A stretch of 64,000 nucleotides of DNA from Haematococcus lacustris. Taxonomy: Eukaryota > Chlorophyta > Chlorophyceae > Chlamydomonadales > Haematococcaceae. The stretch is taken from NCBI GenBank assembly GCA_030144725.1, contig JASKMD010000009.1, forward strand, positions 2,395,031-2,459,030, read 5' to 3'. The notes beneath the pieces were generated by a model that had not been told where the DNA came from, made no database searches, and saw nothing but the letters and a program-made list of their open reading frames with translations. A program made the translations under genes and the position numbers. This document shows, one piece after another, positions 1-64,000 of the stretch. Numbering within the stretch: the first letter of the stretch is position 1; the number at the start of each line of letters is the position of its first letter.

Positions 1-3000
1 TCCCCCTCCACCCCCTGCCCATCCTCCTCCCCAGCCCCTGGCCCAGCCCCCGGCCCAGCCTCATGGTGACTCCCCGGTTCTACCTCCACCGCCTCCCCCT
101 ACTCAACTTCCCCCACCTCCCAGCCCCGCTGACAGCCCGGCTCAAGTGGTCTTCCTTCAAGAGTGCCATAGGGCGGAGAGTGTGTGGCAGTGGGCAAAAG
201 CCCACTCGGGGGCCAAGCCCGCCTGGTGGGGGCAGTGGTTTTACACCCCTGGCACCGGCAGCTCCCAAGGCTGTCTGGTGTTGGTCAAGCCCTCCACCAT
301 CCTCCAGGGGTGCACCCAGGTGCAGCTGCAGGCAGAGGGAGCCCAGGGGCGGGTGCTGCGGGTAGACGGGGAGCTCGCAGGCAGGCCGGTGTCCCTAGTG
401 TGCGTGTACGCCCCGGCGCAGCAGGCAGAGCGGCCAACGTTCTACGCAGAGTGCCTCCCCGCTTGCCTCCCGCCAGCCGCCGACCGCCGCCTCCTCCTCA
501 TGGGGGGCGACTTCAACTGCATCCTGGCCCCAGTGGACAGAGTGGGCATCCCGCAGGGCTCGCAGCATGGGGAGGCCTGGGCGGGCAGCCGGGGCCAGGG
601 GGCGGAGCAGCTGCGGCAGCTGGTGGGTGAGCGCGGTCTTGTGGACCCGTGGCGCCATCTGCACCCCTCCAAGAGAGACCTCACCCACTTCAGCGAGCGT
701 TGGCAGACGGGTGCGCGCCTCGACCGGTGGTACATCTCGGAGGAGCTGGTGCAGTGGCAGATGGACAGCGCCATCCAGGGTGTGCTGCCAGTGCCCACCG
801 ACCACCGGCCCGTGTCTGTGGCAGTGTGCCCCCCCGACCTGCCTCTCACCGTCCCCGCTCCCTGGCAGCTGCACCCCGCCCACCTTGACAACCCCGACCT
901 GCTGGACTGCCTCAAGGACTTCCTACAGGCGGAGGCCCTTTACCACGAGGCTGTGAGTCAGCTGGGGCTGCCTAGGGATGGGCACAGGGCCACGTGGGCC
1001 CGCATCAAGCAGGGCCTGGCCATGCGTGCCCAGCACTTCCTGCGGGCCCAGCGCCGCGCGCAGCATGACCTGCAGCAGCGCAGGGAGAAGGCGGCAGCAG
1101 TGGCCAGGGCTCACCTCGTGCGGCAGCTGGTGCGGGTGGAGCGAGAGGGGGAGGCTGAGGTGCAGGCGGCGCAGCACCTGGAAGAGGCCGCAGCCCTGGC
1201 GGGGGTGGGGGCGAGGGAGCAGGGGGCCCAGCAGTCCCTGCTCGCCAGCGCGGTTCTCGACCAGTACTACGGCGACCGCTCCTCCTTCTACTTCTACCAT
1301 CGCGACCAGCCCGCACACACCCCCACCCTCATCTCCTCTCTCCAGCTCCCCGGACAGCCAGGTCAGCCAGCAGACCTCACCACGCCGGCCGGGGTGAAGG
1401 CAGCGTGCAGGGCTTTCCAGCAGCACTACTCAGCTGCAGGGCCCACCGGAGTCTTCGCAGCCAAGCCGGTGGACACAGCTGCGCGCGCCGCGCTGCTGGG
1501 CAGCCTCACCTCCCACCTCACCCCCACCCAGGCCAGAGCTGCCGAGGGCCCCGATGGCAGCCCTATGCTGTCTGAGGAGGAGCTGGGCCGGGCTCTACAA
1601 GGCTGAGCGCACAGCAAGGCCCCGGGGCTAGATGGGCTGCCCATGGAGGTCTATGACCGGCTGTGGGTGGAGCTGGGGCGGCCGCTGCGGGCCATGTTGC
1701 GAGAGGCCCTGGCAGACACCGCTGACCCTGCCCCCCTGGCTGAGTTCCTGACCGGCATCATCACCCTCGTGCCCAAGGCTGGCAAGCCGAGGGACCAGGT
1801 TGCCGGCTACCGCCCCATCACGCTCCTCAACTGCGACGTGCGCCTGGTGGCCAGGGCAGTGGAGGACCGGCTGCAGCTGCCCTTGGACCTGCTGGTGTCC
1901 CCCTCTCAGTCCGCCTTCATCCTGGGCAGGGACATCAGCGACAGCGTGCAGTTCCACCTAGGCCTGCTGGAGTACCTGCAACAGCGGGGCAGCCCAGCCT
2001 GGCTGTTGTTGCTGGACCTGGCGGGGGCCTATGACAACGTGTCCTGGGGCTTGCTTCAGGACACAATGGAGGCCATGGGGTTCTGCCGGGAGGGGCATGT
2101 GCGCTGGGCTCAGCTGCTGCACCGGGGGGCCACGAGTCAGGTGTTGGTCAACGGCCACCTCACCGACAGCTTCCCCCTTGCGTCGGGGCTGCTGCAGGGT
2201 AGCGGGGCCTCCCCGCTTACTGGTGCATCGTGCTCCAGCCGCTGGTCAGCTACCTCAGCTCGCTCCAGCTGGCTGGCCGCATCAGCACCCCCACCATCAC
2301 CTCCAGCCCTCTGGCCATGCATAGGGCCGCCCTGACCCCCGCGCTCCCCTCCAAGGAGTATGCGGACGACCTCACCATCGTGGTGCTCGATCGGGTCAGA
2401 GACGGGAAGGTGGTGGTGGAGGCCCTAGGCCTGTTCCGCGCCGCTGGGGGCCCTGCGCTGAGTGTGAGCAAGAGCTCAGCCCTGCCGTGCGCCCAGCCAG
2501 ATCCCGGGCTGGGTAACCAGGGGGGCTCGGGCCCCGAGGGTGCGGGGAGGGGAGGCAGGGTGGGTGACGGGGGGGAAGGGGGCGGGCAGGGGCAGGTGGG
2601 CGAGCAGGGGCTAGGGGGTGGGCTGGGGGAAGGTGGCGGGCTAGGACAGCAACAGGGCGGGCGGGAGCAAGGTGGGGAGCAGGAGCCGGAGGTGGTCATC
2701 CCAGCTGTCCGAGCGGGGGTGCCAGTGCGCCACCTGGGGGTCCCTCTTGGGGCGGCCTCCTACGCTGCCACCAGCGAGGCCGCCTTCGGTGGGGCGGCTG
2801 CGGCCATGATGGCAGCCTCCCTCCCTTGGCGGCCCCAAGGCCTCAACCTCCTGGGGCGGGTGCAGGTGGCACAGCAGTGCCTGGCCTCCAAGTCCATCTA
2901 CCAAATGGCCTTCGTGCAACCCTCCGCTCCTCTGGCGCAAGCCATGGCCTTGGCTGTCAACCGCTTTGTGGCAGCCTCAGATCTGCCCCAGGAGCGCAGC

Positions 3001-5570
3001 CCTAACAACAGCCGCCTCTACCCTAGCAAGGCCATCTGCGTGATGCCCCGGGGGGAGGGAGGGGTGGGGCTTCCCGACCTGGGGGTCACCAGCACGGCCA
3101 TGCTGGCGAAGATGCTGGCCCAGCTCTGGTTGCCCCGGGTTCGTCCCTGGCAGCCTCTGACCCACAGCCTGCTGGCAGACCCCTCCCACGGCCTCAGCAC
3201 GTGGGTCATCACCGACCCCACCGCCCCCCCCTCGCGAGGCATCAGCCCGCGGCTGTAAGCTCACGTGGCGGCCCTGGCTGAGCTCAAGCTGTTCCGCGCG
3301 GTGCCCCCCGCTAGTCAGTCCTTCTTCTCGGTGCTGGCAGAGCCGCTGTGGTACAACGCGCAAGTCCGCATGAACCCAGCAGCTAGGGAGGCAGCAGCTG
3401 AGCAGGGTTGGACCCACGTCCGCCACGTGAGGGAGGCCCTGCATAGCCCCCAGCTGGAGGGGGAGGCCCGCTGGGCTGCCGACCTGGTCAGGGCTTGCCT
3501 CCCCGAGCCCTGGCAGGGCATGGTGGACTGCCTGCAGCCTCCCCAGCCGGAGTGGGAGTGCCTCAGGGTTGGGCCAGGGGTGGGGTTTGTGATGCGGCGC
3601 ACCCCCCTGCTCCAGCCCTCCCACTTGGTGGGCCCCAACGGCCGCCTCTACCCCCAAGACCCCACAGGGCAGGGGCCCCTCGGGGTTTTCTGGGCGGAGG
3701 GAGGGGCGGCCTGGGAGCCAGCTGCGGTGGCCCGGCTCAACAAGCCCAGCTACAGGCTGACTCCGGAGGAGCGAGCCACCCACCTCCGCCCTCTACCCGC
3801 CCAGCATCACGTGGCACAGGAGCAGGCTCAAGGGCAGGAGCAAGGAGGAGCCAAGGCGGTTGGCAGGGGGGGGGGGCGGGCAAGGAGGCGGGGCGGGGGC
3901 AGGGGGCGAGGGCGTGGAGGAGGTGGAGGGCGTAGGGGCGCAGGGGGCGGGGCGGGAGGGCAGGCTGCCGACCCAGCTGACGAGGGGCCTGGCACCTGGC
4001 CTAAGGAGGAGTGGCTCTTGGGCCCATGGGCTCACCTGCAGCTGGACCCTCAGGTGTGGGGCATGGGCACCACCACCCTCCTGGACTTCTCGGTCAAGCA
4101 TGCCAGGGTGCGCCTCCACCAGCTCCAGCGCGTCAGTGCCGACCCCCTCTATCCACCCAGTGGGGGCCTGTGGCCTGCGCTGTGGGGTGTGCGCCGCCCC
4201 CGGGAAGCGGGCGTACCGGAGGTGGCCGCGGTGGCTGATGGGGCCCTGAGGGAGCTGGAGCTCAAGTGGGAGGCCAGCGTGCAGCAGGTGGCAGGCCAGG
4301 GGGCAGCGGGGGAGCGGGAGCAGCAGGGCAGGGATGTGGAGGAGCGGCTCCCCGAGGAGGTGCAGGGCAGCCAACCGCCTCGCTAGCTTGACACCTCCGC
4401 AAGGGCGCACCATCGTCCCTCGCCGCAGGACAGGGCGGCCCAGCAGGCTGAGCGGCAGCTGGAGGCCCAGCAGCGGCGTGGGGGCAGGCAGCCCGCCCCC
4501 CGGGCCGACACCGCGGACCAGCTGGCTGTGGGTGTTCAGGCGGGCCAGCCGTTTGCGAAGGTGTGGAAGGAGCTGCTAGACCCCACCCTCCGTCGGGAGC
4601 ACGTCATCGTGGCCTGGCGGCTGCTTCACGCCAGCCTCATGGTCGGGGCCTTGTGGGGTCACATCCTCAAGGGGGCGGCTGCCCCGGGCTCGTCCGCCTA
4701 CCGCTTCTGCCAGCCGGGGCACCTGGAGACCCTCACCCACGCCTTCCTGACCTGCCCCAACGTGGCCCCAGCCTGGGAGTGGGTGCTGGACGTGTACGGC
4801 CGCCTCACAGGCACCCGCCCCCCCTCAGGCGACGCCATGCTGCTCCTCAGTGGGCGCCCCACCCGCAGCGAGGCCCCCCCCTTCCAGCCCCCTGACAGCC
4901 TGCTGTGGCTGCGGCTGCGCGTTGCCTACCTGGGCGCAGTGTGGCGCCTCCGCAGCTCGGGAGCCGCTTCAGCCCTGCAGCCACAGCAGGTGGCGAGGCG
5001 GGTCGTGGAGGAGGTCATCTCCACCCTCATCACGGCCGTCAAGCGTGACTGGCATCGGGTGGGGTGGGACATCCGCGTGGGCCTCTGCGGCGCTGTGCCC
5101 TCCACCTGGTTCAAGGGCAAGGACCCGGAGCTGGACGCTGCCCACTTCGACCAGCTGTGGCCCGAGGCGTCGGGGGCCTGGTTTGCCAAGCAGCCTAGGA
5201 GGGAGCGGAGGGGAGGGCAGGAGGGGGCAGAGGGGAGGGTTGGTGCAGGAGGAGTGGAGGAGGAGAGGGCAGCAGGGAGGGCTAGGCAGGGGGAGGGCAG
5301 GGCGCAGGGAGGTGTGTAGAGCTAGGGTGGAGGGCGTTGGTGTGGGGGAGTGTCTTGACGTTGTCCTAGGTAGGGGGTTGCTTGGGTTGTGTGGACTTTT
5401 GCTTGGGGTGTGTGAACCTTTCCTTGGGGTGTGTGGACCGCTGTGTTTGGATGGGGTGCTTGGGGATCGTGTATGGGGAAACCTTGTTTGATGTAGTCTT
5501 CTCTTTTCTTCTTTTCTTTAGTCACTCTCACTCTCTTGTAATGCTCCTCCATTAAAAAAAAACAAACAAA
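1..5570 (+). mobile_element. L1-type LINE, copy A (5' end outside window)
   Basis: Non-LTR retrotransposon copy. It runs from a proline-rich coding stretch through endonuclease, reverse transcriptase and C-terminal zinc finger to a G-rich 3' UTR (5320-5550) and an A-rich tail (5552-5570). The next copy starts immediately after the tail in the same orientation. The copy lines up base for base with the start of copy B at an offset of 5870 and lacks the internal RT duplication seen in B and C. The L1-clade assignment rests on the endonuclease, YADD reverse transcriptase and CCHC finger order, which is known for plant and algal L1 elements. Confidence 0.9.
2..5319 (+). pseudogene. LINE copy A endonuclease-RT polyprotein, broken
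   Basis: The protein would nick target DNA and reverse-transcribe LINE RNA onto it. In order there is a proline-rich leader, an endonuclease with GGDFN (about 505) and a DHRPVSV end motif (about 800), an RT with YRPITLLN, a DLAGAYDN motif A (about 2015) and YADD (about 2360), a glycine-rich insert, and a zf-RVT finger near 4700. Breaks relative to the sister copies are a TGC-to-TGA stop at 1605, a one-base loss near 2217, CAA-to-TAA at 3256 and TGG-to-TAG at 4384. The first cysteine of the finger is also changed to tyrosine at about 4699. Copy A is therefore dead. The start codon lies outside the window or was lost by truncation. Confidence 0.88.
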
Positions 5571-7296
5571 CCCAGGTGACACCCCTGCTCAACCTCCCAC
5601 CCCTCCCCCTTTTCATCCTCCTCCTCAGCCCCCTGCCCAGCTCCCTTCCCAGCCACCTGATGACACCCTTGCTCTACCTCCTCCACCCCCCCTTGCTCAA
5701 CCTCCCCCACCACACCCTGCTCAGCCCCCCACCCAGTCACCAGGTGACCCCCCTGCCCAACCTCCCATACCTCCCCCAGCCCATCCTCCTCCCCAGCCTC
5801 TTGCCCAGCCCCCTGCTAAGCCTCCTGGAGACTCCCCGGCTCAACCTCCCCCGTCTCCCCCTGCTCTACCTCCCCCTCCACCCCCTGCCCATCCTCCTCC
5901 CCAGCCCCCGGCCCAGCCCCCTGCCCAGCCTCATGGTGACTCCCCGATTCTACCTCCACCGCCTCCCCCTACTCAACTTCCCCCACCTCCCAGCCCCGCT
6001 GACAGCCCGGCTCAAGTGGTCTTCCTTCAAGAGTGCCATAGGGCGGAGAGTGTGTGGCAGTGGGCAGAAGCCCACTCGGGGGCCAAGCCCGCCTGGTGGG
6101 GGCAGTGGTTTTACACCCCTGGCACCGGCAGCTCCCAAGGCTGTCTGGTGTTGGTCAAGCCCTCCACCATCCTCCAGGGGTGCACCCAGGTGCAGCTGCA
6201 GGCAGAGGGAGCCCAGGGGCGGGTGCTGCGGGTAGACGGGGAGCTCGCAGGCAGGCCGGTGTCCCTAGTGTGCGTGTACGCCCCGGCGCAGCAGGCTGAG
6301 CGGCCAGCGTTCTACGCAGAGTGCCTCCCCGCTTGCCTCCCGCCAGCCGCCGACCGCCGCCTCCTCCTCATGGGGGGCGACTTCAACTGCATCCTGGCCC
6401 CAGTGGACAGAGTGGGCATCCCGCAGGGCTCGCAGCATGGGGAGGCCTGGGTGGGCAGCCGGGGCCAGGGGGCGGAGCAGCTGCGGCAGCTGGTGGGTGA
6501 GCGCGGTCTTGTGGACCCGTGGCGCCATCTGCACCCCTCCAAGAGAGACCTCACCCACTTCAGCGAGCGTTGGCAGACGGGTGCGCGCCTCGACCGGTGG
6601 TACATCTCGGAGGAGCTGGTGCAGTGGCAGGTGGACAGCGCCATCCAGGGTGTGCTGCCAGTGCCCACCGACCACCGGCCCGTGTCTGTGGCAGTGTGCC
6701 CCCCCGACCTGCCTCTCACCGTCCCCGCTCCCTGGCAGCTGCACCCCGCCCACCTTGACAACCCCGACCTGCTGGACTGCCTCAAGGACTTCCTACAGGC
6801 GGAGGCCCTTTACCACGAGGCTGCGAGTCAGCTGGGGCTGCCTAGGGATGGGCACAGGGCCAGGTGGGCCCGCATCAAGCAGGGCCTGGCCATGCGTGCC
6901 CAGCACTTCCTGCGGGCCCAGCGCCGCGCGCAGCGTGACCTGCAGCAGCGCAGGGAGAAGGCGGCAGCAGTGGCCAGGGCTCACCTCGTGCGGCAGCTGG
7001 TGCGGGTGGAGCGAGAGGGGGAGGCTGAGGTGCAGGCGGCGCAGCACCTGGGAGAGGCCGCAGCCCTGGCGGGGGTGGGGGCGAGGGAGCAGGGGGCCCA
7101 GCAGTCCCTGCTCGCCAGCGCGGTTCTCGACCAGTACTACGGCGACCGATCCTCCTTCTACTTCTACCATCGCGACCAGCCAGCGCACACCCCCACCCTC
7201 ATCTCCTCTCTCCAGCTCCCCGGACAGCCAGGTCAGCCAGCAGACCTCACCACGCCGGCCGGGGTGAAGGCAGCGTGCAGGGCTTTCCAGCAGCAC

Positions 7297-10200
7297 TACT
7301 CAGCTGCCGGGCCCACCGGAGTCTACGCAGCCAAGCCGGTGGACACAGCTGCGCGCGCCGCGCTGCTGGGCAGCCTCACCTCCCACCTCACCCCCACCCA
7401 GGCCAGAGCTGCCGAGGGCCCCGATGGCAGCCCTATGCTGTCAGAGGAGGAGCAAGGCCGGGCTCTACAGGGCTGCGCGCACAGCAAGGCCCCGGGGCTA
7501 GATGGGCTGCCCATGGAGGTCTATGACCGGCTGTGGGTGGAGCTGGGGCGGCCGCTGCGGGCCATGTTGCGAGAGGCCCTGGCAGACACCGCTGACCCTG
7601 CCCCCCTGGCTGAGTTCCTGACCGGCATCATCACCCTCGTGCCCAAGGCTGGCAAGCCGAGGGACCAGGTGGCCGGCTACCGCCCCATCACGCTCCTCAA
7701 CTGCGATGTGCGCCTGGTGGCCAGGACAGTGGAGGACCGGCTGCAGCTGCCTGTGGACCTGCTGGTGTCCCCCTCTCAGTCGGCCTTCATACTGGGCAGG
7801 GACATCAGCGACAGCGTGCAGTTCCACCTAGGCCTGCTGGAGTACCTGCAGCAGCGGGGCAGCCCAGCCTGGCTGTTGTTGCTGGACCTGGCGGGGGCCT
7901 ATGACAACGTGTCCTGGGGCTTGCTCCAGGACACAATGGAGGCCATGGGGTTCTGCCGGGAGGGGCATGTGCGCTGGGCTCAGCTGCTGCACCGGGGGGC
8001 CACGAGTCAGGTGTTGGTCAACGTCCACCTCACCGACAGCTTCCCCCTTGCGTCGGGGCTGCCGCAGGGTAGCGGGGCCTCCCCGCTTACTGGTGCATCG
8101 TGCTCCAGCCGCTGGTCAGCTACCTCAGCTCGCTCCAGTTGGCAGGCCGCATCAGCACCCCCACCATCACCTCCAGCCCTCTGGCCATGCATAGGGCCGC
8201 CCTGACCCCCGCGCTCCCCTCCAAGGAGTATGCGGACGACCTCACCATCGTGGTGCTCGATCGGGTCAGAGACGGGAAGGTGGTAGTGGAGGCCCTAGGC
8301 CTGTTCCGCGCCGCTGGGGGCCCTGCGCTGAGTGTGAGCAAGAGCTCAGCCCTGCCGTGCGCCCAGCCTGAGCCCGGGCTGGGTAACCAGGGGGGCTCGG
8401 GCCCCGAGGGGGCGGGGAGGGGAGGAAGGGTGGGTGACGGGGGGGAAGGGGGCGGGCAGGGGCAGGTGGGCGAGCAGGGGCTAGGGGGTGGGCTGGGGGA
8501 AGGTGGCGGGCTAGGACAGCAACAGGGCGGGCGGGAGCAAGGTGGGGAGCAGGAGCCGGAGGTGGTCATCCCAGCTGTCCGAGCGGGGGTGCCAGTGCGC
8601 CACCTGGGGGTCCCTCTTGGGGCGGCCTCCTACGCTGCCACCAGCGAGGCCGCCTTCGGTGGGGCGGCTGCGGCCATGATGGCAGCCTCCCTCCCTTGGC
8701 GGCCCCAAGGCCTCAACCTCCTGGGGCGGGTGCAGGTGGCACAGCAGTGCCTGGCCTCCAAGTCCATCTACCAAATGGCCTTCGTGCAACCCTCCGCTCC
8801 TCTAGCGCAAGCCATGGCCTTGGCTGTCAACCGCTTTGTGGCAGCCTCAGATCTGCCCCAGGAGCGCAGACCTAACAGCAGCCGCCTCTACCCTAGCAAG
8901 GCCATCTGCGTGATGCCCCGGGGGGAGGGAGGGGTGGGGCTTCCCGACCTGGGGGTCACCAGCACGGCCATGCTGGCGAAGATGCTGGCCCAGCTCTGGT
9001 CGCCCCGGGTTCGTCCCTGGCAGCCTCTGACCCACAGCCTGCTGGCAGACCCCTCCCACGGCCTCAGCACGTGGGTCATCACCGACCCCACCGCCCCCCC
9101 CTCGCGAGGCATCAGCCCGCGGCTGCAAGCTCACGTGGCGGCCCTGGCTGAGCTCAAGCTGTTCCGCGCGGTGCCCCCCGCTAGCCAGTCCTTCTTCTCG
9201 GTACTGGCAGAGCCGCTGTGGTACAACGCGCAAGGGTACTCAGCTGCAGGGCCCACCGGAGTCTACGCAGCCAAGCCGGTGGACACAGCTGCGCGCGCCG
9301 CGCTGCTGGGCAGCCTCACCTCCCACCTTACCCCCACCCAGGCCAGAGCTGCCGAGGGCCCCGATGGCAGCCCTATGCTGTCAGAGGAAGAGCTGGGCCG
9401 GGCTCTACAGGGCTGCGCGCACAGCAAGGCCCCGGGGCTAGATGGGCTGCCCATGGAGGTCTATGACCGGCTGTGGGTGGAGCTGGGGCGGCCGCTGCGG
9501 GCCATGTTGCGAGAGGCCCTGGCAGACACCGCTGACCCTGCCCCCCTGGCTGAGTTCCTGACCGGCATCATCACCCTCGTGCCCAAGGCTGGCAAGCCGA
9601 GGGACCAGGTTGCCGGCTACCGCCCCATCACGCTCCTCAACTGCGACGTGCGCCTGGTGGCCAGGACAGTGGAGGACCGGCTGCAGCTGCCCTTGGACCT
9701 GCTGGTGTCCCCCTCTCAGTCCGCCTTCATCCTGGGCAGGGACATCAGCGACAGCGTGCAGTTCCACCTAGGCCTGCTGGAGTACCTGCAACAGCGGGGC
9801 AGCCCAGCCTGGCTGTTGTTGCTGGACCTGGCGGGGGCCTATGACAACGTGTCCTGGGGCTTGCTCCAGGACACAATGGAGGCCATGGGGTTCTGCCGGG
9901 AGGGGCATGTGCGCTGGGCTCAGCTGCTGCACCGGGGGGCCACGAGTCAGGTGCTGGTCAACGGCCACCTCACCGACAGCTTCCCCCTTGCGTCGGGGCT
10001 GCTGCAGGGTAGCGGGGCCTCCCCGCTTACTGGTGCATCGTGCTCCAGCCGCTGGTCAGCTACCTCAGCTCGCTCCAGCTGGCAGGCCGCATCAGCACCC
10101 CCACCATCACCTCCAGCCCTCTGGCCATGCATAGGGCCGCCCTGACCCCCGCGCTCCCCTCCAAGGAGTATGCGGACGACCTCACCATCGTGGTGCTCGA

Positions 10201-11174
10201 TCGGGTCAGAGACGGGAAGGTGGTAATGGAGGCCCTAGGCCTGTTCCGCGCCGCTGGGGGCCCTGCGCTGAGTGTGAGCAAGAGCTCAGCCCTGCCGTGC
10301 GCCCAGCCAGAGCCCGGGCTGGGTAACCAGGGGGGCTCGGGCCCCGAGGGGGCGGGGAGGGGAGGAAGGGTGGGTGACGGGGGGGAAGGGGGCGGGCAGG
10401 GGCAGGTGGGCGAGCAGGGGCTAGGGGGTGGGCTGGGGGAAGGTGGCGGGCTAGGACAGCAGCAGGGCGGGCGGGAGCAAGGTGGGGAGCAGGAGCCGGA
10501 GGTGGTCATCCCAGCTGTCCGAGCGGGGGTGCCAGTGCGCCACCTGGGGGTCCCTCTTGGGGCGGCCTCCTACGCTGCCACCAGCGAGGCCGCCTTCGGT
10601 GGGGCGGCTGCGGCCATGATGGCAGCCTCCCTCCCTTGGCGGCCCCAAGGCCTCAACCTCCTGGGGCGGGTGCAGGTGGCACAGCAGTGCCTGGCCTCCA
10701 AGTCCATCTACCAAATGGCCTTCGTGCAACCCTCCGCTCCTCTGGCGCAAGCCATGGCCTTGGCTGTCAACCGCTTTGTGGCAGCCTCAGATCTGCCCTA
10801 GGAGCGCAGCCCTAACAACAGCCGCCTCTACCCTAGCAAGGCCATCTGCGTGATGCCCCGGGGGGAGGGAGGGGTGGGGCTTCCCGACCTGGGGGTCACC
10901 AGCACGGCCATGCTGGCGAAGATGCTGGCCCAGCTCTGGTCGCCCCGGGTTCGTCCCTGGCAGCCTCTGACCCACAGCCTGCTGACAGACCCCTCCCACG
11001 GCCTCAGCACGTGGGTCATCACCGACCCCACCGCCCCCCCCTCGCGAGGCATCAGCCCGCGGCTGCAAGCTCACGTGGCGGCCCTGGCTGAGCTCAAGCT
11101 GTTCCGCGCGGTGCCCCCCGCTAGTCAGTCCTTCTTCTCGGTGCTGGCAGAGCCGCTGTGGTACAACGCGCAAG
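7297..11174 (+). repeat. Direct duplication of the RT region, 2 x about 1940 bp
   Basis: Unit 1 is 7297-9236 and unit 2 is 9237-11174. At the join, the sequence coding for LWYNAQ (normally followed by GTCCGCATGAAC) runs through an extra GG into TACTCAGCTGC, which normally lies 1.94 kb upstream. The reading frame stays open across the join. The identical join occurs in copy C at 21057, so the duplication happened once and was inherited. Confidence 0.9.
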
Positions 11175-12433
11175 TCCGCATGAACCCAGCAGCTAGGGAG
11201 GCAGCAGCTGAGCAGGGTTGGACCCACGTCCGCCACGTGAGGGAGGCCCTGCATAGCCCCCAGCTGGAGGGGGATGCCCGCTGGGCTGCCGACCTGGTCA
11301 GGGCTTGCCTCCCCGAGCCCTGGCAGGGCATGGTGGACTGCCTGCAGCCTCCCCAGCCGGAGTGGGAGTGCCTCAGGGTTGGGCCAGGGGTGGGGTTTGT
11401 GATGCGGCGCACCCCCCTGCTCCAGCCCTCCCACTGGGTGGGCCCCAACGGCCGCCTCTACCCCCTAGACCCCACAGGGCAGGGGCCCCTCGGGGTTTTC
11501 TGGGCGGAGGGAGGGGCGGCCTGGGAGCCAGCTGCGGTGGCCCGGCTCAACAAGCCCAGCTACAGGCTGACTCCGGAGGATCGAGCCACCCACCTCCGCC
11601 CTCTACCCGCCCAGCATCACGTGGCACAGGAGCAGGCTCAAGGGCAGGAGCAAGGAGGAGCCAAGGCGGTTGGCAGGGGGGGGGGGGCGGGCAAGGAGGC
11701 GGGGCGGGGGCAGGGGGCGAGGGCGTGGAGGAGGTGGAGGGCGTAGGGGCGCAGGGGGCGGGGCGGGAGGGCAGGCTGCCGACCCAGCTGACGAGGGGCC
11801 TGGCACCTGGCCTAAGGAGGAGTGGCTCTTGGGCCCATGGGCTCACCTGCAGCTGGACCCTCAGGTGTGGGGCATGGGCACCACCACCCTCCTGGACTTC
11901 TCGGTCAAGCATGCCAGGGTGCGCCTCCACCAGCTCCAGCGCGTCAGTGCCGACCCCCTCCATCCACCCAGTGGGGGCCTGTGGCCTGCGCTGTGGGGTG
12001 TGCGCCCCCCCTGGGAAGCGGGCGTACCGGAGGTGGCAGCGGTGGCTGATGGGGCCCTGAGGGAGCTGGAGCTCAAGTGGGAGGCCAGCGTGCAGCAGGT
12101 GGCAGGCCAGGGGGCAGCGGGGGAGCGGGAGCAGCAGGGCAGGGATGTGGAGGAGCGGCTCCCCGAGGAGGTGCAGGGCAGCCAACCGCCTCGCTGGCTT
12201 GACACCTCCGCAAGGGCGCACCATCGTCCCTCGCCGCAGGACAGGGCGGCCCAGCAGGCTGAGCGGCAGCTGGAGGCCCAGCAGCGGCGTGGGGGCAGGC
12301 AGCCCGCCCCCCGGGCCGACACCGCGGACCAGCTGGCTGTGGGTTTCAGGCGGGCCAGCCGTTTGCGAAGGTGTGGAAGGAGCTGCTAGACCCCACCCTC
12401 CGTCGGGAGCACGTCATCGTGGCCTGGCGGCTG

Positions 12434-12989
12434 AAAGAAGAAAGAAGAAGAAGAAAGAAAACTACTCCGGTACAAACCGGCGTGCATTAAGGGAGGAGCT
12501 TCCGCCTGTGGCGCGGCCTGCTCCCACCTCCAAACGTTGGACACAGGCTGGACATGTCCCCACCAAGCTGCCCTAGCTGTAGCCACAGACCACAGCTAGC
12601 ACCCAAGGCAAACAAGGAGGCATGAGAGGAGCAAAGACCAGTGCACTCGGCAGCTGGACCTATCTCTTCTCCTCGTTGACGAGAGCAGTTCCAGCCTTGT
12701 CCGCCTGATGTCGCACTAAAAGCTTAAGTTCAGGCTCCATAAGTCCAAACTTCAGCTGTCAGCCAACGTCCTGCGTTGAGGTAGCTCTGCTCCCTCCTTG
12801 ACGACGCCAGCAACTCCACAACAGCTCGATGACCCGCAGCGGTCGTGTGCGGCACCCGGACCTCATTTGTATTCCGTTGGACAAAGCGGTGCCCGTTCAA
12901 GCCTGGGAAGGCTGTCCCGTTGCATCCCAATTTATATACCGCTGGGTGCGGTGGTGAGGTAGCTTAGCCAATCCGTGCGACCGAAGTCA
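12434..12989 (-). mobile_element. SINE-like non-autonomous retroelement, truncated copy
   Basis: A 556-bp insert in LINE copy B, flanked by a 12-bp target duplication GCCTGGCGGCTG (12422-12433 and 12990-13001). The plus-strand left end is an AAAGAAG-type purine repeat. A second copy at 33023 has the same left end but extends about 50 bp further on the right. This means the constant 3' end is the left one, so the element reads on the minus strand and ends in a (TTTC)n-like tail with 5' truncation. It has no coding potential. A TATATAAATT motif is present on the minus strand near 12935. I could not confirm paired A and B boxes, so tRNA ancestry is unproven. Confidence 0.78.
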
Positions 12990-13949
12990 GCCTGGCGGCT
13001 GCTTCACGCCAGCCTCATGGTCGGGGCCTTGTGGGGTCACATCCTCAAGGGGGCGGCTGCCCCGGGCTCGTCCGCCTGCCGCTTCTGCCAGCCGGGGCAC
13101 CTGGAGACCCTCACCCACGCCTTCCTGACCTGCCCCGCCGTGGCCCCAGCCTGGGAGTGGGTGTTGGACGTGTACGGCCGCCTCACAGGCACCCGCCCCC
13201 CCTCAGGCGACGCCATGCTGCTCCTCAGTGGGCGCCCCACCCGCGGCGAGGCCCCCCCCTTCCAGCCCCCTGACAGCCTGCTGTGGCTGCGGCTGCGCGT
13301 TGCCTACCTGGGCGCAGTGTGGCGCCTCCGCAGCTCGGGAGCCGCTTCAGCCCTGCAGCCACAGCAGGTGGCGAGGCGGGTCGTGGAGGAGGTCATCTCC
13401 ACCCTCATCACGGCCGTCAAGCGTGACTGGCATCGGGTGGGGTGGGACATCCGCGTGGGCCTCTGCGGCGCTGTGCCCTCCACCTGGTTCAAGGGCAAGG
13501 ACCCGGAGCTGGACGCTGCCCACTTCGACCAGCTGTGGCCCGAGGCGTCGGGGGCCTGGTTTGCCAAGCAGCCTAGGAGGGAGCGGAGGGGAGGGCAGGA
13601 GGGGGCAGAGGGGAGGGTTGGTGCAGGAGGAGTGGAGGAGGAGAGGGCAGCAGGGAGGGCTAGGCAGGGGGAGGGCAGGGCGCAGGGAGGTGTGTAGAGC
13701 TAGGGTGGAGGGCGTTGGTGTGGGGGAGTGTCTTGACGTTGTCCTAGGTAGGGGGTTGCTTGGGTTGTGTGGACTTTTGCTTGGGGTGTGTGAACCTTTC
13801 CTTGGGGTGTGTGGACCGCTGTGTTTGGATGGGGTGCTTGGGGATCGTGTATGGGGAAACCTTGTTTGATGTAGTCTTCTCTTTTCTTCTTTTCTTTAGT
13901 CACTCTCACTCTCTTGTAATGCTCCTCCATTAAAAAAAAAACAAAGAAA

Positions 13950-16929
13950 CCCAGGTGACACCCCTGCTCAACCTCCCACCCCTCCCCCTTTTCATCCTCC
14001 TCCTCAGCCCCCTGCCCAGCTCCCTTCCCAGCCACCTGATGACACCCTTGCTCTACCTCCTCCACCCCCCCTTGCTCAACCTCCCCCACCACACCCTGCT
14101 CAGCCCCCCACCCAGTCACCAGGTGACCCCCCTGCCCAACCTCCCATACCTCCCCCAGCCCATCCTCCTCCCCAACCTCTTGCCCAGCCCCCTGCTAAGC
14201 CTCCTGGAGACTCCCCGGCTCAACCTCCCCCGTCTCCCCCTGCTCTACCTCCCCCTCCACCCCCTGCCCATCCTCCTCCCCAGCCCCCGGCCCAGCCCCC
14301 TGCCCAGCCTCATGGTGACTCCCCGGTTCTACCTCCACCGCCTCCCCCTACTCAACTTCCCCCACCTCCCAGCCCCGCTGACAGCCCGGCTCAAGTGGTC
14401 TTCCTTCAAGAGTGCCATAGGGCGGAGAGTGTGTGGCAGTGGGCAGAAGCCCACTCGGGGGCCAAGCCCGCCTGGTGGGGGCAGTGGTTTTACACCCCTG
14501 GCACCGGCAGCTCCCAAGGCTGTCTGGTGTTGGTCAAGCCCTCCACCATCCTCCAGGGGTGCACCCAGGTGCAGCTGCAGGCAGAGGGAGCCCAGGGGCG
14601 GGTGCTGCGGGTAGACGGGGAGCTCGCAGGCAGGCCGGTGTCCCTAGTGTGTGTTACGTGGGTATATAATGCACCGGATGTGCACCACTAACATCTCGCG
14701 AGCACCTATTCCAACGCAACATTGGTTTCCGACCGATACCCAATGTGTCGAGAGGACACGGGTTCGATCCTTAGAAATTGCGTGGTGTCTCTCCCACATC
14801 CGGTAGAAAGATTACTTGGATGGGGTTTCGCTCACTCGTGTGCACCGAAAACGCCCAAGGCAAGGCCTTGTAGAGCTAAGGGCCCGAGGACGGACCCCAA
14901 TAGGCGGGGAAAAATATTACGTGGGTATATAATGCACCGGATGTGCACCACTAACATCTCGCGAGCACCTATTCCAACGCAACAGTGTGCGTGTACGCCC
15001 CGGCGCAGCAGGCTGAGCGGCCAGCGTTCTACGCAGAGTGCCTCCCCGCTTGCCTCCCGCCAGCCGCCGACCGCCGCCTCCTCCTCATGGGGGGCGACTT
15101 CAACTGCATCCTGGCCCCAGTGGACAGAGTGGGCATCCCGCAGGGCTCGCAGCATGGGGAGGCCTGGGTGGGCAACCGGGGCCAGGGGGCGGAGCAGCTG
15201 CGGCAGCTGGTGGGTGAGCGCGGTCTTGTGGACCCGTGGCGCCATCTGCACCCCTCCAAGAGAGACCTCACCCACTTCAGCGAGCGTTGGCAGACGGGTG
15301 CGCGCCTCGACCGGTGGTACATCTCGGAGGAGCTGGTGCAGTGGCAGATGGACAGCGCCATCCAGGGTGTGCTGCCAGTGCCCACCGACCACCGGCCCGT
15401 GTCTGTGGCAGTGTGCCCCCCCGACCTGCCTCTCACCGTCCCCGCTCCCTGGCAGCTGCACCCCGCCCACCTTGACAACCCCGACCTGCTGGACTGCCTC
15501 AAGGACTTCCTACAGGCGGAGGCCCTTTACCACGAGGCTGCGAGTCAGCTGGGGCTGCCTAGGGATGGGCACAGGGCCAGGTGGGCCCGCATCAAGCAGG
15601 GCCTGGCCATGCGTGCCCAGCACTTCCTGCGGGCCCAGCGCCGCGCGCAGCGTGACCTGCAGCAGCGCAGGGAGAAGGCGGCAGCAGTGGCCAGGGCTCA
15701 CCTCGTGCGGCAGCTGGTGCGGGTGGAGCGAGAGGGGGAGGCTGAGGTGCAGGCGGCGCAGCACCTGGGAGAGGCCGCAGCCCTGGCGGGGGTGGGGGCG
15801 AGGGAGCAGGGGGCCCAGCAGTCCCTGCTCGCCAGCGCGGTTCTCGACCAGTACTACGGCGACCGCTCCTCCTTCTACTTCTACCATCGCGACCAGCCAG
15901 CGCACACCCCCACCCTCAACTCCTCTCTCCAGCTCCCCGGACAGCCAGGTCAGCCAGCAGACCTCACCACGCCGGCCGGGGTGAAGGCAGCGTGCAGGGC
16001 TTTCCAGCAGCACTACTCAGCTGCCGGGCCCACCGGAGTCTACGCAGCCAAGCCGGTGGACACAGCTGCGCGCGCCGCGCTGCTGGGCAGCCTCACCTCC
16101 CACCTCACCCCCACCCAGGCCAGAGCTGCCGAGGGCCCCGATGGCAGCCCTATGCTGTCAGAGGAGGAGCTGGGCCGGGCTCTACAGGGTTGCGCGCACA
16201 GCAAGGCCCCGGGGCTAGATGGGCTGCCCATGGAGGTCTATGACCGGCTGTGGGTGGAGCTGGGGCGGCCGCTGCGGGCCATGTTGCGAGAGGCCCTGGC
16301 AGACACCGCTGACCCTGCCCCCCTGGCTGAGTTCCTGACCGGCATCATCACCCTCGTGCCCAAGGCTGGCAAGCCGAGGGACCAGGTGGCCGGCTACCGC
16401 CCCATCACGCTCCTCAACTGCGACGTGCGCCTGGTGGCCAGGACAGTGGAGGACTGGCTGCAGCTGCTTGTGGACCTGCTGGTGTCCCCCTCTCAGTCGG
16501 CCTTCATCCTGGGCAGGGACATCAGCGACAGCGTGCAGTTCCACCTAGGCCTGCTGGAGTACCTGCATCAGCGGGGCAGCCCAGCTTGGCTGTTGTTGCT
16601 GGACCTGGCGGGGGCCTATGACAACGTGTCCTGGGGCTTGCTCCAGGACACAATGGAGGCCATGGGGTTCTGCCGGGAGGGGCATGTGCGCTGGGCTCAG
16701 CTGCTGCACCGGGGGGCCACGAGTCAGGTGTTGGTCAACGGCCACCTCACCGACAGCTTCCCCCTTGCGTCGGGGCTGCTGCAGGGTAGCGGGGCCTCCC
16801 CGCTTACTGGTGCATCGTGCTCCAGCCGCTGGTCAGCTACCTCAGCTCGCTCCAGCTGGCAGGCCGCATCAGCACCCCCACCATCACCTCCAGCCCTCTG
16901 GCCATGCATAGGGCCGCCCTGACCCCCGC
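13950..16929 (+). pseudogene. LINE copy C, 5' part: proline-rich leader, endonuclease, first RT half
   Basis: The coding sequence matches copy B: leader to about 14390, then endonuclease up to the TRIM insertion at 14652. It resumes at 14990 through GGDFN (about 15092), TDHRP (about 15385) and the RT fingers/palm including the DLAGAYDN motif (about 16605). The same one-base loss as in A, B and E occurs near 16801. The frame then ends at the LTR element inserted at 16930, just upstream of the YADD motif. With the two insertions and the shared frameshift it cannot make a full protein. Confidence 0.85.
14652..14984 (+). mobile_element. TRIM: 333-bp miniature LTR retrotransposon
   Basis: Terminal direct repeats of 70 bp (14652-14721 and 14915-14984) begin TGTTACGTGGG and end CAACGCAACA. 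The second repeat has TA in place of the initial TG. The 5-bp target duplication is GTGTG (14647-14651 and 14985-14989). A primer-binding-like TTGGTTTCCGACC follows the first repeat, and a purine tract (GGCGGGGAAAAA) precedes the second. There are no coding regions. The repeat contains a TATATAATGC box, and the interior has a GGTTCGATCC B-box-like motif (14761-14770). Size and structure fit the TRIM class. Confidence 0.9.
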
Positions 16930-17318
16930 TGTAACAGTAGTGTTTGTGGGGTCAGGATGCATGGTCGGCTGAGAGATAAATGTCGGCTGCAGCCGCCAGG
17001 CATGCTGAGTTATGCGGCTGTTGCTGCCGCTGCGACTGTCTACATACTGTTCAACAGCCTCCGACTCGCGCTGTGGTAGTGCAAAGTACTTACATCGTGA
17101 AGACGTCGTAAAGAACTAAATCATTAGGAGAAGAGAAGTCATCCAGAAGCGGTATCCTCCAAGCACCAAGCATTAAGCCCTGGCTAATCCTCTGAGAAGC
17201 CCCGAACATTGCAGGATCTCATCATAAGTAAAAAACAAGTCACACCTAATGGGATACTGCATGGAGAAAAGAAACACTAACATACCATTCATCCTAGCTG
17301 AGTGTCTGGACTGTTGCA
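16930..17318 (-). repeat. LTR (3' LTR in element sense)
   Basis: A 389-bp long terminal repeat with TG...CA ends on both strands. By eye it differs from its partner at three substitutions and one single-base indel, so the insertion is fairly young. Confidence 0.88.
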
Positions 17319-19640
17319 CTCTCCCCCACTCCGAAAAGCTACGTCCCGGAGCTTGCAGTTTTGATATCAGTCAGAATCTTGCGACAACAGGCAAAACAGG
17401 CATGCACGGACAGGCAGGCAGAAACATGCTTCATGCTTCATGCAACAGACAAGCAAATGCATGAGCTCCATGTGAACCATGCTAGAACTATGAAATCAGA
17501 GTCTTGAGCTGACCGGTGTCTCGTTCTCCTCCTCCTCCTCCAAAGCTGACCAAAGAAACCATCGTGACAGAAACTGAGAAACAGAAGATGTGGTAGCTAT
17601 GTTCAGCGCAGGTTGCAATGGGTGATGGGTCCATGCCGGCTGCATAATGCTAGAACAGAGTTGGTGGGATGTAGACAGACATGTGCCTTGTCCCTAACCA
17701 GAGTGGATGGTTGCGGGGTCATGTGCTTGGTTGCAGTCATGCCCATGTGATGCAGGTCGGTGCGCATGGGAGTTATATGGCTCCCCCGGCTCTGCTGTGG
17801 TAACTGGCATGTTAGCCAGCCAGTGCAGCCGTGAGGAAACGCTGGTACTGTGCACTTTGAGGTCACTTGAGGTGCAAGGCTGCGAAGCTCAAGAGCCTAG
17901 GCGTATGTGCCCGATCGATTAAATGCAGAGGTGTGTGTGCCTGACTGCATAGTGTGTGGCCCATGCATGAGTGAACATGAGAGAAGCAGTATGGCAACTG
18001 CAACCCTAGGCAAATGCATGATCGCTTTGCCCCGTGCCGTTGTGCGCTACCTCAGGGGACACCTGGGCTGCTCGATTGTGCGCTACCTCAGGGGACACCT
18101 GGGCTGCTCGATTGTGTGCTACCTCAGGGGACACCTGGGCTGCTCGATTGTGCGCTAGCTGTGCAACTAACGACTTGATTGTAATGGTAGGCTGCTGGCT
18201 AGGGTGCCTTGATGCCATGTTGTGCTACCTCAGGCAAAACCTGGGCTGTGAGGGTGTGCGCATGTCATGCAACTATGCGGCTTGATTGTGATGGCAGGTT
18301 GCTGGATGAGCTGCCATGGTGTATGGTGGTGCCCTACTCTCTGCAAGGAAAGCATGTGTGTAGCTGAAGACGCTGTGAGCTTGTGTGGCTGAAGCTAGCA
18401 GGATGCATGAAGCTAGAGATGTGTTGTGTGCGTCGCTGTGGCCGATGCCAACAGGGTGTGTAATGGGACTGCGACTCTGCTGTGAGGTCTCGCCTAATGC
18501 GGGATGTGCAACGATGCGAGTCTTGTCGCAGGTGCTAAAGGTGCCGTGCGATGCATAGAAGGGTCTCCTCATAGAAGGGTAGGTGAGCTCTCCGCTGTGG
18601 TGCTCCACTTGTGCTGTGGGTTGGGCTGCAAGTGTGTCGACCGAGTCTAACAAGAGCGATGTCGACAGAAGAACTGTGCGCTAGAGAAGCAGCTATGTGT
18701 GGCGTGATTGGTGCTGGGCTGAGCTGAGAGTGCATGCCGTCAAGATATGACTACTGGGCTGGCCCCCATGCCACTGTGCCCTGCTTGTCGTGTCTATCAG
18801 CTTGAGACTATGCCTGGTAGGCCGGGTGCTTTGCCAACTGCATGTTATGACTCTCTGCAGGCTGGTGCACTGCAAGGTACTGATCTCTGCTTGTGCAGGC
18901 TGATGTTGGTTGTGATTACCAGCTGGGTGTGCTTGGGTAGGCAGGTACGCTTGTTGGCGGTGCAATGCATCTCTGCTTAGGGCAGGAGTGCACCTGTGTT
19001 TGTTCCATGCTTATGGGCTGGGAGTTGTGTTCTCTGCTTGGACAAGTTGATTGTGTTAATATAACTCTGGTAGACCTGACTGATTGGGTCTCAGCAAGGT
19101 GCTGGATGTATGGGTGATAGTGATGATGCTCTGCGTGGGGCAGGCTATGTTGAGACTCTGCTAGGAGCAGGTTGTGTAAATTGGCTGCATTTTTACAGGT
19201 TTGCAACACGACTCTTGCAAGCTGGTGCTCTGCAAGGCTATGCTCTCTGCCTAGTGCAGGCTGTGGTGTAACTCTGCTTAGACCTGCAGTTTGGCTGCAG
19301 ATTCACAGGTTTGGTGGTAACTAGTTCGTTAAGCTCCCGTTAGCTGGGGTGGTGGCGGGGATGATGGTGGCAAGCAACGCACGTGTAAATGTGCAAGACA
19401 AGCTCAGCAATCCTCCGCGTCAGCGGGACAAAGCAAGGCTCCGCGAAAGCGGGACTAGCTAAGCTCTCCGTGTAAACGGGTAAATTAAGCCTGCGAAACA
19501 GTAGGCAGGAGGCTGCAGTAGGCAGGAGACTCTGCTGCAGTAGGCCGCTGGAGCTCCGACTCCGTTGGCACCTCCGAATCAGTTGGCTCGGGTGTCATGT
19601 TCGACAGCCTCCATACGATCGAACAATTGCGGAAACCAAG
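17319..19640. other. Interior of the LARD-like element, no gene recognised
   Basis: About 2.3 kb of moderate-GC sequence with no retroviral motif in any frame. It holds a short tandem repeat (18041-18148) and scattered variants of CTCTGCTTAGG-like words (18970-19280). I see no splice-linked reading frame. The short open frames look random. Confidence 0.7.
18041..18148 (+). repeat. Three tandem copies of a 36-bp repeat
   Basis: Copies start at 18041, 18077 and 18113, each reading TGTG(C/T)GCTACCTCAGGGG and onward. A degenerate relative lies at about 18221. A minisatellite inside the LARD-like element. Confidence 0.9.
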
Positions 19641-20028
19641 TGTAACAGTAGTGTTTGTGGGGTCAGGATGCATGGTCGGCTGAGAGATAAATGTCGGCTG
19701 CAGCCGCCAGGCATGCTGAGTTATGCGGCTGTTGCTGCCGCTGCGACTGTCTACATACTGTTCGACAGCCTCCGACTCGCGCTGTGGTGGTGCAAAGTAC
19801 TTACATCGTGAAGACGTCGTAAAGAACTAAATCATTAGGAGAAGAGAAGTCATCCAGAAGCGGTATCCTCCAAGCACCAAGCATTAAGCCCTGGCTAATC
19901 CTCTGAGAAGCCCCGAACACTGCAGGATCTCATCATAAGTAAAAAACAAGTCACACCTAATGGGATACTGCATGGAGAAAAGAACACTAACATACCATTC
20001 ATCCTAGCTGAGTGTCTGGACTGTTGCA
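19641..20028 (-). repeat. LTR (5' LTR in element sense)
   Basis: A 388-bp partner of the repeat at 16930. It lies next to the inferred primer-binding site on the minus strand (about 19628-19640). Confidence 0.88.
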
Positions 20029-20033
20029 CCCGC

Positions 20034-23000
20034 GCTCCCCTCCAAGGAGTATGCGGACGACCTCACCATCGTGGTGCTCGATCGGGTCAGAGACGGGAAG
20101 GTGGTAGTGGAGGCCCTAGGCCTGTTCCGCGCCGCTGGGGGCCCTGCGCTGAGTGTGAGCAAGAGCTCAGCCCTGCCGTGCGCCCAGCCAGAGCCCGGGC
20201 TGGGTAACCAGGGGGGCTCGGGCCCCGAGGGGGCGGGGAGGGGAGGAAGGGTGGGTGACGGGGGGGAAGGGGGCGGGCAGGGGCAGGTGGGCGAGCAGGG
20301 GCTAGGGGGTGGGCTGGGGGAAGGTGGCGGGCTAGGACAGCAACAGGGCGGGCGGGAGCAAGGTGGGGAGCAGGAGCCGGAGGTGGTCATCCCAGCTGTC
20401 CGAGCGGGGGTGCCAGTGCGCCACCTGGGGGTCCCTCTTGGGGCGGCCTCCTACGCTGCCACAAGCGAGGCCGCCTTCGGTGGGGCGGCTGCGGCCATGA
20501 TGGCAGCCTCCCTCCCTTGGCGGCCCCAAGGCCTCAACCTCCTGGGGCGGGTGCAGGTGGCACAGCAGTGCCTGGCCTCCAAGTCCATCTACCAAATGGC
20601 CTTCGTGCAACCCTCCGCTCCTCTGGCGCAAGCCATGGCCTTGGCTGTCAACCGCTTTGTGGCAGCCTCAGATCTGCCCCAGGAGCGCAGCCCTAACAAC
20701 AGCCGCCTCTACCCTAGCAAGGCCATCTGCGTGATGCCCCGGGGGGAGGGAGGGGTGGGGCTTCCCGACCTGGGGGTCACCAGCACGGCCATGCTGGCGA
20801 AGATGCTGGCCCAGCTCTGGTCGCCCCGGGTTCGTCCCTGGCAGCCTCTGACCCACAGCCTGCTGGCAGACCCCTCCCACGGCCTCAGCACGTGGGTCAT
20901 CACCGACCCCACCGCCCCCCCCTCGCGAGGCATCAGCCCGCGGCTGCAAGCTCACGTGGCGGCCCTGGCTGAGCTCAAGCTGTTCCGCGCGGTGCCCCCC
21001 GCTAGCCAGTCCTTCTTCTCGGTACTGGCAGAGCCGCTGTGGTACAACGCGCAAGGGTACTCAGCTGCAGGGCCCACCGGAGTCTACGCAGCCAAGCCGG
21101 TGGACACAGCTGCGCGCGCCGCGCTGCTGGGCAGCCTCACCTCCCACCTCACCCCCACCCAGGCCAGAGCTGCCGAGGGCCCCGATGGCAGCCCTATGCT
21201 GTCAGAGGAAGAGCTGGGCCGGGCTCTACAGGGCTGCGCGCACAGCAAGGCCCCGGGGCTAGATGGGCTGCCCATGGAGGTCTATGACCGGCTGTGGGTG
21301 GAGCTGGGGCGGCCGCTGCGGGCCATGTTGCGAGAGGCCCTGGCAGACACCGCTGACCCTGCCCCCCTGGCTGAGTTCCTGACCGGCATCATCACCCTCG
21401 TGCCCAAGGCTGGCAAGCCGAGGGACCAGGTGGCCGGCTACCGCCCCATCACGCTCCTCAACTGCGACGTGCGCCTGGTGGCCAGGGCAGTGGAGGACCG
21501 GCTGCAGCTGCCCTTGGACCTGCTAGTGTCCCCCTCTCAGTCCGCCTTCATCCTGGGCAGGGACATCAGCGACAGCGTGCCGTTCCACCTAGGCCTGCTG
21601 GAGTACCTGCAGCAGCGGGGCAGCCCAGCCTGGCTGTTGTTGCTGGACCTGGCGGGGGCCTATGACAACGTGTCCTGGGGCTTGCTCCAGGACACGATGG
21701 AGGCCATGGGGTTCTGCCGGGAGGGGCATGTGCGCTGGGCTCAGCTGCTGCACCGGGGGGCCACGAGCCAGGTGTTGGTCAACGGCCACCTCACCGACAG
21801 CTTCCCCCTTGCGTCGGGGCTGCTGCAGGGAAGCGGGGCCTCCCCACTCTACTGGTGCATCGTGCTTCAGCCGCTGGTCAGCTACCTCAGCTCGCTCCAG
21901 CTGGCAGGCCTCATCAGCATCCCCACCATCCCCTCCAGCCCTCTGGCCATGCACAGGGCCGCCCTGACCCCCGCGCTCCCCTCCAAGGAGTATGCGGACG
22001 ACCTCACCATCGTGGTGCTCGATCGGGTCAGAGACGGGAAGGTGGTTGTGGAGGCCCTGGGCCTGTTCAGCGCCGCTGGGGGCCCTGCGCTGAGTGTGAG
22101 CAAGAGCTCAGCCCTGCCGTGCGCCCAGCCAGAGCCCGGGCTGGGTAACCAGGGGGGCTCGGGCCCCGAGGGTGCGGGGAGGGGAGGCAGGGTGGGTGAC
22201 GGGGGGGAAGGGGGCGGGCAGGGGCAGGTGGGCGAGCAGGGGCTAGGGGGTGGGCTGGGGGAAGGTGGCGGGCTAGGACAGCAGCAGGGCGGGCGGGAGC
22301 AAGGTGGGGAGCAGGAGCCGGAGGTGGTCATCCCAGCTGTCCGAGCGGGGGTGCCAGTGCGCCACCTGGGGGTCCCTCTTGGGGCGGCCTCCTACGCTGT
22401 CACCAGCGAGGCCGCCTTCGGTGGGGCGGCTGCGGCCATGATGGCAGCCTCCCTCCCTTGGCGGCCCCAAGGCCTCAACCTCCTGGGGCGGGTGCAGGTG
22501 GCACAGCAGTGCCTGGCCTCCAAGTCCATCTACCAAATGGCCTTCGTGCAACCCTCCGCTCCTCTGGCGCAAGCCATGGCCTTGGCTGTCAACCGCTTTG
22601 TGGCAGCCTCAGATCTGCCCCAGGAGCGCAGCCCTAACAACAGCCGCCTCTACCCTAGCAAGGCCATCTGCGTGATGCCCCGGGGGGAGGGAGGGGTGGG
22701 GCTTCCCGACCTGGGGGTCACCAGCACGGCCATGCTGGCGAAGATGCTAGCCCAGCTCTGGTCGCCCCGGGTTCGTCCCTGGCAGCCTCTGACCCACAGC
22801 CTGCTGGCAGACCCCTCCCACGGCCTCAGCACGTGGGTCATCACCGACCCCACCGCCCCCCCCTCGCGAGGCATCAGCCCGCGGCTGCAAGCTCACGTGG
22901 CGGCCCTGGCTGAGCTCAAGCTGTTCCGCGCGGTGCCCCCCGCTAGCCAGTCCTTCTTCTCGGTACTGGCAGAGCCGCTGTGGTACAACGCGCAAGTCCG

Positions 23001-25020
23001 CATGAACCCAGCAGCTAGGGAGGCAGCAGCTGAGCAGGGTTGGACCCACGTCCGCCACGTGAGGGAGGCCCTGCATAGCCCCCAGCTGGAGGGGGAGGCC
23101 CGCTGGGCTGCCGACCTGGTCAGGGCTTGCCTCCCCGAGCCCTGGCAGGGCATGGTGGACCGCCTGCAGCCTCCTCAGCCGGAGTAAGAGTGCCTGAGGG
23201 TTGGGCCAGGGGTGGGGTTTGTGATGCGGCGCACCCCCCTGCTCCAGCCCTCCCACTGGGTGGGCCCCAACGGCCGCCTCTACTCCCTAGACACCACAGG
23301 GCAGGGGCCCCTAGGGGCTTTCTGGGCGGAGGGAGGGGCGGCATGGGAGCCAGCTGCTGTGGCCCGTCTCAATAAGCCCAGCTACAGGCTGACTCCGGAG
23401 GAGCGAGCCACCCACCTTCGCCCTCTACCCGCCCAGCATCACGTGGCGCAAGAGCAGGCTCAAGGGCAGGAGCAAGGAGGAGCCGGGGCGGTTGGCAGGG
23501 GAGGGGGGCGGGCAAGGGGGCGGGGCGGGGGCAGGGGGCGAGGGCGTGGAGGAGGTGGAGGGCGTAGGGGAGCAGGGGGCGGGGCGGGAGGGCAGGCTGC
23601 CGACCCAGCTGACGAGGGGCCTGGCGCCTGGCCTAAGGAGGAGTGGCTCTTGGGCCCCTGGGCTCACCTGCAGCTGGACGCTCAGGTGTGGGGCATGGGC
23701 ACCACCACCCTCCTGGACTTCTCGGTCACGCATGCCAGGGTGCGCCTCCACCAGCTCCTGCGCGTCAGTGCCGACCCCCTCTACCCACCAGGTGGGGGCC
23801 TGTGGCCAGCGCTGTGGGGTGTGCGCCCCCCCCGGGCAGCGGGTGAACCGGAGTTGGCAGCGGTGGCTGATGGGGCCCTGAGGGAGCTGGAGCTCAAGTG
23901 GGAGGCCAGCGTGCAGCAGGTGGCAGGCCAGGGGGCAGCGGGGGAGCGGGAGCAGCAGGGCAGGGATGTGGAGGAGCGGCTCCCCGAGGAGGTGCAGGGC
24001 AGCCAACCGCCTCGCTGGCTTGACACCTCCGCCAGGGCGCACCAGCGACCCTCGCCGCAGATGAGGGCGGCCCAGCAGGCTGAGCGGCAGCTGGAGGCCC
24101 AGCAGCGGCGTGGCGGCAGGCAGCCAGTTGCTCAGCCCGCCCCCCGGGCCGACACCGCGGACCAGCTGGCTGTGGGTGTTCAGGCGGGCCAGCCGTGTGC
24201 GAAGGTGTGGAAGGAGCTGCTAGACCCCACCCTCCGTCGGGAGCACGTCATCGTGGCCTGGCGGGTGCTTCACGCCAGCCTCATGGTGGGGGCCTTGTGG
24301 GGCCACATCCTCAAGGGTACGGCTGCCCCGGGCTCTTCCGCCTGCCGCTTCTGCCAGCCGGGGCACTTGGAGACCCTCACCCACGCCTTCCTGACCTGCC
24401 CCGCCGTGGTCCCAGCCTGGGAGTGGGTGCTGGACGTGTACGGCCGCCTCACAGGCACCCGCCCCCCCTCAGGCGACGTCATGCTGCTCCTCAGTGGGCG
24501 CCCCACCCGCGGCGAGGCCCCCCCCTTTCAGCCCCCTGACAGCCTGCTGTGGCTGCGGCTGCGCGTTGCCTACATGGGCGCAGTGTGGCGCCTCCGCAGC
24601 TCAGGAGCCGCTACAGCCCTGCAGCCACAACAGGTGGCAAGGCGGGTCGTGGAGGAGGTCATCTCCACCCTCACCACGGCCGTCAAGCGTGACTGGCATC
24701 GGGTGGGGAGGGACATCCGCGTGGACCTCTGCGGCGCTGTGCCCTCCACCTGGTTCAAGGGAAAGGACCCGGAGCTGGACGCTGCCCATTTCGACCAGCT
24801 GTGGCCCGAGGCGTCGGGGGCCTGGTTTGCCAAGCAGCCTAGGAGGGAGTGGAGGGGAGGGCAGGAGGGGGCAGAGGGGAGGGTTGGTGCAGGAGGAGTG
24901 GAGGAGGAGAGGGCAGCAGGGAGGCCTAGGCATGGGGAGGGCAGGGCGCAGGGGGGGGGAGAGCTAGTGGTTCGCCTCTCCTTGCAGTGGCCCGTCCCCT
25001 TCCCCGTCGAGCCAGCCTGA
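20034..25020 (+). pseudogene. LINE copy C, 3' part: double RT open frame plus zinc finger
   Basis: An unusually long open frame, from LINE sequence just inside the LTR insertion to a TAA at 23185. It contains the thumb half of a first RT (YADD at 20050), the duplication join at 21057 and a complete second RT (motif A about 21643, YADD about 21990). The second RT keeps the CTCTACTGG sequence (about 21848) that is shortened by one base in every other copy, so it is the only frame-intact RT of the family here. After the stop (TGG to TAA), the frame is open again from 23188 to the natural TGA at 25018, including the CCHC finger (about 24340). One codon change thus separates two large intact pieces. 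Confidence 0.82.
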
Positions 25021-25473
25021 GCTTCAGGGTTGCTGGTGGGGGCTTAGGGCGTTCGGTGGGTGGGGTGGGCTAGGCTTCGGGGGGCTGCCTGGGTGTCAAG
25101 GGACCGGGGGCTTAGATGGTCTTGGTTTGAGCGTTGGGGGTAGGGTTCTTGGTTTCAGGTCGAGGGGCGGAACTTAGGCTCGGGTGAGTAGTTTTGTGGG
25201 GAGGGTATGGGGTGGGTCTGGGGAGGTGAGCTAGGGTGGAGGGGGTTGGTGTGGGGGAGTGTCTTGACGTTGTCCTAGGGAGGGGGTTGCTTGGGTTGTG
25301 TGGACCTTTGCATGTGGGGTGTGGACCTTTGCTTGGGGTGTGTGGACCGCTGTGTTTGGGTGGGGTGCTTGGGGATCGTGTATGGGGGAACCTTGTTTTG
25401 TAGTAGTCTTCTCTTATCATCTTTTCTTTAGTGTCACTCTCTCTCTTGTAATGCTATTCCATCAAAAAAAAAA

Positions 25474-27018
25474 GGAGCTGCGGCAGCTGGTGGGTGAGCG
25501 CGGTCTTGTGGACCCGTGGCGCCATCTGCACCCCTCCAAGAGAGACCTCACCCACTTCAGCGAGCGTTGGCAGACGGGTGCGCGCCTCGACCGGTGGTAC
25601 GTCTCGGAGGAGCTGGTGCAGTGGCAGATGGACAGCGCCATCCAGGGTGTGCTGCCAGTGCCCACCGACCACCGGCCCGTGTCTGTGGCAGTGTGCCCCC
25701 CCGACCTGCCTCTCACCGTCCCCGCTCCCTGGCAGCTGCACCCCGCCCACCTTGACAACCCCGACCTGCTGGACTGCCTCAAGGACTTCCTACAGGCGGA
25801 GGCCCTTTACCACGAGGCTGCGAGTCAGCTGGGGCTGCCTAGGGATGGGCACAGGGCCAGGTGGGCCCGCATCAAGCAGGGCCTGGCCATGCGTGCCCAG
25901 CACTTCCTGCGGGCCCAGCGCCGCGCGCAGCGTGACCTGCAGCAGCGCAGGGAGAAGGCGGCAGCAGTGGCCAGGGCTCACCTCGTGCGGCAGCTGGTGC
26001 GGGTGGAGCGAGAGGGGGAGGCTGAGGTGCAGGCGGCGCAGCACCTGGGAGAGGCCGCAGCCCTGGCGGGGGTGGGGGCGAGGGAGCAGGGGGCCCAGCA
26101 GTCCCTGCTCGCCAGCGCGGTTCTCGACCAGTACTACGGCGACCGATCCTCCTTCTACTTCTACCATCGCGACCAGCCTGCGCACACCCCCACCCTCATC
26201 TCCTCTCTCCAGCTCCCCGGACAGCCAGGTCATCCAGCAGACCTCACCACGCCGGCCGGGGTGAAGGCAGCGTGCAGGGCTTTCCAGCAGCACTACTCAG
26301 CTTCAGGGCCCACCGGAGTCTACGCAGCCAAGCCGGTGGACACAGCTGCGCGCGCCGCGCTGCTGGGCAGCCTCACCTCCCACCTCACCCCCACCCAGGC
26401 CAGGGCTGCCGAGGGTCCCGATGGCAGCCCTATGCTGTCAGAGGAGGAGCTGGGCCGGGCTCTGCAGGGCTGCGCGCACAGCAAGGCCCCGGGGCTAGAT
26501 GGGCTGCCCATGGAGGTCTATGACCGGCTGTGGGTGGAGCTGGGGCGGCCGCTGCGGGCCATGTTGCGAGAGGCCCTGGCAGACACCGCTGACCCTGCCC
26601 CCCTGGCTGAGTTCCTGACCGGCATCATCACCCTCGTGCCCAAGGCTGGCAAGCCGAGGGACCAGGTGGCCGGCTACCGCCCCATCACGCTCCTCAACTG
26701 CGACGTGCGCCTGGTGGCCAGGGCAGTGGAGGACCGGCTGCAGCTGCCCTTGGACCTGCTGGTGTCCCCCTCTCAGTCGGCCTAAATCCTGGGCAGGGAC
26801 ATCAGCGACAGCGTGCAGTTCCACCTAGGCCTGCTGGAGTACCTGCAGCAGCGGGGCAGCCCAGCCTGGCTGTTGTTGCTGGACCTGGCGGGTGCCTATG
26901 ACAACGTGTCCTGGGGCTTGCTCCAGGACACAATGGAGGCCATGGGGTTCTGCCGGGAGGGGCATGTGCGCTGGGCTCAGCTGCTGCACCGGGGGGCCAC
27001 GAGTCAGGTGCTGGTCAA
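25474..27018 (+). mobile_element. L1-type LINE, copy E, 5'-truncated, left part
   Basis: It begins inside the endonuclease coding region (equivalent to about 606 of copy A), directly on the A-tail of copy C and in the same orientation. This is the pattern of a 5'-truncated LINE insertion at an existing tail. It is interrupted at 27018 by the Gypsy element. The frame runs from the truncation to a TAA at 26783 (TTC in the other copies, two base changes). The RT motif A region is present at about 26880. Confidence 0.86.
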
Positions 27019-27209
27019 TGTTACGTGGCAATGCGCCTGGCTGATATGCCATTAAAGGACAACCATATAATGCCCCCATGCGCCAGTGTAACTCTCAAAG
27101 TGCGGTGACCGGTGTCAAGGCCGGGTTCGACTCCCGGGAGCTTAGACATCGCCCAAAGCTCTTTAGCCGCACTAAGAGGATTACGCTGGCCGTGCCAAGG
27201 CACGTTACA
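27019..27209 (+). repeat. Gypsy 5' LTR
   Basis: A 191-bp repeat, TGTTACGTGG...ACGTTACA, with a CATATAATG TATA-like box near 27064. Comparison with the 3' LTR shows one difference (GTGCCAAGG here, GTGCAAAGG there). Confidence 0.95.
27121..27137 (+). promoter_or_regulatory. tRNA T-arm/B-box-like hairpin in the LTR
   Basis: CCGGGTTCGACTCCCGG has a perfect 5-bp stem and a 7-nt TTCGACT loop. It matches the TPsiC arm of a tRNA and the RNA polymerase III B-box consensus GGTTCGANNCC. The 3' LTR has the same at 59157-59173. No convincing full cloverleaf surrounds it. Confidence 0.6.
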
Positions 27210-27210
27210 T

Positions 27211-27224
27211 TGGGTTTCGACCAC
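27211..27224 (+). promoter_or_regulatory. Putative primer-binding site
   Basis: TGGGTTTCGACC starts two bases after the LTR, where Gypsy elements pair with a tRNA 3' end (TGG complements CCA). It resembles the TRIM sequence TTGGTTTCCGACC and the LARD-like sequence TTGGTTTCCGC. The tRNA could not be identified without a tRNA set. Confidence 0.5.
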
Positions 27225-28614
27225 GCTGAGTGCGCACTCGAGTGCGTCTGTTCGAAGGAGTTGTAGTCGAGACCGCTTGTAGAGAGCAACCGCGCTTGTT
27301 CTCACTATTTGCTTGGAAAGGTTGGCAGGAGACCTGCCGGGGAAAAGTTGAATTTCCGTGGAACGAAGACCAAGAGTTTGTCTTGCAACAGTATCGCGAG
27401 CAGCTCCGAGGGTGGTACGAGTCGACTTTCAAAATGGGTATGTGATCTAGCGCTGCCAGATTAGTACACCGCTGTTGCCTAGCATGGATCACCTGTTGTT
27501 TTCACCTAGTGAGGCACAACAGATTAGCGCAGCCTTAGACTGTTTGACTCGTGAGCAACAAAGCCAGCTATTGATCTGCAATACAAAGCAAGAGTTTCGC
27601 AACATGCTCTGTTTCCTGCTGGGTGCCCGTTTGCTTCCAGATCCAGAACAGACTGCTATGCGTACCTAGACCGATCAATCGGCTGCAAGCCAGCAGCATC
27701 CTCAACAATTGCAGCAGCAATTCGCACAGCTGAGAACGACCTTTCTGGCTGCTCCAAACAGGCCAGTAGCCGAGGCTGTTTCCAATAATGCCGCTACAAG
27801 CGAGCAAGGGCTAGGTGCTGGGTTTTCGTTTGGTTCTGGGATCCCAGCGGCCATGAGCCCTGTCAATGTTTCTGTGGCACTGCCAACGGCCCATGCGCCT
27901 GCTTCTCAACAATTGGTGTCGCGATTAGCACAGGCTGTCCCGAATGTTGGGGCACTAGGCGTGTCTCAATCGCAGCAAAATGTTGAGCCGAATAGTGCAG
28001 GCCAGCCAGCCAGTGAGGCAAATGTGGGCGAGTTGGCTGAGCGCATTGCAGCAGCAGCAGCAGCAGCGGTGGCAGCAGCTCCGGGCCAGGACCGGATGAC
28101 GACCATGGCCGCGTTCACCAACGCAGCAGCGCATTTGGTGACCCTAGCGAGGTCGTTTCCCGACCCAGTGAGTACGTCTCGAATAGCATCTGCAGTGTTG
28201 CCGACCCATGGGCCACAGAGCAATGTCAAAGTGACCCTGCCAGCAATCAAGAAGTGGGGCTTGAAGTGCTTGTTTGATGGTAGGGACTTAGACCTCTTTC
28301 TCGTGCTTCCCATCAGGCCCCGGCGGCAACGATCATCTTGATGGTCTCAGATGAGCTACGACGTGTGTTGAACCTCCAAGTAAGCCAAGCTTTGAGCCTA
28401 GGCAAGCAGCTCACAGAGCAAGAGGTGGTAGCTAGCCTCAAGGAGCTCATCGGTTACAACATGCATGATGCAAAGCACATTGCCATGACGCGTTTAGTGC
28501 ATGGTAGTGTCAAGCAACGCACAGATCAGACCGTGCTTGAGTATGCCGTAGATTTCAGGCTGGAGGTCATGCGTGCAGATGCTCTGCCCGCAGCGGTGCT
28601 ATGTGACTTGTTTG

Positions 28615-29821
28615 TAGGGTTGGCCAGAACCGTAGCGGTGTATATACGTAGGTACGTATATACAGTATATACGTAGCGTACCCCGACCACCGTGTATCCG
28701 TAGGCAGCCGTAGGTACGTCGGTTGACCGTAGAATTCCGTAGGTTTGACCGTAGTTTTCGCGCTTGAACCGTACACGCGCCGGCCAAATCGCGAGATTGC
28801 AAAGGAAGCAGTACGCACAAGTCACCGTAAACGCGGGTGTGACCGTAACGCGGGTCAAATATAAGTCGCTGCGATACCCGATGGCATTCATTCCGATGGA
28901 TGGTGCATACGAGAGATGTGGCGACCGGATACTGCAGCCAGGCCCCTCCGGGAAGAAGACGCCCGTAGAGCTGCTAGCCGAGCTCATAGCCTTGAAGGCG
29001 AATGGCACCGCCAGCTACTGGGATAAGCTTCAGCCTGTGCTGACAGGCGCTCAGCGCACGGAAGAAGCTCTTGGGAGGGCGTGTGCAGCTGGCCAAGGCC
29101 AACCACCGGCGCCACTTCTGGTCAGTGCACATGGCTTCCCACCACCCTGAGCTGGCAGCTGTGGCCATCCGTGTGCTTTCTGCCCATGTCACCACAGCAG
29201 CGGCTGAGCGGAACTGGTCAGTTTTTGGCCAGATCTTCTCCAAGACCCGCAACCGCCTAACTCTGGAGAGTGCGAAGAAGATCGTATACATCCGAGGGAA
29301 CAGCAATGTAATAATGAAGGGGGTGGATGAGGAGGTGGTGCTGTCACAAGCATGCCTGGAGGTGGAGGAGGAGGAGGAGGAGGTGGTGATGTTGTAAAGG
29401 AGGCTGGCACAAGGGGGATTAAAACCATGCACACATGGTTGGCAGAGTAGGAGCACATGGCCACACATGCGTGGCACACATGATTGGTTGAGTAGGAGCC
29501 CATGGCTGACTACATAGCTGCATCCACGGCTGCCACACGAGGGGTTTGGACACATGCTTGGCGCACAGAGTAGGAGCACATTGCTAACAGCATGCATGGC
29601 TGGCTGGCATATAGATGTGTCACGACACTGCTATTGGTTGAGATTCTGAACATGCTTACCCCTAGCGGGCGTTTTTCTAGTTGTTGAGCACCAAACTGCA
29701 TACTCACTTTCGCAAAATGACGACCCTGCCCCTACGGAAGACACTACGGAACTAAGAATACAGTAAATACGTATGTATATACCGTCTTTCTAGCCGCCAC
29801 CTACGGATCTGGCCAACCCTA
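28615..29821 (+). mobile_element. hAT DNA transposon, internally deleted
   Basis: A 1207-bp element inserted in gag with an 8-bp target duplication CTTGTTTG (28607-28614 and 29822-29829), the hAT hallmark. Terminal inverted repeats begin TAGGGTTGGCCAGA and match over 20 of 21 bases. Subterminal CCGTAG motifs are clustered at the left end (28630-28760), with CTACGG at the right end, the usual arrangement of hAT transposase-binding sites. Insertion plus duplication is 1215 bp, a multiple of three, and the gag frame agrees on both sides. Confidence 0.93.
29071..29397 (+). pseudogene. hAT transposase C-terminal dimerisation region, remnant
   Basis: The frame contains AERNWSVFGQIFSKTRNRLT followed by KKIVYI, the conserved hAT family dimerisation motif, preceded by HFWSVHMASHHPELAAVAIRVLS. 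A related upstream piece (about 28880-29070, ending SYWDKLQPVLTG) lies in another frame, so at least one frameshift is present. The DDE-type catalytic region is missing. It is a relic that could at most move with transposase supplied from elsewhere. Confidence 0.85.
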
Positions 29822-30629
29822 CTTGTTTGTGAAGGGCTTGAAGGCTACCATAGCCGCACAGTGTGCCCGCACTTCTGCCGGACTCCTATGGACTGACTTG
29901 AATGAGTGCATCACGTATGCTATAGGCAAAGAGGCAACCATGCCTGGTGGCAGCAAGTCAGGAGCACCAGTAGCTATTCTGTCACACCAGGACCAACGCA
30001 AGGGTGTGGATAGAGGTCACTCTAGTTTCCCTGCCCGTGGTCGTGGGCGTGGTGTGCAGGGGCTCATGACCTCTGATGAGGGCTACCAGTTCAAGCGTGA
30101 TGGTGGGCAGTGGCAGCTAGTGCCACAGGGCTTCGTTCCTCATGGCGGTGGAGGCCGTGGCGGCCCGCTGCGAGGCCGTCGGGGTGATGACCAGTGGGAC
30201 CGGGGATATGACCAATCAAGCCAGGGTGAGCGCACCCCATATGGGCGTGACAGGCAAGGCAGGGGTGGCTATGGCCGTGGAGGCGCACGGGGAGGCCAGG
30301 GCCGTGGCAGCCAAGGAGGCCCAGGAAGTGGTGGCAGCCAGGGAGGCCCTGGGAGTGGCGGCAGTCAGGGAGGATGGCAAGGAGGCCATGGTGACCAGCA
30401 GGGTGGCGGCCAAGGCAGCTGGCAAGGAGGCCACGGTGGCCAAGGAGGCGGTCGGCAGGGTGGCACTCAGCAGCCAGCATTTGCTGCTCCGGTAATGTTT
30501 CACCAGCCTAATGAGCCACTTGCCTGTGAGCATTGTGCACCCCATCCATGCCAGTGCGCATGGGAATAGGAATCTGCCTGGACTGGTTTAGGGTGCAACC
30601 TACCAGGCGGGGACCAGCGTGTTGCTAAC

Positions 30630-32471
30630 ATGGTGTATGTGAATGAACCATGTAAGCTGGACTCCCCACGCATCCTAGGAGTTGTTTGTTCTTCTATAAC
30701 AAAACAAGTGCCTCTTCCGTTTGTCTTCACAGCCAGACTAGGAGGGAGAGAATGTGTAGCTATGATTGACACTGGAGCTACGTACACCATCTTGTCAGAG
30801 AAGTGGCTAAATCAACCAGGCTACAAGAACAAACACATGAGCGTGACTCTTTTGGAACGAAGGATCTCGGTGGTGGCTGCAAACAATGCATCCATGCCTA
30901 TCACCCAGCAAGTCCATGCAACTGTGTCAATTGAGGGGAGTGTTACGCCTGTGGCAGCCAAAATCTTACCAGAGATGTTGGAGGGTATTGACCTAATCTT
31001 GGGTGCTGACTGGCAGAAGTCACGTGGCGCTGTGCTGGACGTTGGCTCAAACATATGCCACATCAAAGTCGGCAACAAGTTGCACAAGCTACACTCTCAG
31101 CACCACAAGTTCAGGCCGGGCGCAGCTGTTCTCGCCGCTGTGGCGGACAGTGGTGAAGCAGTGAAAGTGCTGAGCGCAAAACAAGCTGCAAGGGCCCTGA
31201 GAAAAGGTTGCTGCAGCGTGCTTGCCCTGGTCCAACCATCGGCTGCAAATGATGATAAAGGCTGGTACAACGGCAGCCTTGCATCCGTTCTCATCAACAA
31301 CCAAGAAGGGTGTGAGAGGCCTGGGCTTGTGCCGGCCTCAGTTATCGACAGCATGGTGCATGAGGAATTCCCAACAGTGTTCCAGGACATGCCAGCTGGA
31401 CTACCGCCTGACCGAGGGGTAGGCCACACCATTCGCTTAGAACCTGGACATGCACCTCCTTACCAACGTGCTCGGCGCTACAGTCTGAAAGAAATGGATG
31501 AGATGAGGAAGCAGGTAGCGGAGCTGTTGGCAAAGAAGCTCATTGAGCCTAGCAGCAGTCCGTATGGTGCCCCAGTCTTGTTTGTGCAGAAGCGTGATGG
31601 CACTCTCAGGATGTGCATTGATTTCCGCGCGCTAAACAAACTGACTGTGAGGGATAGGTACCCCCTGCCAAGAATTGACGACCTATTTGACAGAGTCCAA
31701 GGGAAGACGGTGTTCAGCTCGTTAGGCCTCCAAAGTGGTTATCACCAAATACGCATCACGCCTGAGGACGTGCCCAAAACTGCTTTCGTCACACCTGGAG
31801 GGCAGTTTCAGTACAAGGTGTTGTGTTTTGGGTTGACGAATGCCCCAGCCACCTTCCAACGTGTGATGAACCGTATCTTTGAGAAGCAGCTGCTGGCGGG
31901 CACGGTACTCGTGTATCTTGACGACATCTTGGTCATGAGTCGTTCGCCGGCGGAGCATGTACAACATCTTCGAGAGGTGTTGCAAGTCATGAAAGATAAC
32001 AACCTGTATGCTAAGCTTAGTAAGTGTGAGTTTAACAAACCTGAGCTGAAGTTCTTGGGTCACATCGTGGGAAGGCATGGCATTGCCGTAGATCCTGCCA
32101 AAGTGCAAGTCATTCAGGATTGGGCTATGCCCACGTGTCTTAAAGAATTGCAGGCATTCCTTGGCCTCGCAAACTTCTTCCGGCGTTTCATTGCAGGCTA
32201 CAGCACCATTGCTGCACCGCTGACACACCTTACTGGTGAAGCTGTGGCGGCCGGTACAAACTGGAGACAGCTCAGTGAGCCTGCTGTAAATGCTTTCAAC
32301 GCTCTTAAAGAAGCTCTGTGTTCAGTACCTGTCTTGGCTCTCCCTGACCCGTTACAACCTTTTGAGGTGTGGTCTGATGCCTCACTTGCGGGCACGGGAG
32401 GTGTCCTAATGCAAAACGGCAGAGTGGTTGCGTACACGAGCCACAAGTTCACTCCGGCTCAGCACAGCTGA
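30630..32471 (+). pseudogene. Gypsy protease-RT, unit 1 (truncated in RNase H)
   Basis: An aspartic protease (MIDTGATYTILSEKW near residue 46) is followed by a reverse transcriptase with conserved LNKLTVRDRYPLPRID, FGLTNAPATFQRVMN and YLDD, and the start of RNase H (FEVWSDASLAGTGG). The frame is open for 613 codons but ends at the tandem-join TGA. RT motif A reads SSLGLQSGYHQ where the other four units have SSLDLQSGYHQ, so the catalytic aspartate is replaced by glycine at about 31725. It is therefore expected to be catalytically dead even if translated. The preceding gag TAG lies in the same frame with no other stop between. Confidence 0.88.
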
Positions 32472-33022
32472 GAACGACCTCACCAGTAGCTATTCTGTCA
32501 CACCAGGACCAACGCAAGGGTGTGGATAGAGGTCACTCTAGTTTCCCTGCCCGTGGTCATGGGCGTGGTGTGCAGGGGCTCATGACCTCTGATGAGGGCC
32601 ACCAGTTCAAGCGTGATGGTGGGCAGTGGCAGCCAGTGCCACAGGGCTTCGTTCCTCATGGCGGTGGAGGCCGTGGCGGCCCGCTGCGAGGCCGTCGGGG
32701 TGATGACCAGTGGGACCGGGGATATGACCAATCAAGCCAGGGTGAGCGCACCCCATATGGGCGTGACAGGCAAGGCAGGGGTGGCTATGGCCGTGGAGGC
32801 GCACGGGGAGGCCAGGGCCGTGGCAGCCAAGGAGGCCCAGGAAGTGGTGGCAGCCAGGGAGGCCCTGGGAGTGGCGGCAGTCAGGGAGGATGGCAAGGAG
32901 GCCATGGTGACCAGTAGGGTGGCGGCCAAGGCAGCTGGCAAGGAGGCCACGGTGGCCAAGGAGGCGGTCGGCAGGGTGGCACTCAGCAGCCAGCATTTGC
33001 TGCTCCGGTAATGTTTCACCAG

Positions 33023-33629
33023 AAAGAAGAAAGAAAGAAAAGAAAGAAAACTACTCCGGTACAAACCGGCGTGCATTAAGGGAGGAGCTTCCGCCTGTGG
33101 CGCGGCCTGCTCCCACCTCCAAACGTTGGACACAGGCTGGACATGTCCCCATCAAGCTGCCCTAGCTGTAGCCACAGACCACAGCTAGCACCCAAGGCAA
33201 ACAAAGAGGCATGAGAGGAGCAAAGACTAGTGCACTTGGCAGCTGGCCTTATCTCTTCTCCTCGTTGACGAGAGCAGTTCCAGCCTTGTCCGCCGGATGT
33301 CGCACTAAAAGCTGAAGTTCAGGCTCCAAAAGTCCAAACTTCAGCTGTCAGCCAACGTCCCGCATTGAGGTAGCTCTGCTCCCTCCTTGATGACGCCAAC
33401 AACTCCACAACAGCTCGATGACCCGCAGCGGTCGTGTGCGGCACCCGGACCTCATTTGTATTCCGCTGGACAAAGCGGTGCCCGTTCAAGCCTGGGAAGG
33501 CTTTCCCGTTGCATCCCAATTTATATACCGCTGGGTGCGGTGGTGAGGTAGCTTAGCCAATCCGTGCGACCGAAGTCAACGCGGATTGTTACCAGGGCCA
33601 CCGCGTGGAGGTGCCTCACCGCCAGCCCC
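33023..33629 (-). mobile_element. SINE-like non-autonomous retroelement, longer copy
   Basis: A 607-bp insert in tandem unit 2, with a 12-bp target duplication ATGTTTCACCAG (33011-33022 and 33630-33641). It is highly similar to the insert at 12434 and about 50 bp longer on the right. It has a purine-rich AAAGAAG left end (the 3' tail on the minus strand), a TATATAAATT box on the minus strand near 33525, and no open frame of substance. Because it sits in one unit only, it inserted after the tandem amplification or that unit was never copied again. Confidence 0.8.
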
Positions 33630-33764
33630 ATGTTTCACCAGCCTAATGAGCCACTTGCCTGTGAGCATTGTGCACCCCATCCATGCCAGTGCGCATGGGA
33701 ATAGGAATCTGCCTGGACTGGTTTAGGGTGCAACCTACCAGGCGGGGACCAGCGTGTTGCTAAC

Positions 33765-35606
33765 ATGGTGTATGTGAATGAACCATGTAAGCTGGACTCC
33801 CCACGCATCCTAGGAGTTGTTTGTTCTTCTATAACAAAACAAGTGCCTCTTCCGTTTGTCTTCACAGCCAGACTAGGAGGGAGAGAATGTGTAGCTATGA
33901 TTGACACTGGAGCTACGTACACCATCTTGTCAGAGAAGTGGCTAAATCAACCAGGCTACAAGAACAAACACATGAGCGTGACTCTTTTGGAACGAAGGAT
34001 CTCGGTGGTGGCTGCAAACAATGCATCCATGCCTATCACCCAGCAAGTCCATGCAACTGTGTCAATTGAGAGGAGTGTTACGCCTGTGGCAGCCAAAATC
34101 TTACCAGAGATGTTGGAGGGTATTGACCTAATCTTGGGTGCTGACTGGCAGAAGTCACATGGCGCTGTGCTGGACGTTGGCTCAAACATATGCCACATCA
34201 AAGTCGGCAACAAGTTGCACAAGCTACACTCTCAGCACCACAAGTTCAGGCCGGGCGCAGCTGTTCTCGCCGCTGTGGCGGACAGTGGTGAAGCAGTGAA
34301 AGTGCTGAGCGCAAAACAAGCTGCAAGGGCCCTGAGAAAAGGTTGCTGCAGCGTGCTTGCCCTGGTCCAACCATCGGCTGCAAATGATGATAAAGGCTGG
34401 TACAACGGCAGCCTTGCATCCGTTCTCATCAACAACCAAGAAGGGTGTAAGAAGCCTGGGCTTGTGCCGGCCTCAGTTATCGACAGCATGGTGCATGAGG
34501 AATTCCCAACAGTGTTCCAGGACATGCCAGCTGGACTACCGCCTGACCGAGGGGTAGGCCACACCATTCGCTTAGAACCTGGACATGCACCTCCTTACCA
34601 ACGTGCTCGGCGCTACAGTCTGAAAGAAATGGATGAGATGAGGAAGCAGGTAGCGGAGCTGTTGGCAAAGAAGCTCATTGAGCCTAGCAGCAGTCCGTAT
34701 GGTGCCCCAGTCTTGTTTGTGCAGAAGCGTGATGGCACTCTCAGGATGTGCATTGATTTCCGCGCGCTAAACAAACTGACTGTGAGGGATAGGTACCCCC
34801 TGCCAAGAATTGACGACCTATTTGACAGAGTCCAAGGGAAGACGGTGTTCAGCTCGTTAGACCTCCAAAGTGGTTATCACCAAATACGCATCACGCCTGA
34901 GGACGTGCCCAAAACTGCTTTCGTCACACCTGGAGGGCAGTTTCAGTACAAGGTGTTGTGTTTTGGGTTGACGAATGCCCCAGCCACCTTCCAACGTGTG
35001 ATGAACCGTATCTTTGAGAAGCAGCTGTTGGCGTGCACGGTACTCGTGTATCTTGACGACATCTTGGTCATGAGTCGTTCGCCGGCGGAGCATGTACAAC
35101 ATCTTCGAGAGGTGTTGCAAGTCATGAAAGATAACAACCTGTATGCTTAGCTTAGTAAGTGTGAGTTTAACAAACCTGAGCTGAAGTTCTTGGGTCACAT
35201 CGTGGGAAGGCATGGCATTGCCGTAGATCCTGCCAAAGTGCAAGTCATTCAGGATTGGGCTATGCCCACGTGTCTTAAAGAATTGCAGGCATTCCTTGGC
35301 CTCGCAAACTTCTTCCGGCGTTTCATTGCAGGCTACAGCACCATTGTTGCACCGCTGACACACCTTACTGGTGAAGCTGTGGCGGCCGGTACAAACTGGA
35401 GACAGCTCAGTGAGCCTGCTGTAAATGCTTTCAACGCTCTTAAAGAAGCTCTGTGTTCAGCACCTGTCTTGGCTCTCCCTGACCCGTTACAACCTTTTGA
35501 GGTGTGGTCTGATGCCTCACTTGCGGGCACGGGAGGTGTCCTGATGCAAAACGGCAGAGTGGTTGCGTACACGAGCCACAAGTTCACTCCGGCTCAGCAC
35601 AGCTGA
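33765..35606 (+). pseudogene. Gypsy protease-RT, unit 2
   Basis: Same domain order as unit 1, with the motif A aspartate present. There is a premature TAG at 35148 (AAG in units 1 and 4) after NNLYA, between the RT palm and thumb. The frame then continues to the tandem-join TGA. The gag tail of this unit also has a TAG at about 32918 and the SINE-like insertion. Variants shared only with unit 3 (AAGAAGCC near 34448, GCGTGCACGG near 35031) mark these two units as nearest relatives. Confidence 0.88.
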
Positions 35607-36280
35607 GAACGACCTCACCAGTAGCTATTCTGTCACACCAGGACCAACGCAAGGGTGTGGATAGAGGTCACTCTAGTTTCCCTGCCCGTGGTCGTGGGCG
35701 TGGTGTGCAGGGGCTCATGACCTCTGATGAGGGCCACCAGTTCAAGCGTGATGGTGGGCAGTGGCAGCCAGTGCCACAGGGCTTCGTTCCTCATGGCGGT
35801 GGAGGCCGTGGCGGCCCGCTGCGAGGCCGTCGGGGTGATGACCAGTGGGACCGGGGATATGACCAATCAAGCCAGGGTGAGCGCACCCCATATGGGCGTG
35901 ACAGGCAAGGCAGGGGTGGCTATGGCCGTGGAGGCGCACGGGGAGGCCAGGGCCGTGGCAGCCAAGGAGGCCCAGGAAGTGGTGGCAGCCAGGGAGGCCC
36001 TGGGAGTGGCGGCAGTCAGGGAGGATGGCAAGGAGGCCATGGTGACCAGCAGGGTGGCGGCCAAGGCAGCTGGCAAGGAGGCCACGGTGGCCAAGGAGGC
36101 GGTCGGCAGGGTGGCACTCAGCAGCCAGCATTTGCTGCTCCGGTAATGTTTCACCAGCCTAATGAGCCACTTGCCTGTGAGCATTGTGCACCCCATCCAT
36201 GCCAGTGCGCATGGGAATAGGAATCTGCCTGGACTGGTTTAGGGTGCAACCTACCAGGCGGGGACCAGCGTGTTGCTAAC

Positions 36281-38122
36281 ATGGTGTATGTGAATGAACC
36301 ATGTAAGCTGGACTCCCCACGCATCCTAGGAGTTGTTTGTTCTTCTATAACAAAACAAGTGCCTCTTCCGTTTGTCTTCACAGCCAGACTAGGAGGGAGA
36401 GAATGTGTAGCTATGATTGACACTGGAGCTACGTACACCATCTTGTCAGAGAAGTGGCTAAATCAACCAGGCTACAAGAACAAACACATGAGCGTGACTC
36501 TTTTGGAACGAAGGATCTCGGTGGTGGCTGCAAACAATGCATCCATGCCTATCACCCAGCAAGTCCATGCAACTGTGTCAATTGAGAGGAGTGTTACGCC
36601 TGTGGCAGCCAAAATCTTACCAGAGATGTTGGAGGGTATTGACCTAATCTTGGGTGCTGACTGGCAGAAGTCACATGGCGCTGTGCTGGACGTTGGCTCA
36701 AACATATGCCACATCAAAGTCGGCAACAAGTTGCACAAGCTACACTCTCAGCACCACAAGTTCAGGCCGGGCGCAGCTGTTCTCGCCGCTGTGGCGGACA
36801 GTGGTGAAGCAGTGAAAGTGCTGAGCGCAAAACAAGCTGCAAGGGCCCTGAGAAAAGGTTGCTGCAGCGTGCTTGCCCTGGTCCAACCATCGGCTGCAAA
36901 TGATGATAAAGGCTGGTACAACGGCAGCCTTGCATCCGTTCTCATCAACAACCAAGAAGGGTGTAAGAAGCCTGGGCTTGTGCCGGCCTCAGTTATCGAC
37001 AGCATGGTGCATGAGGAATTCCCAACAGTGTTCCAGGACATGCCAGCTGGACTACCGCCTGACCGAGGGGTAGGCCACACCATTCGCTTAGAACCTGGAC
37101 ATGCACCTCCTTACCAACGTGCTCGGCGCTACAGTCTGAAAGAAATGGATGAGATGAGGAAGCAGGTAGCGGAGCTGTTGGCAAAGAAGCTCATTGAGCC
37201 TAGCAGCAGTCCGTATGGTGCCCCAGTCTTGTTTGTGCAGAAGCGTGATGGCACTCTCAGGATGTGCATTGATTTCCGCGCGCTAAACAAACTGACTGTG
37301 AGGGATAGGTACCCCCTGCCAAGAATTGACGACCTATTTGACAGAGTCCAAGGGAAGACGGTGTTCAGCTCGTTAGACCTCCAAAGTGGTTATCACCAAA
37401 TACGCATCACGCCTGAGGACGTGCCCAAAACTGCTTTCGTCACACCTGGAGGGCAGTTTCAGTACAAGGTGTTGTGTTTTGGGTTGACGAATGCCCCAGC
37501 CACCTTCCAACGTGTGATGAACCGTATCTTTGAGAAGCAGCTGTTGGCGTGCACGGTACTCGTGTATCTTGACGACATCTTGGTCATGAGTCGTTCGCCG
37601 GCGGAGCATGTACAACATCTTCGAGAGGTGTTGCAAGTCATGAAAGATAACAACCTGTATGCTTAGCTTAGTAAGTGTGAGTTTAACAAACCTGAGCTGA
37701 AGTTCTTGGGTCACATCGTGGGAAGGCATGGCATTGCCGTAGATCCTGCCAAAGTGCAAGTCATTCAGGATTGGGCTATGCCCACGTGTCTTAAAGAATT
37801 GCAGGCATTCCTTGGCCTCGCAAACTTCTTCCGGCGTTTCATTGCAGGCTACAGCACCATTGTTGCACCGCTGACACACCTTACTGGTGAAGCTGTGGCG
37901 GCCGGTACAAACTGGAGACAGCTCAGTGAGCCTGCTGTAAATGCTTTCAACGCTCTTAAAGAAGCTCTGTGTTCAGCACCTGTCTTGGCTCTCCCTGACC
38001 CGTTACAACCTTTTGAGGTGTGGTCTGATGCCTCACTTGCGGGCACGGGAGGTGTCCTGATGCAAAACGGCAGAGTGGTTGCGTACACGAGCCACAAGTT
38101 CACTCCGGCTCAGCACAGCTGA
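36281..38122 (+). pseudogene. Gypsy protease-RT, unit 3
   Basis: Nearly identical to unit 2 through protease and RT, including the TAG after NNLYA (37664) and the GCGTGCACGG variant. It has no SINE insertion and an intact gag tail (35657-36220). It ends at the tandem-join TGA. Confidence 0.88.
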
Positions 38123-38796
38123 GAACGACCTCACCAGTAGCTATTCTGTCACACCAGGACCAACGCAAGGGTGTGGATAGAGGTCACTCTAGTTTCCCTG
38201 CCCGTGGTCGTGGGCGTGGTGTGCAGGGGCTCATGACCTCTGATGAGGGCCACCAGTTCAAGCGTGATGGTGGGCAGTGGCAGCCAGTGCCACAGGGCTT
38301 CGTTCCTCATGGCGGTGGAGGCCGTGGCGGCCCGCTGCGAGGCCGTCGGGGTGATGACCAGTGGGACCGGGGATATGACCAATCAAGCCAGGGTGAGCGC
38401 ACCCCATATGGGCGTGACAGGCAAGGCAGGGGTGGCTATGGCCGTGGAGGCGCACGGGGAGGCCAGGGCCGTGGCAGCCAAGGAGGCCCAGGAAGTGGTG
38501 GCAGCCAGGGAGGCCCTGGGAGTGGCGGCAGTCAGGGAGGATGGCAAGGAGGCCATGGTGACCAGCAGGGTGGCGGCCAAGGCAGTTGGCAAGGAGGCCA
38601 CGGTGGCCAAGGAGGCGGTCGGCAGGGTGGCACTCAGCAGCCAGCATTTGCTGCTCCGGTAATGTTTCACCAGCCTAATGAGCCACTTGCCTGTGAGCAT
38701 TGTGCACCCCATCCATGCCAGTGCGCATGGGAATAGGAATCTGCCTGGACTGGTTTAGGGTGCAACCTACCAGGCGGGGACCAGCGTGTTGCTAAC

Positions 38797-40638
38797 ATGG
38801 TGTATGTGAATGAACCATGTAAGCTGGACTCCCCACGCATCCTAGGAGTTGTTTGTTCTTCTATAACAAAACAAGTGCCTCTTCCGTTTGTCTTCACAGC
38901 CAGACTAGGAGGGAGAGAATGTGTAGCTATGATTGACACTGGAGCTACGTACACCATCTTGTCAGAGAAGTGGCTAAATCAACCAGGCTACAAGAACAAA
39001 CACATGAGCGTGACTCTTTTGGAACGAAGGATCTCGGTGGTGGCTGCAAACAATGCATCCATGCCTATCACCCAGCAAGTCCATGCAACTGTGTCAATTG
39101 AGAGGAGTGTTACGCCTGTGGCAGCCAAAATCTTACCAGAGATGTTGGAGGGTATTGACCTAATCTTGGGTGCTGACTGGCAGAAGTCACATGGCGCTGT
39201 GCTGGACGTTGGCTCAAACATATGCCACATCAAAGTCGGCAACAAGTTGCACAAGCTACACTCTCAGCACCACAAGTTCAGGCCGGGCGCAGCTGTTCTC
39301 GCCGCTGTGGCGGACAGTGGTGAAGCAGTGAAAGTGCTGAGCGCAAAACAAGCTGCAAGGGCCCTGAGAAAAGGTTGCTGCAGCGTGCTTGCCCTGGTCC
39401 AACCATCGGCTGCAAATGATGATGAAGGCTGGTACAACGGCAGCCTTGCATCCGTTCTCATCAACAACCAAGAAGGGTGTGAGAGGCCTGGGCTTGTGCC
39501 GGCCTCAGTTATCGACAGCATGGTGCATGAGGAATTCCCAACAGTGTTCCTGGACATGCCAGCTGGACTACCGCCTGACCGAGGGGTAGGCCACACCATT
39601 CGCTTAGAACCTGGACATGCACCTCCTTACCAACGTGCTCGGCGCTACAGTCTGAAAGAAATGGATGAGATGAGGAAGCAGGTAGCGGAGCTGTTGGCAA
39701 AGAAGCTCATTGAGCCTAGCAGCAGTCCGTATGGTGCCCCAGTCTTGTTTGTGCAGAAGCGTGATGGCACTCTCAGGATGTGCATTGATTTCCGCGCGCT
39801 AAACAAACTGACTGTGAGGGATAGGTACCCCCTGCCAAGAATTGACGACCTATTTGACAGAGTCCAAGGGAAGACGGTGTTCAGCTCGTTAGACCTCCAA
39901 AGTGGTTATCACCAAATACGCATCACGCCTGAGGACGTGCCCAAAACTGCTTTCGTCACACCTGGAGGGCAGTTTCAGTACAAGGTGTTGTGTTTTGGGT
40001 TGACGAATGCCCCAGCCACCTTCCAACGTGTGATGAACCGTATCTTTGAGAAGCAGCTGCTGGCGGGCACGGTACTCGTGTATCTTGACGACATCTTGGT
40101 CATGAGTCGTTCGCCGGCGGAGCATGTACAACATCTTCGAGAGGTGTTGCAAGTCATGAAAGATAACAACCTGTATGCTAAGCTTAGTAAGTGTGAGTTT
40201 AACAAACCTGAGCTGAAGTTCTTGGGTCACATCGTGGGAAGGCATGGCATTGCCGTAGATCCTGCCGAAGTGCAAGTCATTCAGGATTGGGCTATGCCCA
40301 CGTGTCTTAAAGAATTGCAGGCATTCCTTGGCCTCGCAAACTTCTTCCGGCGTTTCATTGCAGGCTACAGCACCATTGCTGCACCGCTGACACACCTTAC
40401 TGGTGAAGCTGTGGCGGCCGGTACAAACTGGAGACAGCTCAGTGAGCCTGCTGTAAATGCTTTCAACGCTCTTAAAGAAGCTCTGTGTTCAGCACCTGTC
40501 TTGGCTCTCCCTGACCCGTTACAACCTTTTGAGGTGTGGTCTGATGCCTCACTTGCGGGCACGGGAGGTGTCCTGATGCAAAACGGCAGAGTGGTTGCGT
40601 ACACGAGCCACAAGTTCACTCCGGCTCAGCACAGCTGA
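38797..40638 (+). pseudogene. Gypsy protease-RT, unit 4 (open frame, truncated in RNase H)
   Basis: The only unit with both the motif A aspartate (SSLDLQSGYHQ) and no stop after NNLYA, so its protease and RT domains look intact for 613 codons. It is cut in early RNase H by the tandem-join TGA. It shares GATGATGAAGGC and TTCCTGGACATG with unit 5, and has a private GCCGAAGTGC change near 40264. It could in principle make a protease-RT lacking RNase H and integrase. Confidence 0.88.
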
Positions 40639-41312
40639 GAACGACCTCACCAGTAGCTATTCTGTCACACCAGGACCAACGCAAGGGTGTGGATAGAGGT
40701 CACTCTAGTTTCCCTGCCCGTGGTCGTGGGCGTGGTGTGCAGGGGCTCATGACCTCTGATGAGGGCCACCAGTTCAAGCGTGATGGTGGGCAGTGGCAGC
40801 CAGTGCCACAGGGCTTCGTTCCTCATGGCGGTGGAGGCCGTGGCGGCCCGCTGCGAGGCCGTCGGGGTGATGACCAGTGGGACCGGGGATATGACCAATC
40901 AAGCCAGGGTGAGCGCACCCCATATGGGCGTGACAGGCAAGGCAGGGGTGGCTATGGCCGTGGAGGCGCACGGGGAGGCCAGGGCCGTGGCAGCCAAGGA
41001 GGCCCAGGAAGTGGTGGCAGCCAGGGAGGCCCTGGGAGTGGCGGCAGTCAGGGAGGATGGCAAGGAGGCCATGGTGACCAGCAGGGTGGCGGCCAAGGCA
41101 GTTGGCAACGAGGCCACGGTGGCCAAGGAGGCGGTCGGCAGGGTGGCACTCAGCAGCCAGCATTTGCTGCTCCGGTAATGTTTCACCAGCCTAATGAGCC
41201 ACTTGCCTGTGAGCATTGTGCACCCCATCCATGCCAGTGCGCATGGGAATAGGAATCTGCCTGGACTGGTTTAGGGTGCAACCTACCAGGCGGGGACCAG
41301 CGTGTTGCTAAC

Positions 41313-44129
41313 ATGGTGTATGTGAATGAACCATGTAAGCTGGACTCCCCACGCATCCTAGGAGTTGTTTGTTCTTCTATAACAAAACAAGTGCCTCTTC
41401 CGTTTGTCTTCACAGCCAGACTAGGAGGGAGAGAATGTGTAGCTATGATTGACACTGGAGCTACGTACACCATCTTGTCAGAGAAGTGGCTAAATCAACC
41501 AGGCTACAAGAACAAACACATGAGCGTGACTCTTTTGGAACGAAGGATCTCGGTGGTGGCTGCAAACAATGCATCCATGCCTATCACCCAGCAAGTCCAT
41601 GCAACTGTGTCAATTGAGAGGAGTGTTACGCCTGTGGCAGCCAAAATCTTACCAGAGATGTTGGAGGGTATTGACCTAATCTTGGGTGCTGACTGGCAGA
41701 AGTCACATGGCGCTGTGCTGGACGTTGGCTCAAACATATGCCACATCAAAGTCGGCAACAAGTTGCACAAGCTACACTCTCAGCACCACAAGTTCAGGCC
41801 GGGCGCAGCTGTTCTCGCCGCTGTGGCGGACAGTGGTGAAGCAGTGAAAGTGCTGAGCGCAAAACAAGCTGCAAGGGCCCTGAGAAAAGGTTGCTGCAGC
41901 GTGCTTGCCCTGGTCCAACCATCGGCTGCAAATGATGATGAAGGCTGGTACAACGGCAGCCTTGCATCCGTTCTCATCAACAACCAAGAAGGGTGTGAGA
42001 GGCCTGGGCTTGTGCCGGCCTCAGTTATCGACAGCATGGTGCATGAGGAATTCCCAACAGTGTTCCTGGACATGCCAGCTGGACTACCGCCTGACCGAGG
42101 GGTAGGCCACACCATTCGCTTAGAACCTGGACATGCACCTCCTTACCAACGTGCTCGGCGCTACAGTCTGAAAGAAATGGATGAGATGAGGAAGCAGGTA
42201 GCGGAGCTGTTGGCAAAGAAGCTCATTGAGCCTAGCAGCAGTCCGTATGGTGCCCCAGTCTTGTTTGTGCAGAAGCGTGATGGCACTCTCAGGATGTGCA
42301 TTGATTTCCGCGCGCTAAACAAACTGACTGTGAGGGATAGGTACCCCCTGCCAAGAATTGACGACCTATTTGACAGAGTCCAAGGGAAGACGGTGTTCAG
42401 CTCGTTAGACCTCCAAAGTGGTTATCACCAAATACGCATCACGCCTGAGGACGTGCCCAAAACTGCTTTCGTCACACCTGGAGGGCAGTTTCAGTACAAG
42501 GTGTTGTGTTTTGGGTTGACGAATGCCCCAGCCACCTTCCAACGTGTGATGAACCGTATCTTTGAGAAGCAGCTGCTGGCGGGCACGGTACTCGTGTATC
42601 TTGACGACATCTTGGTCATGAGTCGTTCGCCGGCGGAGCATGTACAACATCTTCGAGAGGTGTTGCAAGTCATGAAAGATAACAACCTGTATGCTTAGCT
42701 TAGTAAGTGTGAGTTTAACAAACCTGAGCTGAAGTTCTTGGGTCACATCGTGGGAAGGCATGGCATTGCCGTAGATCCTGCCAAAGTGCAAGTCATTCAG
42801 GATTGGGCTATGCCCACGTGTCTTAAAGAATTGCAGGCATTCCTTGGCCTCGCAAACTTCTTCCGGCGTTTCATTGCAGGCTACAGCACCATTGCTGCAC
42901 CGCTGACACACCTTACTGGTGAAGCTGTGGCGGCCGGTACAAACTGGAGACAGCTCAGTGAGCCTGCTGTAAATGCTTTCAACGCTCTTAAAGAAGCTCT
43001 GTGTTCAGCACCTGTCTTGGCTCTCCCTGACCCGTTACAACCTTTTGAGGTGTGGTCTGATGCCTCACTTGCGGGCACGGGAGGTGTCCTGATGCAAAAC
43101 GGCAGAGTGGTTGCGTACACGAGCCACAAGTTCACTCCGGCTCAAGTCAAGTACACCACAGGGGGGCAGGAATTGTTAGGTATCATAAGAGCAATGCAAG
43201 AATGGCGCTGCTACCTCGATGGAGCAGTGCATGTGACTGTTGTGACTGACCACAACCCTCTGATCTACCTGAAAACTCAAACCAATCTTTCAAGGCGACA
43301 AGCCCGGTGGATGGAATTCCTGGCACGCTTTGACCATCACATTGAGTACAAACCAGGCAAGGGCAATGTGGCAGATCCTTTGAGTCGCAATCCTGGTCTG
43401 ACACATCACGATGACGATGATGACGGCCAACCCATCCTACTCACCATGGGTGCCCAGCTCTGTGTGTCAGGTGTGTATGCCATGGTGATGACAAGGCGAC
43501 AGGCTGGCTTACAAGTGCAGTCTCCTTTTCAGCCCCCACCGGTGCCACCTAGCCAACCAGCTGCCCCCCGCAAGCAAAAGCGTCAGCAGAAGCGTGCGCG
43601 CTGTGCCAGCGGTGGTCAACCTCCTCCCTCCGTGGTCCCATGTGACAAGTGGCCTGATGGGGGGGAGAAGCAGCTGGATTCGGCCACACACACACCTGCA
43701 GGCAAAACCCATAGCACGACGCAAGGAAGCTCACTTGTCAAGGCCATCATCAATGGGTACAGCACCGATGATCGCTTTGCTGATCGTGCATACACCCAGG
43801 CCTATGAGTTGAGCGAGACGGGGCTATGGATGTCGGGCGGAAAGGTGGTTGTACCCAAGAGCCCCTTGGTCAAAAGAGAGGTGCTTGAAGCGTGCCACGA
43901 TGCAAAATATGCCGGCCATATGGGCATGAGCAAAACATGGCATACTGTGGATCTCAGCTTCACCTGGCCAGGCATGCGCAAGGATGTAGAGGACTATGTC
44001 AGGCAATGCGATGCCTGCCAGCGCAACAAGCCCAGCACTCGTCTCAAGGCCGGAAAGCTCCAGCCCCTGTCTATACCTGGTCGTCGCTGGGAAAGTGTGA
44101 GTATGGACTTCATTGTAAAACTGCCAAAG
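41313..44129 (+). pseudogene. Gypsy protease-RT-RNase H-integrase N-terminus, unit 5
   Basis: Unit 5 is the only one joined to the rest of pol. A TAG at 42696 interrupts the RT after NNLYA. The frame then continues through RNase H (WSDASLAGTGG to DHNPLIYLKTQTNLSRRQARWMEFL) and a proline/lysine-rich linker. It ends in the integrase zinc finger (ACHDAKYAGHMG ... RQCDACQ, H2C2) and the first catalytic aspartate (SMDFIVKLPK). Coding is broken at 44129/44130 by the 13.6-kb insertion and resumes at 57775. Confidence 0.88.
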
Positions 44130-44172
44130 CACTCACACAAATTAGCAGCGTCACCTGCTCAGTATCCATGGT
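44130..44172 (+). repeat. Left terminal inverted repeat
   Basis: It begins CACTCACA, then AATTAGCAGCG, and later GTATCCATGG. It matches the reverse complement of 57730-57772 at 37 of 43 positions. The GCAGTATCC word inside recurs in all three satellite arrays. Confidence 0.8.
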
Positions 44173-44200
44173 CACCTGCTCAGTAGCTAGTGTCACCTGC

Positions 44201-44222
44201 GCAGTATCCATAAGGATACTGC
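44201..44222. repeat. Perfect hairpin at the head of the left satellite array
   Basis: GCAGTATCC, loop ATAA, then GGATACTGC: a 9-bp perfect stem. It is the point where the terminal GCAGTATCC word inverts and the array of the opposite orientation starts. Confidence 0.9.
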
Positions 44223-46115
44223 TCTGTAGTCATGTGGATACTGCTACGTATGTATGTGGATACTGCTCTGTAGTCATTGCATACTGCTCTGTAGTCATGT
44301 GGATACTGCTCTGTATGTATGTGGATACTGCTCTGTAGTCATTGCATACTGCTCTGTAGTCATGTGGATACTGCTCTGTAACCATTGCATACTGCGCAGT
44401 AGGCATGTGGATACCGCTCTGTAATTATGTGGATACTGCTCTGTATTAATATAGATACTGCTCTGTAGCTATTGAATACTGCTCTGTAATCATGTGAATA
44501 CTGCTCTGTAGTCATTAGATACTGCTCTGTAGTCATGTGGATACTGCTCTGTAGCCATGTAAATACTGTGCAGTAGTCATGTGGATACTGCTCTGTAGTC
44601 ATTGTATACTGCTCTGTAGCCATGTGAATACTGCTCTGTAGTCATATGTATACTGCTCTGTAGTCATGTGGATACTGCTCTGTAGTCATGTGGATACTGC
44701 TCTGTAGGCATATGGATACTGCTCTGTAGGCATGTGGATACTGCTCTGTAGTCATGTGGATACCGCTCTGTAGGCATATGGATACTGCTCTGTAGTCATG
44801 TGGATACTGCGCAGTAGTCATGTGGATACTGCTCTGTAGGCATATGGATACTGCTCTGTAGCCATGTGAATACTGCTCTGTAGTCATGTGGATACTGCTC
44901 TGTAGTCATGTGGATATTGCTCTGTAGGCATATGGATACTGCTCTGTAGTTATGTGGATACTGCTATGTATGCATGTGGATACTACTCTGTAGTCATGTG
45001 TATACTGCTCTGTAGCCATGTGAATACTGCTCTGTAGTCATGTGTATACTGCTCTGTAGTCATGTGGATACTGCTCTGTGGTCATGTGGATACTGCTCTG
45101 TAGTCATGTGGATACCGCTCTGTAGGCATATGGATACTGCTCTGTAGTCATGTGGACACTGCTCTGTGGTCGTGTGGATATTGCTCTGTAGTCATGTGGA
45201 TACTGCTCTGTAGGCATATGGATACTGCTCTGTAGTTATGTGGATACTGCTATGTATGCATGTGGATACTGCTATGTATGCATGTGGATACTACTCTGTA
45301 GTCATGTGTATACTGCTCTGTAGTCATGTGTATACTGCTCTGTAGTCATGTGGATACTGCTCTGTGGTCATGTGGATACTGCTCTGTAGTCATGTGGATA
45401 CTGCTCTGTAGGCATATAGATACTGCTCTGTAGTTATGTGGATACTGCTATGTATGCATGTGGATACTGCTATGTATGCATGTGGATACTACTCTGTAGG
45501 CATATGGATACTGCTCTGTAGTCATGTGTATACTGCGCAGTAGTCATGTGTATACTGCTCTGTAGTCATGTGGATACTGCTCTGTGGTCATGTGGATACT
45601 GCTCTGTAGTCATGTGGATACCGCTCTGTAGGCATATGGATACTGCTCTGTAGTCATGTGGATACTGCTCTGTGGTCGTGTGGATATTGCTCTGTAGTCA
45701 TGTGGATACTGCTCTGTAGGCATATGGATACTGCTCTGTAGTTATGTGGATACTGCTATGTATGCATGTGGATACTGCTATGTATGCATGTGGATACTAC
45801 TCTGTAGTCATGTGTATACTGCTCTGTAGTCATGTGTATACTGCTCTGTAGTCATGTGGATACTGCTCTGTGGTCATGTGGATACTGCTCTGTAGTCATG
45901 TGGATACTGCTCTGTAGGCATATAGATACTGCTCTGTAGTTATGTGGATACTGCTATGTATGCATGTGGATACTGCTATGTATGCATGTGGATACTACTC
46001 TGTAGGCATATGGATACTGCTCTGTAGTCATGTGTATACTGCGCAGTAGGCATGTGGATACTGCTCTGTAGGCATATGGATACTGCTCTGTAGTCATGTG
46101 GATACTGCTATGTAT
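44223..46115 (+). repeat. Left 22-bp satellite array
   Basis: About 1.9 kb of tandem 22-bp monomers with core GGATACTGCTCTGTAG and a variable ATG-containing spacer (CATGTG, CATATG, CATTGC). Some monomers have CGCAGT or TATGTA in place of CTCTGT. A higher-order repeat of 506 bp (23 monomers) is visible: the TTATGTGG block at 45235 recurs at 45741, and the one at 45433 recurs at 45939. No gene is present. Confidence 0.93.
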
Positions 46116-46333
46116 CTACATATAAAAAACTTAAGGGTGCAAGAAAAATGTGCTCGGAATGGCCTGCGATTCAACGTGCGACCTCTCCTAACTTCAACAC
46201 CGCATAGTACATCGAGGAAATCGAGCGCGACTCACTGTGCGGTAAGATCGAAAGTCGTTCTGAAATTTGGAGGCCTTAAAAATAGAGATGAGTAGTGGGT
46301 CTGGTAATGTAGACGCCAGCGCGTCTACTCGCG
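46116..46333 (+). other. Unique leader before the Rep/helicase start
   Basis: A short non-repetitive, lower-GC stretch between the satellite array and the first ATG. It probably holds the promoter and 5' UTR. I see no strong TATA box apart from an A/T-rich ACATATAAAAAAC at about 46118. Confidence 0.4.
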
Positions 46334-49300
46334 ATGTTTCGTTTTGAATGGTCTGGCCGGCCCGTCAACCGACAGCCCAGTCAACCCTCAACCCCTACGG
46401 AGTACAGCCTCTTTCATGACGTCCCCCTTTATGCGTTGGCCTCCATGCCTTGCGTTTGCGGCTGCTCTTCAGCTGTTCCCTTCACTGGCATTGGCGGTGA
46501 GCGGCTGCAATTCGTGCATTTCATTCCAAGGGGTACGCTTTGCAATGTACAGGTTTCCACGCAGGTATCCAGCGACCGGCAGGACAGCCAACATTCAGTT
46601 GTCAGACGACGACTATTCACGGATGCCGAGCTTGCGGGACCCGCAATCGGTGGCATCTCTGCTCACGGTTCAGCAACGCAGACGGGTCGGCTGTCCCGTT
46701 TCCTTAGCCCAGCCCACAGCCCTCAAGCGCCAGCAGCCATCCGCCAAAGGCTGCTGACAACAACCTTCAGCCCTCTCCGCATCAGCCAAGTGTTGTTCCC
46801 TCTGCATGATGCCATTCCCCTGTCAGCCGCTGAGCTTTCACCCCGGGGTGAGCCTCCCACCCAACCACGTGGCCTATCCCCAGCACACCTCCCCCATTTG
46901 CCTGGAGCCCCAGCGCCAGGGGAGCCAGCAGGACGGGGCAGAGGCAGGCTCAGGGGGAGGGGCAGGCCAAGGGGCACAGGTAGAGGTGGAATATCCTCTG
47001 TGCATGTTGGGCGAGGTAGGGGTGGGGGCCGCCGTCCACAAGCAATGCGGCCATTGCTGCCAGTTTCACCTGCTGCACGCCCCATGGCAGCCTCTCCCGT
47101 ATTCCCCGCTCCAGCTGCTCCTATTCTGCCCCCTCAGCCACGCTACCCCCGCCGTAATCAGCCCCCCTTGCCGGCTGCAGATGCCTGGTTGCTGTCCTCC
47201 CTCACCCCTCCAGAATCCCCAATGCAGTCTGACTCTGACAACGACTACCAGCCAGTGGCAGCAGCACGGGGTCGGGGCCGGGGTTTGGGTAGGGGTGGGG
47301 ATAGGGACATCATGGACTCAGACTCTCACCCTGACTTCCTGCCTGCAGCCGCAGCGAGGGGTGGGGGCAGGGGCCGTGGGAGACGAGGGGCCGGGGCGCA
47401 CCGCAGCTTCAGGGCTGCTCAGGGTGACTCCCTGGCACACGTCCAGCGCCACATCCTGGCCAGCCGGCAAGGCTGCCTGTGCTCCCACTGTGGGGCCTCC
47501 ATGTGGCCAGCTGAGCGCATCTCAACCACCAGCTTGGCCAACCCTGTGTTTGGGCTGTGCTGCGCACGAGGCCAGGTGCAGTTGTTCCCCCTGCCAGAGC
47601 CTCCTCAGCCCCTTGCGCGGCTTTTGCAAGAGCAGACGCCATGTGGAAGGGGGTTCAGGCAGGGCATCCGGCAATACAACTGCAGCCTGCAGCTGGCCTC
47701 CTCTGCCATCCGTGTTGACCGCAGCATTGAGAACGGCGTGCAACAGATTGTGGTCAATGGCGCTGTGCACCACCGCATGGGTGGTCTTCAACCTGCCCCC
47801 GGTGAACAGCCCCGGTTTGCCCAACTGTACATCCTGGACCCGCAGCTGCAGCTTGAACGCCGGCTGGACGTCTTTGAGAACCTGGACCAGCGAGTGCTGC
47901 TGCAGCTGCAACATATGCTCATGCACAGCAACCCCTATGTCCAGGGCTGCAGGTCTGCCATGGAGCGGGCCGCTGCAGACACTACTCAAGTGTACCGCCT
48001 CATCATCAGGTACAACGGCAATAACAAACCCGTGCAATCTTTGCAACCAGCAACATGTGCAACCTGTGCAATCAGGCCCGCCTGCCCACTTGCAGTGCTG
48101 ATGTGCCTGTGGCTGATCAAAGGCGCTACAACCTGCCAGTAGCCTGCGAGATTGCTGGCTTTATGCCTGGCGCGGAGGACGACCAACCGCCCGAGGTGAG
48201 GTGTCAGTTGCCCACATGGCCATGACCTCATCTTTTAACATGCCTTTGTTGCCTGCTTGTGGCAGAACCCCCATCGTCAGATCGTGGTACACACTCGCGA
48301 TGGCACCGTGAGGTTCCTGTCCGATCTTCACCCCTCCTACCACCCAATGCACTTTGTTTTGCTGTTCCCAAGAGGTGAGCCCAACAAGTCCATCATGACC
48401 AAGCATGCAATACCACCTTATTCAACCATGCACCGTTGTGCTGCACAGGCGAGGTTGGCTGGCAGCCCAATATCCCTTTGGTGCAGCCACAGCAAGAACA
48501 GCAGCAGGATCCAGCTCAGGGGGAGCAAATGGTCAGGGGGAGAGGCAGAGGGAGGGGCAGGGGGAGGGGCAGGGGGAGGGGCAGGGGGGCTCAGCATGCC
48601 CGGCAGGCAGAGGAGGGCGTCCTGCCTGATGAAAACCTTGGGGTGGAGGATGAGCTAGAGGCTCGGCAGCGTGCCATCACCCCCAGGCAACACGCCGCTT
48701 ACCGCCTAATGCAGAGACCCGGCGAGAGCCAGGCCATGTTCTGCGCAGGCCGCCTGATGCAAGAGTACGCTGTTGACTGCTATTGCCAGGTGGGTGCTAC
48801 TGCCAGGGTAGGGTCAGGGTCATGGGTGTGCCATGCCATGTCTGTGACATGCCTGTGCCATGGTTGCAGGTTGAGAACCAGCGGCTCAGGTACCTACGGT
48901 GCAACCAACCTGCTCTGAGAGCTGACGTGTACCGTGGCGTGCGCGATGCCCTGGCAGCTGGAGAGGGCGACATGCGCGCAATCGGGCAGCGGATTGTGCT
49001 GCCCTCCTCCTTCATTGGCAGCCCGCGACACATGCAGCAACTGTATCAAGACGCCATCAGCATTGTACGCCACTTGGGCAAGCCAGACCTGTTTGTCACC
49101 ATGACTTGCAACCCCAAGTGGTCTGACATCACTTGCGAGCTGCTGCCTGGCCAGTCCGCAGCCGACAGGCCGGACCTCACCACGCGGGTCTTCATGCTCA
49201 AGTTCAAGGAACTCATGCGTGACCTGACTGACCTCCATGTCCTGGGCCGTATCACCGGCCACGTGCACTGCATTGAGTTCCAGAAGCGTGGGCTGCCACA

Positions 49301-52300
49301 TGCCCACATCCTGCTTTGTGTCGCCCCTGAGGATCAGATCAGGAGCCCGGATGATGTTGACAAGGTCATCAGCGCTGAGATCCCGGACCCTGAAGCTGAC
49401 CCACAATTGTACGCAACTGTGACTCAGTAGGTAGTGCCCCCCCACTACAAGTAACTATATGCCCTGATTGCCCCAACCCTGGCAGTCCTAGCCCAAGCTG
49501 AAGCCCTTGCCTCGGTTGCACCATCACCTTGTCAAATTGCATGTCTCATGTCTCATGTGTGTCATAGACCGCCTTTGTGCCGGTGGTGGACTGTGAATTT
49601 TGCACAGGTGCAACTTGCATGGGCCGTGTGGCCAGGCCAGGCCAAGCTGCCCATGCATGAAGGACGGCCGCTGCTCCAAGGGCTTCCCCAAGCCCTGGTC
49701 AGAAGCCACAATCGACGGTGATGATGCCTTCCCGGTGTATCGACGGCGTCAGTATGTCAACAACGACCCTGCCGAGCCATGGCGCACCATCACAAAGCGT
49801 GTCAGTGGCAATGGTAAGCAGCCACCTCCGCAGCACATCAGCCACCCACAGGCAACCACACACCCTTTCACCACACCTCACACTCATACCCCACATGTTG
49901 TGTCACACTGTAGATCACGTGCTCACCAACCAGTACATCGTGCCTTATAACCCGGCCCTCACCAAGAAGTTTGACTGCCACATCAACGTGGAGTGCTGCG
50001 CCACCATCCGGGCGGTCAAGTACCTATACGCCTACGTCTACAAAGGCCATGACCGTGCTCAGGTAAGACATCACCACTTGCAAGGGCTTGCCATAGCAAG
50101 GCAGGCCGCACACCAGGGGCTCCCTTGTTCCCTAGCAGGTTGGCCGGCAAGGGCTGGAGGAGGTGGACGAGATCAAGGACTACTTGGATGGCCGCTATGT
50201 GTCTTGCAGGTGTGTTGATGTTTTAAGGGCTATACTGCAATACGGCACAGTGTGGTCTTGGCTTATGGCTTGCCATGCGCTGCAGTGAGGCCATGCACCG
50301 CATCTTCGCTTTCAGCCTGCATGGAGAGTACCCACACGTGTACCGCCTGGCAGTGCACCTGCCGGGCTGTGAGTCTATCACATTTCACGAGAACTGCCCG
50401 GTGGAGCAGTTGCAACAGCTGCAACCGCCACGGACTACGCTCACCGGATGGTTCTTGCTTAACCAGTCAGACCCTCAAGGTGTGCCACAACATGTCAATT
50501 GACGCTCTGCCTGCTGCCTGACTGCTCGGTGGCTTGCATGCCCCCTGCCTGCCATGCCTGTCCGCTCACTTGCTTGCCTGACAGCCCTGCTTCACTGCCT
50601 ACTGCCAGCCCCCCTGTCTACCCCCCTGCCCCTTTGCAGCACGAGCCCTCCTATACCCTGACCTGCCCCAGCGCTATGTGTGGCACAAGCCCAACAAGCA
50701 ATGGAAGACCAGACAACGCGGGAAGCCCCCCATTGGCCGCATGTACACCTGCCACCCTGGGGACAGCGAGCGCTACCACCTGAGGCTGCTGCTGCATCAT
50801 GTGCGAGGCGCAATGTCCTTTGAGGACATCAGGAGGGTCAATGGCGAGGTGAGGTGGGGCCAACTGCTGCTGCCCAAAACCTGAATGTTGCGAGCTGCTC
50901 TGTCACACACCATGTAGTGGTGGCTCACAGGTCTGTGCAACCTTCCAAGAGGCAGCCCGCCGGAGGGGGCTCTTGCAGGATGGCGCAGAGTGGGACCGCT
51001 GCCTTGAGGAGGCCGCTGAGGAGCAGATGCCTGTGCAGTTGCGTGCCCTCTTTGTCACCATCCTCACTCACTGCCAGCCGCCTGACCCATGGGCCCTGTG
51101 GCAACGCCATCAGGCTGCCATGTCGGAGGACATCTTGCACCGTGTTCGCCGTGACCTGGACCTGCCCACCCTGGAGCTCAACCCCCAGCACATCAATGAG
51201 GCACTGCTAGACGTGCACCAGCAGCTGCAGCGCATGGGCCATCCATGGCCTGTGGGGTTCCCAGCTCTTCAGCAGGTGCGCTTTGGGATGCAAGCATAAA
51301 GTCAGCCCAGCCTTCCACCAAGCCAAGGCCACACCTCCGCACAGCCCATTACATTGCCCATCACACTGCCCATCACACTGCCCATCCCATCGTGATCCCG
51401 GTCCCTCCCCCTTCCTTGCCTTGGATGTGTGCAGCCTCATGTTGCTGGACAACTGAATGTGCTCATCCGTGAGCAGCTCCGCTATGACCCAGAAGCCTTG
51501 CGGCGTCACGTGGCAGCCCAAGTGCCAAAAATGAACTTGCAACAGCGCCGACTGTATGAGGGCGTCATGCGTGCCGTAAACGGGGACCCTCCCCTTCAGG
51601 GTCAGCGCCGCTCCAAGGCCTACTTTGTGTACAGCCCGGGTGGTTGTGGAAAGACCTTTATGTTTGACCTGCTGTTGGCCAGCATCCGCTCCCAGGTGAG
51701 AAACCATGGCCAGACCTACGCCAATTGCTCACATGCCTCCATGCCTCACCATGGCCTCTGGTCGCTATTGCACCTGGTGCAGGGCAAGATTGCATTGGCT
51801 GTCGCATCGTCTGGCATTGCCAGCCTACTGCTTCCGGGGGGCTCCACCGCGCACTCACGCTTCAAGATCCCCATAAAGGTCCATGCTGAGTCCTTCTGCA
51901 GTGTGCCAGCAAGCAGCGATGTGGCGGCGTTGTTGCGATGCACCCACGCTATCTTTTGGGACGAGGCCCCCATGGCTCACAAGCACTGCTTCAAGGTCAG
52001 CGTGGGCTGCAGTTTGGCTGGCATGCTTGCTGCGATCCCGTTTGGGCTTGCATGTGTGGATGGATGGGTGCATGTCTGGCTGTGTGCAGGCCCTCGACCG
52101 CACACTACGAGACCTCATGGCCACTGAGGATGAGCAGGCTGCTGGCCAGCTGTTCGGCGGCAAGGTGGTTGTGATGGGTGGAGACTACCGCCAGGTTTTG
52201 CCAGTGGTGCCACGAGCCTCTCGCGCAGGCATTGTCGCTGCCGGGCTGCAGAGCAGCAGCCTGTGGGGCCACATCAAGGTGGTTCGCTTGCAATCCAACA

Positions 52301-53323
52301 TGCGTGTGCAGCAACTGGCGGGCACCGATCCGGAGCAGGCGCAGCGGCAGCAGGAGTTTGCTGATCTGTTGTTGGCGGTGGGTGCGGTGTGGCACAGGCC
52401 AGGCACTGTAGGGTGCCTTTCAATGCCGGTGTGGGGACAAGGTGCTGCTAAGTGAGTATTGAAAGTCAGGTGCCTGGGTGGTGCTGGTGCCACAGGTGGG
52501 CGAGGCGCGTAGTGGCTGCCTATTTCGCATCCCCCCCTCCATGCTGGTGGATGGGGCCGACTTTAAGCACCTCGTGCAGCGTGTGTTTGGTGACTTGCAA
52601 CACGATGCAACAGCACGCTGTCAAGAGGCCCTGCTGGGTCGTGCCATCCTTGCACCAAAGAACAGCGACGTCAACGCCATCAATGACTACGTGTGCAACC
52701 TATGTCCTCAACAGCCGCAACACTACTTCAGCGCCGACTGTGTGGGGCAAGACGACAACGCCACGACTTACCAGACTGAGTACCTCAACACCTTGCTGCC
52801 ACAAGGTTTCCCACCCCACCACTTGAAGCTCAAGGTCGGCTTGCCCATCATGCTGCTCCGCAACATTAGCCCCACCTTGGGATTGGCCAACGGCACCCGC
52901 CTCCTTATCACCAACCTACGCCAGCACGTCCTTGTGGCCAAGATCCTGACTGGCAGCTCTGCCCATGTGGGCACCGAGGCCCTCATCCCCCGGTGCACCC
53001 TCACTTCCAATGAGGAGGGCCTGCCGTTCACGCTCATCCGCAGGCAGTTCCCAATCAAGCCAGCCTTCGCCATGACAATCAATAAGTCCCAGGGCCAGAC
53101 ATTCCGCAGCGTCGGCGTGTACCTTCCCAGCCCTGTGTTCTCACATGGCCAGCTCTATGTGGCGATGTCTCGGGTGGGCCAGGCATCAGGCCTTAGCATC
53201 ATGGCCGCGCACCCGCGACCAGCACGCGCCACGGACACTACGGCGGTGTACACTGAGAATGTGGTGTACACCGAGGTGTTTAATGCCTTGCCACCCGGCC
53301 CCGACGACGATGAGGGCTGGTGA
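46334..53323 (+). CDS. Helitron-type replication initiator/helicase, 15 exons
   Basis: Rolling-circle Rep fused to a PIF1-like helicase, 1851 residues. Exons by GT-AG rule and phase: 46334-48009, 48096-48195, 48266-48374, 48449-48789, 48870-49426, 49608-49813, 49914-50062, 50139-50209, 50286-50479, 50640-50848, 50931-51275, 51435-51695, 51783-51995, 52090-52386, 52496-53323. Their sum, 5556 nt, is divisible by three and every junction keeps phase. An Arg/Gly/Pro-rich N-terminus precedes a cysteine cluster (CLCSHC, about 381) and a Helitron_like_N domain. The HUH motif PHAH is at about 885, and the paired-tyrosine region YLYAYVYKGHD at about 1033. Helicase motifs are GGCGKT (about 1388), DEAP (about 1466), GGDYRQ (about 1507), NKSQGQT and YVAMSRV (about 1795). 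It looks intact. The first exon start and the exon 14/15 junction are the least certain. Confidence 0.87.
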
Positions 53324-53745
53324 CATGCCATGCCAACTTGCATGAGCTGGCACCACCGCTGCTGCCAGTGTGAATGCAGTTGCCATTGCAACTGTTCCAG
53401 CCACACACTGTTGCTGCATACGCACACACCGCACACTACAAAACTTATAACTCACACACGTTGTTTCAATTGCAGATTTCAGATAAAAAACTCCCACACA
53501 TTATTTCAAATGCCGGGAATGCAGAGCAAACATCATGCAAGCATGACAACATCATCAACATCCACGCAAGTGGGCTTATTTGCATGTGGGCTTGCTTGAA
53601 CAGTTGTCTATTGGGTTGTTTGATAAAGGAAACTTATTGTTACATGTGTTGCCTGCTGGCCGTCCGATGTGGGACGGGCCCACTGCCCTAGTATCGAACA
53701 AATACGAAATGGATGACAACTAATGTAAGACATGTGCCCATGCAG
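53324..53745 (+). other. Spacer after the helicase stop
   Basis: About 420 bp of lower-GC sequence with TTGTTTCAATTGCAG and AAACTTATTGTTACATG. It is likely 3' UTR of the Rep/helicase transcript or an intron leading to the exons below. No domain was recognised. Confidence 0.4.
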
Positions 53746-56191
53746 AAATTGACTTCATTACACCAGGTGCCGTCCCTGCCCAAGCCAGCAACGCTGATGA
53801 CATGGAGCCAACGGTGGTAGAGGGGGCTGGAACGGATGCCCCACAGGATGTGGTGGCGGCGGAGCAGTGAGTGCACACCCACTAACTCAAGAGCAAGGCA
53901 GTAACCAGTCATAGGTCTGATGTGTGATACCCCCTTTCGCTCCAACCAGGCACATGTGTAAGCGTAGCTGTGAGCCTCATGATGATGTTGGTGGTAATCC
54001 TCTGTGTTGGTTGCAGCCCAATCAGCGAAGGGGGGAACCCCCCTGCAGAGACGCCTCATGCTGGGGCAGCCCTAGCGGCCAGCTCAAGTGCCTCTCCGCC
54101 AAAGGGAGCTGCCGAGGTGGCAGGCACAGCGGGACAGGCAAAGGCGTCTTCAGGTGAGTTGGTGTCTTGGGTACAGGCAGGTCAAGAAGCTGTAGGGGCG
54201 CTAGTACAATGAGCAACATTGTGCAGGCTGGCCCCATAGGGCTCACGGGATGTGGTGGGTGTTGCGGGGCCAACCAATCAAGCGCATCACAGGTAAGCAC
54301 GGCAGCATATGAATCAATCCAAGGTGCAAACACGTCGGCCGGTGATGTCGCTGATGATCCCTTGCTCGGTGCCCTTGTGTATACAGAGCCAGATGTTGCA
54401 GTGACGGCGAAACATGCCTCACCGTCACGCGCTGGTGGCAGAAGTGACAAGGCTGCAGAGCAGGTGCTGCCAAGCCAGATCACCATATCATATCACCATA
54501 AACATAAGCATGGCTACAGAGCAGTGTCCTTATAACTACTGAGCAGTATCTACTTGCATACTGCGCAGTAACTAATGGATACAGAGCAGTATCCACATAA
54601 CTACAGAGCAGTATCCATATGCCTACAGAGCAGTATCCACATGACTACAGAGCAGTATCCACATGCCTACTGCGCAGTATCCACATGACTACAGAGCAGT
54701 ATCCACATGACTACAGAGCAGTATCCACATGCCTACTGCGCAGTATCCACATGACTACAGAGCAGTATACACATGACTACATAGCAGTATACACATGCCT
54801 ACTGCGCAGTATCCACATGACTACAGAGCAGTATCCACATGACTACAGAGCAGTATACACATGACTACATAGCAGTATCCACATGCCTACTGCGCAGTAT
54901 CCACATGACTACAGAGCAGTATCCACATGCCTACTGCGCAGTATCCACATGCATACACAGCAGTATCCACATGCATACATAGCAGTATCCACATAACTAC
55001 AGAGCAGTATCCACATGACTACAGAGCAGTATCCACATGACTACAGAGCAGTATCCACATGCCTACTGCGCAGTATCCACATGATTACAGAGCAGTATCC
55101 ATATGCCTACAGAGTAGTATCCACATGCATACATAGCAGTATCCACATGCATACATAGCAGTATCCACATAACTACAGAGCAGTATCCATATGCCTACAG
55201 AGCAGTATCCACATGACTACAGAGCAGTATTCACATGCATACATAGCAGTATCCACATGACTACAGAGCAGTATACACATGACTACAGAGCAGTATTCAC
55301 ATGGCTACAGAGCAGTATCCATATGCCTACAGAGCAGTATCCACATGACTACTGCGCAGTATCCACATGACTACAGAGCAGTATCCACATAACTACAGAG
55401 CAGTATCCATATGCCTACTGCGCAGTATCCACATGCATACACAGCAGTATCCACATGCATACATAGCAGTATCCACATGACTACAGAGCAGTATCCATAT
55501 GCCTACAGAGCGGTATCCACATGACTATAGAGCAGTATCCACATGACTACAGAGCAGTATACAATGACTACAGACAAAGGTGAAATGGGCAGTTATCGAA
55601 TGGCAAGTTATATACCCCGCTGAAATCGTTGCATGGCAAGCACATGTAATGTGGTGTTGTTGTGCAGAGCCAAGGTGTCGAAGGTGCCGGAGCAGCTGCT
55701 GGTGGCCTTCTCGGTGACACAGCAGGTGAGGCAGGAGGCCAGGTATAGCAGTGGTGAATAGAGGTGCCACCAATACCAGCCCAATCTAGCTCAGACATGA
55801 CTGTAAAGACTGTGATGCAATGTGTGTGCAGATATCCCGGAAGTCCTGATTCTCGGTCTTTGAGGCCAGGGCTGCTAAGGCAGCCAAAGCTGCAGCAAAG
55901 GTGGCCCAGGGGGGGGCTGCCACGGCGGTACCAGCAGCAGCGGTCCAGGGTGGTCTAGCTGCGGGAGAGGAGAAGGGTGGGGCCAAGCAGGTGGACAAGC
56001 CAGCTGCAAGCAGGGGTGGAAGCCAGGGCAGGAAGGGGGGCAGAGGCAGGGGCAGGGGCACTGGCAGCGGCAGTGGCGGTGGCAGGGGCAGAGGCGGGGC
56101 CAGGGGCGGAAGCTGGGGCAACGGGCAGAAGGGTGCTGGGGAAGGGGGTGGGGGGGAGGCTCCACCGGCTAAGCGCCACAAGGGACAGTAG
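53746..56191 (+). CDS. Possible second gene: acidic exons and RGG-rich end (uncertain)
   Basis: Two phase-compatible exon candidates have GT-AG borders. 53746-53866 codes EIDFITPGAVPAQ...VVAAE. 54017-54153 codes an Ala/Ser/Pro-rich piece, PISEGGNPPAE...GQAKASS. Downstream, beyond a satellite array, 55850-56191 is open in one frame, EARAAKAAKAAAKVAQ followed by RGG/GRG repeats and PPAKRHKGQ with a TAG stop, a basic nucleic-acid-binding tail. I could not settle the linking exons (candidates near 54230 and 55670). This may be a separate accessory gene or an alternative 3' end of the Rep/helicase gene, with the array lying in an intron. No family was recognised. Confidence 0.35.
54535..55575 (-). 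repeat. Right 22-bp satellite array, inverted relative to the left one
   Basis: About 1 kb of 22-bp monomers, core CTACAGAGCAGTATCC, the exact reverse complement of the left array core GGATACTGCTCTGTAG. Variants with CTGCGCAGT and CATAGCAGT mirror those of the left array. Together the two arrays form a very long inverted repeat around the Rep/helicase gene. Confidence 0.93.
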
Positions 56192-56724
56192 TAAGGGGTT
56201 GTGTATGGCGCCAGCAGATCAATAGCCATTACACATCATCACACCCCGACCACAAGGTACACATGGGGCCAATGCAGGTGTGCGTCAGGCTGTTGTTGCT
56301 GCTCAAGTTGCATTGATGTTGGTGTGGTGGTGAAAGGGCAGCTGGTCATGATGTCGTTGCCTCTCATATGTTGTCGTTGTCAATGTTAGTGATGCTGGTA
56401 AATGAGCCTGATGACGTGTGTAAGGTCCACACAGTGTAAGAGCCCAGCCCACAGTAATAGTAAGTATCCCATCATCTGGACCCAGGCAACATGGGTTAAG
56501 GTTTACACGGACTTAATCAAGGGCAGGAATAGGCTTGCGGCATCAACAGGAGGTTAACCATCATCATCAGCAATAACCGCTGTCACACCAACCCACACAA
56601 CACACAGTAGAGAAAAGAAGGAAGTTGTGCAACAGAGTTGCGCCAGAGCATGGTACACACGCGCATAACCACAATGGCGTTGCAGGGACACAATAGCAAA
56701 TGATGTCGTCACCTGAGCAGTATC
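56192..56724. other. Unassigned spacer in the 13.6-kb element
   Basis: About 530 bp between the RGG-rich open frame and the third array. No open frame of note, no tandem structure and no recognised motif. Confidence 0.5.
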
Positions 56725-57715
56725 CTTAGTCGACAACGAGGTATCCATAGACGACAGCGCAGTATCTATGGGTGACTGAGCAGTATCCATGGTTGACTGA
56801 GCAGTATTTATGGTTGACTGAGCAGTATCTATGGTTGACTGAGCAGTATCCATGGTTGACTGAGCAGTATCCATGGTTGACTGAGCAGTATCCATGGTTG
56901 ACTGAGCAGTATTTATGGTTGACTGAGCAGTATCCATGGTTGACTGAGCAGTATCCATGGTTGACTGAGCAGTATTTATGGTTGACTGAGCAGTATCCAT
57001 GGTTGACTGAGCAGTATCCATGGTTGACTGAGCAGTATCCATAGTTGACTGAGCAGTATCCATGGTTGACTGAGCAGTATCCATGGTTGACTGAGCAGTA
57101 TCTATGGTTGACTGCGCAGTATTTATGGTTGACAGCGCAGTATCCATGGTTGACTGAGCAGTATCCATGGTTGACTGCGCAGTATCCATAGTTGACTGAG
57201 CAGTATCCATGGTTGACTGAGCAGTATCCATGGTTGACTGAGCAGTATCCATGGTTGACTGAGCAGTATTTATGGTTGACTGAGCAGTATCCATGGTTGA
57301 CTGAGCAGTATCCATGGTTGACTGAGCAGTATCCATGGTTGACTGAGCAGTATTTATGGTTGACTGAGCAGTATCCATGGTTGACTGAGCAGTATCCATG
57401 GTTGACTGAGCAGTATCCATGGTTGACTGAGCAGTATCTATGGTTGACTGAGCAGTATCCATGGTTGACTGAGCAGTATCCATAGTTGACTGAGCAGTAT
57501 TTATGGTTGACTGAGCAGTATCCATGGTTGACTGAGCAGTATCTATGGTTGACTGCGCAGTATTTATGGTTGACAGCGCAGTATCCATGGTTGACTGAGC
57601 AGTATCCATGGTTGACTGCGCAGTATCCATAGTTGACTGAGCAGTATCTATGGATTACAGCGCAGTATCCATGATAAGCAGCGCAGTATCCATGATAAGC
57701 AGCGCAGTATCATGA
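56725..57715 (+). repeat. Third array, 21-bp satellite
   Basis: About 1 kb of 21-bp monomers, core TGGTTGACTGAGCAGTATCCA, with CTATGG, TTATGG and CGCAGT variants. It shares GAGCAGTATCCA with the 22-bp family and with the element ends. Because 21 is a multiple of three, all frames avoid stops over long distances, which explains the long repetitive open frames on both strands here. They are not genes. Confidence 0.93.
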
Positions 57716-57729
57716 ATAACAGAGCAGTT

Positions 57730-57772
57730 ACCATGGATACTGCGCAGTTATCGCTGCTAATTCCTGTGAGTG
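57730..57772 (-). repeat. Right terminal inverted repeat
   Basis: Ends CGCTGCTAATTCCTGTGAGTG. It contains a near-palindrome GCAGTTACCATGGATACTGC (57724-57743) just inside, which could form a hairpin. Confidence 0.8.
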
Positions 57773-58860
57773 AGAGTGGTGAACGTGGATTTGACAGTAT
57801 CCTAGTATTCGTAGACAGACTCAGCAAAATGGTGCATCTCGTACCCACCAAGGAGAGCATCAGTGCCTTCGACATGGCTACACACTTCTTCCATGAGGTC
57901 GTGCGCCTGCATGGCATGCCAGCCTCGGTGATCACAGGCCGTGGCCCTCACTTCAACAGCCACTTCTGGGAACATGTATGCGCCCTGTGCAAAGTGGCCC
58001 ATTACATGTCCAGTGCATATCATCCCGAGTCTGACGGCCAGACAGAGCGAGTAAACAGAGTCATTGAGGAGATGCTGCGACACTATGTGAACGATGCCCA
58101 CACAGACTGGGCAGAACACTTGCCTTGGGTTGAGTTCGCTATCAACAACTCCTGGCACGAGTCAATCCGCCAAACGCCGTTCTTTCCGAACTATGGGCAG
58201 CATCCGCTGACTCCTGCGACGTTGGATCTACTGCGCAAGGTTCCCAAGGCTTCTGCGTTTGCGGAAAATGTGGAGAAAGAGGTGCACAAAGCCAGACAGT
58301 GTTGGCGTGAGGCTCAACAACGCATGAAAGCTCTGGTAGACGGCAAGCGTCGTGAGGTGACGTACAAACCAGAACAGCTGGTAATGCTGAGCACTGTCAA
58401 CATGAGAAAACGAAAGGATGAGGTGGGGGTGCGCAAGCTAAAACCCCGATATGTCGGCCCCTTCGTGGTGCTACGCATGATCGGGTTGGTTGCGGTGCAA
58501 ATCCAGCTACCGCACCGATGGACCCGCATGCACAACGTGTTCCATGTCTCCCTGGTGAAACCCTACCTCGGCACTCAAGCGCCAAACATGGCAGCACCTC
58601 CGCCTGTACAGTGGCTTGACGGCGAGCCAGTTTACGAGGTGGAAAAGCTGTTGCAACACAAGCTGGTGAAAGTGAGAGGCCGGGGGAATGGGAAAGGGCG
58701 CAAGCCAAGCAAGAATGTGAAGCAAGCTCTGGAGTTTCTGGTTCGATGGGTGGGCTACTCTGAGTAGCATGACACCTGGGAGCCTCAAAGGAATTTGGTG
58801 AACTGCGACGAGGCCCTGCAGCAGTACATTCATGAGCATGGACCGCTGCCGGTTCCATAG
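57773..58860 (+). pseudogene. Gypsy integrase core and chromodomain, 3' part of pol
   Basis: This continues the integrase begun at 43860: FDSILVFVDRLSKMVHL, then the core with HPESDGQTERVNR (catalytic glutamate present). The second catalytic aspartate is lost: the usual SDRG context reads ITGRG, with GGC at 57937. Next come the GPF-like module (LKPRYVGPFVVLRMIG) and HNVFHVSLVKPY, then a chromodomain (VEKLLQHKLV ... FLVRWVGYSE). The chromodomain is interrupted by TAG at 58765 just before HDTWEP. The frame then runs to TAG at 58858. The chromodomain would direct integration to marked chromatin. Loss of the core aspartate makes the integrase inactive. Confidence 0.88.
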
Positions 58861-59042
58861 GCTCATTACAGACTGAAAGAGAAAAAGATGAATGAGTACG
58901 AAATGCAAAAAAGCAAAAACATGGCATTCTTGACACCGAGCGTTGAGGCGCGAGTCTCGGCACAATCGTGGGTTGCCGAGGCGGGGCAGTCACCTATAGG
59001 CACAATCCTACAGTTGAGGACAACTGCGTCCAGAGAGGACCA

Positions 59043-59054
59043 GGTGGGGGGGAA
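59043..59054 (+). promoter_or_regulatory. Polypurine tract of the Gypsy element
   Basis: GGTGGGGGGGAA immediately precedes the 3' LTR, the expected primer position for plus-strand DNA synthesis. Confidence 0.75.
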
Positions 59055-59245
59055 TGTTACGTGGCAATGCGCCTGGCTGATATGCCATTAAAGGACAACC
59101 ATATAATGCCCCCATGCGCCAGTGTAACTCTCAAAGTGCGGTGACCGGTGTCAAGGCCGGGTTCGACTCCCGGGAGCTTAGACATCGCCCAAAGCTCTTT
59201 AGCCGCACTAAGAGGATTACGCTGGCCGTGCAAAGGCACGTTACA
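59055..59245 (+). repeat. Gypsy 3' LTR
   Basis: 191 bp, 190 of 191 bases identical to the 5' LTR. It is followed at once by the target duplication GTCAA and by LINE copy E. Confidence 0.95.
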
Positions 59246-59250
59246 GTCAA

Positions 59251-61210
59251 CGGCCACCTCACCGACAGCTTCCCCCTTGCGTCGGGGCTGCTGCAGGGTA
59301 GCGGGGCCTCCCCGCTTACTGGTGCATCGTGCTCCAGCCGCTGGTCAGCTACCTCAGCTCGCTCCAGCTGGCAGGCCGCATCAGCACCCCCACCATCACC
59401 TCCAGCCCTCTGGCTATGCATAGGGCCGCCCTGACCCCCGCGCTCCCCTCCAAGGAGTATGCGGACGACCTCACCATCGTGGTGCTCGATCGGGTCAGAG
59501 ACGGGAAGGTGGTAGTGGAGGCCCTAGGCCTGTTCCGCGCCGCTGGGGGCCCTGCGCTGAGTGTGAGCAAGAGCTCAGCCCTGCCGTGCGCCCAGCCAGA
59601 GCCCGGGCTGGGTAACCAGGGGGGCTCGGGCCCCGAGGGGGCGGGGAGGGGAGGAAGGGTGGGTGACGGGGGGGAAGGGGGCTGGCAGGGGCAGGTGGGC
59701 GAGCAGGGGCTAGGGGGTGGGCTGGGGGAAGGTGGCGGGCTAGGACAGCAGCAGGGCGGGCGGGAGCAAGGTGGGGAGCAGGTGCCGGAGGTGGTCATCC
59801 CAGCTGTCCGAGCGGGGGTGCCAGTGCGCCACCTGGGGGTCCCTCTTGGGGCGGCCTCCTACGCTGCCACCAGCAAGGCCGCCTTCGGTGGGGCGGCTGC
59901 GGCCATGATGGCAGCCTCCCTCCCTTGGCGGCCCCAAGGCCTCAACCTCCTGGGGCGGGTGCAGGTGGCACAGCAGTGCCTGGCCTCCAAGTCCATCTAC
60001 CAAATGGCCTTCGTGCAACCCTCCGCTCCTCTGACGCAAGCCATGGCCTTGGCTGTCAACCGCTTTGTGGCAGCCTCAGATCTGCCCCAGGAGCGCAGCC
60101 CTAACAGCAGCCGCCTCTACCCTAGCAAGGCCATCTGCGTGATGCCCCGGGGGGAGGGAGGGGTGGGGCTTCCCGACCTGGGGGTCACCAGCACGGCCAT
60201 GCTGGCGAAGATGCTGGCCCTGCTCTGGTCGCCCCGGGTTCGTCCCTGGCAGCCTCTGACCCACAGCCTGCTGGCAGACCCCTCCCACGGCCTCAGCACG
60301 TGGGTCATCACCGACCCCACCGCCACCCCCTCGCGAGGCATCAGCCCGCGGCTGCAAGCTCACGTGGCGGCCCTGGCTGAGCTCAAGCTGTTCCGTGCGG
60401 TGCCCCCCGCTAGCCAGTCCTTCTTCTCGGTGCTGGCAGAGCCGCTGTGGTACAACGCGCAAGTCCGCATGAACCCAGTAGCTAGGGAGGCAGCAGCTGA
60501 GCAGGGTTGGACCCACGTCCGCCACGTGAGGGAAGCCCTGCATAGCCCCCAGCTGGAGGGGGAGGCCCGATGGGCTGCCGACCTGGTCAGGGCTTGCCTC
60601 CCCGAGCCCTGGCAGGGCATGGTGGACCGCCTGCAGCCTCCTCAGCCGGAGTGGGAGTGCCTGAGGGTTGGGCCAGGGGTGGGGTTTGTGATGCGGCGCA
60701 CCCCCCTGCTCCAGCCCTCCCACTGGGTGGGCCCCAACGGCCGCCTCTACTCCCTAGACCCCACAGGGCAGGGGCCCCTAGGGGCTTTCTGGGCGGAGGG
60801 AGGGGCGGCCTGGGAGCCAGCTGCTGTGGCCCGTCTCAACAAGCCCAGCTACAGGCTGACTCCGGAGGAGCGAGCCACCCACCTTCGCCCTCTACCCGCC
60901 CAGCATCACGTGGCGCAGGAGCAGGCTCAAGGGCAGGAGCAAGGAGGAGCCGGGGCGCTTGGCAGGGGAGGGGGGCGGGCAAGGGGGCGGGGCGGGGGCA
61001 GGGGGCGAGGGCGTGGAGGAGGTGGAGGGCGTAGGGGAGCAGGGGGCGGGGCGGGAGGGCAGGCTGCCGACCCAGCTGACGAGGGGCCTGGCACCTGGCC
61101 TAAGGAGGAGTGGCTCTTGGGCCCCTGGGCTCACCTGCAGCTGGACCCTCAGGTGTGGGGCATGGGCACCACCACCCTCCTGGACTTCTCTGTCAAGCAT
61201 GCCAGGGTGC
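59251..61210 (+). mobile_element. L1-type LINE, copy E, right part (RT to linker)
   Basis: LINE sequence continues exactly where it stopped at 27018, at CGGCCACCTCACC. It carries the family-wide one-base loss near 59315, then an open frame through YADD (about 59459), the glycine-rich insert and the RT thumb to 61210. There the next LTR element cuts it about 1 kb before the zinc finger. The A-tail of E is not in the window, unless E continues beyond the right edge. Confidence 0.87.
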
Positions 61211-61667
61211 TGTAAGAGTACACGATTGCACGGTAGGATGCATGAACAAATGCTGTTTTTCTTTTACATGAAGTGCCACGTTGCCTAATGACGTTGTTTC
61301 TCACTAAATGATGTCGGTAGGTTTTAAGCGAGTTGTTGTAGTGTTTACGGAGAAGAAGAGAACTGAAGAACAACAGTCCTTTGTGCACGGAATACTGTAA
61401 GACTTCTCCCTAACGGTTACGGTCGGTCTGCCTCAAACACCTACGGTCCTTCGGTCCTCTACGGTTCTTAGCGAATTCGGGCGTTGTTGCTTTACAAGCA
61501 ATAGTAAGTCAGCCTTAGCGATTCTTAGCTCCAGCGTCGAGCTGAGACCTAGCCGTAGTTAACACTACGAGACTTCTAGAAGCCAACCTTGGGCTGAAAG
61601 AAGTCCTTAGACCCATTAGCGCTTGCATTTACGAGTTTTTCCGGGCCCACGCATTACAACTGTTGCA
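61211..61667 (+). repeat. Probable 5' LTR of the right-hand element
   Basis: About 457 bp with TG...CA ends, bounded on the left by LINE sequence and on the right by a putative primer-binding site. With no second copy in the window, the right border is a judgement from motif position only. Confidence 0.55.
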
Positions 61668-62817
61668 TCTGGTTTCCCCTTTCACGTTCATCGCAGTGCC
61701 ACTTACCTTCGACGAGGCTTTAGACGTGGACCTCCCTTCCGGGGCTAGCACCCCGCGAAATTCTGTCTCTTCATTCAGCCCGTCCAGCCTACAGCTGAGC
61801 CCTTCGCCAAGCGGAGAATATCAGCCCATCACCTCAGCCACACTTCCGAACGCGCCCCCAGCTCAGCTCGCACAGGCGGAACAGCCTGTGCAATTTCGCA
61901 GCCCAGCGTTTGCTTTAGTTTCCACGGGTAACCGTGAGGCGCACCAGGCGCTGCACGGGTGTCAGCAGTGCCAATCTTTCAAGGCGGCAGCGGACTACTA
62001 CTCCGGGCTAGCAAGGGCACGAGGTGAGCAGCTTGCTCAACAACGTAAGTACATAGAGCAGCTCCTAGGCATTGTGCGCAGCCTTGCTGTAGCACCCAGT
62101 GCACCTTTAGGCGTATCTACACGCTACGTGGCACCACCGCCACCCCCACCGCCTCCACCTAGACGCCAGCCAGCACCACAGGCACACCCAGCCTACCAGG
62201 GACAAGCACCGCCACCTACCCCCTCCCACTCCGCCCAACACAACAGGGACGGATACCAGCAGCGCCAGCGTCGTCGTCTCTAGCCACAGCCCATGGCACA
62301 GCCTGACAGCATGGAGACCATCATAGCTGCTTTTAACGCACTTGGCGCCACGATGGACAGGATTGTGCGGCAGCAGGAGCAGCAGCACGCCGCTCAGGCA
62401 GAGCCACGGGTTACACCGGGTCTAGTCAAGCTGACAGACGTACAGCCGTTTGATGGCAAGGGTAGTGTTTCTACGTGGTTGTTTCATGTGGAGGAGGTGT
62501 TTAAGTTGACTCCAGGCCTGACTGATGAGCAGAAGATAGTGTCCACTGGTGTAAAGCTCACAGGTTTGGCTGCCTCCTGGTATGTCTCTGTCCGGTCAGC
62601 CCCTAACGCGTCATTCATCTGGGACTTGTTCAAAGCAGCCCTTAAAGCAGCCTTTGTAACCCAGTCAGAAACAGCTAAGGCTCGAGACCAGCTTCATGTG
62701 GCCAGGCAAAAACCTAACCAGACGGCTCTCTCCTTCGCCACTCACCTGCGCAGCTTGTTTCTGCATATTCCTACCATCACCGAGGATGAACAACTAGACC
62801 GGTTCCGCCGTGGCTTG
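61668..62817 (+). pseudogene. Gypsy-type gag, interrupted
   Basis: The first part (to 62280) is Ser/Pro-rich with a short coiled helix (LARARGEQLAQQRKYIEQLL) and a polyproline run. It ends in a TAG at 62281. The same frame restarts at ATG 62293 with a clear retrotransposon gag core: VQPFDGKGSVSTWLFHVEEVF, then TGLAASWYVSV, then ALSFATHLRSLFLHIP and a final RFRRGL. The core is normally followed by more helices and a zinc knuckle. Here it runs into a minisatellite after RGLHP, so gag is truncated. Confidence 0.8.
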
Positions 62818-63036
62818 CACCCTTTTCGCCTCTCGCACTTTTCGCCTCTCGCACACTTTTCGCCTCTCGCACTTTTCGCCTCTCGCACTTTTCTTCACAC
62901 TTTTCGCCTCTCGCACTTTTCGCCTCTCGCACTTTTCGCCTCTCGCACACTTTTCGCCTCTCGCACTTTTCGCCTCTCGCACTTTTCGCCTCTCGCACTT
63001 TTCTGCACACTTTTCGCCTCTCGCACTTTTCGCAGC
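62818..63036 (+). repeat. 16-bp minisatellite following truncated gag
   Basis: Tandem CTTTTCGCCTCTCGCA units, some 18 bp (extra CA) and some deleted (CTTTTCTTCACA, CTTTTCTGCACA). The array keeps the gag frame open to about 63139, giving a repetitive tail of RLSHFSPLA type. Confidence 0.92.
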
Positions 63037-64000
63037 CTGCCGTTTCGCGTGGGTCGCGAGTTAGCGCCTCCCGTTAGCACAGCTAGCGTTTTCGCAGCAG
63101 GAGCAGCCGGAGGAGCGTTGTTTCGCAGTTTTTGTTGCTAAGGCAGCAAGTCGCGAGTTTCAGCCTGCGGAGCAGCTAAACAGCAAGGAGCAGGAGCTGC
63201 GTTAAGGTGGTGTGGTCGTCTCTGTCTGTCTGCTCTCAGCCGCAGCAGCCGCCACCAGCCGCCAGCAGCCGCCAGCAGCCGCCAGCAGCGCTTTTGCTCT
63301 TTTCGGCTTTCCGCTTCTTAACGTTTGTCAGGTTGCGCCAGCCGCAGCCGTTTCTCTCAGGCGCCGCCACCTGAGCGCCTCATCCCAGCCGCCGCTACCT
63401 CGCAGCTGCCGCAGGTGTAACCGCTCCAACCGCCTCCAGCAGCCTTTCCAGCCGCAGGTCCTTTCCTGCTATCGCTGTGTGCAGCTGCTGTCGCTTCTTG
63501 TGCGAGCCACAGCCAGCAGTTCGCGGGAGCCTACATCGCTATCGGTTTCCTGAGGCAACCGCCTCAACCGCTGCAGCTTCCGCCCAGCTGCCCTTCCCCC
63601 ACCCTCTTCTCCTTCTCCCCCGCTTCCTCCTCCCCCCGCGTGCCTCGCCTTCTGCCGGCGCCTGTCGCGTCACTGCCTAGGAGACGACAACGGTCGGAGG
63701 CCCACCGCCGGGGTTTGCTCCACTGAATTCAGTGCGAGCCGGCGTACCTGAGCACCAGCCTAGCCCCCGGGTCAATGGGGGAAGGCTGAGTTAAGTGCTC
63801 AACCAGTGCGCTTGACCCTTAGTTTGTGCCCGTCTCAAGCTCGCGTGTTGCCTGCGCCTGTGGCCCTCCAGGTGCTTCGGCTTATCGCGTCATGGAGGCC
63901 AGCTGCAGATCGCAGCAGCTTGTGCCTGTCTTTCGGCACTTTGCGTGGTCCCGGGCCCCTCTCTTGTCCCGGGACCCATGCCCTCCCCTTTTTGAGCCCC
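63037..64000. other. GC-rich sequence, not assigned
   Basis: It holds a short CAGCCGC(CAG) repeat (63238-63290) and pyrimidine-rich runs (63580-63640). Open frames are short, proline/serine-rich and lack motifs. It could be the interior of another non-autonomous element or a host 5' region. I see nothing decisive. Confidence 0.5.

Follow-up and report, generated by a model that had tools for sequence, protein, structure and literature searches.

Nested mobile elements in Haematococcus lacustris: evidence for a Helitron1 inside a TIR transposon inside a Ty3 retrotransposon

Introduction

Helitrons have no inverted ends and do not duplicate their target on insertion. A locus of the green alga Haematococcus lacustris looks like an exception. 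In the stretch of DNA analysed here (the window, 64,000 bp), an earlier note made from the sequence alone described a complete Helitron-type Rep/helicase (RepHel) gene between long inverted repeats with a 2-bp target duplication, and its title implied a Helitron with inverted ends. Three options were offered there: a CACTA-like transposon that had captured the gene, a Helitron inserted into an element with terminal inverted repeats (TIRs), or a lineage of Helitrons whose inverted ends are genuine. Does this locus break the rule? Genome-wide searches were made in the H. lacustris (H. pluvialis) assembly of 308 Mb, window included. Our results make it almost certain that three unrelated mobile elements lie one inside another here: a Ty3 retrotransposon contains a TIR DNA transposon and the latter contains a Helitron1. 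Of the three options only the insertion of a Helitron into a TIR element stands.

Results

A Ty3 retrotransposon received the outer element

The host and its insertion site consist of the following features:
42699..44129, + strand: left part of Ty3 pol with RNase H, H2C2 and the start of the integrase core (Pfam RT_RNaseH and Integrase_H2C2; empty sites)
44128..44129, no strand: left copy of the AG target duplication (empty sites)
57773..57774, no strand: right copy of the AG target duplication (empty sites)
57775..58767, + strand: right part of Ty3 pol with the remaining integrase core and an SH3-like domain (Pfam SH3_Tf2-1 passes its cut-off; on this fragment rve and Chromo do not reach theirs)

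The Ty3 retrotransposon has received a TIR transposon, and the 2-bp target AG was duplicated. The flanks read CCAA-AG / element / AG-AGTGG and are equal at 2 bp only, not at 1 or at 3–9 bp, so the AG reported on both sides is confirmed. The claim that deleting the element with one AG restores integrase frame and spacing also holds. The rejoined frame is uninterrupted, and the Haematococcus protein P0173 (99% identity over 200 aa, the highest identity of the Ty3 host to H. lacustris proteins) crosses the junction without a gap, with N versus K at the junction codon. Despite this substitution the insertion point is settled by empty sites at the DNA level: CCAA-AG-AGTGGTG is found at 29 of 30 fetched genomic loci with an identical 100-bp left flank, and the sole filled locus is the window itself. 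These loci were drawn from 92 candidates, which gave 40 scored matches; 30 of them were fetched and ten further matches were left out. When the joined Ty3 flanks were compared with 240 proteins, 97 matched and 85 crossed the junction, six gap-free, 69 with one residue fewer, nine with two fewer and one with one more. Among the 20 matches listed, Haematococcus P0173, P0155, P0170 and P0123 are gap-free at the junction, and P0132, P0133 and P0196 have one residue fewer.

The outer element belongs to a high-copy TIR family

44130..57772, no strand: outer TIR transposon with the Helitron nested in it (6066 bp when the Helitron is subtracted, 44130–46114 plus 53692–57772)
44130..44172, + strand: left terminal inverted repeat, starting CACTCACA, 37/43 identical to the right end; its first 21 bp are the pattern with 389 genome matches
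57730..57772, − strand: right terminal inverted repeat, 37/43 identical to the left end
44150..46114, + strand: left subterminal arrays, a 21-mer in three copies followed by a 22-mer in about 87
54509..55574, − strand: inner subterminal array, opposite in orientation to the left array and situated in an intron-like part of the outer gene
56741..57694, − strand: right subterminal array of a 21-mer (repeat analysis)

The 43-bp inverted repeat, counted by eye in the earlier note, is real: 37 of 43 positions are identical without gaps, a value reached in none of 2000 shuffles. The pattern CACTCACANNAATTAGCAGCG (up to two mismatches) occurs in the genome 188 times in forward and 201 times in reverse orientation, 389 matches altogether, while the backward control gave 0 and 0. 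The outer element is thus a member of a separate high-copy family. Thirty end loci were fetched (3 kb each, with 1.5 kb of interior), and 21 of them formed 11 pairings; of the other nine, eight had no partner in the list and one (L058) was a tandem repeat of the L059 end and its flank. Ten of the 11 pairings have a 2-bp duplication (TG, CG, CA, AT, TA, TG, AT, CA, TA and TA) and none has flanks equal at 3 bp. The earlier note had asked whether related copies always show a 2-bp duplication and always carry the Rep/helicase gene. The duplication is seen in all pairings except L081/L082, which shares its left end with the passing pairing L081/L083. Helitron DNA (E ≤ 1e-10) was detected in none of the 30 fetched loci of 3 kb each.

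The ends L061 and L062 lie 6.9 kb apart. L061 matches the left arm of the outer element (92% over 1066 bp) and L062 matches the right arm (94% over 1527 bp), and both matches take in the arrays. They mark a close relative of the outer element, with the same arrays and free of Helitron DNA in the parts seen. The suggestion that the satellites grew after a Helitron had inserted is therefore not supported. Five core 10-mers of the arrays were counted in the window: four occur only in the outer parts, one nowhere and none in the Helitron.

The outer gene

53745..54463, + strand: exons of a gene that is repeated in Haematococcus and forms part of the outer element (matches to P0241–P0243; Ulp1-like motifs by eye; the protease core is missing in the window copy)
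55668..56193, + strand: probable last exons of the outer gene (own gene model only, with no match to P0241–P0244)

The exons at 53745–54463 match the C-terminal part of P0241–P0243, and a short stretch matches P0244. At L067 the gene core is located some 450 bp inward of the TIR end; it was present in this one of the 30 end loci, which cover 1.5 kb of interior each. The gene therefore accompanies the outer family, and its front is missing from the window copy. Exon 3 of our model has no counterpart in the P0241 model, where exon 2 is spliced directly to exon 4, and our acceptor for exon 6 is a guess chosen to keep the frame. Pfam and PDB searches of the gene and its relatives gave no significant match (the weak best ones included Peptidase_C57, E 0.24), so that the term Ulp1-like refers to motifs recognised by eye and to the Ulp-family name that one source gives to P0244, itself matched at only E 0.1. 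The predicted structure of P0242 has a mean pLDDT of 38, and for this reason we make no claim about the fold. The three proteins scanned from the outer part of the window gave no Pfam match, and no transposase was found.

A complete Helitron1 lies inside the outer element

46115..53691, + strand: complete canonical Helitron of Helitron1 type, 7577 bp, between A46114 and T53692, with ends common to the C22, C56 and C143 copies
46115..46132, + strand: Helitron 5′ end, TCTACATATAAAAAACTT (sequence reading; other copies)
46334..53323, + strand: RepHel gene, 15 exons, 1862 aa, with HUH (residue 900), Y2 (1047) and Walker A (1400)
53658..53680, + strand: Helitron 3′ hairpin, which stops 11 nt short of the 3′ end
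53688..53691, + strand: Helitron 3′ terminus CTAG, between the hairpin and T53692

As its ends and its other copies demonstrate, a complete Helitron1 occupies 46115–53691 of the outer TIR transposon at an A/T site without duplication. The earlier note had overlooked these ends, although it suggested a search for a separate pair of Helitron ends inside the outer repeats and took such a pair to speak against its own reading; an intact TC...CTAG pair is what lies there. The Helitron begins with TCTACATATAAAAAACTT immediately after the last unit of the left array. It counts against the nested reading that the left array halts exactly at the Helitron, yet the DNA to the right of 53691 is not array.

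The gene was rightly described as complete: as modelled, all 14 introns are GT-AG and there is no internal stop. Its core aligns to Helraiser (PDB 7lcc) with 846 bits, the comparison as a whole having E = 1.7e-256, and the HUH, two-tyrosine and helicase motifs are kept. A Rep with HUH and Y2 is thus joined to a Pif1-type helicase, as is characteristic of Helitron1. The RepHel tree comprises the window protein and 116 of the 120 hits listed (four were dropped by length) and includes no Helitron2 reference protein.

The remaining hallmarks of Helitron1 concern the ends. A 5′ TC, read as TCTACATATAAAAAA after A, and a CTRR terminus with a hairpin about 11 nt upstream of the end are present in the window and in five of the six other copies; in the window the insertion between A46114 and T53692 has no duplication. 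There are no terminal inverted repeats: the longest inverted match between the ends is 4 bp, and at least 4 bp was reached in 495 of 500 shuffles. The first 20 nt of the 5′ end are unpaired and a weak hairpin occupies nt 21–41. It is important to note that the hairpin alone is weak evidence for the 3′ end, because its site was only the 25th of 382 CTRR|T sites in the first energy ranking and a scan for bulge-free stems overlooked it. By a criterion that tolerates bulges, the site at 53688 is the best of three within 46116–56740. Across 128 kb there are 28 hairpin-plus-CTRR|T sites, and no other than this one reads CTAG|T; two other sites of the window equal it in strength by the later criterion, and none of 400 shuffles of 53324–53744 gave a hairpin site of equal strength. 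Alternative 3′ ends at 54432 and 49695 were rejected on account of a weaker score and the lack of CTAG.

Other copies of the Helitron

The RepHel domain PF14214 has 18 matches in the genome, of which seven are strong, window included, and about 14 kb were fetched around each of the six others. Both Helitron ends (46115/53691) are common to five of these six loci. C22 and C56 align to the window in one piece, at 46114–53692 (88.6%) and 46111–53692 (87.6%), respectively. For the three C143 copies the alignment begins at 47087 and runs up to 53692, 53693 or 53710 (90.4–90.5%), with a separate 5′ end piece from 46113 or 46114 to 46167. These copies have extra or doubled 5′ tips; the overrun to 53710 is due to the shared letters TATC after CTAG. 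In all five copies the 5′ end carries TCTACATATAAAAAA, with A before it, and the 3′ end carries GATGTGGGACGGGCCCACTGCCCTAG. The sixth locus, C2 (68–75% identity, with 500 N), aligns at 46147–53292 only and its ends are uninformative. No outer-type TIR (up to two mismatches) was found in any of the six regions of about 14 kb.

On the 3′ side, C22 and C143b are followed directly by the 5′ end of another Helitron, C143a by TA and then another Helitron 5′ end, and C143c by a truncated Helitron; C56 is therefore the only copy whose 3′ border lies against unrelated DNA. The flanks of C56 are contiguous in C143a and C143b, which represents an empty site without duplication; in both empty copies C takes the place of T immediately to the right of the junction.

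Beyond this genome, scans of IMG/VR contigs with the Helitron 5′ end, the TIR and the 22-mer gave zero matches, and two scans revealed no RepHel relative there. Among GTDB contigs, TIR matches were 0 and four contigs have RepHel. The hairpin-plus-CTRR end was absent from the two of these four that were checked, but only 106 and 471 bases of sequence follow the match in them, and they are no real control.

Discussion

The apparent Helitron puzzle dissolves because two elements are nested and the inverted ends belong to the outer one. The Helitron at 46115–53691 breaks no Helitron rule; it is canonical and ordinary, and nesting of this kind is ordinary as well.

If the RepHel gene had been taken up alone as cargo of a CACTA-like transposon by transduplication, no Helitron ends should accompany it. 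Gene capture by TIR elements is documented (in the part of PMC2528002 that bears on it), and the outer element does bear a Ulp1-like gene. However, the inserted segment runs base-exactly from Helitron 5′ end to Helitron 3′ end, as in copies elsewhere, and we regard capture of the whole rolling-circle gene as very improbable. Still less credence can be given to a Helitron lineage that acquired real TIRs and a 2-bp target duplication. The layout of this window, with a complete RepHel between TIRs, is all that speaks for it, whereas RepHel copies with the 46115/53691 ends have no TIRs (0/6 regions), fetched TIR ends have no Helitron DNA (0/30), and the independent TC...CTAG copies already refute it for the element in the window.

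Within the preferred nest, either the Helitron entered the outer element first or the outer element entered Ty3 first. The Helitron may already have been inside when a 13.6-kb composite jumped into Ty3, in which case the TIR transposase would have moved a passenger Helitron. We consider this order possible but somewhat unlikely. It agrees with the intact outer ends and AG duplication, and the size of the element is no obstacle, since the TIR pair L059/L060 is 14.5 kb apart and has a 2-bp duplication; on the other hand, no second composite was seen within 1.5 kb inside 30 of the 389 ends.

As for mechanism, the outer element was placed by a 2-bp staggered cut, as its duplication shows. Most likely it moved by cut-and-paste through a transposase from elsewhere that binds its terminal repeats and arrays. 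The placement of the Helitron would be the result of single-strand rolling-circle chemistry, judging from its RepHel and its ends. By homology it most likely acts like Helraiser: the HUH/Y2 Rep would nick at the 5′-TC, the helicase would then peel off one strand, the 3′ hairpin and CTAG would stop the process, and the circle would insert at AT.

With this locus explained, the rule that Helitrons have neither inverted ends nor target duplications loses a seeming exception. What is gained instead is a Haematococcus Helitron family whose ends are known to the base, which has an empty site and whose RepHel gene is uninterrupted, together with a TIR family of high copy number (389 end matches) that makes 2-bp duplications and merits a proper classification. 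No paper on the outer family was found among the matches listed in a literature search of titles and abstract openings, and a search combining Haematococcus, Helitron and transposable elements gave nothing on the topic among the matches listed. The terms Helitron and CACTA are absent from the available main text of two Haematococcus genome papers, including that on the chromosome-level H. pluvialis genome (PMC10400597). It is conceivable, if doubtful, that the outer family forms a distinct algal TIR lineage, with CACTCACA ends, strict 2-bp duplications, kilobase arrays of 21–22-bp units with a palindromic core and a Ulp1-like protease gene as standard, which can carry a whole passenger Helitron.

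Comparison with known systems

The outer family resembles CACTA (En/Spm) elements, yet has a 2-bp duplication. Its ends start with CACT, its TIRs come with a target duplication, and its subterminal arrays are both direct and inverted. Like the grapevine CACTA families that carry Ulp1 domains, described in the relevant sections of PMC2528002, it has a Ulp1-like gene. Unlike CACTA elements, its ends read CACTCACA and share only CACT with the CACTA motif, its duplications are of 2 bp (10/11 pairings; AG in the window) and not of 3 bp (0/11), and its arrays are about 1–2 kb long. Since the CACTA motif and 3-bp duplications define CACTA elements in the section of PMC8978399 concerned, we call the family CACTA-like only.

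Helitron2 of Chlamydomonas is, like the Helitron described here, a RepHel transposon of a green alga. According to the pertinent part of PMC3627910, it has asymmetric inverted ends, a 5′ hairpin and the target TTTT|T/C, in contrast to A|T in the window. The Helitron2/Helentron pattern of a 5′ hairpin with asymmetric TIRs of 8–15 bp does not fit the window Helitron, because its ends have no inverted repeat above chance and its first 20 nt are unpaired.

For Helitron1 as represented by Helraiser (bat Helibat1), the corresponding part of PMC4778049 gives TC and CTAG ends, a palindrome that lies 11 nt before the 3′ terminus and an AT target. The window Helitron has the same 5′-TC and CTAG-3′, its palindrome at the same distance, an A|T target without duplication, and HUH with two tyrosines in its RepHel. 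It differs from Helraiser in that the algal RepHel has 14 introns and a long Gly/Arg-rich N-terminus, and in that the Helitron sits inside another element.

Copies of the window's Helitron are joined head to tail at other loci in the genome. On contig C22 (C22:7537500-7552000, pieces L013 and L014) a Helitron-Helitron junction lies at offset 10411/10412. Both here and at locus C143b the TCTACAT of the next Helitron directly abuts the CTAG of the preceding copy. At C143a the CTAG and the following TCTACAT are separated by TA, and at C143c the CTAG adjoins the truncated 5' end of another Helitron.

L017-L022: C143 Helitron copies, head-to-tail arrangement

Such joins are as expected if circles or read-through gave rise to them.

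Another locus, C22:8185535-8190954 (L081-L083), carries one forward terminal inverted repeat end of the outer transposon family followed by two reverse ends. Since the 2-bp flank matches in the outer pairing only, this cluster suggests a nested or rearranged family member. In the window, the outer element has 22-mer arrays at 44214-46114 and 54509-55574 in opposite orientations. Their similarity reaches 90% over about 990 bp, and one of them falls within what looks like an intron of the outer gene.

To the left of the outer element, partial Ty3 gag-pol units form a tandem series (29965-43144) with an identity of about 99.5-99.8% and a spacing of about 2516 bp, one spacing being 3135. The series reflects either recent amplification or an assembly artefact. 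A gag-like ORF contains a 16-bp tandem repeat at 62822-63033 (unit CTTTTCGCCTCTCGCA). Overlapping pieces at 1-27018 and 59246-61210, 96-99% identical and present in many rearranged copies, read like a non-LTR element, judging by eye from endonuclease- and reverse-transcriptase-like ORFs.
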